Source: Beroe forskalii | Taxonomy: Eukaryota; Ctenophora; Nuda; Beroida; Beroidae | Assembly (NCBI GenBank): GCA_011033025.1 | Contig: WFMF01000061.1 | Coordinates: 186,001-250,000 of the forward strand | Reading direction: 5' to 3' | DNA: 64,000 nt | Part shown: positions 1 to 64,000 of the stretch, in pieces | Layout of the letters: every line of letters begins with the position of its first letter | How positions within the stretch are numbered: the first letter of the stretch is position 1 | Position numbers and translations under genes: made by a program | The notes under the pieces: model-generated | The model's database searches: none | Told to the model about the DNA's origin: nothing | Seen by the model: the letters and a program-made list of their open reading frames with translations, nothing else

Positions 1-133
1 TGGTTCCTGAAGTTCCTGATGTCAAAGATAAACGATAATATGGCTGTCGAATAGGCATATCATCAACTCGAATAGACAATTATAAGAATCAGTGTATACC
101 TTCTTTGTTTTTTCCATGCCCTCTTGCTAGGAA

Positions 134-286
134 ACGACCGGTTAACCGAACCGAAACGAAAGAAATACCGGTTCTGTTTTCGCCAATTGAAACAAACCGT
201 AACCGAATATTTTGATTTCGCAATTAACCGTTTGGTGAAATCGGTCGGTTAACCGAACCGTAACCGAAACCGAAATAACCGGTCGT
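134..286. mobile_element. Small AACCG-rich element with short terminal inverted repeats
   Basis: The two ends carry the 11-bp inverted repeat ACGACCGGTTA (134-144 and, reversed, 276-286). The interior repeats GGTTAACCGAACCG and related AACCG words in direct orientation near both ends. Size and structure fit a MITE-like non-autonomous DNA element. I could not define a target-site duplication. Confidence 0.45.
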
Positions 287-3215
287 CTCACATTTATTTA
301 TAAAATTTGTCTTTTCTTCCAGAACAATAATGATATGGTGACCATTTTTGTTCTGCCTTTTTGGCTATTTAGATGGTGGGTGTACCTTTCATTTAAATGA
401 AAGCTCTAAAACACTGTGACACTTAGCACTACCATGTGCTGGTGTGTGTGTTCATGAGTGTCTTCAAGCCACGGCTGAACGGGAACACTGCTCATGATTG
501 GAGCATTATATATTGGAGCTCAGATCGATAACCTGCCCTTTAATTAATCTAAGGGTGATACTTGACATGGGGCTCCTCAGCTTTTATACGCTCATCCTGA
601 CGTTTGTAAAAGAGACCTTGTCACGGCCCGCTCTGTACATATGGAGACAATAACTTTGCAGGAACCCACCTTAACTATGATAATAACTTTGCAGCCCTGA
701 CACCCTACTAGTGATAGCTATTTCACTGATTGGGTCATCACCCCTTCCAATCCAATAATAAAATGCGCAGCTTTTTACTGATCATCACATATATAGTTAT
801 ATATGTTCCCTGCCGTTGACCTGGACCAGCAGTACTCCGGTCACGTGATACGTGTTTTATAATGTCCTAAACTTGTCAGTCTCATCACAGGAGGAAGATA
901 TCCGGATATAACCGGGGGTTAATAAGTTAATAAGACTCCCCTGGTCACATTGTCATATGTTTAGTGACAAACTAACTGGCAGTTTTACTCGTAAAAATGG
1001 AAAACTCATCTTTGTTGATCATGATGTTGCTAACAGGCTCAAACACCAGTAATAGACCAGTTTAATCCTTTATCGAGCACCAGTTGTGGCACCAATGTGG
1101 GTATGTGGTGCGGCACTACATGCCCACATGGTAACACGTACGCGTTTGCTAGCACCACCACCATTGGTTACTGATAGGTTCATCAAATAACATGCACTCG
1201 GAGTATTTATGAAAACAGTTTGCAAGTTACTGTGACAATGGAGATCACGATATGTCCGCCACGTTTTATTATCGAATGTAATAATAATATCTTTGACCCT
1301 TTGACGTCGACAGCCATCCTTTCAGTACTCCAAATTACTCCAATATATTTATTATAAGTGGGTAGATCACGAACTCACGCTAGGATTCTGTTACCAGCTC
1401 TGTCACCAGTCACATTCACACTTCCAAAGTTCCAACGTCAGACGATACACATTTCCACACTCTATTAACAACGGTCCCGTAAGATACAATGAAGTAGCCC
1501 CTTTCACGCCACTTGTTTTCCATTTTAAGTCCTGATTATGCTGTCATAATCACCAGCAGTAAATATCCACTGTATGGTTCTTCTTCAATATATAATATTA
1601 AATATAGTTGTATCTGTAGAAACACATTAACAGTAAGTAGCTTCATTGATAAATATAGATGCCTAAGTGGGACAGTGAGTGAGCATACCCTCAATATTCT
1701 GTAATATTAGTGACTGTAGATCTATGTTATATATTAGGACCCCTTGTTTTTACAAGCTGAGTAACAGGGACCAAATGATGGTGAGGAGACCCTTCTCAGC
1801 TCCTACTTACTTCGGTACGTTGCTTGACACACACACAACTACACTAAACGTCATTAAATTGTCAGCTGATAGAGAGTTGTGTGGACACGTTCTCTGATCC
1901 CGTGGGTTACCTTGGCAACCAATCACCGATCCCATCCTAGTCACGTGGCACGTGACAACCAATGGGGCACGTCTACCCTTAGGAAACAACCTGCAAATAT
2001 AAACAAAAAGTATTTAGAGATAATTTGCTTGTGCTCTTATCCAACACTCACATATAACGTACTCACCATGTCACATGGGTGATGTGGACTGATGTCTTTA
2101 GTAAATGGCAGGACAGGGGTAAGCTGTACCCCCATGACCAGTAAAATAATACTGATGTTATATTTACTTGGTAATCACAGGGAGAAGCTGGGCGCTCCAG
2201 CATTGCTTTTTTCAATAATAGATAGCTTATATATTATTAAAATGTCAAACATTGAACAGTATCATCACAATCAGTTATATAGATTTTTATTAAAAACATA
2301 TCCTTGCGGTGCAATATGGGAGGGAGTAAGGTGTGAGTTTGTCTTAGAAGAATTATGAGGTTCGTTAGAAATTTTGATTTTCTCTCTGTCTCACGTGAGG
2401 CTGATGAGATGTGAGTGATGCACGGAAGAATTTTTTGACTGGATTATAGTTGTAAATGTTTTTAATCGAATATTGATAAATGAAACGAATTATGCTAAAG
2501 ATAGAATCTAAAAAGTGATAATAAAGTAATAATATAATACCTTCCGCCTGTTTCTCAATAATAAGAAACCTTTTTCCATCGCCTTTCACCTATTTCAACC
2601 TTCAACTGAACACAAGAGCCTAATGTTAGGTCTGCTACTAAAGTGCTAAATCAGTACAGTAGGTAGTTAATTTTAAGAGAATGAGATCACCATCCTCGCA
2701 TTCGATTGGTTGGTAAGTCAGGGGGTTCACAATGACGAAACACAAAACGATTGATAACATTTGAGGAAGTCTGATTTTGGGTTAAGCCTCATATTGAGAT
2801 ATTATCATAGCACCCGATTACCTTTTAATCGATTATATCAGCAGTTAGCCTGTTAATAATAGTAGCCACCATTATCGAAAAGGTCAGATTATTAAAGTAT
2901 CAACCATTTAAATCGCCCCGATTATAATACCAAAGACCGATAACTTGTTAACTTCCGTCTTCATGAGATGATAAGTTTGTGGTGTAGTGCTTGCCGACAA
3001 TTACTATAATATCGTGAATAGAAATATAGTTTTTATCACTAATATTATAATCACTGATACCAGCGATGGCTAGACAAGTATCATATGATCCCCCTGTGAC
3101 CCACTCAGAATTGTCGAAGAAGTGTCTGATTCTCTGAGAGTCTGATGAGGAATGAATTACTGATTTTTGTTATCACGCGTAGGCGATGCAAATATATGAA
3201 CTATGAACATTGAAC

Positions 3216-3372
3216 AATAATTCCGGGGATCGAAATTCGGGAATACGAACTTTGGGGATTTTTGGGAAAATGACGCATATTAACGTATGATGATGACACC
3301 ATTTTAAAATTTTGTGGGGAACGAAAATATGGGGATTTTTCGAAAAATCGCCAAATTTCGTACCTTATAAAT
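3216..3372 (+). repeat. Dispersed ~155-bp repeat, copy 1
   Basis: This stretch matches the reverse complement of 55803-55945 over most of its length. Shared words include AACGTATGATGATGAC and GGGGAACGAAAATATGGG. It is rich in GGGGATTTT/TGGGGA motifs and ends at a TACCTTATA sequence in both copies. A related GGCGATGCAAAT word flanks it at 3182 and 3389. This is probably a short interspersed or MITE-type repeat; no coding potential is visible. Confidence 0.6.
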
Positions 3373-4166
3373 TTGTCTCGTAAGGTAGGCGATGCAAATC
3401 TATATTGCGGTGTTCAATGCAGATTTAATTGGAGAATAACCATTACTGGCGCCACTAAACTTCTTAAGTTCGATAATTATTGTGAATCGATTGAATTCAG
3501 TTAATTCAGTGTCGGTATTTTTAGGAGAGAGAGAGCATATTTAGTTCTTTGAACATATTTTGACTAAGATATTAAGCGTGATTCGTGAAGCGACACGTCA
3601 TTCTGCTGCATTTGGTATGTCTGCGTTTTAACCGTCTTTCAACGTCACCTTTTAAAAGAGTAGATGTTCTGTCAATATGAAATATAGTAACAATTTCCCT
3701 AAAGTGTCTATCCGTACGCTGCCAATATATCCCATTCTGTTCCGCCCTCTTTAGACACCATCACCATCTGATATATCGCTACACCTTCCACCAGGAAATG
3801 ATACGGTCAGTACTTGAGCAGGAGAAATAGGTGAGACGATAATGGGGGAGGCGGTTATCTAGCCAAATATTATGGGGGGTTACCGGGTTTATATATTGGG
3901 GTGGTTAATCCTGTCACCCCCGGGTTTATTAACCCCGACACAACGTTTTACAAAAGCCGGGGTATATATAAGCCCGGGCGAGGGGGGAGCAGCGTATTGC
4001 AACAACAGTGTCGCGACACTCTGTGTTTTTTGTGGTTTTTCAATCTTTCTTCTTCTTCTTCTTAATGGATTCTTCCCATAATCTTGTGAGTTTCTTAATT
4101 TTAAAGTACCATGATAATTATGATAAGGCTCATTTCTCCGTTGAAATTTAAGAAGGGCTTAGACTG

Positions 4167-4245
4167 AACTTAAGTTCATGGATTAATAGTCAGGAACTTA
4201 AGTTCATGGATTAATGGTCAGGAACTTAAGTTCATGGATTATTGC
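4167..4245 (+). repeat. Triplicated ~29-bp tandem repeat
   Basis: Three successive units are built around ACTTAAGTTCATGGATTA with minor differences between units. It lies about 550 bp upstream of the first homeobox exon. No function can be inferred. Confidence 0.7.
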
Positions 4246-4794
4246 TCTAGAACATAATAGTATGTGTAATGTGGTTCATTACAATGACTTGCGACATCCT
4301 CATGCATCCTCTCTATCCCTGGTTAAAAGGCATGGAAATATTCTGAGAAAAACCAGGAATTCTAATCAAACTGCAGACTTGGTCTGAGCAATATCTCTAC
4401 TGGTATTTAATATTTAATGTGCGGCGGAAGCATGAGCTAATGTTCCGGCCATTGATTGTCCCCTCAATATAACCACGTTAATATATTTATCGTAAGAGAA
4501 CCATTTCTCCGGGAAACACTCACAATATGTTACCATGTCAGTTGCGTCTGGGATGTCAAGTTAAGTCAGGTCACGTCCACATTAGTCAATGAATATCTGT
4601 CAATATTGCTACGTTTATTTGTCAGCTTGGCATCTGACGTTTCTCCGGGCCAATAGGGAGCTCCCTTCTCTTGCCACCGAGCCGGTTTTAGCCAATGACA
4701 GGCCGCCGTTAGGGTTGGTGATGTCCATATATTTAATATTTTGATGGAACATTAGCTGAAGTAGCGATGCATTATTCATTGGACTTTATTTCAG

Positions 4795-4965
4795 CTCCCC
4801 CCGGCTGCTCACCTCCCAGGCCAGAGCATGGACATGCAGTACAAATACGAGCAGCTGAGCAAGTACGCGTGGAACCCCACCCCCAAGAAGAGTCCTTCCA
4901 GGAGGGGTATCCTGCCCAAGGCGGCCACTGAGCAGATGAAGGACTGGCTCTTCAAACATCTCGGG
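4795..4965 (+). CDS. Pknox: Homeobox exon A: N-terminal arm, helix 1 and TALE loop start
   Basis: The exon is preceded by a TTTATTTCAG acceptor and followed by a GTAAGA donor, 171 nt with phase 0 at both ends. It encodes 57 residues ending [10 protein letters not shown], which is homeodomain helix 1 and the beginning of the TALE extension. The frame is open back to the acceptor, so the internal ATG at 4828 need not be the start. The GC-rich codon usage contrasts with the AT-rich flanking introns. Confidence 0.88.
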
Positions 4966-7900
4966 GTAAGAGTCTGGGGAGGCTCAGGGTGGTGTTATAA
5001 TGTGGGATTTAAATTAAGTTGATTTTAGTTTTAAACTTTATGCAACACTACTTTATGCAATCAAATTTGAGCAGGTCGAGTAAAAAGCAATGAATGATTT
5101 TAATCAAGTTGATTACCGATTTAAAAGGTACTTGAACCGTCGAACAGTTTTTGTACTAAATTTTACAAAACAGAGTGCTAAAACTTTTTGTTATTACTAA
5201 AGCTGGTTAGTTGTCCTTTAAGTTTATCATCGTATCGACCAAAATTTATTCATTTTTCTAAAATTTACTCTTTTCAGCACCCGTACCCGTCAGAAGATGA
5301 GAAGCGTAAGATTGCACAACAGACCGGACTCACAATCCTCCAAGTTAATAACTGGTAAGAATATTATTTCTGCAAGATCCGGCAAGATATATACAATTTC
5401 TAATGTGTGCAAGATCATCATTTGCGTCGAAATTTAGCACCTAGCGTTCAAAACACCCATGCTAAGGACTGCTGTATGAATTATTCAATAAGTGAATAAG
5501 TTTTCTCGGTCAGAAAGCATTGATACGTCATTGTTGTCCGAGAAAATATTCTTCTCGTGTCGTGCGATCATCATATTGTATTATTGAAGTCGTGACATAC
5601 AAAAGCAGCTTTAAAAGCAATGGTGATTATTCAAAAACATACGTTTGGCAAATAAGGTGTTTTTGTCATGATATATCAATTTTTATCGCGAGATTTTAAA
5701 ATATTGTGTTCACGAAGAATCAGAATATGCTGATACTGTGACCAATCCAGTCCTTCGAAGAAACATAGTTGTGTGTCCATTCTAACAAAACAACATATCA
5801 AATAAGAAGAAGTTTATGTTCTGATTCACGCAGATCAATTGTCCGCACCAAATGCTTTCCCTCACTACTTACTGACATATTGACAGTTTTAATTTCGACA
5901 TTGGTAGAATGCATAATTCATAATGCATAATGGAGGTATTTTAACAGCTGTCATATAGTGTGTGCATTGAATGGAATTCACAGTGTGTAGTGATATAGTG
6001 ACATTTGTACCAAACACTGTAAAATGCGGTGAGGTGTATGACATTAATTGGGAATGTTGAGACAGCCCTGAGGTCGTTTCAAAACTCTGCTGCTGCTGTC
6101 ACAGTACAGCTTCTCCAAATCGACACCAATGATAATCTTCTGACATCATCGGCCGGAAAATTCACGATTGTTTTCATCTCACCAGCCCCGTACTATCCTC
6201 ACAGATCTTCCATTTCTCGTAGCTCCTGAGTAATGGTTTTCCAGCCAGTACCTTCTGGGGGTCCATTCCGAAGCAGAACTAGATTCAAAAACCGAATAAG
6301 AAAGTTGATTGCAAATTTACACCACAATTTTGACTTGAGTTCGTTTTTGACTTAAGTCCGTTTCGGTAAGGACCCCTGTTTCTCTTCTGACTCCTGGTTC
6401 TCTCCTGAGAACCAGGAGTCAGAAGACAACTGGACAACTGGACACTGGTCCACCTGAATGCTTCCTTTACCCTCACTGCTGAGACACATTAAATAAGTGG
6501 TGTGCAGGCTGTTCATTACTCTCAATGAAGGAGACAATCGTCGAAACATTAGATAAGCCTGATAATGTGCAGGTAATTAAGGCTGATTAGGGTAGGGTGG
6601 TGCTGGTGAAGTATAGGCGCTGTGACCTAGTCAATAGAACACCTTGTGTCCTTGTAATGACATCACTAGGGGGTATCTACTGTTCAGGCAGGGAGTTGAG
6701 GAGGCTTTGGTAGCGTGTCAGGGCTACCCCCTGCCCCTCGTCCCTAAAGACGTCCTGTTATCACTTCCCCACCGGCATCTTTCATCCTTACTTCATGCCT
6801 TGACCCAGTCACCCGGACTTTCCCAAATTAAATCAGTGTCATTGTTTTAAACGAATTCAGTAACTGTAGACTTTTCAATATAAATTACGGGTTATAAAGG
6901 TAATAAGTGGTGTTCTCTTTTCATGTGAACGGTCACACAATATAAGGGCAACATTAATATAAGGGTAACATTATAACAATCACCCGTCTTCAAATATGTG
7001 GTGTTTTGTCAATATATAATTCCATGGAGTGATAACACTACTAATTGTGTGATGATAACAACTCATGATTAGTTAGTCCTCGCTCAAATATACTTTAAAA
7101 TCATGGTTCGGTAATAATTTGATTTTTGACTCTCTCTCGGCAACGCGATAAGGACAGCTCGTTAAATTAAATGTGGAAAATATGCCGGAATATATTTCAC
7201 AAAACCTGAAGTGCCACCCTCTTTTTTTAATGTGACACGTGCGTTCCAGGGCTGCGTTTTAATTTGTTTCCATGGATATTAGTAACAGAGTCGAGTGTCT
7301 AGAGGGGCTTGTTAGCACTGCCAACTGAATGACTGGCACAACAGGGCATCATATTATGGGGGTCTTATCATCCACATATTGGCTATTCATGAATAGCCAA
7401 TTATTATCGTAGGTGCTGAACACAAACGTTTCTGTTATCACCAAGCTTCGAATATTATTAACTTATCAATGTTTTTCATAATTATGATTTACGGAACTGA
7501 TTCATTAAACAAATGATGGAGAAATAAATTATTCATGGCCTATCATGACTTGCATTGACGTGAAGAAATAAAAAAGTAAAAACTAAGATACCAAGCTCAT
7601 AAAACTCCTAACAACCATTTCCAGGTTTATAAACGCGCGGCGGCGTATCCTGCAGCCGATGATGAACGAGGCTGCGGCGCAGAACCGCGGCGGCAGCGGC
7701 GGAAATGGCGGCGGCGGCATCAGGAACGCGCCGAACAAGAGGATAAAACTGAACCTGCCAACTCGGAGGGAAGAACACTGCTGGAGCAAGTCCCCGACCA
7801 ACTCTCCTACCACACCGGTAAGAGGGGGTTTGGAGTCTGTTTAATGTCTCCAACTGTGTCTGTTCACTGGATCTCCAACTGTGTCTGTTCACTGTCTGCA

Positions 7901-10900
7901 AGAGTGTCTGTTCAATGGGTCAAACTGAGTCTGTTCACTGTCTCTGTGTCTGTTCAATTGTTCAATGCCTCCAACTGTGTCTGTTCAATGTCTGAAACTG
8001 TGTCTGTTCAATGTCTGTACATCAATTCCCGTTATTAGACCTGTTTTGAATTCTATGCCTGTAGGTATTTGTTCAACTGTATATAATTTCTAGTGCCTGC
8101 TAGCAATTTTCAATGTTCAAACTTTCAAATTAGGTTTCTGATATAATTTAAATATTAATTTTCTGCCTGTTTAGAGTTACTTTGAAAAAGGTTAATCTCT
8201 ATTCACGGTCTCCTCACTACACTGTAATTGTATTGTTCGTTGCCAACAGGCAACGACCACTTAATACGAATTTTAAAATGTTTATTACTCAGTTGCCACG
8301 TACGAAATTCTCAAACAACTAATTCTTTCAAAACAATGGAGGTTTTTTCGTTCTTCTTTGCATTGAAGGGAATCAATATGTGTAGTGATATAGTGACATT
8401 GTACCAAACACTGTAAAATGCGGTGAGGTGTATGACATTAATTGGGAATGTTGAGACAGCCCTGAGGTCGTTTCAAAACTCTGCTGCTCATGTCACACTG
8501 CAGCCTCTCTAAATCGACAGCAATGAGAATCTTCTGACATCATCGGCCGGAAAATTCACGATTCTTTTCATCTCACCAGCTCCACGCTATCTTCAAATAT
8601 CTTCCATTTTCCGAAGCTCCCAAGTACTGTTTTTCCTGGGTGATCATCCTTCTCCAGTCGAGTACCTTCTGGGGGGCATTCCAAAGCAAAAATATATTCA
8701 CAAAATACTTAAAGAGTAAGTTGCAAATTTACACCACAATTTGATATAAGTCCGTTTTTGACTCATGTCCGTTTTCGGAAAAGAATCCCGGATTCTCTTG
8801 ACTGTTGCTTCTCTCCTGAGTACCATCTGGTTCTCTCCTGACCACTGGACACTGGTCCACCTGAATGCTTCCTTCACCCTCACTGCTGAGACACATTAAA
8901 TAAGTGGTGTGCAGGCTGTTCTTTACTCCAATGAAGGAGACAATCGTCGAAACATTAGATAAGCCTGATAATGTGCAAGTAATTAAGGCTGATTAGGGTA
9001 GGTTGGTGCTGGTGAAGTACAGGCGCTGTGACCTGGTCAATAGAACACCTTGTTTCATGGTTATGACATCACTAACTGGTGTCTAGTTTTCAAGGAGGGA
9101 GTTGAGGAGGCTTTGGTAGCGTGTCAGGGCTACCCCCTGCCCCTCGTCCCTAAAGACGTCCTGTTATCACTTCCCCACCGGCATCTTTCATCCTTACTTC
9201 ATGCCTTGACCCAGTCACCCGGGCTTTCCCAAATTAAATCAGTGTCATTGTTTTAAACGAATTCAGTAACTGTAGACTTTTTAAGAGTAGTTATTGGTCG
9301 TGTAACAGAGTGGAGTGCCGAAGGCACGACACGATGTTACACGACCAATAACGCTCTTATTTTTCGCAATGCAGATAAGAGGGATCGATTGCCGTCAAAA
9401 AAGTTGACCTAAATGCATGCATTCATGCATTTTCATTCACGTGACTTTGTGCACCAATAGCAGCCCGCTACGGGCCTCCCCTGACCCTGTCTCGTGGCAT
9501 TTGAGCTTCTACTAGTGACTTCAATGCAGCTACATTACTGGCTGATATGTCTGTCACGTCAGTTCCGCGTGCTACGCATAATTCACTCTAGAACACGTGA
9601 CCCGGTCAGGTTGAATGGAGGAGAAAATACGAGATTTATTGAACGGCAAGCTCAGGAGGATCAGCTGCGGTATTTGTAATTGATAGGAAGTTAATGCAGT
9701 CACTTCAGAAATTTTTACGGATTGTGCGCTTGCTCTTCGCATTTGCTGTTGACTACTAATGTTTTAATCATTTTCTGCTCCGGAGTTCACAGATAGTATC
9801 AATCATGTGCGCTCAAGTACATTAACCGTATGATGGAAAAAAAACATGCTAATTACTAAAAAGGTAGTACCCGCGTCACGGCACAATCCATTTGTCTAAT
9901 GTTTATTGTAGCATTTCTGTTATCTACACCATTCGCAACGCCTATGATCGTATTCATGAATGAATGAAGTTCCAATTATTACGGCATAGGATAAGGAATT
10001 GGATTCTTTTTAAAGCAATCATTACGTGATTATACTTATTCTTAATTTCAATACGTTTTTCATAACCTGCCGACGAAAAATCCTAACTACCTATGACGCA
10101 ACTATGCTCTTCCCCTCTCGTGTGACATCCTGAATATTCATATTGGCCCGTATCCAAGTTTTTTACTCCATAGGTAATAGATACCATCATGTTTCACGTA
10201 CATGGGTGCAGTAACTTTTGCCTCGATATGAGCTCATTATTAGGTATCAAAGTAGCAAGTCAATAACATTCAACCGCCAATTTTTCGTGCGTGCATATTT
10301 GTAGATTTGCTATAGTAAGTTGGGAATCGGATTATTCTGATGGGGCAGGTCAAGTCATAGTCACGTGACATGGTCAGGTGACCGTGTCACGTGGTAGCAG
10401 CCTACCACAAGGTTCGTCACGTGGTCACCACGTGACCGCTAGGTGGCTACCACGTGACAGGCACGGCCAACAGAGCGAAAAATAATATAAATTACGGGTT
10501 ATAAAGGTAATAAGTGGTGTTCTCTTTTCATGTGAACGGTCACACAGTATAAGGGCAACCTTAGTATAAGGGTAACATTATAACAATATCACCCGTCTTG
10601 AAATATGTGGTGGTGTTTTGTCAATATATAATTCCATGGAGTGATAACACTACTAATTGTGTGATGATAACAACTCATGATTAGTTAGTCCTTGCTCAAA
10701 TATACTTTAAAATCATGGTTGGGTAATAATTTGATTTTTGACTCTCACTGCAATGAGATAAGGACAGCTCGTTAAATTAAATGTGGAAAATATGCCGGAA
10801 TATATTTCACAAAACCTGAAGTGCCACCCTCTTTTTTTAATGTAACACGTGCGTTCCAGGGCTGAGTTTTAATTTGTTTCCATGGATATTAGTAACAGAG

Positions 10901-13900
10901 TCGAGTGTCTAGAGGCTCGTTAGCACTGCCAACTGAATGACTGGCACAACCGGGCATCATATTATGGAGGTCTTATCATTCACATATTGGCTATTCATGA
11001 ATAGCCAATTATTATCGTAGGTGCTGAACGCAAACGTTTCTGTTATCACCAAGCTTCGAATATTATTAACTTATTAATGTTTTTCAGAATTATGATTTAT
11101 GGAGAGGATTCATTGAACAAATTATGGAGTATTAGATAATTCACAGCCTATCATGACTTGCATGGCGTGAAGAAACAAGGACTAAGATACCAAACTTATT
11201 AAACTCTTGACAATCCTATTATTTCCAGGTTTATAAGCTCTTAACAATCCTATCATTTCCAGGTTTATAAACGCTCGGCGGCGGATCCTGCAGCCGATGA
11301 TGAATGAGGCTGCGGCGCAGAACCGTGGCGGAAGCGGTGGAAACGGCGGCGGCGGCATCAGGAACGCCCCGAACAAGAGGATAAAACTGAACCTGCCAAC
11401 TCGGAGAGAAGAACACTGCTGGAGCAAGTCCCCGACCAACTCTCCTACCACACCGGTAAGATGAGGGTTTGCAGAGTCTGTTCACTGTATCTGTGTCTTT
11501 TCAATGTCTGTTCACTGTCTGCAACTGTGTCTGTTCAATGGGTCAAACTGTCTCTGTTCAAAGTATCCAACTGTGTCTGTTCAATGTCTGTACATCAATT
11601 CCCGTTATTAAATCTGTTTTGAATTCTATGCCTGTAGGCGTTTGTTCAACTGTATATAATGTTCAGTGCCTGCTAGCAATTTTCAATGTTCAAACTTTCA
11701 AATTAGGTTTCTGATATAATTTAAATATTAATTTTCTGCCTGTTTAGAGTTTCTTTGAAAAAGGTTAATCTCTATTCACGGTCTCCTCACTACACTGTTA
11801 TTGTATTGTTCACCAACAGGCAACGACCACTTAATACGAATTTAAAAATGTTTATTACTCAGTTGCCACGTACGAAATTTTCAAACAACTAATTCTTTCA
11901 AAAACTTCCAGTTACATTGTTTTAGTTTTTTGTCTCAAATGTTAATAATGTGTAAATTAATGTTACAGTTCACGTTCATCAATTGTGCGACGCACCCCTT
12001 CCACATCATTGAGACACCAGTCTGTTCTAATTTACATTATTCAACTGTTTTTTATTACTTTACTCCATTATCAAGCATTAACAATGAATACCTCAATAAT
12101 TATTGATGAAGGTACCTGAATGATATTATGAATGTTAGTTTTTCAAAGAACTATGAAAATGGAGCAGTCGCGAAAATAAATGAAGTTTCCTAATCGCCCG
12201 CGTGAGAAAAAATTCAAATTTCAATATGAGAATGTGAGGAAGAAGTGAGGTTTTCTCCAAAAATCAGCTATCCATGTCTTTTGCCAATTTGGACAATTGC
12301 CCCGGCTCTTACCAGAACATGAACACTACTGTCATTACTTTTACGCTTGATGACAAACTCCAATAAACCCGATTATGTTCATAATAACCCTAATGTCACA
12401 ACTATCTTATCATAAAATAATAGGCCACTTCTAATACCATAATGTATTATGGTATTAGAAAAAACGCACAAAAAACGCACAACCAGCAGCTGCTAAAGGG
12501 AGTTCAGAGGTTGGCAAACGTACTCATTACGGGAGCCTTACCTTCGACCCCAACCACAGCGCTGGATGTCGTCTGAGATTACCCCAATCACGCTGTGGAC
12601 TAGGGAGGTCGCTGCGAAGGAAACCATGCGTCTGAAGTGCCAAGGTCATTGGTGCTTCCTCCGCCTGGAAAGCCTTCAGCGCGCATCACCAGCCACATCA
12701 GTGAGAACGAAGTTTATCAGGGCCCTGCCCAAGGATTTAACTTCCAAAGAACAAGACCCGATGAAACCGATTCTCAGTATAAACCAACGGTTCACTGTGC
12801 TAGTCCCGTCTCGGGAGGAGTACAAGGAGCCGAAGGGTGAGGACTTTGATGTCGTGTGCTATACGGACGGTTCTAAAATCAACGACCACACGGGAGCAGG
12901 AGTAGTGATCAAAGGTGGACCATCCTTGAGTCACCTGGACCACTGCGAATCCTTCCATCTTGGGCTACACAGTACGGTGTTCCAAGCAGAAGTCTTTGCT
13001 GTTGCTAAAACGGCGGAGATACTGCAGGGACACGCACTGAGTAACACCAAAATCTTGATAAATTGTGATAGCAAATCGGCTATTCAGGCGATAAATGCTA
13101 CGATTATCAAGAGCAGGTGCCACTTCGGGCATCAAACTCCCTCAACTCACTTGGAATCACCAACGAGGTCACACTCAGTTGGATTCCAGCCCACAGTGGG
13201 TACGAGGGGAACAGGCTGGCCGACCAAACAGCAAAAGCTGGGGCGACCAACTCAAACGACAGCGCATCCAGGGTCTTACTCCCCATACCGCGTGGGGTAT
13301 GTTTCGCGGCAATGAGGAGGAAGACCAAAGAGGACTGGATAAGCTCCTACAAAGCTGATCCTCCCAGAATGTTCAACATGATGTGGAGGGACAAATTGCA
13401 AAGGAGCTGTCCAGTATGGATAGGAAGGATCTGAGTGGCTACTCAACTCCTGACAGGTCACACAGTCCTAAACTACCACCTCAAGAAACTGAACCCCGCT
13501 GTCCCTGCAACCTGTCCCTTTGCGAAAGCGAAGATGAAACGGTATCGCACTTCCTGGGAAATGCCTCCCTAGGCAGTATTAGGGCCGAGTACTTCGACAC
13601 CTACTACTGTGCAGGTACCGACATTGTGGACAGGTTCAAACTCAACAGGATCGTCAGCTACGCCCACAGGACTGGTCGCCTGGAACCTAAGAGAGTATGC
13701 GACGATTCTGCAACTACTTAAGGCACTGTCCCTCACCGGACTGAGCCTTCAGTAACAGGGATATACTCAAGCCGTCCTCAGAGGATATCGCGGAGGCATC
13801 CCTCGCTCCGGCCGCAGAAGGAGGGGCTCGACCCCGCCGCTGGGCTGGGAACGCCATTCTGTCCCGACAGGATGGCAACGGGGAGGAACGGGACTCTCGT

Positions 13901-16900
13901 CCCATCCGGGCGCTTGGGACCTCGGAAGCGCTTGTCTCGGCCGGCAGCTTCCTCTCCTGGGCGCCGCCTGGGCCCTCGCAGGTCCATCCCCCTTCTAGTA
14001 GTAGTAATACCATAATGTAACGATAATAATACTCGTTGACATTTCTGAATTTGACAGATTTGACAGATTTGTCGCTACGCGCTATTTATAAATTTGGGAA
14101 GTTTCATGGAGATTGCTGAGAGGAAAAGGCTTTTGACAGCTCTCGGGCCATGATGCTTTGCGATGCATAATGTATTACATCGAGCAGTTTATGCCGTAAG
14201 CTCATTTTTCTGCCTTTGAAATATTTCATTAAACTGTCAATGCTAATGCCGATTCAATAATATATAACACTTTAGATTGACACAATACATGTACGATGCT
14301 TAGATTGACATCGGTTAAATTGACGCGAATAATCATTGAAATTGTTTGGCCCAACGAGACGAACAGAGACAAAAACATCAGTGTGGGTAATGAACGTGGT
14401 ACAGATACTAATAGCATTGCTGCTAAATTTATAAGCTCATCAGTGCCTGTTTTAGTAGAAGGATAATCAATTCGCACCAGGCGTTCTGCTGATCGGGTGT
14501 ATTTTCATTGTTACCCCGTTTATTACTAAGTGCACGTCACGTGTTACGTTTTAGTCATCTAATTGGCGGCTTTCACCCCTTCCCTGAAAATAAAGTCTTA
14601 TTTTGCTCTATATTTTGTGGGAATTTCTCTTGATTTCATTCCAACCGTATCTTACGTGCTGAGAAAATATTTCATTTATTTCCGAGCAGAAGTTTGAAAA
14701 TGTCCGTACAACTCCTATAGTAATTTATATTTTCGGTGGTGGGTATAGACTCTTGACATTTTCCTGTTGAAGTCTTTGTGTCGAATATAAACGTTTGATT
14801 TGTGTCACACACAAAAGATGAAAGTTCCGGTGAACCCCCGTTATAACGTGTCCTGGAAGCCTGGCAAGGGGCCGTGTTTAAAACCAACCTCCTGACACTT
14901 CTAACCCATTCACTGAGCACAGAGCAGCTAGCTTTGACTGCGAGCGTTACACGAAGTTCCAACATGCGATTGTACCCTTTCTCCCGCTGCTATTGTTGTT
15001 ATTATTGTTGTTTTCAATGTCTGTCAAACGCAGCACACAACAGCTCTTTCTGTTGAAAGTTTACCTACTTGAAATTGACAAGTTACTGGTTCTCTCTGTG
15101 TGTGAATGTCCGACACACAGGGCACACAGTAGGAGCTGTCAAACACGTATAAAACACCAGTAGTAACAGCTTACCATTTGATGGTGCCGCCCATCCCCAA
15201 CACAAAATACCTCAAGTGGAACGGAGCCTAGCAGCAGAGTAGCTACCCTGTGTGAAACTCCCGACCCTCCCTGCGTCGTCCGCGGAGTGTCGGCAAATAT
15301 CATGTTCCCTCTGAGGAAGCCGCACAACACAACACGTTAACACATGTAATATGGGCAGTGAAAGTAGGAGCGGAACACCTTTCATTTCCTTCGTCGAGAT
15401 GTCATCTAAATGGTCTGAAGGAATCTGGAAGATATAAACCAACAAAACTTCAACTTTTGTGCTCCTTCCTTATATCAAACTGTCGTGTACATTGTACTCT
15501 CCGGATACTTTAGCCAATAAAGCCATACTTAGCTTGGACTGGGGCCTACTAACACAATCACTACCCGAGGAAACAGACAAAGTTACCATTTAATTGGCCC
15601 CAATATAACTGAATAATTGTCAAGGTTGTAGTCTCCCTCGCGTCACGTTGGTTGAAATTTCGCAAAGTTATGGTCTCTTCGAGTCCTTTCGAGAGGGAGA
15701 GAGGAATCACAAGCCTGGCAAGAGAGGGGCACCGAGTGAAGTCATTGTTTCAACCATTTTATACTTTTGTACATCTGAAAAATTATAACATAAAGGACAA
15801 CTTTCTAGGGTCAATGGGGAGCTAGCTTGCGTCAGCTTTTTAGGGAGCCTCATATAATTGATAAAATGATTGTTTTGTTTAACCATTTATTAGGTTTCGC
15901 AAGTTGACAAAACATCAGACAGAGTATTTAAAGTGCTTTCTATGAGGCGTGAAGTTTCTAAATAATCTGCCAATCGACGCATTGCTACTATAATGTCGAC
16001 GCTGTGGGGCGTCGGTATTATACTTCGCAACCCGACTGATAGCCTGATAGGTGCTTCAGAATGATGCTAATATTGTGGTTAATGACATCCGAACACCTTT
16101 TTCATAATATTTGAGCTGAAAACTTATATAAAATCTTCTATCAGAAGGAAGCCTGAGTTAGAAATGGAAGCCATCCATTGAGGTTTTGTATGATGAAGAT
16201 GCTAAGATGCTAATTGTTAATCTTAATTATATAATCTAAAGACAAAGCAGTGTGTCTTTCCGCCAGTAAAACTTTTAATTTGTAAAGTTGTTAACCTTGT
16301 GATTTCTTCCATGTCATTAGCAATATAGCATTCTTCTTTTCTCTGAATCTTTTACTATAGTACCTTTTTTCTCTAAATCTCTATTATAGTACCTATGGAT
16401 CATAAAATCTTCCGATTTATCTCACATTCTCACCGCTGATAATTTCCACCTTCAATACCACCGATCATCCCTCTAATATATAAAACAACAATACACGTAA
16501 CAGTAATACTTGTCCATCTGTTCCTCCTTTTCCTCTTGCTGCTGCTGCCAATGTTTCATTATATTCCCCTGATTTGACAATGCCAATTTACCGGACCCAC
16601 CTGGCTTTTTGCTATTGGCAATTTCAGGAAAAAACACTCCTTTATGAGGCGCACAGCTGAAAGATGGCCGACATCTGTGTCAACAATTCACCATTGTAAA
16701 CCCTGATAATCACATCACTAATCGTCGCGTGATTACGGTTCGCAACCTCACCGCGTAACCTATCACATTACTGCTAATCTTGTCAACTGTGCACCTCAAA
16801 AGAGATGTAAATCTGATGTCCTCTGCTAGACACGTTGCTCTGACAGCGACCATTTGGGTGCAACGTGCTGATCTGACCACGTGACCACGAGGTAGTGCCT

Positions 16901-19900
16901 TAAAATATATAGCTGATTCAGCGTCATCAACTCACCATTTGGTGCTCTGATAATGATGTCATTAGGTACCACCTGCCCTTATGTTTGAGACTTGAGTTAG
17001 CTTCACAATGCCATGTTTCGACTTGACATGTTGATTTTTTCAATATAATCCATGATCGGCACAAAAGTTACAGTAGCATTATGATATCTGAGCTGGTAGC
17101 AGTAATGTGGTTATTCTAACACGATTACGGTAATGGAAGTCATCAACATAAGTCTCCTTGAGATGTACCGAATCACAGCAGCTCGAGTTATATATCGTAC
17201 TTACTACTTCTGACTTTTCACCGTAAACTTCTTGAGTGCGATATTTCCTCTTCACAACCGGTGGAATTCGGGAATCCAAATCATGTGAAATAGACCTAAG
17301 ATAAAGCCTGTCTTCTCTTCCCCCAAACCTGATGGCAATGAACGTGTGTAATAGTTAAGGAGTGTCAATTGGCATGAGCTTAGTAAACAGTAGTAGACGT
17401 GAGGTGGAACTGGCGAGGTACTCCAACTAGATGACAAAGTTAATGCGATCAGGTCTGATTGGTGTCCCCCTGGCTCGGTCACCCTCAGTTGTACCTTGTC
17501 AAAACACACGGGGGCGCTCACTAGGAGAGGTGCTCCGGTAATGGTTTTAATGGAGCCCTGCCACTTGTACACCCTCTACTGCCGGGTAGCAAGTGTCATT
17601 ACTGCCACTCATATGTTGGTGGACCAGCTCTGAGATGCAGGGTAGTCGGGGTAGGATGACGTCATTATCAGGGATTAGAATGGGGTGTTAGTGACGTGTT
17701 GAAGGGTCTATATTCCTAGCACGTGTAATGTGATTGTGTGCATTCCAGGCTCCCGGTGGCGAGCTCCGCACACAGACTCCAGCTCCTCTAGACGGTCTGT
17801 CTACAACCACATGATTATTATCAGCCCCCGTCAAACATCTCGCTCTCTAGAGTCCAGGGGACAGGAACTAAGCTGGGGAACGGTGTTTTTACGGAAAAAT
17901 AATAATGGTTTTTAAGTATTTTTTGGCATCGAAGTGTCCGTTGTCCATAATCCATTGGTCCCTGTGATTAGTCTCCTGTTGGAAGATGGCTGGTAATTGG
18001 GGTACTACAGTACTACTGCAACTTTGCGCGGTTTATCGGTAGCCTGAAAAAGGTAACATTTTCTCATTATTTTTAGTACTACTACGACTCGAATTGAATT
18101 TATATTAATGAAATGGAAAGTAATACGATGATAAAAGTTTGATGGGGCCATCATCGAAATGATGATAATAATATCATGAAATTTTCAAAGTTTTTGAAGT
18201 TTAATAGTCGGGAGGATAATTTATTGAGTCTATTTACAATGCCTGAGATGGTTGCTGCGCATATTGACTTAAAACGTTTTACGAGGCTCTATTTGCGTAT
18301 ATAATTTGACGGCTATTTGTTGAAATTAACACTATTCATGTCACCACTAATTCCACGTCGCGAGTCCGCTGCTATTTTGACATTGAAAGATTTCATTAAC
18401 ATGAAAACGATCTCTCTCTGCCTTTCAAAGCCACTCTCTCACTCTGTGTGCCTTCCTCTCCAGACATTCCAGCAGCTTGAGGAGCTGAAACCTAGAGCTC
18501 ACATAGCGGTAATATAGAATGGTTGATCCCGCGGTTAGCATGGCGTTGCATACTATGGGTTAACATGGTAGGAAATGTCTACCCTGTAATGGTTTCAATT
18601 AGTTTTGAAAGTTGGTACCAGATAGTCTGCACTGTATATTCTAAGTGGTGCTCTACTACCGCTCACCGGACAGGCATTACTATTCTCCGGAGGGTGAAGT
18701 GACGTCATTGTCATGGTTTAGAATGGTGAATTGATGACGTGAAATAAATCTTGTTAATTTTCGTAAGCGGGGTAGTATTTTCGTTGTATGATCCACGGAA
18801 GATTCTATGATCGGCGTCGGCATAGCTGCCCTCCGAATTTAAAGGACAATTATAGGCCAAATACTTTCAATAAATTCCATTTGTTTGTAGTTTGCACTGG
18901 CTGATGGGCGTACGGAGCAAACAAACAGTGAATGATAAACACAAACAATCGATAAATGGATACAATTAAGCCGCTTTGCTTGTCACATGACCTGGATTCA
19001 AGGTCACTGAAACATGTACCTTCTAGCCCACCACATAGTACGGATTATTGATTCAAGATTTCTTTCGAAATTTCTGTGTGCCAAATTACAGATAATAAGA
19101 AGCAGGATGGTTTCCAATATTCCGTACCCTCCTTTCTTCACTAATTAATATTTCACTATTAAGTATTCTGGCCTTCTGAGTTTCTAAGTCATTTCTCAAA
19201 TATATTCGGACAAGGACAGAATGGTGGACCCATGATAGATTGCAGTACTCGGTCTTTGTTCCACCGATCACATCGGAAGTAGGGTTAAATATATACTAAA
19301 ATATATATTAATTATATTCTAAATATATACTAAATATATACTTATATACTGCTAATTATAAGTCTCTTGTTACGATACCAGCACCAGAATCCGTATTCTG
19401 GGGCTGGCGTTTATTTCATGTGATTACTTTTTAATAGCAGAGAGAGGCAGGGGCTTTCTTAGAAAACTTTAATTAAATGTTCCTCGATTTCGTGAATGAC
19501 AATATCGGAAACAATAGGTAAGTTTTGTCTCATTATTCTTTCCAAACATGACGTAACTATAACATGAGATTGTGGTGAAATGGCGGTACATCGCATGAGA
19601 TTATGAATTTTCTAATTTGGTACCATTGGGGATTCTTTAAAAGCTTTCAATGAGGTTCTGAATGTTATGTTAGAATAAGGAGTGTCCTGAGGTTCCCATC
19701 AACTTTCAAGTTTTTTTGTTTCCTATTCAAATTTCGTCCTCTAATAAGCAATTAACTATTACAATAGTAAATCCTATCATCATTCCTAAGAATGCTACTG
19801 AAATTCCTACAGACCACCTAATGAGTGGTAGGAGCGTGGTGGCATTTTATGGTGGGGGCCTCTCTACAGAATGCAATGTGAAACGCAAGACAGCGCCGTT

Positions 19901-21950
19901 TGACCGGCTCTCAACTGTCGTGTTCATCCCTGACAGACAAATTAACATCCTCCCGAGCATCATTTACCATTAGAACGCTACTAAACTACGGTATCTATAT
20001 ATACGTATATATACGCTAACTTTTGATGATGTTGTTAATTGGTCGTATAAGAGTTACCTTGACATTTTGACATTTGTTACAACTCAGTCTTGAAAGTTTC
20101 AGTTTCAGTTGACGGAAACAAATTTTGACTGGAATTAATGGTTGGGACATCTAACATACCTATGATTCCCAATTCAATTTAGATTTTAGAAACTCTAAAG
20201 ACAGCAAAATTTATTAAGCTCTAACTTTGATTAATGTTTTTTGAGACAGTCGGTGCGATAGGCTCGAAATATTTCTATTAGGGTTTCCATCTAGATATTA
20301 TCTAGATAAGATTATCTAGACAATTTGCAAAAAATCGTTATCTATTTATCTAGATAATTTGTTCTAGATATCTAGATAAATTTCATATCCCTTTTGCCGT
20401 GAAATTTCAGCTAAAATCGCCATTTTTCCTGAATTTCTTCAATAATTGTAGGATTTCAAATTTTCAAAATTTCTGATCTGTTCATTTTCATACCTGTTTC
20501 GGAGATCTTAGGTAGTAAGACAATTTATGGCTATGCATAGGACTTGGGCAACTCATTTCATGATTCTATATGGACATTGTTCAATGTTTAGGGCCCTCAG
20601 GTTCAGGGGCAGGCTGTTTGGCTTCAAGTACTATCTGTTCAACTGATGATTTGACTGAAATGAATAGCTACAGAATTAGAAGGCGTTGTTCAAAGTATCT
20701 TATCACATCTTACAAATCGTCATTTGCCACTTTAACAGAAGTTAACTACCTACTCGTAACACTCGCTATTCTGCTTCCAATTTATGTCAAATTATTGACG
20801 CCCTTTGACAAAAAGTAGGCTGTAAATATGTACGAAAGTAGCCTCCAGCTATGGCAAAGTGATTGCTTATTTGAAAGTAACCTACAAAACGGTCAATATT
20901 AATGCATTTAGCTCAAGAGTCAAGGAACTGTCAACTTTGGTTTGTTATGATTATTTAATACGAGGGAATTTGATTCCTTTTTTTTACTCAGTTATTCTCA
21001 ATTTTACTAGCATTCCAGCAACTCCGAGGCCATCATCATGAAATTTACTTAATTTCCACATTCATTGACTCTTTTCCGATGAATAATGCAAGTATTTATA
21101 GCAACTAATTGGTACATAATGTTGTTACTTTATGCTTTTATGATGGGAGAATTTATGGGTGATAACTGATTTCAACTCAATCAAAATGAAGCAATGAATG
21201 TCCTTAACTCTATTCAAAATCCTAATATCCTCATGAACTTTTGGTGGCCATTTATATCATCCATTTCAATAACCGACAGCTGGTTATAGTATGATGTTCC
21301 ACTGCAACAGTCGTGCATTTCTAACGTTGAAAATTATGTCAAATTTGGATAAATTTCGGAGTCAAAAATTATCTAGTTTATCTAGATAATCTAGATAATG
21401 GCGAAAAAATTATCTATTTATCTAGATAAAAGATTTCAAGTAGATAATGGAAACCCTAATTTCTATTATTTCTATTCTAAAATGCAATTCAATGGTCATG
21501 AATTCATCGAGCTATCACAACCATGAATATCTGAACACATATTATTTTTCGGGAATATTCTACCCTCTCTCAATTGCAGAATGACGCTGATCTTTCCCCC
21601 TGGGATGTGACACACACACACATCCCATATATATTATAGTATTATTTGAACGGTGAAGCTGGTGCATGTTGTAACAGAAAAATTGATTATTTAAAGGAGT
21701 AGTTAAATTTACAGGGGATGATGGACATAAGCTTGCCGCGGAGAGTGGGGGTGGTTACATGGCATATGTCGAGACGGAGTTGCGAGAGAGAGAGAGGCGA
21801 AGTCTCCGCCTGATCCTGACAAGTTGACACTTAGTTAATACTATAATCATCTTTTAGGCAGTGATTATTCAGCTCACCCTGAAACACTCGACTTAACCCT
21901 CAAACCATTGGAATATGACAGTGCGGGTGTGTATGTTCGTATGAGTGTTC

Positions 21951-21981
<31 letters not shown>

Positions 21982-24900
21982 GATGCTTTTCAAGCTGTCT
22001 CAAGACTTATGATTTGACAGCTGCTTAGAATAATTTTGAGGGTTAAGCGGTTGGAACCGCATCATTCTGTCTAAATGAGAAAATGTCTTGGCCGAGCCAT
22101 CCGTTCATTTTTATTCACTCGACAGAAATATTTTGGAAGCACAAGTTGTAACTAACTAACTTACGAGAAGTATACTAATTGCGAGTAGGATAAAAGCTGC
22201 TGCTGCTGTGAAATGGTTATCTTAATGGAGCCAACAATTTTGCATTCCCGTCGGAATGGTAATTTCCACAGTGCAGGAAGAAGTCAATGAATTGGTGGAC
22301 TTACCACAGCAGAATATGATCAGAAGTGTCGTTAATTCTGCGTCGTGGTCTTTGACATAGGAAGTCAGGCGGGGCTGCAGCCTGATATTCGGCATGATAA
22401 TCGTATCAAAAATCAATAACGTCTCACTCCCCTTGCTGTTAGAATATCGTACTGACATATTCTCTGAAATCAATTAAACTTCCAAAATGATCTCCCGTTT
22501 ATTATCGCTCATAAATCACGGTATTTTAACTTAGCTTAACATATAATGGGGTGTCACCTATTTTAAATATATACTGAAACTCAGTAAATGTACGATAAAC
22601 GAAATGTCTGTCAATTTATCTTCGTGACAGAATTACCCGAGAGATATTTTAAAGTGTTATTTTCAAGAATTCCTCTCCTTGACCACTGACCATTCATTAT
22701 CTGAAGATGTTTTCTGTGGAATTAATTATACATTAAATAAGATTTATATAAAATCACGCTTGATAGTGGCAGTGTCTGGAGACTTCAAGAGTGCCTGAAT
22801 CATGAAGACACGCTCAGACAGCCCAGAGCTTCCTTGAGCTGCCTACAGTAGCGGGAGTAACATGATTGCAATGATTGTTACACCTCCGTTACACTGCCTT
22901 CAGTAGCAGGCGTAACATGATTGCAGTGATTGTTACACCTCCGTTACACCTTCAGTAGCTGGAGAAACATGATTGCACTGATTGTTACACCTCCGTTACT
23001 CTGCTACAGTAGCAGGAGTAACATGGTTGCAGTGATTGTTACACCTCCGTTACACTGCTACAGTAGCAGGAGTAACATGGTTGCAGTGATTGTTACACCT
23101 CCGTTACACTGCTACAGTAGCAGGAGTAACATGATTGCAGCGAATGTTACACCTCCGTTACTCTACTTCAGTAACAGGAGTAACATGATTGCAGTGGTTG
23201 TTGCACCTCCGTTACACCTTCAGTATCGGGAGTAACATTATTGCAGTGGTTGTTGCACCTCCGTTACACCTTCAGTATCGGGAGTAACATTATTGCAGTG
23301 GTTGTTGCACCTCCGTTACACCTTCAGTAGCAGGAGTAACATGATTGCAGTGGTTGTTACACCTCCGTTACACTGCTACAGTAGCGGGAGTAACATGATT
23401 GCAGTGGTTGTTACACCTCCGTTACACCTTCAGTAGATGGAGTAACATGACTGCAGTGAATGTTACACCTCCGTTACACTGCTACAGTAGCAGGAGTAAC
23501 ATGATTGCTGCCTTCAGGAGTAACATGATTGTAGTATTGTAGTGACTGTTACCCTGGAGCTGATGGTATATAATACAGGAGTGCCCTGAGATCAGCCTAC
23601 ATTAACAGCATTCTGTTAAGTGACATTAATGGCAACTTTCTCTTATTGTCATGACTGCTGGTAGAAAAGTTCTTTGACACCTTCTCCATTGGTAGTCCGA
23701 ATCTCCTCCTGAATTTTCATTGGCCGGATGGTGATCACGTGAGGATTTCCATATTGTGGATGGGAACTGTGAAATGTCAATCCGTACTATATAAGCCTTG
23801 GGAAAGCTGTTTGTGCACACTTTAAGTGCATTTACAGACGTCAATCAAACAGGACTGTAAAATACCGACATGTAACATGCGGTTGAAATGTAGTAGCCGC
23901 TAATTCACTCCATTATGGGGTGAGTGTCATGGTGGAGAGGAACATTACTATAGTATGTGTTTACTAAATAGTAACGATTCTAAAATCCCAAGTCTGTCTC
24001 TCCTGTTATATAGGTATCGGTCTATAATGGTGCGCACCGAGATTTACAAAGATACGAGGTTTAGATTGAACTATTGTTATAAGGGTAAATTGAGCGATCC
24101 GTCGAGGCCAGTATCACGCCAGTATCGCGCCAGTATCAGGCCAGTACCACGCCAGTATCACGCCATTATCGCGCCAGTATCAAGCCTACCTCACGCCGTT
24201 ATCGCGCCAGTATCACGCCAGTATCGCGCCAGTATCACGCCAGTAGCGCGCCAGTAGCGCGCCAGTAGCACGCCAGTATCGCGCCAGTCGACACTTACTT
24301 TAAGCCAGGACGCCAGTAGCACGCCAGTATCAGATCATATACTGGCGTGTTACTGGCGTACTGGCTTAAAGTTAGGTTCGACTGGCGCGATACTGGCGCG
24401 ATACTGGCGTGCTACTGGCGCGCTACTGGCGTGATACTGGCGCGATACTGGCGTGATACTGGCGCGATAACGGCGTGAGGTAGGCCTGATACTGACGCGA
24501 TACTGGCGTGATACTGGCGTGGTACTGGCCTCGACGGATCGCTCAATTTACCGTTATAAGTGTGTAATATGGTCTGAACCAGTTAATTGGAAATGCTTTA
24601 TGCTTCGATTACTGACTACTTTAAACTGTTAAAGAACTCAGTTTTGCGAAAAAGTGAAATGACATAGATAATATATAATATAATGGTCTGGATAATAGAA
24701 TAAATTCAGCATTTACGTTTTGAATAAATCATTCCTATAAAATGTTATCAACGTGATTACCCAACAATATGAACTCTTCTTATTAATAGTACTCTCTTGG
24801 CATTAAATCAACTCATAAAACCACTCGCTATATTTTCTCATTTTCATAGTTACAGTGAATAGCAATTTCCCTTTATCTTATTTTCAACCGTCTGTCAAGT

Positions 24901-27900
24901 CTTGAAGTTTTCCCATTCCCGCTTCCTTCTCTACAGCTGTTCAATGCTTAGTCATACTGAGAACAAAGGGCGACGTGTAAACACTCAACGAGTATTCTCC
25001 AAGGAACAGGTGCACCTCAAAAGTTTCACTTTTTATTCACGAAAAAACATCACTGATTTATACGTGGATATATTCGATTTCCTTTATTAAAAGTGTCCAT
25101 CCTTCTAACTTTTTTGATTAGCAACAGTGGTCCTACATGTTTTGTGCATCGGGAGTGAAAAGATGTGTCAAAAACGCTGGATATTTTGCTCCATGAAAAA
25201 GTGAACGAAAAAGTCACGTTTCACCTCTGGAATTATAAAATTGACCCTCCGTCAAATCATCCCGACAAATCTTTTACTTCAATCTGAATTTAATTTCATT
25301 CCGAATATTCTGCCACGAATTTCTTTTAATTAGCTTCCCGGGGTGACCGCGGCAGGTTTTGATAAAATGGAATGCATTCTAAAAAGAGAGCGTTTCATTT
25401 ACCATAAAAACAAATACAAAAACTTCACTGTGACGTGAATAATTTGACCTTAAGTCGAGAGAGAAAAGGCAAATGTAACTTCTCACGCAGAAAATATGTT
25501 CTCCACATTAATACTGTCTTTTGTATCTTCCAATTGATTGTTCTGCGTATCTTTTATTTTCAACTCTCGAGCGTGCGGGCAGCGAGTGAAATTACAGCAC
25601 CTTTTCTTTGACGTGTCCATTGTGTCGACCAAATATGTGCTTCCCAACACGCTGCCATGCAATATATTCTGACTCGCTGAAGTCTCCCACCCATTAGGGG
25701 CTCAGTGGTTGTGTGGTTGCAAAACACGTGATAATCAGGCTTTAGAGTGGTGAACTGGTGACGTCAGGGCGCCTGTTTTTGTATCCGCTGCAGAGACCTG
25801 CAGTCGAGTTACAAAGGGGTGAAGGGGCTGAGAGCGAGCTGATGGAAAGACTTTGTGACGCATTGATTGAAAATATGTTGAAAACTCTCGTACCATTAGA
25901 ACGCTCTGAAATTGCAGTGGAGAAATGGTTGATGCTAACCCGACAACTCCTGTCATATAGGATGCCAATTTTTAAAAGCTTTCTGCTTAGAAAACGTTGC
26001 AATGCTGAATGCCATTGAGAGAGAAATATTTAGAAATGTGTGTTCCCATTTTGATGAGGAAGTCTCTGATAAGGATCTTGATCACATAACTTACATACTT
26101 AAATTCGTCCTTTTCGTTTTGACAACATCGCTCCCTCTAACAGATCCTCATTGCCGATATCATGTTATTTGAGCGAATGTTACATTGGGACGGCTTTTTG
26201 AGACGTAGTGTTTCAAAGACGGCACTTTATTCGAGCCCTCTCATTCGTTACCGTGAACTTGGCTAACTAAGGGGTACAACAGATCGGCATACTCGCCATG
26301 TGTACACGCAGACATTCCAATCATGCGATATCCTGGTCGATTAGTTTGTTAGTCTGTATCTCCTGGCATTTGAGATGCCGTGTAACTCACTTTGCAGAGC
26401 CAATCTTATGGTCAAATTCAAGGTGAATTTTCAACTTGCGTCACCTGAAATGTTTCAATTGAATAATATTGGCGGACATTTAATTTCAGAATTGCAATGA
26501 AGACAGGTTCATGTGAAAGATGGGGCTGTTCATTTTAATAAAGTATGTATGTGGGAATGTGTCCATTACGAGGTTTAACACTTGGCATTTTCATTGATAT
26601 TTCCCATAGCACATAATCAACTTTAATTCGTCCCAGTAGCCTGTCAAAGACCTTGTTAATGTGGCCCATCAGACTCATGCTAGTAAAGTAGTAATAATAT
26701 GTGTCCCAATGTGTCATCAAGTATAATGCCCCCCAATTCACTGCACTTAAATATATTATATACCATGTTATCACAGCATATATATATTATTACATGTTAC
26801 TGTTCATATTAATGACAGTTACCCCGCAAAAACCACGCTAATTATTGAAGTCACGTGACTGGTTTGTGTGTGTGAATGTGTGTGTGGGTGGCTCTCTTGT
26901 CAACGGTGGAGGAGGAATTTTCCCATTGTCGTAATAAATATAATATGTGTTCTGTCTTCCCATGTCAGAAACATTGTTAAAAAGAGGAGAGAGAGGGCAC
27001 ACACATTTTAATGAAGTAGCTCTCTCCTCCCTCCTGCTGTCCCATTGATACAATATGTGTTGATGTGTTGCAGTATGTGCCATTAACTGATCCGGATATA
27101 GCCACTGAGTCGCACATAAATGTGAGAGAAATTGGGTGCAATTTGGTGGGGCAAGTGTCACACGGTCAAAGAGATACTAGCTCTGGATATCGACTTGATA
27201 TTGCACCTATACCCTGCACTGCTTGACAATTGATGCTTCACCTGCAGGCAGCCACTGATTTTTCAACCAATACACGGCTTCGAAGTTTCAAAATTCTTTG
27301 CATATAATTAAGAATATATTGTGTTAAAATCGGTGTGAGAGAACCCGTGGAATTGTATCTTGAACAAAAAATGCGCATCTGATAGGTTAAAAGCAAATTC
27401 CGGTGGTATGAAAAAAGAACTAAAAAGCATGAGGTGGTTACCTACTTAGGCCTATTCTCATAAATTTAGTACCTATTTGTCCTATTTTTCTCCGTAATTG
27501 GATCTCAAATGATTTTTGCGACTGCACCATAAAAACATACGACAAAACATGGGTAGGAATAATACAATACCATTTGTATAATCCGTACTTCAGTCAATAT
27601 GGGATTGAATAAATTATATCTTTTCAGATCACACCCAAGCCATTGCCCGGGATACATCGACCTTCCCGTAAGTATTGACACGACTTTTATTCTTTTATTG
27701 CACCTATTCTGAATTATTTATATAGTCTTCCATAATGACATAATGTCACGATAGCTTACTTCTGTTACCTGAAAGGTTTGATTTCTGTCGAACTGCAATG
27801 ACAATTGACAAGATAGATATACTCAAACTCACAAATACTTCAAACAATCAAGTTCTCATGGAAACGAAATCTGGTACCAAATAAGGGCCATAGCTCATCC

Positions 27901-30900
27901 AATATCATTGAATGCTAGGCATGTGTTGCAATCAGACTTTTTGTTCAATATTTCATGGACTCATTCCACCAACAAAAACACGTGTGTTTGATGGTTCTGC
28001 TGTGATTAGAAACCACGAAAAAGCGGGCAAAAAGTTTGCCAAAATCACAGATTAGGTGTCAAATTTAAATTGGATTCACAGGAGGTAAGAAGTGCACCGG
28101 GTGCAGCGACCCTCACATAATTAGGGAGCCGTTAATACTTCCCATTAAACACACGCACAGTGAAATCACCCACAGTATTGCTGTGTAATGTGATTACAGA
28201 TTAAGTAGTGCCTTGCACAACAGTTTAATTATTATAGCCTGCTGCTGTCACCATGAAAAACTTTAAACCTTGTCATGGTACTAGCTAGAGAACATATAAT
28301 ATAATAGTGTTTGCTCCTTTGGCAGACATGTGTCCTAGGAACGCTGGACTGTTGACATCGTGAATACTTTTATATGCTTTTAACACCCGCCAACAGAGCT
28401 TATAATGCACTTAAATTATTATCTGTGCATGTTGGCGCTAAATAGCTGATATAACACACATAGAGGTAAGTTGTACATGTTCTGACAGGGTCCTTACTGC
28501 GGGATATACGCTGGTTTATTTGTAAAATATAGCTAAATGGACGCAATTACTTGTCTGTCCCAGTGCGAGAGTGCCCGAGGTGATATTTCAGCTGTTTAGC
28601 CAACTTGTGAAGTAGTGGTACACTGTCTCGTGTATTTTAAAATAAAGGTGAAAATCAACCAGGGATCCATAATAGTCTATTGTCTTACATAGAGGACCTT
28701 GCGTGGTATTTATTCCTGGCGCGAACAACAAATTTGCATGGTACTAGGCAATCGTTAACATAGATTTTTTGCGCGCGCGCGAATTCTGGACGGTGCGCGT
28801 AGATGAACCACATGTTGAATTGGGCCGGCAATAGCCCGGCAATTACATTAAAACCTCCTGACTCTGGAATGTGCTTTAAGTTTTCCTCCCTTGCGCGTGA
28901 TTATTTGAGACAATCGCTTGGTTCTGACAGCTCTCAGAGGCACAAATTAACGCAGCAAGATTTCAAATTGCCTTGGCAGACGATGACCGGTAATTATGTG
29001 AATAAAAATAACCAAGTCCGGAGCTCACTGGTACGGTGGGACAGGGTGGAACGGAACCCTTAACAAATCACAGGCTTGACAGGACGCTATTACTGACAAC
29101 TTAATTTTCTATTTGACAAGTCTAGAGTGAGATATGAAAATGGGTAATGTAAACTAAAATGTGAGCAATGTGACAAATGCAGTGATTTGGTCCATGGCCG
29201 TGCCTGGCATCACTCTTAGACTGCCCGTCAATTTGTCATATTCCAACCTATCACAAAACCAAATTATAGAGGAGTAGAGAAGGAGAGCATCACTTGCGTA
29301 GACTGTCAAAGAGAGTACGCTGTGTTGCAGTTTCTCTTTAAATATTTAATTGTATCAAAGTCAAGCTATAACACCATGAGAATATTGCCTTCTTCTTCTA
29401 GCTTCCTCAAGTTGCTACAATCGTATCACACCAATTTAAGCCTAATTACTCTCATGAAAATGTGGCTGTTTTTAATTCCAGAGCTGTGATTCTTCCGGTT
29501 ACATCATCAGTAAGGCTCGAACAGGACGGCGTCATGGTAACAAATTACAGTTAAATGCTTGCCGTGTGGTGTATAAACATTGGAAAATGGGTGGAAGGAT
29601 GACAGCTCATGCCAGTCACTCAATCATGATCATTCACACACAATCCTACTGGAGTTAATCACAGTAATTTGATTGGATAAAGTAACTAACCAACTCAATT
29701 TGATTGGATAAAGTAACTAACCGGCCCTTGTTTCAGCTACAATGGCGACATCCACTGGATCCCTTCTGAGTCCGCTGCTCGCCCAAACCTCGCCTCTTCT
29801 CAACCCCCAAACCAACTTCCTGGATACCCTCTCCAACTACCCCCAATCAGTCGAGGAGCTACAGGTAAGGTTCATATGAATGTGGGTGGTTTTAAACGTC
29901 ATTATTACATTAATTAATATATTGATTTACAGCTCGAAAGAATGGTGAGACATGAAATTTCGATAACACTTTTACCACCTTTTGTTCTTGTGCTATTAAA
30001 TTTTAAACTTAACGATTATACTGTACCTAAACGTTGGCTTTTTTCTTTTTTCCATGATCAATGAGTTTCACAATGGTTCTCGGTTTTAACAATGGTGTTT
30101 TCACTGGAATTTCACCATGGCGTTTTCTATGGATTACACATTTGATTTCACTATGGTTTTTTCTATGGACTACACACATTCGATTCCACAATGGCGTTTC
30201 GATGTATTTCACAGTGGCGCTTTCTGTATATTTCACTATGGCGTTTCCAATGGATTTCACATTTATCTTCTCATTGAATTGGCGTCGCTTGTCAATATGC
30301 AACATATTGCGTGATGTTGTTGCAGACCAGCTAATTTGTGATTTGCCTCTTGGACCGATACTTGTAATTGTTAATTCTTGTAACTGTAACTTTAATAAAT
30401 TGCAACAATTGTTGCACCCCGTCGCAGCGTGGTACAAACGATAAAAATCATTGCTACGTGCCGCAAGTACCTACATAGGTGATTTAATAGTGCATCTCCC
30501 CTGCCTTTATGTTGTCGGCTTACTTTTCGGCTAATATTTCAAGGTCTATTACATATTCTCTGTAGTTCCGGCTAAGTGCCACTTGGCACATACTCCCCGC
30601 ATTGTGTTATTTACCAATGACGTATAGCGGTAATGTGACGTGTAATGCACCCAATCCCCGCAGAAACAACAGGCTCTGGCAGCTCTCAACACTCAGGCTC
30701 TGACAGAGGCTTTCAAGAAGCAGCAGATGTCTGCGTGGCTGCACAAGAACCAAATCCAAGACGTGCTGCAGCCGGCGATGTTGCTGAACGCACTGCTGGG
30801 AGCCCACTCGGACAACAGTAGCGTGGTAAGTAGAAAGCCGAGAGTTCGGGTGTCTACTTACTAAGTAGACACCAAACCTCTTTAATCAGCACTCGTTAAC

Positions 30901-32301
30901 AAGGTGGAAGTAGACAGGTCCTTGATGTTTTTTCACTCTACGTAACCCTCTAAAACACGTCTAACTCTGCGTATCCCTCTAAAACACGTCTAACTGGGAG
31001 GATAGATAGCTCACTTGGCAAGTCTAGTTTCTTCTACCGTTCTAGTACGCTCCTGTTACTGTTAGTGTTACCGGCATCTGTTTTAGTCGCGCCTTCAAAC
31101 GAATGATATCTCGGTTGAATATCTCACGCTAAAAATTTGGCACCTACTAAGCTAATAGTAATAGTTTTCCTATCAAAATATTCACGGAAAATAATCTATT
31201 TTTAAGTTTTTATAACAGTCTTTTAGATCCTATTGCAAGATAATAAATATAAGTAATGAAGTTGTGATTTGCTGTGATTTCTGTCCTAACTCTATATTTA
31301 TTTCAGGGTGTAAATAACTTTGCAAAGACCACGACAACGACCACGCCCTTGGGACAGGGATCGCTGACGAGTCAGTCGCCACTCAGTTTCTCCCCCCTTC
31401 CGTCCCTGGCTACGTCCAGCAGTCTCACTGGTCTCTCAGGACACCTCTCATCTCTCCTGGGTAGGTGTTAACTTTTACACATTTTAAACTGGTACAAGTA
31501 TATGGAATGCGATGGAAGTCGGCAGATATTCAACGTATCAGAAGTAATCGGATGTTTGTCCAGACAGCTGCTGAATGCAAATCAGGACTTGTGATTTATC
31601 TGAAAATTACACCCTTTACCCTGCAGGAAGCACCTCATTCTCAAGTCCCACGTTAAGTGGAGGCCTCAGCTCGGGGCTCTCAACGAGTCTCAGCCCGGGC
31701 CTCAACAGCAACCTCAACAACGGCTTAAGCAACAATCTAAGCAACAATCTAAGCAACAATCTGAACAACACGCCGGCGTCTGTAGCCCCGTTGCTCCTAC
31801 CCCAGCTACAGAGCATCATCAACGAGAACCCGACCTCAAAGCCCATCACTCAATACATCCAGGTAGGGTGCTAGTTTGTAACTTCAAGTGGGGGGGGGGG
31901 AGGCTCCATCACTCAATACATCCAGGTAGGGTGCTGGTTTGATGACCCAAGGGGGGGGGAGGGTTCAGGTAACTTTCATCCTCAAGTTAACAATTTATTT
32001 TTGATTTTTCGATTAATATACTTCATGTCAAATTTGATCTGTTGAGATTGAACTCATAACTTAACTTCATTGCAGGCTAACGGACAGATCTACCAAGCTC
32101 AGATCGTCCCTGTTACTGGCCCTCTTACGAGCGTTGCTAACACCGAGGTTAGTTTCTTGTTACGTCAGAGATTATTTTATCGAATATCTTGATTTATCAC
32201 GAGTTGAACTGTTGCTAAATATTCGTAAATACGTACCTTGCTACCTTGCAACTTATTCATACCAATTTCACTTTCAGATTAAACGTGAGATATCGAGCTG
32301 A
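4795..32301 (+). CDS. Pknox: PKNOX/PREP-class TALE homeobox transcription factor (3' part of gene)
   Basis: The exons join in frame: 4795-4965, 5278-5354, one of 7625-7817 or 11263-11455, 18464-18508 (tentative), 27628-27667, 29737-29864, 30664-30825, 31307-31460, 31627-31862, 32076-32147 and 32278-32301 (TGA). They give about 433 residues. The homeodomain starts near [11 protein letters not shown], has the three-residue TALE loop (HPYPSEDEK) and the recognition helix [25 protein letters not shown] points to PREP/PKNOX rather than MEIS (ARRRIVQPM). The C-terminal ~300 residues are low-complexity (Gly, Thr, Ser/Leu/Asn and Gln-rich) with no known domain. Family members bind DNA in the nucleus as dimers with PBX through an N-terminal domain, which is encoded upstream of the window. 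The intron splitting the Trp48 codon is where the duplicated exon attaches. A consensus AATAAA follows at 33211. Confidence 0.82.
5278..5354 (+). CDS. Pknox: Homeobox exon B: TALE loop, helix 2 and start of helix 3
   Basis: Acceptor TTTTCAG and donor GTAAGA bound 77 nt that encode [18 protein letters not shown] followed by TILQVNN and the first two bases of the Trp48 codon (phase 2). The Trp codon is completed by the single G that begins each of the two downstream alternative exons. It matches PREP/PKNOX homeodomains closely. Confidence 0.9.
7625..7817 (+). CDS. Pknox: Homeobox exon C, alternative copy 1 (recognition helix)
   Basis: 193 nt from the TTTCCAG acceptor to the GTAAGA donor. The first G completes Trp48, then [19 protein letters not shown] is followed by a Gly-rich linker and a basic stretch ([12 protein letters not shown]). 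It includes the DNA-contacting end of helix 3 (Asn51, Arg53 and Arg55 by homeodomain numbering). The translated peptide is identical to that of 11263-11455. The length is 3n+1, so only one of the two copies can be included without losing frame. Confidence 0.88.
7844..8035 (+). repeat. Minisatellite after homeobox exon C1
   Basis: Imperfect ~17-25 bp units built on CAACTGTGTCTGTTCA(A/C)TG start just 3' of the donor site. A shorter version of the same array follows exon C2 (11469-11600), so the array predates the segmental duplication and has since changed length. Confidence 0.75.
9283..10485. mobile_element. 1.2-kb insertion in duplication copy 2
   Basis: The insertion is defined by comparison with copy 1, which runs GACTTTTCAATATAAATT uninterrupted at about 6868. 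It begins with a strong hairpin (9284-9306 against 9335-9358, arm core TTATTGGTCGTGTAAC) around the small palindrome GTGCCGAAGGCAC. It ends in a cluster of CACGTG-containing palindromes (10355-10465). A possible 3-bp TAA duplication flanks it. No transposase frame is visible, so it is presumably non-autonomous. Confidence 0.6.
11263..11455 (+). CDS. Pknox: Homeobox exon C, alternative copy 2 (recognition helix)
   Basis: 193 nt, the same length, phases and peptide as 7625-7817. I count nine nucleotide differences and all are synonymous (for example GCG/GCT, CGT/CGG, AAC/AAT). The acceptor region is itself duplicated: a second CCAG|GTTTATAA lies 34 bp upstream (11229) and would lead to TAA within six codons. 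Splicing copy 1 directly to copy 2 shifts frame and meets TGA after 14 codons. Confidence 0.88.
11906..12477. other. Non-coding intron sequence
   Basis: AT-rich, with no exon. It ends in a short hairpin, TAATACCATAATG against its complement at 12434-12461, next to the retrotransposon fragment. Confidence 0.6.
12478..14014 (+). mobile_element. 5'-truncated, frameshifted non-LTR retrotransposon with RNase H
   Basis: The fragment opens with an RT-thumb-like stretch ([20 protein letters not shown]). At about 12850-13105 comes an RNase H domain: YTDGSK with its catalytic Asp, then [12 protein letters not shown], then the [12 protein letters not shown] block. The domain continues in another frame (13117-13434) with [21 protein letters not shown]. 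After another frame change comes a Cys/His knuckle (CPC..C....ETVSHFLG, ~13497-13560) as in I/Jockey/R1-type elements. At least three frame changes plus in-frame stops make it inactive. A GC-rich 3' tail runs to the TAGTAGTAGTAA at 13995. It sits inside a PKNOX-gene intron. Confidence 0.8.
14015..16670. other. Non-coding intron sequence
   Basis: No exon or recognisable element. Short open frames on both strands lack splice context or homology I recognise. Confidence 0.5.
16676..16722 (+). repeat. ~45-bp dispersed motif, copy 1
   Basis: One of six related copies in the window. The shared pattern reads roughly (A/T)GTCA.CAA.TCACCATT, then TAAA.CCTGATAAT, then (G/C)AC(G/A)TCA. This copy has AACAATTCACCATTGTAAAC and then CCCTGATAATCACATCAC. 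Confidence 0.55.
16921..16966 (+). repeat. ~45-bp dispersed motif, copy 2
   Basis: Reads CGTCATCAACTCACCATTTG, then CTCTGATAATGATGTCATTA. Same orientation as copy 1, about 240 bp away. Confidence 0.55.
17651..17698 (-). repeat. ~45-bp dispersed motif, copy 3 (with TGACGTCA)
   Basis: Minus-strand copy. A perfect TGACGTCA palindrome lies at 17657-17664 and a degenerate half (GTGACGTG) at the other end. The core is CCCATTCTAATCCCTGATAA read on the minus strand. Confidence 0.55.
17749..17814 (+). CDS. Candidate alternative terminal exon of the PKNOX-class gene
   Basis: Follows a GTGTGTGCATTCCAG acceptor. Spliced in phase 0 from either copy of exon C it would encode 21 residues ([20 protein letters not shown] plus T) and then TGA, truncating the low-complexity C-terminus. 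There is no in-phase donor to the next exon, so it can only be a terminal exon or a chance acceptor. Its composition is exon-like (GC-rich) against an AT-rich intron. Confidence 0.28.
   Translation, partial: APGGELRTQTPAPLDGLSTTT
18464..18508 (+). CDS. Pknox: Candidate 45-nt cassette exon of the PKNOX-class gene
   Basis: A strong pyrimidine tract and acceptor (GTGCCTTCCTCTCCAG) and a GTAATA donor bound 45 nt that encode [15 protein letters not shown]. The exon is phase 0 at both ends, exactly what neighbours 11455 and 27628 require, so it can be included or skipped freely. Homology support is lacking. Confidence 0.45.
18694..18743 (-). repeat. ~45-bp dispersed motif, copy 4 (with TGACGTCA)
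   Basis: Minus-strand copy with TGACGTCA at 18700-18707. The minus-strand core reads ATCAATTCACCATTCTAAAC and a second ACGTCA occurs at its other end. Confidence 0.55.
18750..20272. other. Non-coding intron sequence
   Basis: AT-rich. It contains short TAAATATATACTAAATATAT repeats at 19295-19345 and no recognisable exon or element. Confidence 0.5.
20273..21466. mobile_element. hAT-type DNA element with 8-bp target duplication
   Basis: The element runs 20281-21458 (1178 bp). The terminal inverted repeat TAGGGTTTCCAT appears at the left end and as ATGGAAACCCTA at the right end. It is flanked on both sides by the same 8-bp sequence ATTTCTAT (20273-20280 and 21459-21466). Subterminal regions carry many copies of TCTAGATA/TTATCTAGATAA, plausible transposase-binding repeats. 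An 8-bp duplication is the hallmark of hAT transposons. One internal frame (20570-20818) ends in a segment that might be a transposase relic, but I cannot establish that. Probably non-autonomous. Confidence 0.85.
21467..22840. other. Non-coding intron sequence with (TA)n microsatellite
   Basis: Contains an uninterrupted TA run near 21955-21980. No exon seen. Confidence 0.55.
22841..23530 (+). repeat. ~54-bp minisatellite array
   Basis: About 12 units, each containing CAGTAGCAGGAGTAACATGA then TTGCAGTGATTGTTACACCT and CCGTTACACTGCTA. Units vary in length by a CTGCTA/CTTCA difference. Each unit has GTAAC and GTTAC words in opposite orientation, so single units can fold. An accidental ORF (22930-23235) runs through it because the period is a multiple of three. 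Confidence 0.88.
24077..24560. repeat. ~480-bp snap-back palindrome made of an 11-12 bp repeat
   Basis: The left arm starts GGTAAATTGAGCGATCCGTC and the right arm ends with its exact complement. Between them the arms consist of (C)GCCAGTAT(C/CA) units that match in reverse order, including the unusual interruptions (a CTACCTCACGCCGTTATC stretch, a TTTAAGCCAG stretch). There is almost no spacer: the centre lies near 24336 (CAGTATCAGATCATATACTG). Confidence 0.9.
25716..25766 (-). repeat. ~45-bp dispersed motif, copy 5 (with TGACGTCA)
   Basis: Minus-strand copy with TGACGTCA at 25759-25766. The minus-strand core reads CCAGTTCACCACTCTAAAGC and then CTGATTATCACGTG. Confidence 0.5.
25758..26171 (+). 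pseudogene. Unrecognised coding-like fragment with a frame change
   Basis: The frame 25758-26018 gives an amphipathic, charged peptide (around [20 protein letters not shown] and [15 protein letters not shown]). Near 25985 the coding character moves to another frame (about [20 protein letters not shown], then [15 protein letters not shown]) that runs to a stop near 26170. This looks like a frameshifted remnant of a real protein, perhaps from a mobile element, but I recognise no family and chance cannot be excluded. Confidence 0.25.
27628..27667 (+). CDS. Pknox: PKNOX-class gene, 40-nt C-terminal exon
   Basis: Acceptor TTTTCAG, donor GTAAGT. It encodes [13 protein letters not shown] plus one base (phase 1), which joins the CT of exon 29737-29864 to form a Pro codon. 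The phase match on both sides supports the exon despite its size. Confidence 0.65.
27668..29736. other. Non-coding intron sequence
   Basis: No exon found. A (GC)n run GCGCGCGCGCG occurs at 28771. A ~25-bp direct repeat (TTTGATTGGATAAAGTAACT and a few following bases) occurs twice at 29669-29722, just before the next acceptor. Confidence 0.55.
29737..32301 (+). CDS. Pknox: PKNOX-class gene, C-terminal low-complexity exons to stop codon
   Basis: Exons are 29737-29864, 30664-30825, 31307-31460, 31627-31862, 32076-32147 and 32278-32301. They encode successively a Leu/Pro/Asn-rich segment, a Gln/Ala helical segment ([20 protein letters not shown]), a Thr run with a Ser/Leu-rich tract, an Asn/Leu/Ser repeat tract ([14 protein letters not shown]), a hydrophobic strand-like piece ([14 protein letters not shown]) and the C-terminus IKREISS. 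All junction phases agree (0/0, 0/0, 1/1, 0/0, 0/0). No known domain is present; in the family such tails are regulatory. Confidence 0.82.
30060..30270 (+). repeat. Imperfect ~30-bp repeat in PKNOX-gene intron
   Basis: Successive units built on TTTCAC(A/T)ATGGCGTTT and CTATGGATT. Both strands are open by chance (30061-30444 and its complement). Confidence 0.6.
31842..31934 (+). repeat. Local duplication of an exon end with its donor site
   Basis: The last ~20 nt of exon 31627-31862 plus donor (CATCACTCAATACATCCAGG and then TAGGGTGCT) recur 63 bp downstream, separated by a G-rich tract. The second donor GTAGGG at 31926 gives an alternative exon extended by 63 nt, but the extension contains stops in the reading frame (TAG within three codons). 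Confidence 0.8.
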
Positions 32302-33251
32302 AAGAAGAAATACCGAACAAGTTAGAGAAAGGAAGAATATATGTCTTGTGCAAGCAGAAAGTTGCAACCAGCTCTATTGAGAAAATGTGAAGGAAGAACG
32401 CTCTGGCCAGATATAAGTTAAAGAGATAGAACGCATAGACACAAGAATTCAAAGAACTTAAATTCGGGTTTATAATCTATACTTTAATGCAACGTTTTAG
32501 TTGTCGAGCTATCAAGAATGTTAACTTTCCTTATGTCAAGAATGCTATAATACCCTCCCCGATATACTATATTCTTTACCCTGCTATAGATCAGTCAGCT
32601 TATAGTTAATAGTTCATAACCACGTTTGAAATAATGAAATATGTTAGTTCCTAAATTTGTAATTTATGTCCTCCACTACTCCAATATTGAATCTATCACT
32701 AATTATATTTCTGCCTTCTCCTAATACTATTATTTTGCAGTTTTAAGTTATGTATATAATATTCAGATTGGTCAGCGTGCGAAATGCGGCCTATATTTTC
32801 GAGTTAGTGCGTTGATAGTAATATATGGTAGTATGTATCAAACAAAATACGGGTTAAAGGTAGATTGCCTGCAAGTTCTTTTTATTATAATCTGCGGATC
32901 ATATTCGACATTCCGTATACCATGTGCCGTTGTATATGTAGTTACCTATACTTAAGTCTGACAATTATGTCAATTGTTTAGCATCAACCATATTATAAGG
33001 ATAGAACATGATATTTTCTTGATCACTTAATTTTAAGGAGCCATTAACAAAATTGAATTAATTTCAGTAAAATTTAAATGCTAATATTTTTAGTTAGAAT
33101 TAGACAAGGTATATGGTGTCACTGTCTGATTGATCTGCATACTGGATTTTAGGCGTTTCAGTCCAATGATGCTGCATGCGCTTGTGAATTGGCTGATTTT
33201 GCAATTGATAAATAAACGTCACTTCAAAACATAATTACCCACAGCGATAGA
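32302..33251 (+). other. Probable 3' UTR and downstream of the PKNOX-class gene
   Basis: AT-rich sequence after the TGA at 32299-32301 with no frames. The first consensus AATAAA in the likely transcript orientation is at 33211-33216, so the 3' UTR may be about 0.9 kb. Confidence 0.5.
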
Positions 33252-34244
33252 TGCCATATCATCACCCATAGTGTGTACTGTGTAACGGGTGATGACTAAT
33301 TATCTGGAATTATTTCAATGTATTCTTGTGGGCAAATCGAGATCATGTTAGAGCTGAAATATGATTATTCTGGACCTAAAAAGTCTGCTGATTCAGAATA
33401 ACATCATGAGAAAATTTGAAAACCCTGTTTTCCCCAGCTACTGGCCGATTAGTTTTAGAAGGTACAAAAAAATCTTGCACAAAATCTCAATGACAACAAT
33501 TATCTCCAAAAGTGTTATGTAAGCCTTACTATGGGATGATTCTGAGCAGGAGGGTCTCAAGTGTGACTGCAGTAAGTAGCATCACTAACTTATCCAGTGG
33601 TGACCCTATGGAACCTAAAACGTGTTTAAAATCGTCAATTCTAGGATAATGTCACTTTCATAAAACTGCGATTTTGGGTAATTGTTAATCCAAAATTCTG
33701 CATACCAATAAATGGAAGTGGTCCAAAGACATGAGTTATGTTTAATGAGGTCCCTGCCATCAAATCTGAGTGTTCAGACCACCTAGGTCCTGTTCTAAGA
33801 CTTTCTTAAGGCCTGGTGTAGCAAAAAAACACACCTTTTTCCAGAAATTTGGCGTGATTTTAGCTCTAAAATCCAAGAATTTTCTTGATATTCAACGAAA
33901 AATGCATGTAGAGGTCTTCATTAGTGTCTCAGCTAACGAAGTTCATGAATAAACCTAAATGGCAACTGATGGGAATGCTCCTGTATGCAATTTTCCAATC
34001 ATATGTCAGGAAGTCAATCTTTGAATTTGTGCAAGATTTTTTTGTACCTTCTCAAACTAATCGGCCAGTAGCATGGGAAAACAGGGTTTTCAAATTTTCT
34101 CATGATGTTTTTCTGAATCAGCAGACTTTTTAGGTCCAGAATAATCATATTTCAGCTCTAACATGCTCTCGATTTGCCCACAAGAATACATTGAAATAAT
34201 TCCAGATAAATAGTCATCACCCGTTATATGGGTGATGTATAGCA
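33252..34244. mobile_element. ~1-kb element with ~230-bp terminal inverted repeats
   Basis: Left arm about 33252-33484 and right arm about 34026-34244. Shared blocks include AACGGGTGATGACTA, TATTTCAATGTATTCTTGTG, TCTGGACCTAAAAAGTCTGC and GGTACAAAAAAATCTTGCAC. The outer ends carry TCATCACCCATA and its complement. The middle (~540 bp) encodes nothing recognisable. Structure fits a foldback/long-TIR non-autonomous DNA transposon, inserted just after the PKNOX-gene poly(A) signal. Confidence 0.8.
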
Positions 34245-35040
34245 CACCAATCCCCATTTTCCCCAGAAAAACTGAAAAGATTAAAATGAAACTAAAAAGA
34301 CAAGACATTATCTTTGCATCGTTACCGTCTCACTGTATATTGAATATTAGTGATTTTAGAATTTACTTGGTAAATGATGAGTCATGAATATCCCTTTTTC
34401 GAAATGTAGCATTAAATTCATCTTATTTAAATATTAAAGTCACGCTACCGCTTGTTTTCGTTTCACGTTGTGATAAGGTAATTGGTGTACAATCGTACAT
34501 TTCTGCCAATATAAATATAGTGATTTAGATACATTTTGCTTTATATTAAGTTAATAACTTATAAATAGTACTTAGCACTGTTTTCCATATTGGGTTCGAG
34601 TGATAATATATATTCATAATATATTGGTTCGTTTACTAATTCTGTTCCCTGGATGAAATTAAAATCGATTATATAAATTTTAACTTTAAGATTACGATGA
34701 TTTGGTGGGTATATATCATTTCCTGATAATGTGTCCTGCGTTTTGAATGCTGATAATATCTTCAATAATATATTGTTATCTTTTAGTTCAAAATAGATTA
34801 AAGATAGTTAGGATGTTAGATTCATTGATTAAAATTCTAAATGATGCGAATCATTTTTAAGCGATATTAGTTTTCAAGTATGATCTATTAAGTTTTAGTT
34901 TGCTCCAATAAATGATAATATCTGCAATTTGTCGCTCTGTCAATATTGCTACAATCGAAATTGACAATATTATCCATTGATGGAATGAAATTGTTTTAAT
35001 GCTCAAATTACCTAATATTATTCATGAAATTTAAAAAATA
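34245..35040. other. AT-rich intergenic sequence
   Basis: No coding potential, repeats or signals that I can support. Confidence 0.55.
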
Positions 35041-35089
35041 TACCGGAGCTCTTACCGGTCAGGCGGTCAACCACCTGATCAACACTGCA

Positions 35090-35860
35090 CTCACCAATAC
35101 TATATTCATTTGAAATTCAATTTCTACGAAAAAGTCTAGTCTCTGCGCGCGAGAAGTACCCCTACACGCACAAAATAGCTGTCCTGCGCGCGCTAAATAG
35201 GTTCTAAAAAACGTAGGACAACATATACGTTGTATGACCTATTGACCTGGACATGCGCGCGCGGTCCGGTGATCCCCCTAACCGCAGGCGTCTGGTGGCG
35301 CGAAACCCCGCCGCGCCCGCGCGCGCTTCCCTACGGCGGACGCGCCCGCCTTGCCCTAACCAGCGCCCTGGTTTCGCGCACGGAGTGCGCGGCGCGACGC
35401 CCCTGGTTAGGGGAAGCTGAAGCGCCGCGCGCCCGCCGAAGGCGAAGGGGTCAGGCAACGTCTGACAATTCCTAAGCCCGCATAGGTGTGCGTACGCGCG
35501 CCGCGCTTATACCCTACGGGACATGACGAGGAAGCGCGCCGCGCAACGCAGACAGGGATATACGTGTTTAGCAAGTCTGACAACGTCGACGGACGTTGCC
35601 CGTTTATTTTCTTGTCAGACGCGCGCCCGCCGCGCCGAAGGCGAAGGGGTCAGACAACATTTGACAATTTATCTTTTCTGTATGGGTGGCGAGATCAGAG
35701 CGGCGGCCGGGGCGCCGCCAAAGGCAAAGTTGCTAAACACGTATATCCCTGTTTGCGATCGCGATGCGCGGCGCGCTTCCCGTAGGAAAGCGCGCGGCGC
35801 GTTTACGGGCTTAGGAAAATTCGAAACAACGTATATGTCGCGCGTGGTAACTTGAATTGC
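35090..35860. repeat. GC/CpG-rich dispersed repeat, copy 1
   Basis: Very high GC and CpG (GCGCGC runs) in an AT-rich neighbourhood, with abrupt edges. It shares long words with 63430-64000: AAGCCCGCATAGGTGTG, GCAACGCAGACAGGGATATA with CGTGTTTAGCAA, and GGCGAAGGGGTCAG(G/A)CAAC. Internal direct and inverted repeats (GTCAGACAACGTCTGAC-like, CCCTACGG/CCGTAGGG) recur. Open frames on both strands reflect the lack of AT-rich stops, not genes. It is unlikely to be a promoter CpG island, because a homologous copy lies elsewhere and there is no adjacent gene start. Confidence 0.75.
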
Positions 35861-36278
35861 GAGTCTTTACTCTTTTTGCAGGCGAACAAGTGGGCATGGG
35901 CCACAGAAATCATGAGAAATAGGTCTCATTGGTCTCAGACTCTCAGAGGAAATTCAAAATTTTCTGAATTTGGCCACAAAAACCTGCACAGGAGATGAAA
36001 AACAAAGCAAAAATTTACTAGATTAAGCGAAAGATTTCCACCAAAACTCAGATTTTTACCACCAAAATAATATACCTTAAACCTTTATGCGAGTCGTTGA
36101 TCATGCATGACATCACTTTTTGTTAGCTTATATTCTTTTGCCCTTTTACAGTGCTTAGCTGCACATGCCTCGACAGTGCAGTGTAATGTTTTCTGTGAAA
36201 GATGTTCAAACTTAAAATTAAGTAAATTTTCTGTCTTGTATCTTTTCTGTAATTGGTTATTCTTATAGATTTTTGTGA

Positions 36279-36869
36279 TTGTTTGTAACCTTGGATAATT
36301 ATGCTCAGCTGGTCTGCTGGTATAAGAAAAAAGTAGATTATGCAAAGAATGTTTTCAAATTAAGTAGATCCGGTAGCAAGATTGTTAGTAAAGCCAATGT
36401 TAAAGTAGACAGTAAAATCTTAAAATTGAGACAATCTTTCCTCCCTGATAGAATTAAGAAGTATTGGAACATATTACCTTCTTTTGTCAAGTCATCAGAG
36501 AATGTTAGGCACCTGCATTGTTCCGCATCGATCGAATGAACTGAGCAAATGAATAACGCACACAATGGCGTGCACTTGCTGTTTTGAGTGGACATCATTG
36601 TAAAAGTGTATTGTGTGCATTTTTCATTTGATCAATCCATTCGATCGACGCAGAATGATGAAACCACCTTACATCTTTCAAAGTGAACCTAAATAAGTTT
36701 AAGACTGATTCTGCTAGTTTAGAAAATCATTTTGGGAAATATCTGATATCATTATTGATACAATTGAAGGAAATGCTAGTTACCTAATACAGAAAGAAAA
36801 GTTTCACAAATATCTTGTGGAGAACCCCTTTGTTGCAAAGAAGAAAGGATTCAACACTTTTTGTCACAA
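36279..36869 (+). mobile_element. Non-LTR retrotransposon C-terminal fragment
   Basis: The frame 36279-36539 ends in the pattern typical of the reverse-transcriptase tail of CR1/L2/Jockey-like elements (LRQSFLPDRIKKYWNILPSF and then VKSSENV). After a 119-bp MITE insertion it continues as FKVNLNKFKTDSASLENHF and then, with one frameshift, WEISDIIIDTIEGNASYLIQ on to a stop at 36869. Only the 3' end remains. The preceding region is AT-rich non-coding. Confidence 0.6.
36529..36647. mobile_element. 119-bp MITE nested in the retrotransposon fragment
   Basis: The ends carry the inverted repeat CGATCGAATG (36529-36538 and, reversed, 36638-36647). Similarity continues inward (GATCAAATGAA, GCACACAAT), giving ~37-bp imperfect arms. 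It splits the retrotransposon reading frame. Confidence 0.7.
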
Positions 36870-38113
36870 TGGTTAACTTTTTAACTTTTACCATCTAGTA
36901 TTTCAGTTTTTATTCATCATTTTGTTTTCTAGTTCTTAATTTATTCTAATATTTTTTGTGTATATATTGATTATTAATAAAACAAAAGGTTAATAAAACA
37001 AAAGGTTATATTTTGTAGCACATTACACCAAGATTTATCATATCAATTTCTCTTGATCTTATAAGATAATCATGATTGAAATTAGGTTATAAAATGCAAT
37101 AGCACATATATACAAATAACAAAAACAACTTAAATAAATTAGGAATTCAATATTCGATTAAATGATAATAATTTAAAGAAAAATAGGATATCCTTATATT
37201 CTGCAGTAAATAAAAACAAAGGAGGATATTCTGAGTCTAGCCTAGAGCCTAGAGGATAAATACTTAGGTTAAAAACAATAATATAGTTTTTTATAATTAA
37301 TATACTTGATAAATCTTGACTTTTATAATATTTCATTACCAACTCACTTTTGTCAGGGCACTATAGCATAGTGCAACTTAATGTTTTCTTTTTACTTGAA
37401 TATTGAGAGTACCTTGTAAAGGTACATGATGCGAAGAAGGATGATGAAGAATGAGAATGATATAGTTGTGTTGTATTTGCAGATTGATGTCTTGAAGAAA
37501 GTTTTCTTTTTAATTCAAATATGTTGTGTTGTATTTATTACGAAACTGTTTATCTTATCTTTTCTAAGAAGCTAGAAAATGAATTCAATTCTCAATGATA
37601 TGTTTTGATTGTAGCTCAGCTGTGCATTGAATTGACTTGATGATGATAATTAGGTTGTTGAATAGGTTATGAATGTTCAAATTATTTCTCATCAATGCTA
37701 TCTATTCATCAAGATAATAATAATCATGTGACATCTTCTGAATTCATTATTTACAAACTTTAAAGAAACAGTTGTGTGAATTTTTTTGATTTAATATCAA
37801 AATTCAAAATTTGTTTGAAGTGATTGATCATTTCAGTGAAACACAAAAATTCTCAAATATGAAATCGAACCCATACACTTTGCACTGCTATTCAACTGTC
37901 AGTTTCGAGATAAAATATCTATTCTTCAGGAACTCCACAAAGTGTGACACAACCTGCTCAGTTAGTTAATTTAATATGTGTTGTGTTGTAAGTTTAAAAA
38001 TTGTTTATTTTATTTTATTTTACATCTCTCTTCAGTAGTTGTCATCTCATGGTTTATTATTTGGTTTGAGCTAATCTGAATTATCACTAAATCATACAAT
38101 CAAATTTGAGGTC
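36870..38113. other. AT-rich region upstream of the DNAJC2-like gene
   Basis: No frame or recognisable element. A short duplication AATAAAACAAAAGGTTA occurs at ~36975-37010. It presumably includes the promoter and 5' UTR of the downstream gene, but no core motif stands out. Confidence 0.5.
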
Positions 38114-39925
38114 ATGACATTTACTATAGAAGTAAAGGAAAACATCCTGTCCCCATCATTAGTTCATGTATATCCCTATGGTGCTTCATTTTTCAAATAC
38201 CAGTGCTTAAGATATAATTTATTGAGTGATTTTGACAATGATGAATCAGATGATGACAAAGAAGAACTTTCTGAAAGTGACATTAAAATCGATATCAAGT
38301 ATATCAAAAGTCTTGAATCCAAAGACTGGAAAGAACAAGATCACTATCGTGTCTTAGGGATTCCACACCTTAGGGTGAAAGCTTCAACTAAAGATGTGAA
38401 GAAGGCTTACAAGTTCATGGTTTTGAAGTGCCATCCAGATAAAAGCCAGGGTAGTACAAAAGTCAATGAAGAAGCTTTCACTTGTATACAAAGATCATAT
38501 GAGCAGCTGTATACTCTTGAAGGTAAAAGGGCATATGACAGTGTTGATCCTCAATTTGATGATGATGTACCAAATATCACAGAGCATAATAAACAAAACT
38601 TTTACAAAATATATGGACCTATCTTTGAAAGAAATGCACAATGGTCTATGCAGAAAAATGTTCCAAGACTAGGCTCAGATTCAGATTCTATTGATGCCGT
38701 GAATGACTTCTACAATTTTTGGTATGATTTCAAAAGTTGGAGGGAGTACTCTTACTTAGATGAAGAAGAGCGTGACAAGGCTGAAAATAAAGATGAAAGA
38801 CGATATTATGATAAGATCAATAAACAAGAACGTGTCCGTAGAAAGAAAGAAGAAGTCTCCAGAATTCGCACTTTAGTTGATAATGCTTATGCATGTGATC
38901 CTAGAATCAAGGCCTTCAATGAAGAGAGGAAGAGAAGAAAACAAGAGGCAAAACTTGCAAAACAAGAAGCATATCGACTTGAACAAGAAGCCTTGCTTCT
39001 GCAAAAAGAGGAGGAAGAACGAATCAGAAGAGAAGAAGAAGAGAAAAGATTGCAAGAGGAGAAAGAGAAGGCTGAAGCAGAAAAGAAGGAGAGGCAAAAG
39101 CAAAATAAAGTTCTCAAGACAGAGAGGAAAAAAGTCAGAGAACATGTCAAAAAATATAACTATTTCTGTTCAGAAGAGGACAATGTTGTCAAAGCTATGG
39201 AGAACCTTGACTTGTTACTTGCTGGGTTATCTCTTGAAAAAATGAAAAATCTCAATTCAATTTGTCAAAATAAAACTGAATTTTCTGTGTTGTATCAAAA
39301 TTATATGACTGCTCATTTAGAAGAACAAGAGAACAAAAAGAAAGAGTCCCTTGTAAAGGCAAAGCAGAGCCAAGAAATGCACAAAGATCAAGAAATTAAC
39401 TCCACTGAAAAGTTTTCTCCCTCAGATATTGCCCTCCTTGTGAAAGCAGTGAAAATATACCCTCCTGGTACAGTGAACAGATGGAACACAATAGCAGACT
39501 ATCTGAACCAACACAGTACTGTATGTCATTCTTATGTGAATAAAGACATCATTGAGAAGGTTAAGAAACTCCAATCAAGAGAAGGTGATGACTTGAAAAG
39601 TAAAGTCAATGAACAAGCTTATGAAAACTTTGAAAAATCTCAAAAGCAAAGGATTGACGAAGTCAGTGCAACAGGTGGCTTAAGTTCACGGGATACACTG
39701 AACTCTGCACTCAATGATCCTTTACCAGATGGTAAAAAGAAGAAACTGCCATGGACAGCAGAAGAGCAGAAACTTCTGGAAGAAGGACTGAAGAAATTCC
39801 CTCAGTCTGCTGGACCAGAACGGTGGGACAGCATTGCTAATCTTGTTGGGACACGGTCAAAGAAAGACTGTATGAGGAGATATAAAGATCTTGTTGAACA
39901 AATAAAAGCTAAGAGAGCAAAGTAG
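38114..39925 (+). CDS. DNAJC2: DNAJC2 (MPP11/zuotin)-like ribosome-associated J-protein
   Basis: 603 residues in one uninterrupted frame from ATG 38114 to TAG. The J domain spans residues ~75-145 (DHYRVLGI start, HPD at 107-109). A zuotin-homology region follows (FERNAQWSMQKNVPRLG, FYNFWYDFKSWREYSYLDEE), then a long charged coiled coil (~265-345) and two SANT/Myb-like repeats (~433-490 and ~545-600, including W545-TAEEQ and ERWDSIA). Family role: with HSP70L1 it forms the ribosome-associated complex that assists nascent chains and stimulates Hsp70 ATPase through HPD; vertebrate DNAJC2 also acts on chromatin through its SANT repeats. Length is close to the human protein (621 from memory). It has no introns, unlike its neighbours, and strongly AT-rich codons; a retained retrocopy is possible. 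AATAAA lies at 39994. Confidence 0.93.
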   Translation: MTFTIEVKENILSPSLVHVYPYGASFFKYQCLRYNLLSDFDNDESDDDKEELSESDIKIDIKYIKSLESKDWKEQDHYRVLGIPHLRVKASTKDVKKAYKFMVLKCHPDKSQGSTKVNEEAFTCIQRSYEQLYTLEGKRAYDSVDPQFDDDVPNITEHNKQNFYKIYGPIFERNAQWSMQKNVPRLGSDSDSIDAVNDFYNFWYDFKSWREYSYLDEEERDKAENKDERRYYDKINKQERVRRKKEEVSRIRTLVDNAYACDPRIKAFNEERKRRKQEAKLAKQEAYRLEQEALLLQKEEEERIRREEEEKRLQEEKEKAEAEKKERQKQNKVLKTERKKVREHVKKYNYFCSEEDNVVKAMENLDLLLAGLSLEKMKNLNSICQNKTEFSVLYQNYMTAHLEEQENKKKESLVKAKQSQEMHKDQEINSTEKFSPSDIALLVKAVKIYPPGTVNRWNTIADYLNQHSTVCHSYVNKDIIEKVKKLQSREGDDLKSKVNEQAYENFEKSQKQRIDEVSATGGLSSRDTLNSALNDPLPDGKKKKLPWTAEEQKLLEEGLKKFPQSAGPERWDSIANLVGTRSKKDCMRRYKDLVEQIKAKRAK

Positions 39926-39993
39926 TGTTGCAGCTTGACCCATTTTTGAACTTTTAATTGTTTTATATTGTGCTCAAGTGTCACTTGAATGAT

Positions 39994-39999
39994 AATAAA
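39994..39999 (+). terminator. Poly(A) signal of the DNAJC2-like gene
   Basis: AATAAA 69 nt after the stop codon, followed by further TAATAATGG repeats. Confidence 0.6.
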
Positions 40000-40666
40000 A
40001 TAATAATGGTACTCATCGTCACTTTTGAAGATATTTACTTGTCTATTACTACATTATTATAGTACATAAAAAGTACAAACAAACAATTTCTCTGTAATTA
40101 AATGATTTACTTTCATTAACAAGCTCCACCTTATGAAATACATCCTTGCATATCAGTAGTATTAGAATGGGAAATAAATTGATAAAATTACACTGTTTGA
40201 AATTCAAAAAAAAAGTTTTTGTAATCATTTGAATTTAAATTAGATATTTCACATCTTTAATTGAATTGAATACCTTATAATGTACGTTAGATAATTAGGA
40301 ATTAAATTACTATATATGAACATGTATTATTTTAAACAGCCCATGAGAACAACAGAACATCCAAAACAGCTAGAGGACCATGCACCAGACTTCAACATCC
40401 TTTACAAACTTATTGCAAGGTATTTCTGGGCCTGACTTAAAACTGAAAGGTTAAAGGGGTATTGGTAAGAGTTGTTTTTTCAGATGTCCCGGGCCCTCGC
40501 AGGCCCATCCCTCAACTAGTATTAGATACAAAATATCAATCAAAACGCTGCAATTCGAGCATTCATGTTATTAGGGCAAATGGCCTTTATGTTACCATTA
40601 TTGTATACAATGTAGTACTGTAGTTCTTATCAGTGGTGAAGTCATATTTTGCAGGTGTATCTACTC

Positions 40667-41035
40667 TTCTAAGTGATGTCTATTTACCTGGTGGTGTCAA
40701 ACACGTCACTCGTTCGCATGAACATTCGATCATCGGTATGCTTGATTGGGTACTGGTGGTGTCAGAGAGGTCTGTGACTATATGGGGGCGCAGACCGGAC
40801 AGACAGATATATCTTACTACTTATAATTCTTCCTCATATAAATATATAAATGAATAAATAAATATATCTGTCTGTCGGTTTATGATTTCTGTCTGTCCGG
40901 TGGCTTATATATAGCCACAGATTTTTTCTGACACCACTCAGGAGCCAGAGGTTGCATGCCGATTGCCGATGATCGGAATGTTCATACGAAACCGAGTACC
41001 AGTAGAAATGCCTGAAAATAGACATCACATAGAAA
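40667..41035. repeat. Imperfect ~360-bp inverted repeat
   Basis: Left arm: AAGTGATGTCTATTT, CATTCGATCATCGG, GGTGGTGTCAGA, CCGGACAGACAGATATAT. The right arm has the complements in reverse order (AATAGACATCAC, CCGATGATCGG, TCTGACACCAC, ATATATCTGTCTGTC). The centre is AT-rich (~40840). Foldback or MITE-like. Confidence 0.7.
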
Positions 41036-41248
41036 CTGAAAACAAACTGCAGTTTGGACCATAATCATACAGTCTGAATGCTGTACCAATTGAACAAACT
41101 GCAGATTTTTCGAGTTGATGGCCGGAGGCCATGGGTTCTGCTAGTATTTATTAATTTATATATGAGGAAGAATTATAAGTAGTAAGATTATCATACGGGA
41201 CTTTACATGCTTATTATATGCATTTGAGTGGTGATTCAGTAATATAGA

Positions 41249-41415
41249 GTTACACAACGAATAAGTGTGAAGTAACATGATTTATGCCACGAACGAAGCA
41301 AGTTGCGTAATTATTCACCGAAGCCGAAGGCTGAGTTGAATAATGATTTGTTTTCAACGAAGGCACAGCCCGAGTTGAAAAAATGCTGTTACTTCACACT
41401 TATGAGTTGTGTAAC
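41249..41415. repeat. Hairpin element with ACGAACGAAGCAAGTTGCGT core
   Basis: 29-bp arms at 41249-41277 (GTTACACAACGAATAAGTGT and on) and 41387-41415 (complement). The interior holds charged-looking short palindromes around CGAACGAAG and CCGAAGCCGAAGGC. It resembles 44413-44522 and the hairpin at 9284-9358 in design rather than sequence. Confidence 0.65.
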
Positions 41416-41867
41416 GATATTATTCACCAAGTGTACAAAAGTACAATGCTTTGAGCCTTTAAAGGCTGAGGTTTTTGGCATTCTGTACAGTTCACAGCAG
41501 AAAAGACGTTTTTAGTATTAGTATCACTAATTTGGCGTAGAGCAATTACCTACTGATCAGTCAAATTAGCAGTGTGCCAGCTCTTTCGTATCACTGATTT
41601 GGCAAAAGTGTGGAGTAACACCATAAAAATGGCAAATAACACGGTGTAAGAGTGGAGTAACATGGTAAAAGTGTGCAATAATACTATTTTATAAGAGTGG
41701 AGTGATACGACAAAAAATCAAATAACACGTTTTTATTCGACCGGTATAACCCCACCACATGGTGAATACTGAATAATAATGGTTGATTACTGCAATTTTA
41801 TACAGATTTAAACAGTTTGCTTTAATTTCAGGATTTAGTTTCGAATCACTAAAATATCATCTCGCAG

Positions 41868-44306
41868 CCAGCTAAGTGCATGTGGGATTGACTCTGTCGG
41901 ATTGAAACTATTTCTCAATGAAGATGACATGCCCCAACCATCTCACTGGCTAATGCACCTAGTAGCTGTGGGGAGAGATGTGCTCGGTATCACTGGTTTC
42001 AACTTCCACGAAAACCCCGTTACTCCGCATACTTCTTTTGTAAATTCCCTTCAACCTCACTATTCATACCCCCAGGTTGGTTTTTCTCGCTTCATTGAAT
42101 GAATTTGATTTAATTTGTTGCAGTGCTACAAATTTTGAGCCATCAAGAGCAAAAAGCCTTCAAGATTAAATCACATCATATATTTCGAAGTTGTGAATAT
42201 GGGAATATAAATTCTGAGAAATTTCATATATAAGGCATAATCCATCCCAGTTTATAACAAGAAATGTGAAAACCTAGGTAGTTTTGTTTTTCTCCTGAAA
42301 TTTGGTTTGGATTGATTGAAGTAGTGACTAACTAGATCTTGTTTTGACAACCTATTGTTTCAGCTAGTTCAGATATCAGACATCGAGTCCCCTGTGAAGC
42401 ACAGTGCCGTTGACACTCTTATTCCTGAAAGTGGAATGCCACAGAGCCTCCAACTTTACCCTGAGGGGGAGCAGCCACCCTTCTCTGAAAAGGACAGCAG
42501 TCCTATTGAAGCACCTAACTTAGCTCCACCACTGCCATCAGCCCAGCCCAAGCAACTGATACTCCATGAACAACCACTGCCTAACATTGGCACTATTACC
42601 AACACCTGCTGTGGAAATGACTGCCCTGCTACCACTGACAATGCCACTATTTGCGTGGGGCTCAATGTCCCCAAACCGTCGTGCAGTAAGAACCTAGAGA
42701 CAGTAATTGATCACTTGAACAGTCAGCTGGATGTCCTCAATACCGAGATTAGGGATGAAATCAACGAGCTCTCTACGATATCTCCCCAGCCCCCTGCTTC
42801 TCCACAGCCCCCTGCTTCTCCACAGCCCCCTGCCTCTCGTTACAGCCCCCTGCTTCTCCTAAAGACACGGTAGCGCAGTCTGCCCCACAGGAGCTAAACA
42901 CGGATAACACCAACTCAGCTGCCGAGCCAAGTCCTGAAGTGGGTGATGTTCCTCAGTCTGAAACGGAGCTCACGTCTCAGATAATTGATAAGTTGTTCCC
43001 GGAGAAACCTGCGCTGAGCCTTGTGGACACTGGTGTTAGCAGTCCCCAGGGGCTTACTATAGAGGAACTCGAGCCAATAACTGCCACCAAGCCGAAGAGA
43101 AAGTCCAAGCGGAACACGTCTCAAAAGGACGGATCAAAGAGAAAAAAGAAGGCTGAACAAGTCGCAGTTCCAGCGGCACAAGTTAATAAAGCGGGGAACT
43201 CAAATGAGGTCAGCCAGGCCGGGGAGACTGAATTCTTATCAGACTTGCAACGAGCCCTAACCAGCAACATTTTAAAAACATCAAATCCCCCCAAGAAATC
43301 CCGAACACCCCGTAACTCACAGAAAAACTCGTCAGTTCCCATGATATCCCTAGACGAGAAAGCTCGGCAGTCCAGTCAGCCGTCAGCCCAGGAAGACCCG
43401 ACCATGAACTCGAAGTTACTGACGGAGCTCCAACGCCTGCTCACTCAGAACAACATCCGGTCCGCCCTGCAAGGGGACAAGAAGAAGAGGGGCTGCACTC
43501 GGCCCTCCCTCGACTCCCCTCCCTACATCCGGCCCCCACAGGCCCACGACAGCTCCTCCATGGACGGGAGCCGCTTCCATCTCGACAAACCGAAGATGTT
43601 CCCGTGTCAGCAGTGCAACAAGGAGTTCAAAACGAAGCAGTGCCTCAAGCGACACATCTCCCGACATCTGGGAGTGAAGTTGCACGTGTGCTCCTACTGC
43701 AACAAGCGCTTTAACGACAAGAGCAACCTGAAGCGACACGTGGTCACGCACATAAACCTCCGCAAGTTCGTGTGTGACGTTTGCAACCAGGCCTTCTTCC
43801 GGAAGGAAGTGATGGAAATGCACAAACGGCGCATCCACACGGTACAGAGTGATGTGTTGAACTGCAGGTTTAAGAAGTGCTCCTTTTCGTGTGTCGTGCC
43901 GTACAAACTAGTGGAGCACATACAGACCATCCACTTCCACAACTACAGGTACAACTGCGACAAGTGTCGCTACAAGACACAGCACAATCTGAACTTTGTG
44001 AAGCATCTCCGTGTCCACTCCGGAGACAGACCCCACAAGTGTGCTAAGTGTGGGAAGGCTTTCAAGCAACCTAACGCTCTGAGAAAACACTCCGAAGTGC
44101 ACTTGGATCGCGCGCACAAGTGTGAGATATGTCTCAAGACTTTCTGTTTGGAGCTAGCCTTAAGGATTCACTATGAGAATAACCATGGACCGCGGGCTGC
44201 TCAGAAGAAACTACACGAGAAGAAGAAACGCGAAATTCTTCGGAAATACCGAGAACAGCACTCCAAGAAGATATCGTTTGTAAACGTTATGCCCAACAAT
44301 TTATAA
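41868..44306 (+). CDS. C2H2 zinc-finger protein with seven fingers (frame break in mid-gene)
   Basis: Two exons are visible: about 41868-42075 (first in-frame ATG 41929; donor GTTGGT after YSYPQ) and 42364-44306. The second starts LVQISDIESPVK, runs through a Pro-rich acidic region to SPQPPASPQPPASPQPPAS, then the frame changes near 42839 and continues to TAA at 44306. Seven C2H2 fingers occupy about 43599-44186 (FPCQQC...HISRH through HKCEICLKTF...HYENNH); finger 4 is non-canonical (CRFKKCSFSC spacing). A repeated leucine motif precedes them (FLSDLQRALTSN and LLTELQRLLTQN), with a Lys/Arg-rich stretch (KPKRKSKRN) as a likely nuclear signal. A nuclear DNA-binding regulator by family; I recognise no ortholog. 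The frame break is an indel in repeats, a sequencing error, or is avoided by an intron 42703-42845. Confidence 0.75.
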
Positions 44307-45362
44307 ATTATGATATTATGCGAATAGCAGATATTTAAGTTACTGTACCTATCTTCTTAGTTCAGTGATACTTGTCATTACATATTTTGTACATAAATAC
44401 TAAAATCCTGATATTATAACATGATAATACCTTGGTACTTTGGCGCCCATGGCGTGATAACGCCTCGAACGAAGTGAGGCGTTTGCGGCGTCTCAAAAAT
44501 ACAAGGTATTATCTGTTATAATACCTGAAGGATGAATTTTCTGCGATTTTTCATGTGAAAAGCAGTTAAATAGTCGGGGCCAATTATTTGACTGTGAAAT
44601 GTATGTCCAATACTCACTCTCGGGAGCTTTTGAGAGATTTACCTCTTCTAGAAAGTAAATGTTGAAAGTTTGAGTATAAATCTTCGAATTTTTTCAACCA
44701 ACAGAAAGTTATTGCAGCAAAATGTCAGAAATAACAGCACAACTATCAAAGAAACAACAGATTGAACACTGAAATAGACTGAAATTCTTAAATCAGGAAC
44801 AGGGTATTGATGATCTATGAAGCTGTGACAGGTCCGAGGGCTGATATGTATCTACATAAATCATAGGTCAGAAGCATCAGATCGTAAAGTAGGTAGAAAA
44901 AAGTTAAAAAGGTTGGCAAAATGTCTAATAAACTGTTTCGCAGGGTGCCCTGCTTTGCCCTGCTTTTTGCCCTGCTTTGCAAACCGAGCCCTGCTTTAGC
45001 AGGGCAAATCAGTCCGAAAGGTACCCATATTTTCATTGGAATAAGATAATCAAATCCATGAGTTGGAAAGATAAATGCACACTTGATTATTATACCTTTA
45101 TACCTGTAAGCTGATTCAGTGATTCATTAATCAATCATTGCTTCATTAGGATTACAAGCATCTTCATTGATAGCTTCATTGAATTTATGCAAAGTTGTGT
45201 ATTTTTTAAACAAGGAAATGCTGAAGATTCTTGAAGAGGTTGGTATCGGCACTATTTCAATTTTTAAAAAGTACTTATATTGGTATGGAAGTTAGTGGAG
45301 TTAAAAAAGTATTCTTTGCAGGATGAGCATAAGTGTCTTTTCAAAAACATACCTAATGCCCA
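44307..45362. other. Intergenic sequence after the zinc-finger gene
   Basis: Holds a hairpin element (44413-44522) and a short CCCTGCTTT repeat (44945-45000) that resembles CCCTTCTTT repeats on the far side of the minisatellite (49978-50002). No genes. Confidence 0.6.
44413..44522. repeat. Hairpin element with CGCCTCGAACGAAGTGAGGCG core
   Basis: Arms ATTATAACATGATAATACCT (44413) and AGGTATTATCTGTTATAAT (reversed, ending 44522), with an inner small palindrome at 44461-44481. Non-coding; located just 3' of the zinc-finger gene. Confidence 0.7.
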
Positions 45363-48300
45363 AAGTGGTTGGTGTAACTGGTGGTTCAGAAAGGTACCCA
45401 TAATTGATAAGTGTAACTGTTGGTTCAGAAAGGTGAACCCATAAGTGGATGGTGTAACTGGTGGTTCAGAAAGGTACCAATAGTTGGACGGTGTAACTGG
45501 TGGTTCAGAAAGGTACTCATAATTGGTTGGCGTAACTGGTGGTTCAGAAAGGTACCCATAATTGTTTGGTGTAACTGGTGGTTCAAAAAGGTACCCATAA
45601 TTGGTTCGCGTAACTGGTGGTTCAGAAAGGTACCCATAAATGGTTGGTGTAACTGGTGGTTCAGAAAGGTACCCATAATTGTTTGGTGTAACTGGTGGTT
45701 CAAAAAGGTACCCATAATTGGTTGGTGTAACAGGTGGTTCAGAAAGTACCCATAATTGGTAACTGGTGTAACTGGTTGGTTGAAAGGTACCCATAATTGC
45801 TTAGTGCAACTGGTGGTTCAGAAGGGTACCAATAATTGTTTGGTGTAACTGGTGGTTCAAAAATGTACCCATAATTGGTTGGTGTAACAGGTGGTTCAGA
45901 AAGGTACCCATAATTGGTAACTGGTGTAGTTGGTTATTGAAAGGTACCCATAATTGGTTGGTGTAACTGGTGGTTCAAAAAGGTACCCATAATTGTTTGG
46001 TGTAACTGGTGGTTCAAAAGGTACCCATAATTGGTTGGTGTAACTTGTGGTTCAGAAAAGTACCCATAATTGGTAACTGGTGTAACTGGTTATTGAAAGG
46101 TACCCATAATTGGTTAGTGTAACTGGTGGTTCAGAAGGGTACCCATAAATGTTTGGTGTAACTGGTGGTTCAAAAATGTACCTATAATTGGTTGGTGTAA
46201 CAGGTGGTTCAGAAAGGTACCCATAATTGGTAACTGGTGTAACTGGTTATTGAAAGGTACCCATAATTGGTTGGTGTAACTGGTGGTTCAAAAAGGTACC
46301 CATAATTGGTTGGTGTAACTGGTGGTTCAAAAGGTACCCATAATTGGTTAGTGTAACTGGTGGTTCAGAAAAGTACCCATAATTGGTAACTGGTGTAACT
46401 GGTTATTGAAAGGTACCCATAATTGCTTAGTATAAGTGTTGGTTCAGAAATGTACCCATAATTGGTTGGTGTAACTAGTGGTTTACCCATAATTGGTTAG
46501 TGTAACTGGTGGTTCAGACTTTAGAAAGGTACCCATAATTGGTTGGTGTAACTGATGGTTCAGAAATGTACCCATAATTGGTTGGTGTAACTAGTGGTTC
46601 AGAAAGGTACCCATAATTGTTTAGTGTAACTGGTGGTTCAAAAGGGTACCCATAATTTGTTAGTGTAACTGGTTGTTCAGAAAGGTACCAATAATTGGTT
46701 AGTGTAACTGGTGGTTCAGAAAAGTACCCATAATTGATGTTGTAACTGTTGCTTCAGGAAGGTACCCATAATTGGTTAGTGTAACTGGTGGTTTAGAAAG
46801 GTACCCATAATTGGTTGGTGTAATTGGTGGCGTAACTGGTGGCTCAGAAAGGTGCCCATAATTGGTTGGTGTAACTGGTTGTTCGAAAAGGTACCCATAA
46901 TTGGTTCGGCGTAACTGGTGGTTCAGAACAGTACCCACAATTGGTTAGTGTAACTGGTGGTTCAGAAAGATACCCATAATTGGTTGGTGTAACTGGTGGT
47001 TCAGAAAGGTGCCCATAATTGTTTAGTGTAACTGGTGGTTCAGAAAGGTACCCATAATTGGTTGGTTTAATTGGTGGCGTAACTGGTGGCTCAGAAAGGT
47101 ACCCATAATTGGTTGGTGTAACTGGTGGTTCAAAAAGGTACCCATAATTGGTTGGTGTAACTGGTGGTTCAGAAAAGTACCCATAATTGGTAACTGGTGT
47201 AACTGGTTATTGAAAGGTACCCATAATTGCTTAGTATAAGTGGTGGTTCAGAAATGTACCCATAATTGGTTGGTGTAACTAGTGGTTTACAAAGGTACCC
47301 ATAATTGGTTGGTGTAACTGGTGGTTCAGAAATGTACCTATAATTGGTTGGTGTAACTAGTGGTTCAGAAAGTTACCCATAATTGTTTAGTGTAACTGGT
47401 GGTTCAAAAGGGTACCCATAATTTGTTAGTGTAACTGGTGGTTCAGAAAGGTACCAATAATTGGTTAGTGTAACTGGTGGTTCAGAAAAGTACCCATAAT
47501 TGATGTTGTAACTGTTGCTTCAGGAAGGTACCCATAATTGGTTAGTGTAACTGGTGGTTTAGAAAGGTACCCATAATTAATTGGTGTAACTGGTTGTTCG
47601 AAAAGGTACCCATAATTGGTTCGGCGTAACAAGTGGTTCAGAACAGTACCCACAATTGGTTAGTGTAACTGGTGGTTCAGAAAGTTACCCATAATTGGTT
47701 GGTGTAACTGGTGGTTCAGAAAGGTGCCCATAATTGTTTAGTGTAACTGGTGGTTCAGAAAGGTACCCATAATTGGTTGTTGTAATTGGTGGCGTAACTG
47801 GTGGCTCAGAAAGGTACCTATAATTGGTTATTGAAACTGGTATTTCAGAAAGGTACCCATGATTGGTTGGTGTAACTGGTGGTTCAGAAAGGTACCCATA
47901 ATTGTTTAGTGTAACTGGTGGTTCAGAAAAGTACCCATGATTGCTTGGTGTAACTGGTTGTTCGAAAAGGTACCCATAATTGGTTGGCGTAACTGGTGGT
48001 TCAGAAAGGTACCCATAATTGGTTAGTGTAACTGGTGGTTCAGAAAGGTACCCATAATTGGTTGGTGTAACTGGTGGTTCAGAAAGGTACCCATAATTGG
48101 TTGGTGTAACTGGTGGTTCAGAAAGGTACCCATAATTGGTAACTGGTTATTGAAAGGTACCCATAATTGGTTGGTGTAACTGGTGGTTCGAAAAGGTACC
48201 CATAATTGTTTGGTGTAACTGGTGGTTCAAAAAGGTACCCATAATTGGTTGGTGTAACTGGTGGTTCAGAAAGGTACCCATAATTGGTAACTGGTGTAAC

Positions 48301-49892
48301 TGGTTGTTGAAAGGTACCCATAATTGGTTGGTGTAACTGGTGGTTCAAAAGGTACCCATAATTGGTTGGTGTAACTGGTGGTTCAAAAAGGTACCCATAA
48401 TTGGTTGGTGTAACTGGTGGTTCAGATTAGTACCCATAATTGGTTGGTGTAACTGGTTATTGAAAGGTACCCATAATTGCTTAGTGTAACTGGTGGTTCA
48501 GACTTTAGAAAGGTACCCATAATTGGTTGGTGTAACTGGTGGTTCAAAAATGAACCCATAATTGGTTAGTGTAACTGGTGGTTCAGAAAGGTACCCATAA
48601 TTGGTTGGTGTAACTGATGGTTCAGAAATGTACCCATAATTGGTTGGTGTAACTGGTGGTTCAGAAAGGTACCCATAATTGTTTAGTGTAACTGGTGGTT
48701 CAAAAGGGTACCCATAATTTGTTAGTGTAACTGGTGTTTCAGAAAGGTACCCATAATTGGTTAGTGTAACTGATGGTTCAAAAAGGTACCCATAATTGGT
48801 TGGTGTAACTGGTGGCTCAGAAAGGTACCCATAATTGGTTAGTGTAACTGGTGGTTCAGAATTTAGAAAGGTACCCATAATTGGTTGGTGTAACTGGTGG
48901 TTCAGAAAGGTACCCATAATTGGTTGGTGTAACTGGTGGTTCAGAAATGTACCCATAATTGGTTGGTGTAACTAGTGGTTCAGAAAGGTACCCATAATTG
49001 TTTAGTGTAACTGGTGGTTCAAAAGGGTACCCATAATTTGTTAGTGTAACTGGTGGTTCAGAAAGGTACCAATAATTGGTTAGTGTAACTGGTGGTTCAG
49101 AAAGGACTACCCATAATTAGTTGGTGTAACTGGTGGCTCAGAAAGGTACCCATAATTGGTTGGTGTAACTGGTGGTTCAGAAAGGTACCCATAATTGATT
49201 AGTGTATCTGGTGGCTCAGAAAGGTACCCATAATTGGTTAGTGTAACTGGTGGTTCAGAAAGGTACCCATAATTAGTTGGTGTAACTGGTGGTTCAGAAA
49301 GGTACCCATAATTGGTTAGTGTAACTGGTGGTTCAGAAAGGTGCCCATAATTGGTTGGTGTAACTGGTGGTTCAGAAAGGTACCCATAATTGGTTGGTGT
49401 AACTGGTGGTTCAGAAATGTACCCATAATTGGTTGGTGTAACTAGTGGTTCAGAAAGGTACCCATAATTGTTTAGTGTAACTGGTGGTTCAAAAGGGTAC
49501 CCATAATTTGTTAGTGTAACTGGTGGTTCAGAAAGGTACCAATAATTGGTTAGTGTAACTGGTGGTTCAGAAAGGACTACCCATAATTAGTTGGTGTAAC
49601 TGGTGGCTCAGAAAGGTACCCATAATTGGTGCGTGTAACTGGTGGTTCAGAAAGGTACCCATAATTGATTAGTGTATCTGGTGGCTCAGAAAGGTACCCA
49701 TAATTGGTTAGCATAAGTGGTGGTTCAGAAAGGTACCCATAATTAGTTGGTGTAACTGGTGGTTCAGAAAGATACACATTAATGGTTGGTGTAACTGTTT
49801 GTTCGAAAAGGTACCCATAATTGGTTGGTGTAACTGGTGGTTCAGAAAGGTACCCATAATTGGTTGGTGTAGCTGGTGTTCAAAAAGGTACC
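45363..49892. repeat. 39-bp minisatellite, ~4.5 kb, with higher-order repeats
   Basis: Roughly 115 imperfect units. On the plus strand each unit contains GGTACCCATAATTGGTTGGT followed by GTAACTGGTGGTTCAGAAA. Because 39 is 13 codons, long frames appear by chance, notably on the minus strand (45264-45794, 48498-48956, repeating YGYLSEPPVTPTN). They are broken repeatedly by indels and stops and have no start or splice context, so I do not call them genes. Longer blocks recur: 48972-49180 again at 49441-49650 (~469 bp apart, about 12 units), and blocks near 46433 and 47231 (~800 bp). Confidence 0.93.
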
Positions 49893-51181
49893 TAAAACTG
49901 TAAAAGCCTATAGTAGCATGCGTTCATCAGGTGATTTGCCTGCTAAAATGACCAATTTTGCTCCGCAAAAGGTACCTATTGCCCTTCTTTTTGCCCTTCT
50001 TTTCGTCAAAATCTTACTATGACTCGAACTTTCTACTTGTGATTTGTGAAAACATATTCAGATATTGGTCAGAACCAGGCTGCAAAATTCAATTCAATTC
50101 CAAACTTAGTGTATAGGCATGAGTCGCAATCAAACCATGATTGAAGACATGCTGTGAATTCTGATTCAGGAACTAGCAAACTCCGAACATTTTCGTGAGC
50201 CACAACTAAAATCCACAAAACGAGAAATTGAAATTGGTTGAAATAACGCATGCATCTTTTGAGAAATGACTGGATTGTGTAATTTTTAAAAAAGCACTGA
50301 ACACTGATATGCCAACTCAAAGAATGTCACATCTTTGAAAACTATGAATGGGAACATTTTCTTGATCTGAAACGTCCTTAAAACAACACTACAACGTATG
50401 ATAATTGCATCACAAAAAACATTTGAAATATTGAAAGGCTCTGTCGAGGGTGCCGACTAAGAAGTCGCGCACAAACAATATGCCCTCACATTGGTACCAG
50501 CAGTAACGATCCAAGCGCCTATTGTTCGTGCGCGACACATAACATGCCCGGGCAAGTTAGACACAGTCTGGGAAATGTCGCGAAGTTGTTATGAAACATG
50601 GTGCTCGCTCGATAATTAGCGGGATACAGTGTTTGAAATGTCTAGAAGGTATTATGGGATATAATTCTCTCATGAGAACGGATTATCACCGTATGCTGAC
50701 AATATACTCTCCACGCACATGAAGGTTATAAATCATGAAGCACCATGAGGGTTATCGGAAATAACGTGCTTGAAGGTATTATATTTAAATTTTGATGGTT
50801 TGAATTTGACATAATATTAATTTTGAGTTACGTCGTTTACCAGATATCGAAGTATCGAATTACAATTTCACATTATCTCTACGATGGGATAATGTAAATG
50901 ATTTTTGCAGTTTCCGTTTTTCATTTTGTGTTCATACAATTTTGAAATTTGATGTCTCCCCCAATAGAAAATTGTGATTATCGATTGGAAAGGTCCGAAT
51001 TATTTGGTTAATTGATAATCATGACCTCAAGAGTCGCCTACAACCTCCCATACCAGTAACCGACTACTCTTCCATATTTTTCCATGTATTGTGTCGTAAC
51101 TCGGAAGAATTTGACATTTACCCTCTAAAACGGGTTAGAGGGGGGGGTCATGTCAACGAGCACCTTGTTGACCTCTTATCC
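49893..51181. other. Intergenic sequence between minisatellite and LONP1
   Basis: AT-rich without coding potential. Contains a GTCGCGCAC...GTGCGCGAC inverted repeat at about 50464-50546. Confidence 0.55.
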
Positions 51182-51250
51182 TCCCACCGGCACCATTGAT
51201 TAACTGTCCCACCATTGATTAACTGTCCCACCATTGATTTACTAAGCCTC
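51182..51250 (+). repeat. Triplicated ~21-bp repeat just upstream of the LONP1 start
   Basis: Three units of CACCATTGATTAACTGTCC (last unit ends ATTTACT) finish 12 bp before the LONP1 ATG. It is in the 5' UTR or core promoter; each unit contains an ATTGAT word. Regulatory function is not shown. Confidence 0.6.
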
Positions 51251-51261
51251 CATTGAGCAGC

Positions 51262-54200
51262 ATGTACAGGACCACCAGAGCTCTACGTTCCCTCTCACGG
51301 AGGAAGCTCCTGACTTGTCATAGCGCTGCTGCACCCTCAGTCCTCTCGTGAGTGCGGGGCAAAGAGTTTCTAATCATAGTTAGCATGGCTACTAGAAGAA
51401 AAACTTGTGTTGAAGAGTGCTTAACTCAAAAAGCGGAAAAAGAAGTGGAAACCCTGTTCCTAACCACAACCATAGCCATCGCCCAAAACTTAACTGTGCA
51501 TGCTTTCATGGTTAGGTGAAGGTTTGGCCACGATGGTTAGGGTTACGGTTGGGGTATTTTTCTAGTCTGCCTGGATTAATTAATGATCTCACAAATAGAA
51601 TTTACTAAATAGAGTAATAGAGGGCCCTAAAATATACATTATACATTCATACAAAAGATACATTACCTCTCTTGACACAGGGCAAGCCGTACGTTTTCCT
51701 CCAATCCAGACAGCGGAGAAGACCCACCTACCCCTCCTCCTCCGGAAGATAAAACCCTCATCCCTGCTGCTACTGATGCCTTCGCAGGGCACCCCGGCCT
51801 TGCCAACATCCACGTTCCAGAGATACTACCAGTTGTGCCGTGCATTGCTGTCAACAAGAATCCCGTGCTACCGAAATTCGTTAAGATGGTTGAGGTACAG
51901 TATGTCAAGATTTTCTTCCCTGTTTTGATCGGGTTATGTTTTCATGATGGGCTTGATAGGTTCACACTGTTTCAAATCATGGGCTCATCGTGTATATGAA
52001 TACATGCGGAGAAATATGAAATTATACGACATAAACGAAACTAAATGATTTCCTGTAATAATTGAGCCTCGTGGTTGAGATATCGAATCCTCAGCTGATT
52101 GATATCATCAGCAATCGGATACGTTTGAACAAACCGTATGTCGGTGTTTTCCTCAAGAAAGACGACGAGTAAGAATTTCATTTTCTATTTCGCCACTACA
52201 TCTTATCCATTTTCCAAGTGGATATGGTGTATGTTATCTGTTTTAGGAGTGCGAACAGTAAAACTGTTCGTTGTAGCCAGCAAGTAACCGTTTGGGCGTT
52301 TGGTAGCTGAATGCAGCGCATTTTAAGATATCACCCACAATGCTGCATGCGCTGCAATTTGAACAATTTATGTCTCCGTATTTTGGGTCAGTTGAAGTAG
52401 ATGTTCCTTTCGCTTGAGTCACGAGAATGTTCCATGAAATTTTAGTCAAATGGCGCGTTCGCCGAACGAATTTTACATGGATTACACAACAGTTTACATC
52501 GCGCGCAGTGTAGATTTGTTAATGGCGACCGCAAATTTAATTCAATTCGATCCTACATGACAAGCACCGATTGATTGAATTCATTCATTTTATGTCATAG
52601 CCAATTCCGTAGGATTATGGTTCTGAAGTCTGTAAAAATACTTGAGCAATGTTTTTGATTTCCGTCGTCGATCCTACAAATCTCCAAATCATTAACGATC
52701 CCCCCACCTCTTAGGAACTCTGCTGACGTTGTGGAGAAACTGGACGATATCTACAACGTAGGCACATTCTGCCAAGTCACGGAGATGAGGAATGTGGAAG
52801 ACAAGCTCCGCTTGGTCCTCTTGGGGCACCGCAGGATCAAGATAACGGGCATTGCTCCCCCAGAGGAGGCGACAACTGCTAAGCCGGAGGAGGAGGCGGA
52901 GGCGAGCAAAGAGGAGGATAAGAAGGAGGAGGAGGGGAAGAAAGTGCTGCTTGAGGAAACCCCTGATTTGTTGACTGTTGATAGGATTCTAAAGGTTTGA
53001 TATTTGATCATCTAACGGCTTGCTAGTCACACGCATTGGTCGACTTTTTTGGAGCACTGTGCTACTTATGAAAATAGGAAAATTTATTTTAGTTTAATTC
53101 TATTCAAATACTCATTAATTTGCAGAACAAATAACCCATTCCTTCATCACATTGTAACCGGTTGCAGGTTGAAACCGACAATCTGAAGCACGCCCCCTAC
53201 AAGAACAATGACGAAGTTAAGGCAATTAGCGGCGAGATAGTGAAGACTTTCCGGGAGATAATCAGGATGAACCCGCTGTACAAGGAGAGCATACAGCTCC
53301 TGGTCGATAGTGGGAAACAGGTGCATTTTATTTCTAATTCCTATTTCAACAGTCAAATCTATTTTATTTCTAATTCCTATTTCAACTCTATTTAATTTCT
53401 AATTCCATTCAGTGTAGTTTTTGTCCTTAAGCTCTTAATAACTTAATAAGGGCCGGTTAAATAAGTACCAAATAAGGTGTGTAAATTATTTTTCCATCGT
53501 ATTCTGTAGCTGTTCAATGAAGACACTTAGTGGTTGCTCGCCCGCCTCTAGGCCCTGACCAATAGCACCCTTTTAATTGTACTCAGTGATAGACCTTCTT
53601 TTCCCAGATAATCGACAACCCGCCTCATCTCGCTGACTTTGGGGCAGGCATGACAAGTGCTGACGGACACGAGCTTCAAGGAATAATCGAGGAGTGCGAC
53701 ATCCCTACTCGGCTCCAGATGTCCTTGGAGCTGCTCAAGAAGGAGCACGCCATTGTCAGTCTCCAGCGCAAACTCGGGCAGGTCCGTGTTGCGGGGATTG
53801 GGTCTGAGGATCCGGGGTCGGGGGATTCGGGGTCGGCGGCGGCAAATCAGGGTGGACTCTGGGCCGGGGATTCGGGAAATCCCCTAAGGGTGGACTCTGG
53901 GTCAACGGATTGCCTTTAGTGTTTTACTTTTACTGTTGCTCCAGTCTTTTGCATCCCTTTCATTTATCACTTTTGCACCTCTAAATCGAACTCAATCTTA
54001 ATCCTACACTTACAATATATTAGCATTCAACACTTACAACTAAAAACTGTAGGAGGTGGAGGAGAAGGTGAACAAGATGCAACGTAAGTTCATGCTGAAC
54101 GAACAACTGAAGATCATAAAGAAGGAACTTGGTATCGAGAAGGATGATAAGCAAAGTCTGGTGGATAAGTTCAACGATCGGATAAAGGAGAAAACACTTC

Positions 54201-57200
54201 CAGCTAATATTGCAGAGGTAAGGAAGTTCTTAGTAGCTGCTCACGACACCCTTCATAATCACAATCGTTATGATCTCGTACCTAAAATAATATGCAAAAC
54301 TTGAATAAAAGCCTCTCCGATTATAAATTGGATTTACCCCCATTTGCCTTCACCCCATCACAATACATCTCTAGATAGTAGAGGAAGAGCTGAAGAAGCT
54401 GCAGTATCTCGCCATATTATACCATCACAATACCTCTCTAGATAGTAGAGGAAGAACTGAAGAAGCTGCAGTATCTCGACAGTCACAGCTCAGAATTCAG
54501 CGTTACGAGGAATTATCTCGACTGGTTGACTTGTTTGCCATGGGGAATCAAAAGGTAATATCTCAGACTCTTTTTATTTGTTGCATTTATTGGTACGGAT
54601 GGTCAGGTTGCTTGCTTGGTATTTTATTGCATTGAGTCATTGCAGTTAAGTTTCAAGTCAAATCGTATCTGATAAAAACAAAATCCTTATTGCTGCGCTT
54701 ACCCCTGTGCGATTGTTACAGTGAAGAGTGTTTGGAGATAGACAAGGCACGAGAGATACTGAACCGAGATCATTACGGCTTAGACGACATAAAACAGAGG
54801 ATTCTGGAGTTCATTGCCGTTGGGAAACTTAGGGGTACAGTTCAAGGTTCGTTATTTCATTATTTTCATTTCGTAAGTTCAGGTTTGCTACCCTGAATCC
54901 TGGCAGAAGTTGAAACTTGATTGTATTGTGTCCTGGAAATAACCCAAATCATATGTTTTTTTCCAGTTTTGACCTTGTAATTATAATATCAGACCCATTT
55001 CAGGTAAGATCCTGTGCTTCACTGGTCCTCCTGGCGTCGGTAAAACGTCAATAGCTCGGTCAATAGCACAGGCTCTCAACAGGGAATACTTCAGATTCAG
55101 GTTAGTTTTCATACAAGACATAGGTTCTGTGGGGGTGTACGGTAGAATACAAGACAAACACACACAACACGGTCACTGTGCACAGGAGCCCATAATCCCC
55201 AAATACCGTTCCACATGAATATCTGACCAAAGTAATAACACTAAACGAGGCGCACGAGAAATAGGCTGTTAAACGTCATCAACTCACTGCATCATGATAT
55301 GATAATGACGTCATCCCACCCGCCTATTGCTCGCGCGTGACGTATAACGGACATTAATTCAGTGTCGGTGGCATGTCGGATGTGGCTGAAATCAAGGGGC
55401 ATCGGAGAACCTACGTGGGAGCTATGCCTGGCAAACTCATACAATGTCTCAAGAAAACACAGACGGAAAACCCACTCGTGCTCATAGACGAGGTAAAGCA
55501 ACTTTTATAAACTTTAACCGTTTTTGAGGAAACTGTCCTATCTTTCGGGACAAAGATTTGTTATGTCAACATGAAGAAATATGGACATAAACTTATGGAA
55601 AGCCCATAAAGTCAAAAGATTAAATGTTTTTTGTTTGCTCCAAATTTTCAACCTTATTTAAGGTTTAAACACCCCTCGTGTTGCAGGTTGACAAGATGTC
55701 AAATTGACGAACCTAAAACGGAGCCTTGACCCCGAACAGAACCTGCTTCCACTACCTCGACGCCCCCGTCGACCTCAGCAAGGTAATTCACGAGAAAAAT
55801 CTATAAGGTACCAAATTTGGGGAAATTTTTAAAATATTCCCATATTTTCGTTCCCCAAAAATTTCAAAATGACGTCATCATCATACGTTAACATGCGTAA
55901 TATTACCAGAAATATCCCCAGATTTCGTACCCCAAAAATAGTGATCCCCGAATTGTTTTTTCTTGTTAATGAATTTATTTCGTAAGTTAATACGCAAATG
56001 CATGAGCAATTACTGGCTATTCATGGTAGCACGTAAAAATGCGTGATTACCAACAAGTAATTGCTCAGAATTTAAATAAATATCAACAATCTGAGCATGA
56101 GTTTCATGTAAAGAATAACCCTAATATTAACACCCCACAGGTGCTGTTCATCTGCACTGCCAACTCTACTGACACCATCCCCGGTCCGCTCCTCGACAGA
56201 ATGGAACTCATCAACGTCAGCGGGTACGACACCTCGTGAAATAACCATCATTATGTCAGCATTCGTTGTTAATGCTGTTAATTTTTGTGTAATGTTTGTG
56301 TCATGTTTAGCTGTGAATGGTTACGTTAAACCTCAGACAGCCACAAAAGATCTGTTAACAGCTCTTTCCGCTCGTTGTAAACGTACTACGAAAGTACGAA
56401 TCTTTAACGCATATGTGTGCACCTCGATTGAGATCGATAAAGTCGGATTTCATCTGTTATTTGACTTTCTATTAAAAAAAATCTGTCAAAACTCAAAATC
56501 ACTCAATTTTGCGCGTCTTTATCGAGGCCTTTTTAAATCGAGTGAACTGCATACATATGGGTAACCATCGCCCCCTGGACAGGTACATAGCAGAGGAGAA
56601 GCTGGCGATAGCCCAACAATACCTCTCTCCCACAGCCCGGACAGGTTGTGGAGTCAGGGAGGAGTCCTTGGAGATATCAGACGAGGCCATCCTGGCTCTC
56701 ATCCGGGGATACTGCAGGTACTCGCTCCCACTCAACACTCCCCAACACAAACCCAGATTAATCTCTCAAATATCTCCCTTTATCTTCCTTAATCTCTCAA
56801 AAGTCAAACATCTCACCTCATCACCCTTGATCTTTCAAACATCTCAGCTATTGTGTCAAATGGTATATACAGAAGTGTGTTTCTCAACACAACCCCAGAT
56901 TGATATCCCAAACATCTCAATTTATCTCACTTCATATCCCAAACATCTCACTTGATATCCCAAACATCTCAACTTATCTCACTTGATCTCCCAAAAATCT
57001 CAATTTATCTCACTTGATCTCTCAAACATCTCAATTTATCTCACTTGATATCCCAAACATCTCAATTTATCTCACTTCATCTCTCAAACATCTCAATTTA
57101 TCTCATTTGATATCCCAAACATCTCAATTTATCTCACTTGATATCCCAAACATCTCAATTTATCTCACCTCATCTCTCAAACATCTCACTTGATCTCCCA

Positions 57201-58892
57201 AACATCTCACTAAATCCCCCAAACATCTCAATTCATCTCACTTGATCTCTCAAACATCTCAATTCATCTCACTTGATCTCTCAAACATCTCAATTTATCT
57301 CACCTCATCTCTCAACCATCTCACTAAATCTCTCAAACATCTCAATTTATCTCACTTGATCTCCCAAACATCTCAATTTATCTCACTTTATCTCTCAAAC
57401 ATCTCAATTTATCTCACTTGATCTCCCAACCATCTCACGTAGGGAGAGTGGTGTTCGGAACCTCCAGAAGCACATAGAGAGGATATACAGGAAGGCTGCC
57501 ATGAAAATAGTCTCCACCCCGGAATCAGAGGTCATCACTGTGTCACCAACCAACTTGGAGGATTTCGTCGGAAAACCGAAGGTTAGATGTTGAATTGGAG
57601 AAAATAGCTTTTATAAGTATATGCAATTGAGGTGACACATTTGAAATTTATCGGCTCTTTCTTAAATTCTCCGAAGCTTGAATCAAGATCAGCAATCATC
57701 CATGTCTCAATAGTTAGCAAAATATAATAAACTGTTACTAAAATATAACTGTTATCGCAGTTCCTGAATCAGCGACTCTACGAAGAGACTCCTCCAGGAG
57801 TAGTGACTGGTCTGGCCTGGACCTCACTTGGGGGCAAAGAGTTGTACATCGAGACGGTGTGCAGTAACAACCCCAAGGGCGAGGGAGAGAAGGGGACTCT
57901 GAGGACCACTGGACAACTAGGAAGTGTAATGGAGGAGAGCACTAAGGTGGGTGGTTGGGTGTGTAGGTGGGTAGGTGGAGAGGACAGGGAATTAGAGAGG
58001 GAGGGAATTAACATCATGCTATAATAACTTATCACTTTGGCATCACTCATCTCTAAAAACCGTGTGATTTCAGATCGCGCACACCTTCGCTAAGACCTTC
58101 CTGCTCGAGATAGACGCAGACAACACCTTCTTCCAGCGTGCTGATGTGCACCTCCACATTCCTGAGGGGGCCACGCCCAAAGACGGGCCCTCGGCCGGCA
58201 TCACCATAGTAACCGCGCTATTGTCCCTAGCAACGGGGTCTGCAGTGCCGCCCAACATCGCCATGACAGGAGAGGTTAGATGCGCGGAAATGTTTTATTT
58301 CGCCGATGAAGGGCCCTACCCAAAATAAAATCCTGGCTACGGGCCTCACTTCGCGGACTGTGGTCAACATTTTATAATGGATATATCTCATTCGATATAT
58401 TTTCAAAATTTGGTCTCGCTGCCTCTCAAGTTGATGAATTTAGGTGACACCTGTTCCCTAACACCTGTTCCCTAACACCTGTTTCCTAACAGTAACACCT
58501 GTTTCCTAACACCTGTTTCCTAAACCTGTTTGCTAACACCTGTTTCCGAACAACTGTTTCCTAACACCTGTTTCCGAACAACTGTTTCCTAACACCTGTT
58601 TCCTAACACCTGTTTCCTAACACCTGTTCCCTGACACCTGTTCTGGCAGGTGTCGCTGAACGGGAAGGTGCTGGCGGTTGGGGGAATCAAGGAGAAGATA
58701 ATAGCTGCTCAGCGGTCGGGCATGAAGTCGGTGATACTGCCGGCTGCCAACAAGCGGGACTTTGACGATGTGCCGGACTTCATACGGAAGGAACTTACGG
58801 TCCACTTCGTGGAGAACTACAGGGAAGTTTACGGCGTGGTGTTTAGCGCGCAGCAGTGCGAACCTATGCTTCACAAAGTTATAGCGTCATGA
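51262..58892 (+). CDS. LONP1: Mitochondrial Lon protease (ATP-dependent AAA+ serine protease)
   Basis: Exons: 51262-51347, 51681-51894, 52080-52168, 52715-52994, 53168-53320, 53608-53781, 54053-54217, 54442-54554, 54722-54846, 55004-55100, 55363-55492, 55687-55782, 56141-56223, 56583-56717, 57443-57581, 57761-57946, 58074-58274, 58650-58892. All phases agree; 2709 nt. An Arg-rich presequence ([15 protein letters not shown]) fits matrix import. LON substrate-binding domain in exons 2-5 with an acidic Glu/Lys insert in exon 4; coiled-coil region in exons 6-8; Walker A GPPGVGKT (exon 10); Walker B LVLIDE (exon 11); sensor-1 FICTAN (exon 13); catalytic Ser in PKDGPSAG (exon 17) and Lys in GGIKEK (exon 18). 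It degrades damaged matrix proteins as a hexamer. Exon 12 is defective as written (separate entry). Confidence 0.93.
54375..54479 (+). repeat. 67-bp tandem duplication of the LONP1 exon 8 acceptor
   Basis: CTCTAG|ATAGTAGAGGAAGA and about 30 following exon bases occur first at 54371 and again at 54438. The upstream acceptor, if used, adds 67 nt and shifts frame; only the downstream one reads on into the family sequence ([17 protein letters not shown]). Confidence 0.8.
55272..55316 (+). repeat. ~45-bp dispersed motif, copy 6 (with TGACGTCA)
   Basis: ACGTCATCAACTCACTGCAT, then GATATGATAATGACGTCATC; TGACGTCA at 55306-55313. Located in the LONP1 intron between exons 10 and 11. Confidence 0.5.
55687..55782 (+). 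pseudogene. LONP1: LONP1 exon 12: damaged AAA+ segment with two stops
   Basis: The exon is flanked by a good acceptor (TGTTGCAG) and a GTAATT donor, begins VDKM and ends [12 protein letters not shown] in phase 0 as Lon requires. Between them the frame has TGA (55705) and TAA (55714). The conserved Lon block after Walker B (glycine-rich loop, DPSSALLE) is missing. A DPEQN coding remnant survives in a different frame (~55728). The exon is 32 codons where the family has about 41. It is either a real disruption or a local assembly/consensus error. Confidence 0.8.
55803..55945 (-). repeat. Dispersed ~155-bp repeat, copy 2
   Basis: Reverse complement of the repeat at 3216-3372, inserted in the LONP1 intron right after exon 12. 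Shared blocks include the AACGTATGATGATGAC and GGGGAACGAAAATATGGG words (minus strand). Confidence 0.6.
56753..57440 (+). repeat. ~29-bp minisatellite in LONP1 intron 14
   Basis: About 24 units of AAACATCTCAATTTATCTCA followed by CTTGATCTC(C/T)C. The array runs to within a few bases of the exon 15 acceptor (CATCTCACGTAG), so the pyrimidine-rich units supply its polypyrimidine tract. Confidence 0.88.
58446..58645 (+). repeat. ~14-bp minisatellite in LONP1 intron 17
   Basis: Units of CACCTGTTTCCTAA with variants (CAACTGTTTCCTAA, CACCTGTTCCCTGA), ending at the exon 18 acceptor TTCTGGCAG. As in intron 14, the array forms the pyrimidine-rich tract of the splice site. Confidence 0.85.
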
Positions 58893-59582
58893 CCGGATCT
58901 GGGTGTTTTAAGTTCTTTGCGCTAATTCTCACCCTCCTTTTAATAAGTTTACCTCCTGACCCGTGATCTAATCGGATGAAACATGTGAGGGTGAGGACTA
59001 TATCAGTCCGGTGGATTTCAATTTTTCTCGGTAAATTTTGACGCATATTTGAATTCTGTGTATCCGACCCTGAGTTAAATTATTCTTTATTACTGGATAA
59101 TCTCTATTGGTGCAACTGTTTTGTCAATTGTCCAATTAGAATTAAGCAGATATGCTGGAAGTCCTTATTTCAGAAGTCAAGGCTGCTTTTGTTGATTTTG
59201 CACTGAAATTTCGGGGTCTTCACTGGAACAGAATGTAGAACGAACAATATGACAATTTGTCTCGTTACTTTCAGATTTCCTTTTAGATTACAATGATTTT
59301 TCTTTGAAAAATCATCCACGACACGATATCATATGATGTAAATTAAAAAGTAATGAGAATTTGATAACAATATCGTAAAAAGTACACAATTCCTAGAATC
59401 ATTCAAATTTCAAAAAAAAATAAAGACATACAATTTAACAAAGTATTAGAAATCACTATCAAAAAATTCCACTTCAATCAAATTTACAAAACCTGGCAAA
59501 ATTTACACTAAAGAAAATGAAAAATGGTTTAGCCTTGAATAGTTTTTGTTTGTACGCTAGCTATCAGTAAATCAAAGATTCC
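58893..59582. other. Convergent intergenic region between LONP1 and the membrane-protein gene
   Basis: About 690 bp, shared 3' flank of two tail-to-tail genes. AATAAA occurs on the plus strand at 59419-59424 and TTTATT (AATAAA on minus) at 59086-59091, so the 3' UTRs could overlap. No other feature. Confidence 0.5.
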
Positions 59583-62123
59583 TTACACAGGCACACCTAC
59601 CTTTCTTAAAACTCGGTGTTTCAGATCTTTCTTGGGGTTGTCTCTGACACAGGATTCTTCCCTCCAATCGATATCATTATCAGAATCCTCCTCTTTGCCA
59701 TCAGTGAAGCCTGTGGTGGAAGTACATATCTTATCTGGGTAGAGTATCTTTGATCTGTAAAGCAGGAAAGACACGGCAGAGACCATGTAAAGTCCTAGTG
59801 CAGTCCATCCCAAGACGAGGAAGAGAAGTGGCGGGTGGGACCTGAGCAGTACCGTCACTACGACCCCCACCACTTCACCAGCGTGCAGGAGGAGGAGGGA
59901 GAAGAAGTAGGTCTTCCTCCTGGTGTAGGTGTAGTCAGGGTAGGGTCCTCCCAGGATCTCCACAGGGTGGCGGAGGAGCACCAGGAACAGCTCGGAGAAG
60001 GAAAAGAGGAGGAGCGAAGGGTTGAAGTTACGGAGGAAAACGTAGTGTTTCTCTACCTTGGCATCTTCTCCCGTTCTGTGTGTCGTGGGGGTGAAGAGAT
60101 GGGTCAGGAAAGTTATGGTCACATGGGCACCCAGAGCTAGGACCAGCTTCCATATACCATCCTGAGTTATTGAGAATAGGAGGAGAAGAGTTATGATTCT
60201 CGAGGATACCATGGTCCAGTAACCGACAAGGACAGCAATCTTCTGTTTCCAAAGCGTGATCTGATGCAGTCCGCCGTCCACAAAACGACTCTTAATTTCA
60301 AATTGTAGTAATGACCAGCCCAGAGTCCCCATAGATTGAGTGATGCTGATGACTTTGAAAACACTTTGGAAGTTCCAATTAAAAGAACCATCCTGTAGAT
60401 CTTTGTAGACAAGAACTATTGTGATAGCTAGTGAAGGTACATTTTCTACAAGACACTCCGTCATCTTCAACTTCGCCATGTTAAATTCACCCCGGCAAAT
60501 GTTGCCCAAGGGCTGTGGGATATGGAAGTAGAAGTCTATTGCCGTTATGATGGGATGTAGTTGTGAGAGAGTCAGGAGATTGAAACCACAGTGCTGCCAA
60601 CTGTCAAACCTCCAGGGACAGACGAACTTAAGCCAGCTGTATGCTGGAATGTGACCTTCCAATGAAGCTACGGTGGAGAGAGGGCCATGTGAGTAAAAGT
60701 CACGAAGAGACAGGAAGTTGCAAAGTGGTAGTCGGAGGAGGCTTAGAACAAGGAGCACGCTGGATATGGGGATTTCCTTTCCCGTCACCAGGATCTCACT
60801 TAGGGATACCACTGTATCCTGGATGGTATCGTAGATAATACTCAATACGAGAAATCCGATACTGAAAATAGTTAGAAAGTCGGAAACGTGACATTCGTGC
60901 TTTGAATCGGAAATTTTTTCCTGTTTGAGAAGAGCGACCAACTGCTCCCTTTTGGGGTCCTCGAATTTTTCACTTTCCGTCATTTTTTGTCTCAATACCT
61001 CATTTCTGGGGTCATTTACTAGAAGAAATGTCAATATCCGTCGACATAACGTATCAAAATATTCAAGTTCACTGTTCATAATGAGAAATGAAATGAAATC
61101 TGCATCCCTCTTAAAGACACCATGTTCTGGTAGGTGTCTTGGATCCTCATAAAGCAGTACAATAAGATCTAGAGCAGGCATTAAAACATCAGCATCTTGT
61201 CCGGGGAGTACGGTGATCACCCTCTTCAAAACCCCACAAATTCCTCGGCCCTCAGCTCGTCTTATCATGCTGGATCTACCACGGGCTGCCAACATTCCCA
61301 GCATCGTTAACATTCTTGACAGTTTGGTGGTCTCGATTTCGTCGCCTCTTCCTGTTTCTTGCACCGTCATTTTTACAACCCTAGAAATGAACTGAGCCTG
61401 AGCCGAGTAGCGCTGCAGGTTCAGGCAGTAGGTTATTATGTTCATGACGTCAGGTTCATTTTCTCTGTCGAGAGTCGTTTGAATGAGGAGCAAATCTGTG
61501 AAGTAGTCTCTCATTTTCGTGATATCGTCTTGACGAAGCGGACTTAAGATTTTACTTTGGGTCCAAATATACCAGTAGTTTAGCGTGCGGAAAATGAACT
61601 CTTGCTGAGTTTTACCCTCGGGCGAAACGAGTGATCGTTCTAAAGCTCCCGCCAACGAAACAAGCCCGTTGTTGTCAATTATTATCTTCTCCAAACTTGG
61701 TTGACCCTTGCAACCATCCCTTCTTAAAAAGCAAGTATTATAAAAAGCAAGGATTTTCAGTAAATAGTAGAAGCTGTTCAAATCAGAGATCCGTGTACAT
61801 GTGCTATTGCTTATGCAAACAAGAATGCATGTACGATCTACATGGTCATTTGTGTTCATTAAACCGCTCTTCAGCAGCCAGTAGACGCATTGAAACAGGT
61901 CATTCAAGTCCTTCTCTTCACAGTTCTTGATGTCTTTTCCGATGCTCGATGATGGCAGGAGGTGTTTGTACTTAGTGAGTTGCTCCTTTATCTTTTCTGA
62001 TTTATCTTCATCGTGTTCATCTTCTATCAGGTTAATATTCTCCTCCTTTGCAAACTGAATGAGAACTCTACTGATATGACCCAGTGAGGTTTCAGTGAGC
62101 AGCTCATCCAATTCGGGTACCAT
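59583..62123 (-). CDS. Large multi-pass membrane protein, XK-related-like C-terminal half
   Basis: Single exon, 846 residues from the first in-frame ATG (62123; the frame opens upstream only at TTG). Residues ~1-400 are soluble and helix-rich (leucine-rich helices such as SRMLTMLGMLAARGRSS), possibly armadillo-like, with no signal peptide. From ~410 there are roughly eight to ten hydrophobic segments, starting FLTIFSIGFLVLSIIYDTI and ending LGWTALGLYMVSAVSFLLY. The stretch KLKMTECLVENVPSLAITIV resembles the conserved XKR segment (charged helix, E...VPQ/S-L, then TM). XKR proteins are plasma-membrane lipid scramblases, some caspase-activated. The acidic tail (KEEDSDNDIDWREES) is an obvious regulatory candidate. 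Family assignment is tentative; a lineage-specific membrane protein is the alternative. Confidence 0.72.
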   Translation of the reverse strand: MVPELDELLTETSLGHISRVLIQFAKEENINLIEDEHDEDKSEKIKEQLTKYKHLLPSSSIGKDIKNCEEKDLNDLFQCVYWLLKSGLMNTNDHVDRTCILVCISNSTCTRISDLNSFYYLLKILAFYNTCFLRRDGCKGQPSLEKIIIDNNGLVSLAGALERSLVSPEGKTQQEFIFRTLNYWYIWTQSKILSPLRQDDITKMRDYFTDLLLIQTTLDRENEPDVMNIITYCLNLQRYSAQAQFISRVVKMTVQETGRGDEIETTKLSRMLTMLGMLAARGRSSMIRRAEGRGICGVLKRVITVLPGQDADVLMPALDLIVLLYEDPRHLPEHGVFKRDADFISFLIMNSELEYFDTLCRRILTFLLVNDPRNEVLRQKMTESEKFEDPKREQLVALLKQEKISDSKHECHVSDFLTIFSIGFLVLSIIYDTIQDTVVSLSEILVTGKEIPISSVLLVLSLLRLPLCNFLSLRDFYSHGPLSTVASLEGHIPAYSWLKFVCPWRFDSWQHCGFNLLTLSQLHPIITAIDFYFHIPQPLGNICRGEFNMAKLKMTECLVENVPSLAITIVLVYKDLQDGSFNWNFQSVFKVISITQSMGTLGWSLLQFEIKSRFVDGGLHQITLWKQKIAVLVGYWTMVSSRIITLLLLFSITQDGIWKLVLALGAHVTITFLTHLFTPTTHRTGEDAKVEKHYVFLRNFNPSLLLFSFSELFLVLLRHPVEILGGPYPDYTYTRRKTYFFSLLLLHAGEVVGVVVTVLLRSHPPLLFLVLGWTALGLYMVSAVSFLLYRSKILYPDKICTSTTGFTDGKEEDSDNDIDWREESCVRDNPKKDLKHRVLRKVGVPV

Positions 62124-62138
62124 TTTCTTGTCAGACAA

Positions 62139-63429
62139 CCATTTTCAATAACAGTTATGTTGATATCTACTGATAAGTAGTAGAATGATTAGATCAATAG
62201 ATCCCAATAATTATACTTAATCAGATGCAAATTCACAAGTGGGGGGTTTGGGTAGCTCAAGTTCACATGAATGATTTTAGCTGTTTGTGTACAAATATTC
62301 AAGCAACCAAGAAACAAAATACAATATCAGTAACACGAAAACGAAACGATTACGTGTACTTAAGTACTTGCCCTACGAAACTTGTCAATTATACTTCGAA
62401 AATGTGTTGTCGTGATGATTGTGTCAAACCATCACCAGTCAGTTGGAATAATTATAATCGAGCCATATTGCTCGATGGTCCGGTCAGTTAAATGCGTCCA
62501 TGATGGATCTGACGTCATAACGATCATTTCATGCTAATTTACACAGTACATGGCTATAATATCATGGTATTTTATGGTTAAACCATTTAATTGAAATTTA
62601 GCTAATATTGTTCATCTGTAGATTGATACCGCTTTGTGATACTTTTGATTCCAACAATTTTAGAATTTTGCTAGTTTTAATTTTAGCTACGTTGCCCATA
62701 TAACTTTAATTTCTGATTGAGATTTTTTGGTGCCGTAAAAATTAAGTTTCGTCTAAAAACTGGTAAAGTTTGAAATTAGAAATGATCGAGCAATGAACAT
62801 GAGCATGAACATGAAGTCATCAAAACAAAAGCAAGCAAAATTTAAGCTCCCTGAAGTAAATGGAGAATTGAAATTATCCAATTTTATATAATTTTTGTGA
62901 TAAAAAACGATTTCTTTTACCGATGGTTCAGTGGTTTACATTTCAAATTTGAAATTAAATTAAAACCCTCCCCTGGCTGATAAGAATATTGCGTAACTGT
63001 GCACAACATGAATCAGTTTTGTACCGAAAGTGCTGCGCGCACATTTTGACCATTTCATTTTCACTCATAAAACAAGTTGTGAATGACCAATCGGTACCAA
63101 ACTTATTCATGTTGTGCACAGTATTATGATAATGTTATTGATATATGTGCCTCATCAGTTATACATGTGAATGTGAGTGGCACGAATCACGATCAGTTGC
63201 GCCGGATATGAAGGGGGCCAGGCAACTATTATCTGATCACCAATACCATGGTGCAGTGCCTCGATCTTTTGAATTTGATTGACAATTGGGGCGCGCGTCG
63301 AAATATCCTTATGTAATTGTATATCATATGAACGGCTGTCTGTATGAATATTTAATTTGTTTTAGATCAATTTACTTTTAATTTTATTACTCAAAATCAA
63401 AAAATTATTAAATTATATCCCTCACCTGT
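62139..63429. other. Upstream flank of the membrane-protein gene
   Basis: AT-rich, without other genes. Includes a foldback repeat at 62996-63122. The promoter of the minus-strand gene must lie here but no core element can be assigned. Confidence 0.55.
62996..63122. repeat. ~127-bp foldback repeat
   Basis: Arms ACTGTGCACAACATGAAT (62996) and ATTCATGTTGTGCACAGT (ending 63122), extending inward through AGTTT(T/G)GTACCGA. The centre is non-coding. MITE-like. Confidence 0.75.
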
Positions 63430-64000
63430 GTGGCTTGCGTTGTCAGACGTTGTCTGACCCCTTTGCCTTCGGCGGACGCGCGCGCGTCCGCCAAAGGCGG
63501 AAAGGGCCTTATTTCACTGACCTTATTTCACTGAAATGATGGTCAGACAACGTCTGACAAGGCTTGCGCGCTTCTCTCGATCCCGTAGGGAAGCACGCAC
63601 ACGGCGCGTCCATATTGTGCACGCGCCGTGCAGTGCGCTTCCCTACCTGGCCTGATCGCCGATCTGCGATCGGGAGAAGCGCTCGCGGTAGGGTTTACTC
63701 GACGGGCGACGTCCGTCCCTTTCTTCTGACTTGTTGTTGGAAGGCGCAAAGTGACGTCCATTAATGTGGAACGTTGCGCCGCGAGGGTAGGGTAACATCC
63801 TACGAGGTGTTACCGGACGGGACCCTACCCTCGCACGCGCGGCGCAAGTACTTCCTAAGCCCGCATAGGTGTGTGTACGCGCGCGGCGCTTCCCTACAGA
63901 AGCGCAACGCAGACAGGGATATACGTGTTTAGCAACGCAAGTACGTTCAGTTCCACATATTTCGACGCGACGTCATTTTGCTTTGCGTCTTCGATAGAAG
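63430..64000. repeat. GC/CpG-rich dispersed repeat, copy 2 (runs off the window)
   Basis: Homologous to 35090-35860: shares CTAAGCCCGCATAGGTGTG, ACGCAGACAGGGATATACGT and the GTCAGACGTTGTCTGAC / CCTTCGGC words, partly in inverted order. It has sharp GC-rich composition against an AT-rich flank and internal inverted repeats such as GCGCGTCC...GCGCCGTG. No gene called. Confidence 0.75.

Follow-up and report, generated by a model that had tools for sequence, protein, structure and literature searches.

The window analysed here is a 64-kb stretch of contig C703 from the genome assembly of the ctenophore Beroe forskalii, a species to which the COX1 sequence matches at 100%, and the gene considered below is, judging from its sequence, the Pknox gene of this species (Table 1). 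The original prediction of a PKNOX-class gene is borne out by a Homeobox_KN match on the joined protein (E 1.2e-21), by the best-matching solved structure, PKNOX1 (1x2n, E 2.7e-27, with Meis2/Meis1 nearly level at 5.1e-27), and by two introns that interrupt the homeodomain at codons 25/26 and 51 and an HLG insert, all of them also present in MlPknox, whereas MlMeis shares the introns but reads HLT at the insert (PMC2959044). Names among the 120 listed of 1074 protein matches include many PKNOX and a few Meis. The Meis_PKNOX_N domain has a single genome location above the cut-off (C703:161735-161950, 29.7 bits versus 27), which lies on the same strand and precedes the first of the homeodomain exons by ~29 kb, and is assigned to Pknox by order and strand; a motif search between it and the homeodomain found no middle exons. 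The N-terminal exon has a relative, P0045, with 83% identity over 30% of the query, which comes from a 624-base environmental contig and stops short of the duplicated exon described below. A protein search with the 64 residues of the latter found no close relatives, nor did a search of bacterial and archaeal contigs.

Inside Pknox lies a head-to-tail 2.4-kb repeat with one homeodomain exon in each of its copies, A and B. That both exons span 193 nt, have intact splice sites (AG/G 5', CCG/GTAAG 3') and encode the same residues, as claimed earlier, was confirmed by translation and a splice-site check, and so were the nine nucleotide differences, all silent and all at third codon positions. The introns have diverged, with indels and a 1.2-kb insertion, as originally described. 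This insertion is a repeat with at least 80 genome matches (best 40 of 178 candidates scored), many of them near full length; the best other full-length copy among the matches listed is 97% identical. Scanning the window for tRNAs and, at the gathering threshold, for Rfam families gave no match. Shorter repeats occur elsewhere on C703, for example ~640 bases at 69920 and 70690 (83.8%).

Table 1. Features of the Pknox locus (window coordinates)
Feature	Position	Strand	Basis or remark
Pknox exon, first part of TALE homeodomain up to KHLG, phase 0 end	4795..4965	+	Translation, splice sites; Pfam Homeobox_KN on joined protein
Pknox exon HPYPSEDEK...QVNN + TG of split W codon	5278..5354	+	Translation, splice sites
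Repeat unit, copy A	5928..8333	+	Self-comparison, BLAST
Hairpin, 20-bp stem, copy A intron	6383..6426	.	No counterpart fold in matching copy B stretch
Palindrome TTGGCTATTCATGAATAGCCAA	7379..7400	.	Identical in copy B at 10987-11008
Exon copy A, 193 nt, FINARRR...SPTTP	7625..7817	+	Translation, splice sites
Repeat unit, copy B	8334..11903	+	Abuts copy A at 8333/8334, without N
1.2-kb high-copy repeat, copy B only	9282..10482 (ends approximate)	.	Genome search
Imperfect tandem repeat of 34 nt, upstream of exon B	11195..11262	+	Sequence comparison
Exon copy B, 193 nt, 64 residues identical to exon A	11263..11455	+	Translation, splice sites
Putative last exon, 21 residues and stop	17749..17814	+	Phase and splice consensus alone

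The window holds no N letters, hence none between the two copies. Over the 264 kb of C703 covered, N runs occur at two places only, 54389 and 94459, both far from the repeat unit. The DNA flanking the repeat and the N-terminal exon of Pknox each have one full-length occurrence in the genome search (best 40 of 538 candidates scored, the remaining 44 rows being short). Searches of the assembly found no separate haplotig of the locus and one further match to it, of 189 bases at 71%, on C183. Proteasome genes (13 contigs) show no visible doubling either, and together with the single full-length flanks and N-terminal exon this indicates that the assembly is largely haploid.

Two features of splicing go beyond the original prediction. 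Because 193 nt is 1 mod 3, joining exons A and B shifts the reading frame and brings a stop 14 codons into exon B. The 34-nt repeat, moreover, creates an additional 3' splice site ahead of the regular one in copy B (AG at 11227-11228), and if this additional site is used, reading ends with FISS and a stop. If the duplication is real, splicing must therefore pick one exon, and the pair does have the equal length, same phases and homologous neighbours that characterise mutually exclusive exons. We searched the introns, leaving out a retroelement stretch (12431-14029), for the competing selector/docking RNA pairings that constitute one mutually exclusive mechanism among several. Shared complementary 10-mers numbered 0 in the upstream intron versus 1.9 expected and 16 in the downstream intron versus 7.8 expected (P 0.07), with no clear excess over 60 flank shuffles, longer words included.

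The comparison of silent and replacement change with intron divergence, proposed along with the original prediction, gave nine silent and no replacement differences in the exon and 156 differences at 1936 aligned intron sites (8.1%; global alignment, leaving out the exon and the minisatellite at 7818-8015, directly 3' of exon A). The BLAST pieces of the whole unit, which include the exon and the minisatellite and overlap by two bases, differ at 164 of 2282 sites (7.2%). Silent divergence of the exon is 9 per ~50.6 silent sites, or 0.178 (~0.18), and intron divergence is very uneven, with stretches at 0.6-3.5%, islands at 20-27.5% and others intermediate. The probability that all nine changes would be silent is 3e-6 to 1.2e-5 (~6e-6) with neither copy constrained, and 2e-4 to 6e-4 (~4e-4) with one copy unconstrained and the other fully constrained. 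The silent-only pattern is thus not due to chance, and replacement changes have been selected against. This part of the earlier interpretation stands; its other part, that both exons are expressed and yield two mRNAs, is not a consequence of it, since a single-copy exon with two alleles would show the same pattern. Gene conversion, also offered as an explanation, is an unlikely cause of the protein identity, since silent divergence in the exon exceeds the total divergence of most adjacent intron stretches, and we reject conversion specific to the exon as a sufficient cause. Conversion tracts within the introns are possible.

Other duplicate pairs of the assembly served as controls. Silent divergence is 0.159 for a second gene on C703 and 0.181 for an exon in that gene's duplication (two comparisons, one duplication), 0.184 for a SIX pair on C643 and 0.251 for a SIX exon on C446/C808 (100-codon core only, as the whole frame takes in intron). 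With Pknox, these make five comparisons from four duplications, and they are homogeneous (P 0.46). The C936 pair, which yielded no homeodomain frame, is excluded from the silent-site counts. Had the Pknox exon changed at the mean rate of the other four comparisons, it should carry 3.4 replacements (P of none, 0.03). A CCT gene, which is expected to be single copy, occurs twice on contig C558 in inverted orientation, with indel-rich introns, 26 silent differences, no replacement and a silent divergence of 0.097; these counts are approximate, the exon ends being profile-match ends and one stretch reading through a stop. Including CCT makes silent divergence heterogeneous (P 0.02). By BLAST, aligned divergence is highest for Pknox (7.2%), followed by CCT (6.3%), C703 (5.5 and 5.0%), C446/C808 (5.5%; a match of ~1.4 kb out of 3 kb compared), C643 (5.1%) and C936 (2.7%), and it is patchy along those pairs checked. 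Some of these pairs, put forward as candidate allelic pairs, may instead be genuine paralogues; in Mnemiopsis, homeodomains of the SINE class number 18 (PMC2959044). Elsewhere in the assembly, C691 carries two neighbouring CCT-family genes, and a search for the AAA family gave at least 22 matches (19 of 110 candidates scored), with possible pairs on C606 (83.8-84.5 and 92.4-92.9 kb) and between C692 and C1079, whose scores are nearly equal.

The leading explanation, to which we give about an even chance, is that exons A and B are two parental haplotypes of one Pknox exon in-lined by the assembly; this two-haplotype artefact is what the original prediction had named as its own refutation. Assembly of a highly heterozygous ctenophore genome would have set the haplotypes end to end, and the apparent exon gain would be a false one, of the "heterotype" kind. 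In its own haplotype, each copy would be the sole working exon, and because each works alone there, reading frame and splice sites would be kept, and differences would be silent only, in both; the intron indels would be allelic and the 1.2-kb element an insertion polymorphism. We infer allelic status for the pair from several lines of evidence. Hormiphora, another ctenophore, is highly heterozygous (2% SNP, 3.2% SNP + indel, 2.4-4.7% by chromosome; its authors believe that mapping limits the heterozygosity measurable in introns; PMC8527503), other duplicate pairs of the assembly have similar silent divergence and patchy introns, the CCT gene is doubled with silent differences only, the flanks of the Pknox repeat are single, and the pairing signal for regulated exon choice shows no clear excess. 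Against in-lining, the copies are joined without a gap, although false duplications are mostly gap-separated (PMC9516828, where a gap is the usual, not universal, mark), the 2.4-kb unit would be short for a long-read error, and the assembly is largely haploid. A silent divergence of 0.18 is also several times the heterozygosity of Hormiphora, the sole ctenophore value found (PMC8527503). The heterogeneity introduced by CCT, the aligned range of 2.7-7.2% with Pknox at its top and the possible paralogy of some control pairs weigh on the same side.

On balance, in-lined haplotypes are still somewhat favoured over a real duplication in which both exons are in use. The latter, a lesser but considerable possibility, would be a fairly old tandem duplication in Pknox whose exons are used singly (mutually exclusive or tissue-specific) and both kept by selection. 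The gap-free join far from any N run, the single flanks, the two intact exons and the low probability of nine silent changes were one copy dead all speak for it, as do the 3.4 replacements expected where none is seen and an exon silent divergence close to that of the diverged intron islands (0.20-0.275), as an old duplication predicts. Double inclusion ends the reading frame, and on this view two-exon transcripts would be removed or truncated, leaving one-exon mRNAs, two mRNAs for one protein. Yet the 10-mer pairing test found no sequence feature enforcing exon choice, no advantage is apparent in doubling an asymmetric exon while the protein stays the same, and the pattern resembles other pairs of the assembly. 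We consider it rather unlikely that Pknox has two strictly synonymous recognition-helix exons, one per mRNA, separated by frame loss and both kept by selection, such that splicing alters the mRNA and not the protein. A recent unequal exchange between diverged haplotypes, with the nine differences being old allelic variation, would reconcile the gap-free join with allele-like, patchy divergence; it fits the high heterozygosity of Hormiphora (PMC8527503), and an allele-specific tandem duplication is counted as a true duplication in PMC9516828. One exon might then be silent and the animal heterozygous for the duplication, perhaps, and the differences, as old allelic variation, would be uninformative on the use of both copies. 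It requires an uncommon event, however, the frame problem of double inclusion persists and a silent divergence of 0.18 is above the known heterozygosity value here too; we consider this reading improbable. Least probable is that exon B is a poison exon, lowering Pknox output through a frame cut short by its inclusion with A or by use of the 3' splice site upstream of it: both routes do lead to early stops, but such an exon would have no reason to retain all 64 residues, and replacements number zero.

If real, the pair would allow a clear-cut test, in a lineage that branches near the base of the animal tree, of whether selection can act on exon choice for purely RNA-level reasons. An artefact would carry a warning instead: intact, silent-only exon twins would be the expected look of false exon gain in a very diverse animal, and dN/dS between the copies could not separate false from real gain.

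Among known systems, MlPknox of Mnemiopsis leidyi shares the HLG loop insert, both intron positions and a Pknox-type N-terminal domain, whereas the excerpt of PMC2959044 makes no mention of a duplicated exon; titles and abstract starts from searches of the open-licence PMC literature likewise yielded no exon duplication in a ctenophore Pknox and no mutually exclusive exons with identical protein. Mutually exclusive tandem exons (PMC6071210, PMC9013439, PMC9741552) resemble the Pknox pair in the doubling of an internal exon with equal length and phase, flanking introns included. Those of PMC9741552, however, yield isoforms distinguished by the duplicated region, whereas the Pknox exons encode the same residues, have no clear competing RNA structure and are known from genome sequence. 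In the arthropod N-cadherin exons (PMC2655722), alternatives are also kept with no significant isoform difference stated in the excerpt; their splicing and expression are conserved according to the title, whereas the Pknox exons are read from DNA. False heterotype exon gain (PMC9516828, PMC2864568) differs from the Pknox case in that the Pknox copies lack the gap described in PMC9516828 and have a silent divergence above the heterozygosity value found. Their divergence is within the range of other assembly pairs at silent sites and the highest for aligned divergence. False heterotype gain shares with Pknox an exon doubled nearby together with its introns, single flanks and perhaps allele-like differences, and affected contigs with coding sequence mostly carried one or two exons (PMC2864568).

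The two 193-nt exons (exons A and B) were borne out: both have intact splice sites, and their nine differences all fall at third codon positions and are silent. The duplicated DNA is a ~2.4 kb repeat in head-to-tail orientation, whose units (copies A and B) meet at a junction without N. Copy B carries the predicted 1.2-kb insertion, a high-copy repeat of the same genome (at least 80 matches, with 40 of 178 candidates scored; 97% identity to the best other full-length copy among those scored). Its 3' splice site is present twice, owing to a 34-nt tandem repeat. A hairpin with a 20-bp stem in the copy A intron is absent from copy B and looks as if left by a templated repair event.

By sequence, the homeodomain is PKNOX- or MEIS-like, and its HLG loop points to Pknox. 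Introns interrupt it at codons 25/26 and 51, as in Mnemiopsis MlPknox according to the available text of PMC2959044, where MlMeis has the same introns but HLT. The only above-cut-off Meis_PKNOX_N match in the assembly (216 Mb, 1134 contigs) lies on the same strand, ~29 kb upstream. The window corresponds to C703:186001-250000, and the assembly's COX1, on C1134, matches that of Beroe forskalii at 100% identity. One Pknox intron holds a retroelement-like piece with an RNase H-like frame (Pfam E 1.4e-4; 22.5 bits, below the 25.8 cut-off).

Coordinates of the exons, repeat units, and other features, with contig names for positions outside the window
Feature	Coordinates	Strand	Remark
Pknox exon	4795-4965
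Pknox exon	5278-5354		then exon A or exon B
Exon A	7625-7817
Exon B	11263-11455
Last Pknox exon	17749-17814		inferred
Copy A	5928-8333
Copy B	8334-11903
Hairpin	6383-6426
Retroelement-like piece	12436-14012
Tandem array	45359-49892		4.5 kb, 39-bp unit, 115 copies
Further arrays	22846-23508 and 56900-57438
Long frame	38114-39925		presumably a protein resembling DNAJC2
Long frames	42355-44306		presumably a zinc-finger protein in two frames
851-residue frame	59583-62138	minus	by eye membrane protein
C703 duplication	C703:10173-21406 and 24874-33851		head-to-tail, long frame open in each copy
Long frame in C703 duplication	C703:13281-15338 and 27338-29398	minus	by eye Ig-like transmembrane protein
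C643 pair	C643:70631 and 93546		SIX-like, we assume
C446/C808 pair	C446:72930 and C808:1423		SIX-like, we assume
CCT pair	C558:175419-178055 and 214250-216894		inverted

If neither copy were constrained, nine silent changes out of nine would have a probability of 3e-6 to 1.2e-5 at ~47 to 54 silent sites among 192 (50.6 at kappa 2); with a single constrained copy it would be 2e-4 to 6e-4. This rules out chance and indicates that replacements were selected out along both lineages. The lineages may represent either a pair of exons within the gene or a pair of alleles at a single exon; the anatomy and silent-only differences of the original prediction stand, whereas expression of both copies does not follow from the pattern alone. 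Silent divergence between the exons (0.178; 9/50.6 sites) is near the divergence of the most different intron islands. Copy A and copy B introns differ by 0.6-3.5% in some stretches and 20-27.5% in others (variance/mean 6.2 in 50-site windows vs 1.4, the 97.5th percentile of 2000 shuffles). Six of the nine exon differences have a CpG in either copy, as do 5/16 in the C446/C808 SIX exon.

For comparison, we used duplicate pairs from the same assembly: three near-identical pairs from the 12 Homeobox_KN places retrieved out of 17, and one further large duplication outside tandem arrays (10-34 kb) in the 264 kb of C703 examined. Silent divergence was 0.16 in the C703 gene (78/491 sites; replacement 0.029), 9/49.7 sites in the C703 exon, 0.18 in the C643 pair (51.5/280; replacement 0.026), and 0.25 in the C446/C808 exon (16/63.7; zero replacement), homogeneous together with Pknox (P 0.46). 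Adding a CCT chaperonin gene found twice on C558 made it heterogeneous (P 0.02). Aligned divergence was highest for Pknox (164/2282 sites, 7.2%), followed by CCT (6.3%), C703 (5.5 and 5.0%), C446/C808 (5.5%), C643 (5.1%), and C936 (2.7%).

CCT subunits are generally expected to be single copy. Among 45 CCT matches over 11 contigs, the C558 pair could be compared in six exon pieces, which hold 26 silent differences and no replacement. Their silent divergence is 0.097 overall and runs from 0 to 0.21 among the pieces (heterogeneity P 0.0009); non-coding divergence is 11.8% (global alignment). Haplotypes would produce such a doubling, with silent-only, patchy change in a gene expected once, but the pair could equally be a real inverted duplication or large inverted repeat. 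No obvious doubled proteasome gene appeared among 25 matches over 13 contigs, judged by position only; an AAA-family search gave two possible further pairs.

Our leading explanation is that exons A and B would be alleles of one exon, placed one behind the other in the assembly. We rate it at about an even chance, since several results count against it: the copies have no gap between them, the unit is only 2.4 kb, the flanks (3400-5960 and C703:160500-165000) are single at full length, Pknox tops the pairs in aligned divergence, some of the control pairs could themselves be genuine paralogues (several are candidates), and 0.18 silent divergence is several times the heterozygosity of Hormiphora (2% SNP, 3.2% combined, in the available text of PMC8527503). 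A real duplication with both exons used is a substantial possibility that falls short of even, and its near-identical intron blocks could reflect intron conversion between copies. Either exon alone yields an identical protein on translation, and skipping both breaks the homeodomain; joint inclusion gives [14 protein letters not shown] and then a stop, past an intact homeodomain. In a real duplication, double inclusion would lose the frame and leave single-exon mRNAs. A poison exon is very improbable. In the unique flanking introns, shared 10-nt complementary sites showed no clear excess (upstream 0 vs 1.9 expected; downstream 16 vs 7.8, P 0.07). A recent duplication from diverged haplotypes seems unlikely.

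The Beroe ovata genome estimate (94.3 Mb) is well below the 216 Mb of the present assembly, a contrast that says little because ctenophore assembly sizes vary widely (110 and 248 Mb in published abstracts). Long-read assemblies of B. ovata were nearly doubled, by haplotigs in the authors' view as given in the text available from PMC11184263. Haplotype-derived false exon gain is a described error class, supported in the accessible part of PMC2864568 by mRNAs with a single exon copy; in that of PMC9516828 a gap most often separates the copies, whereas the Pknox copies adjoin without one.
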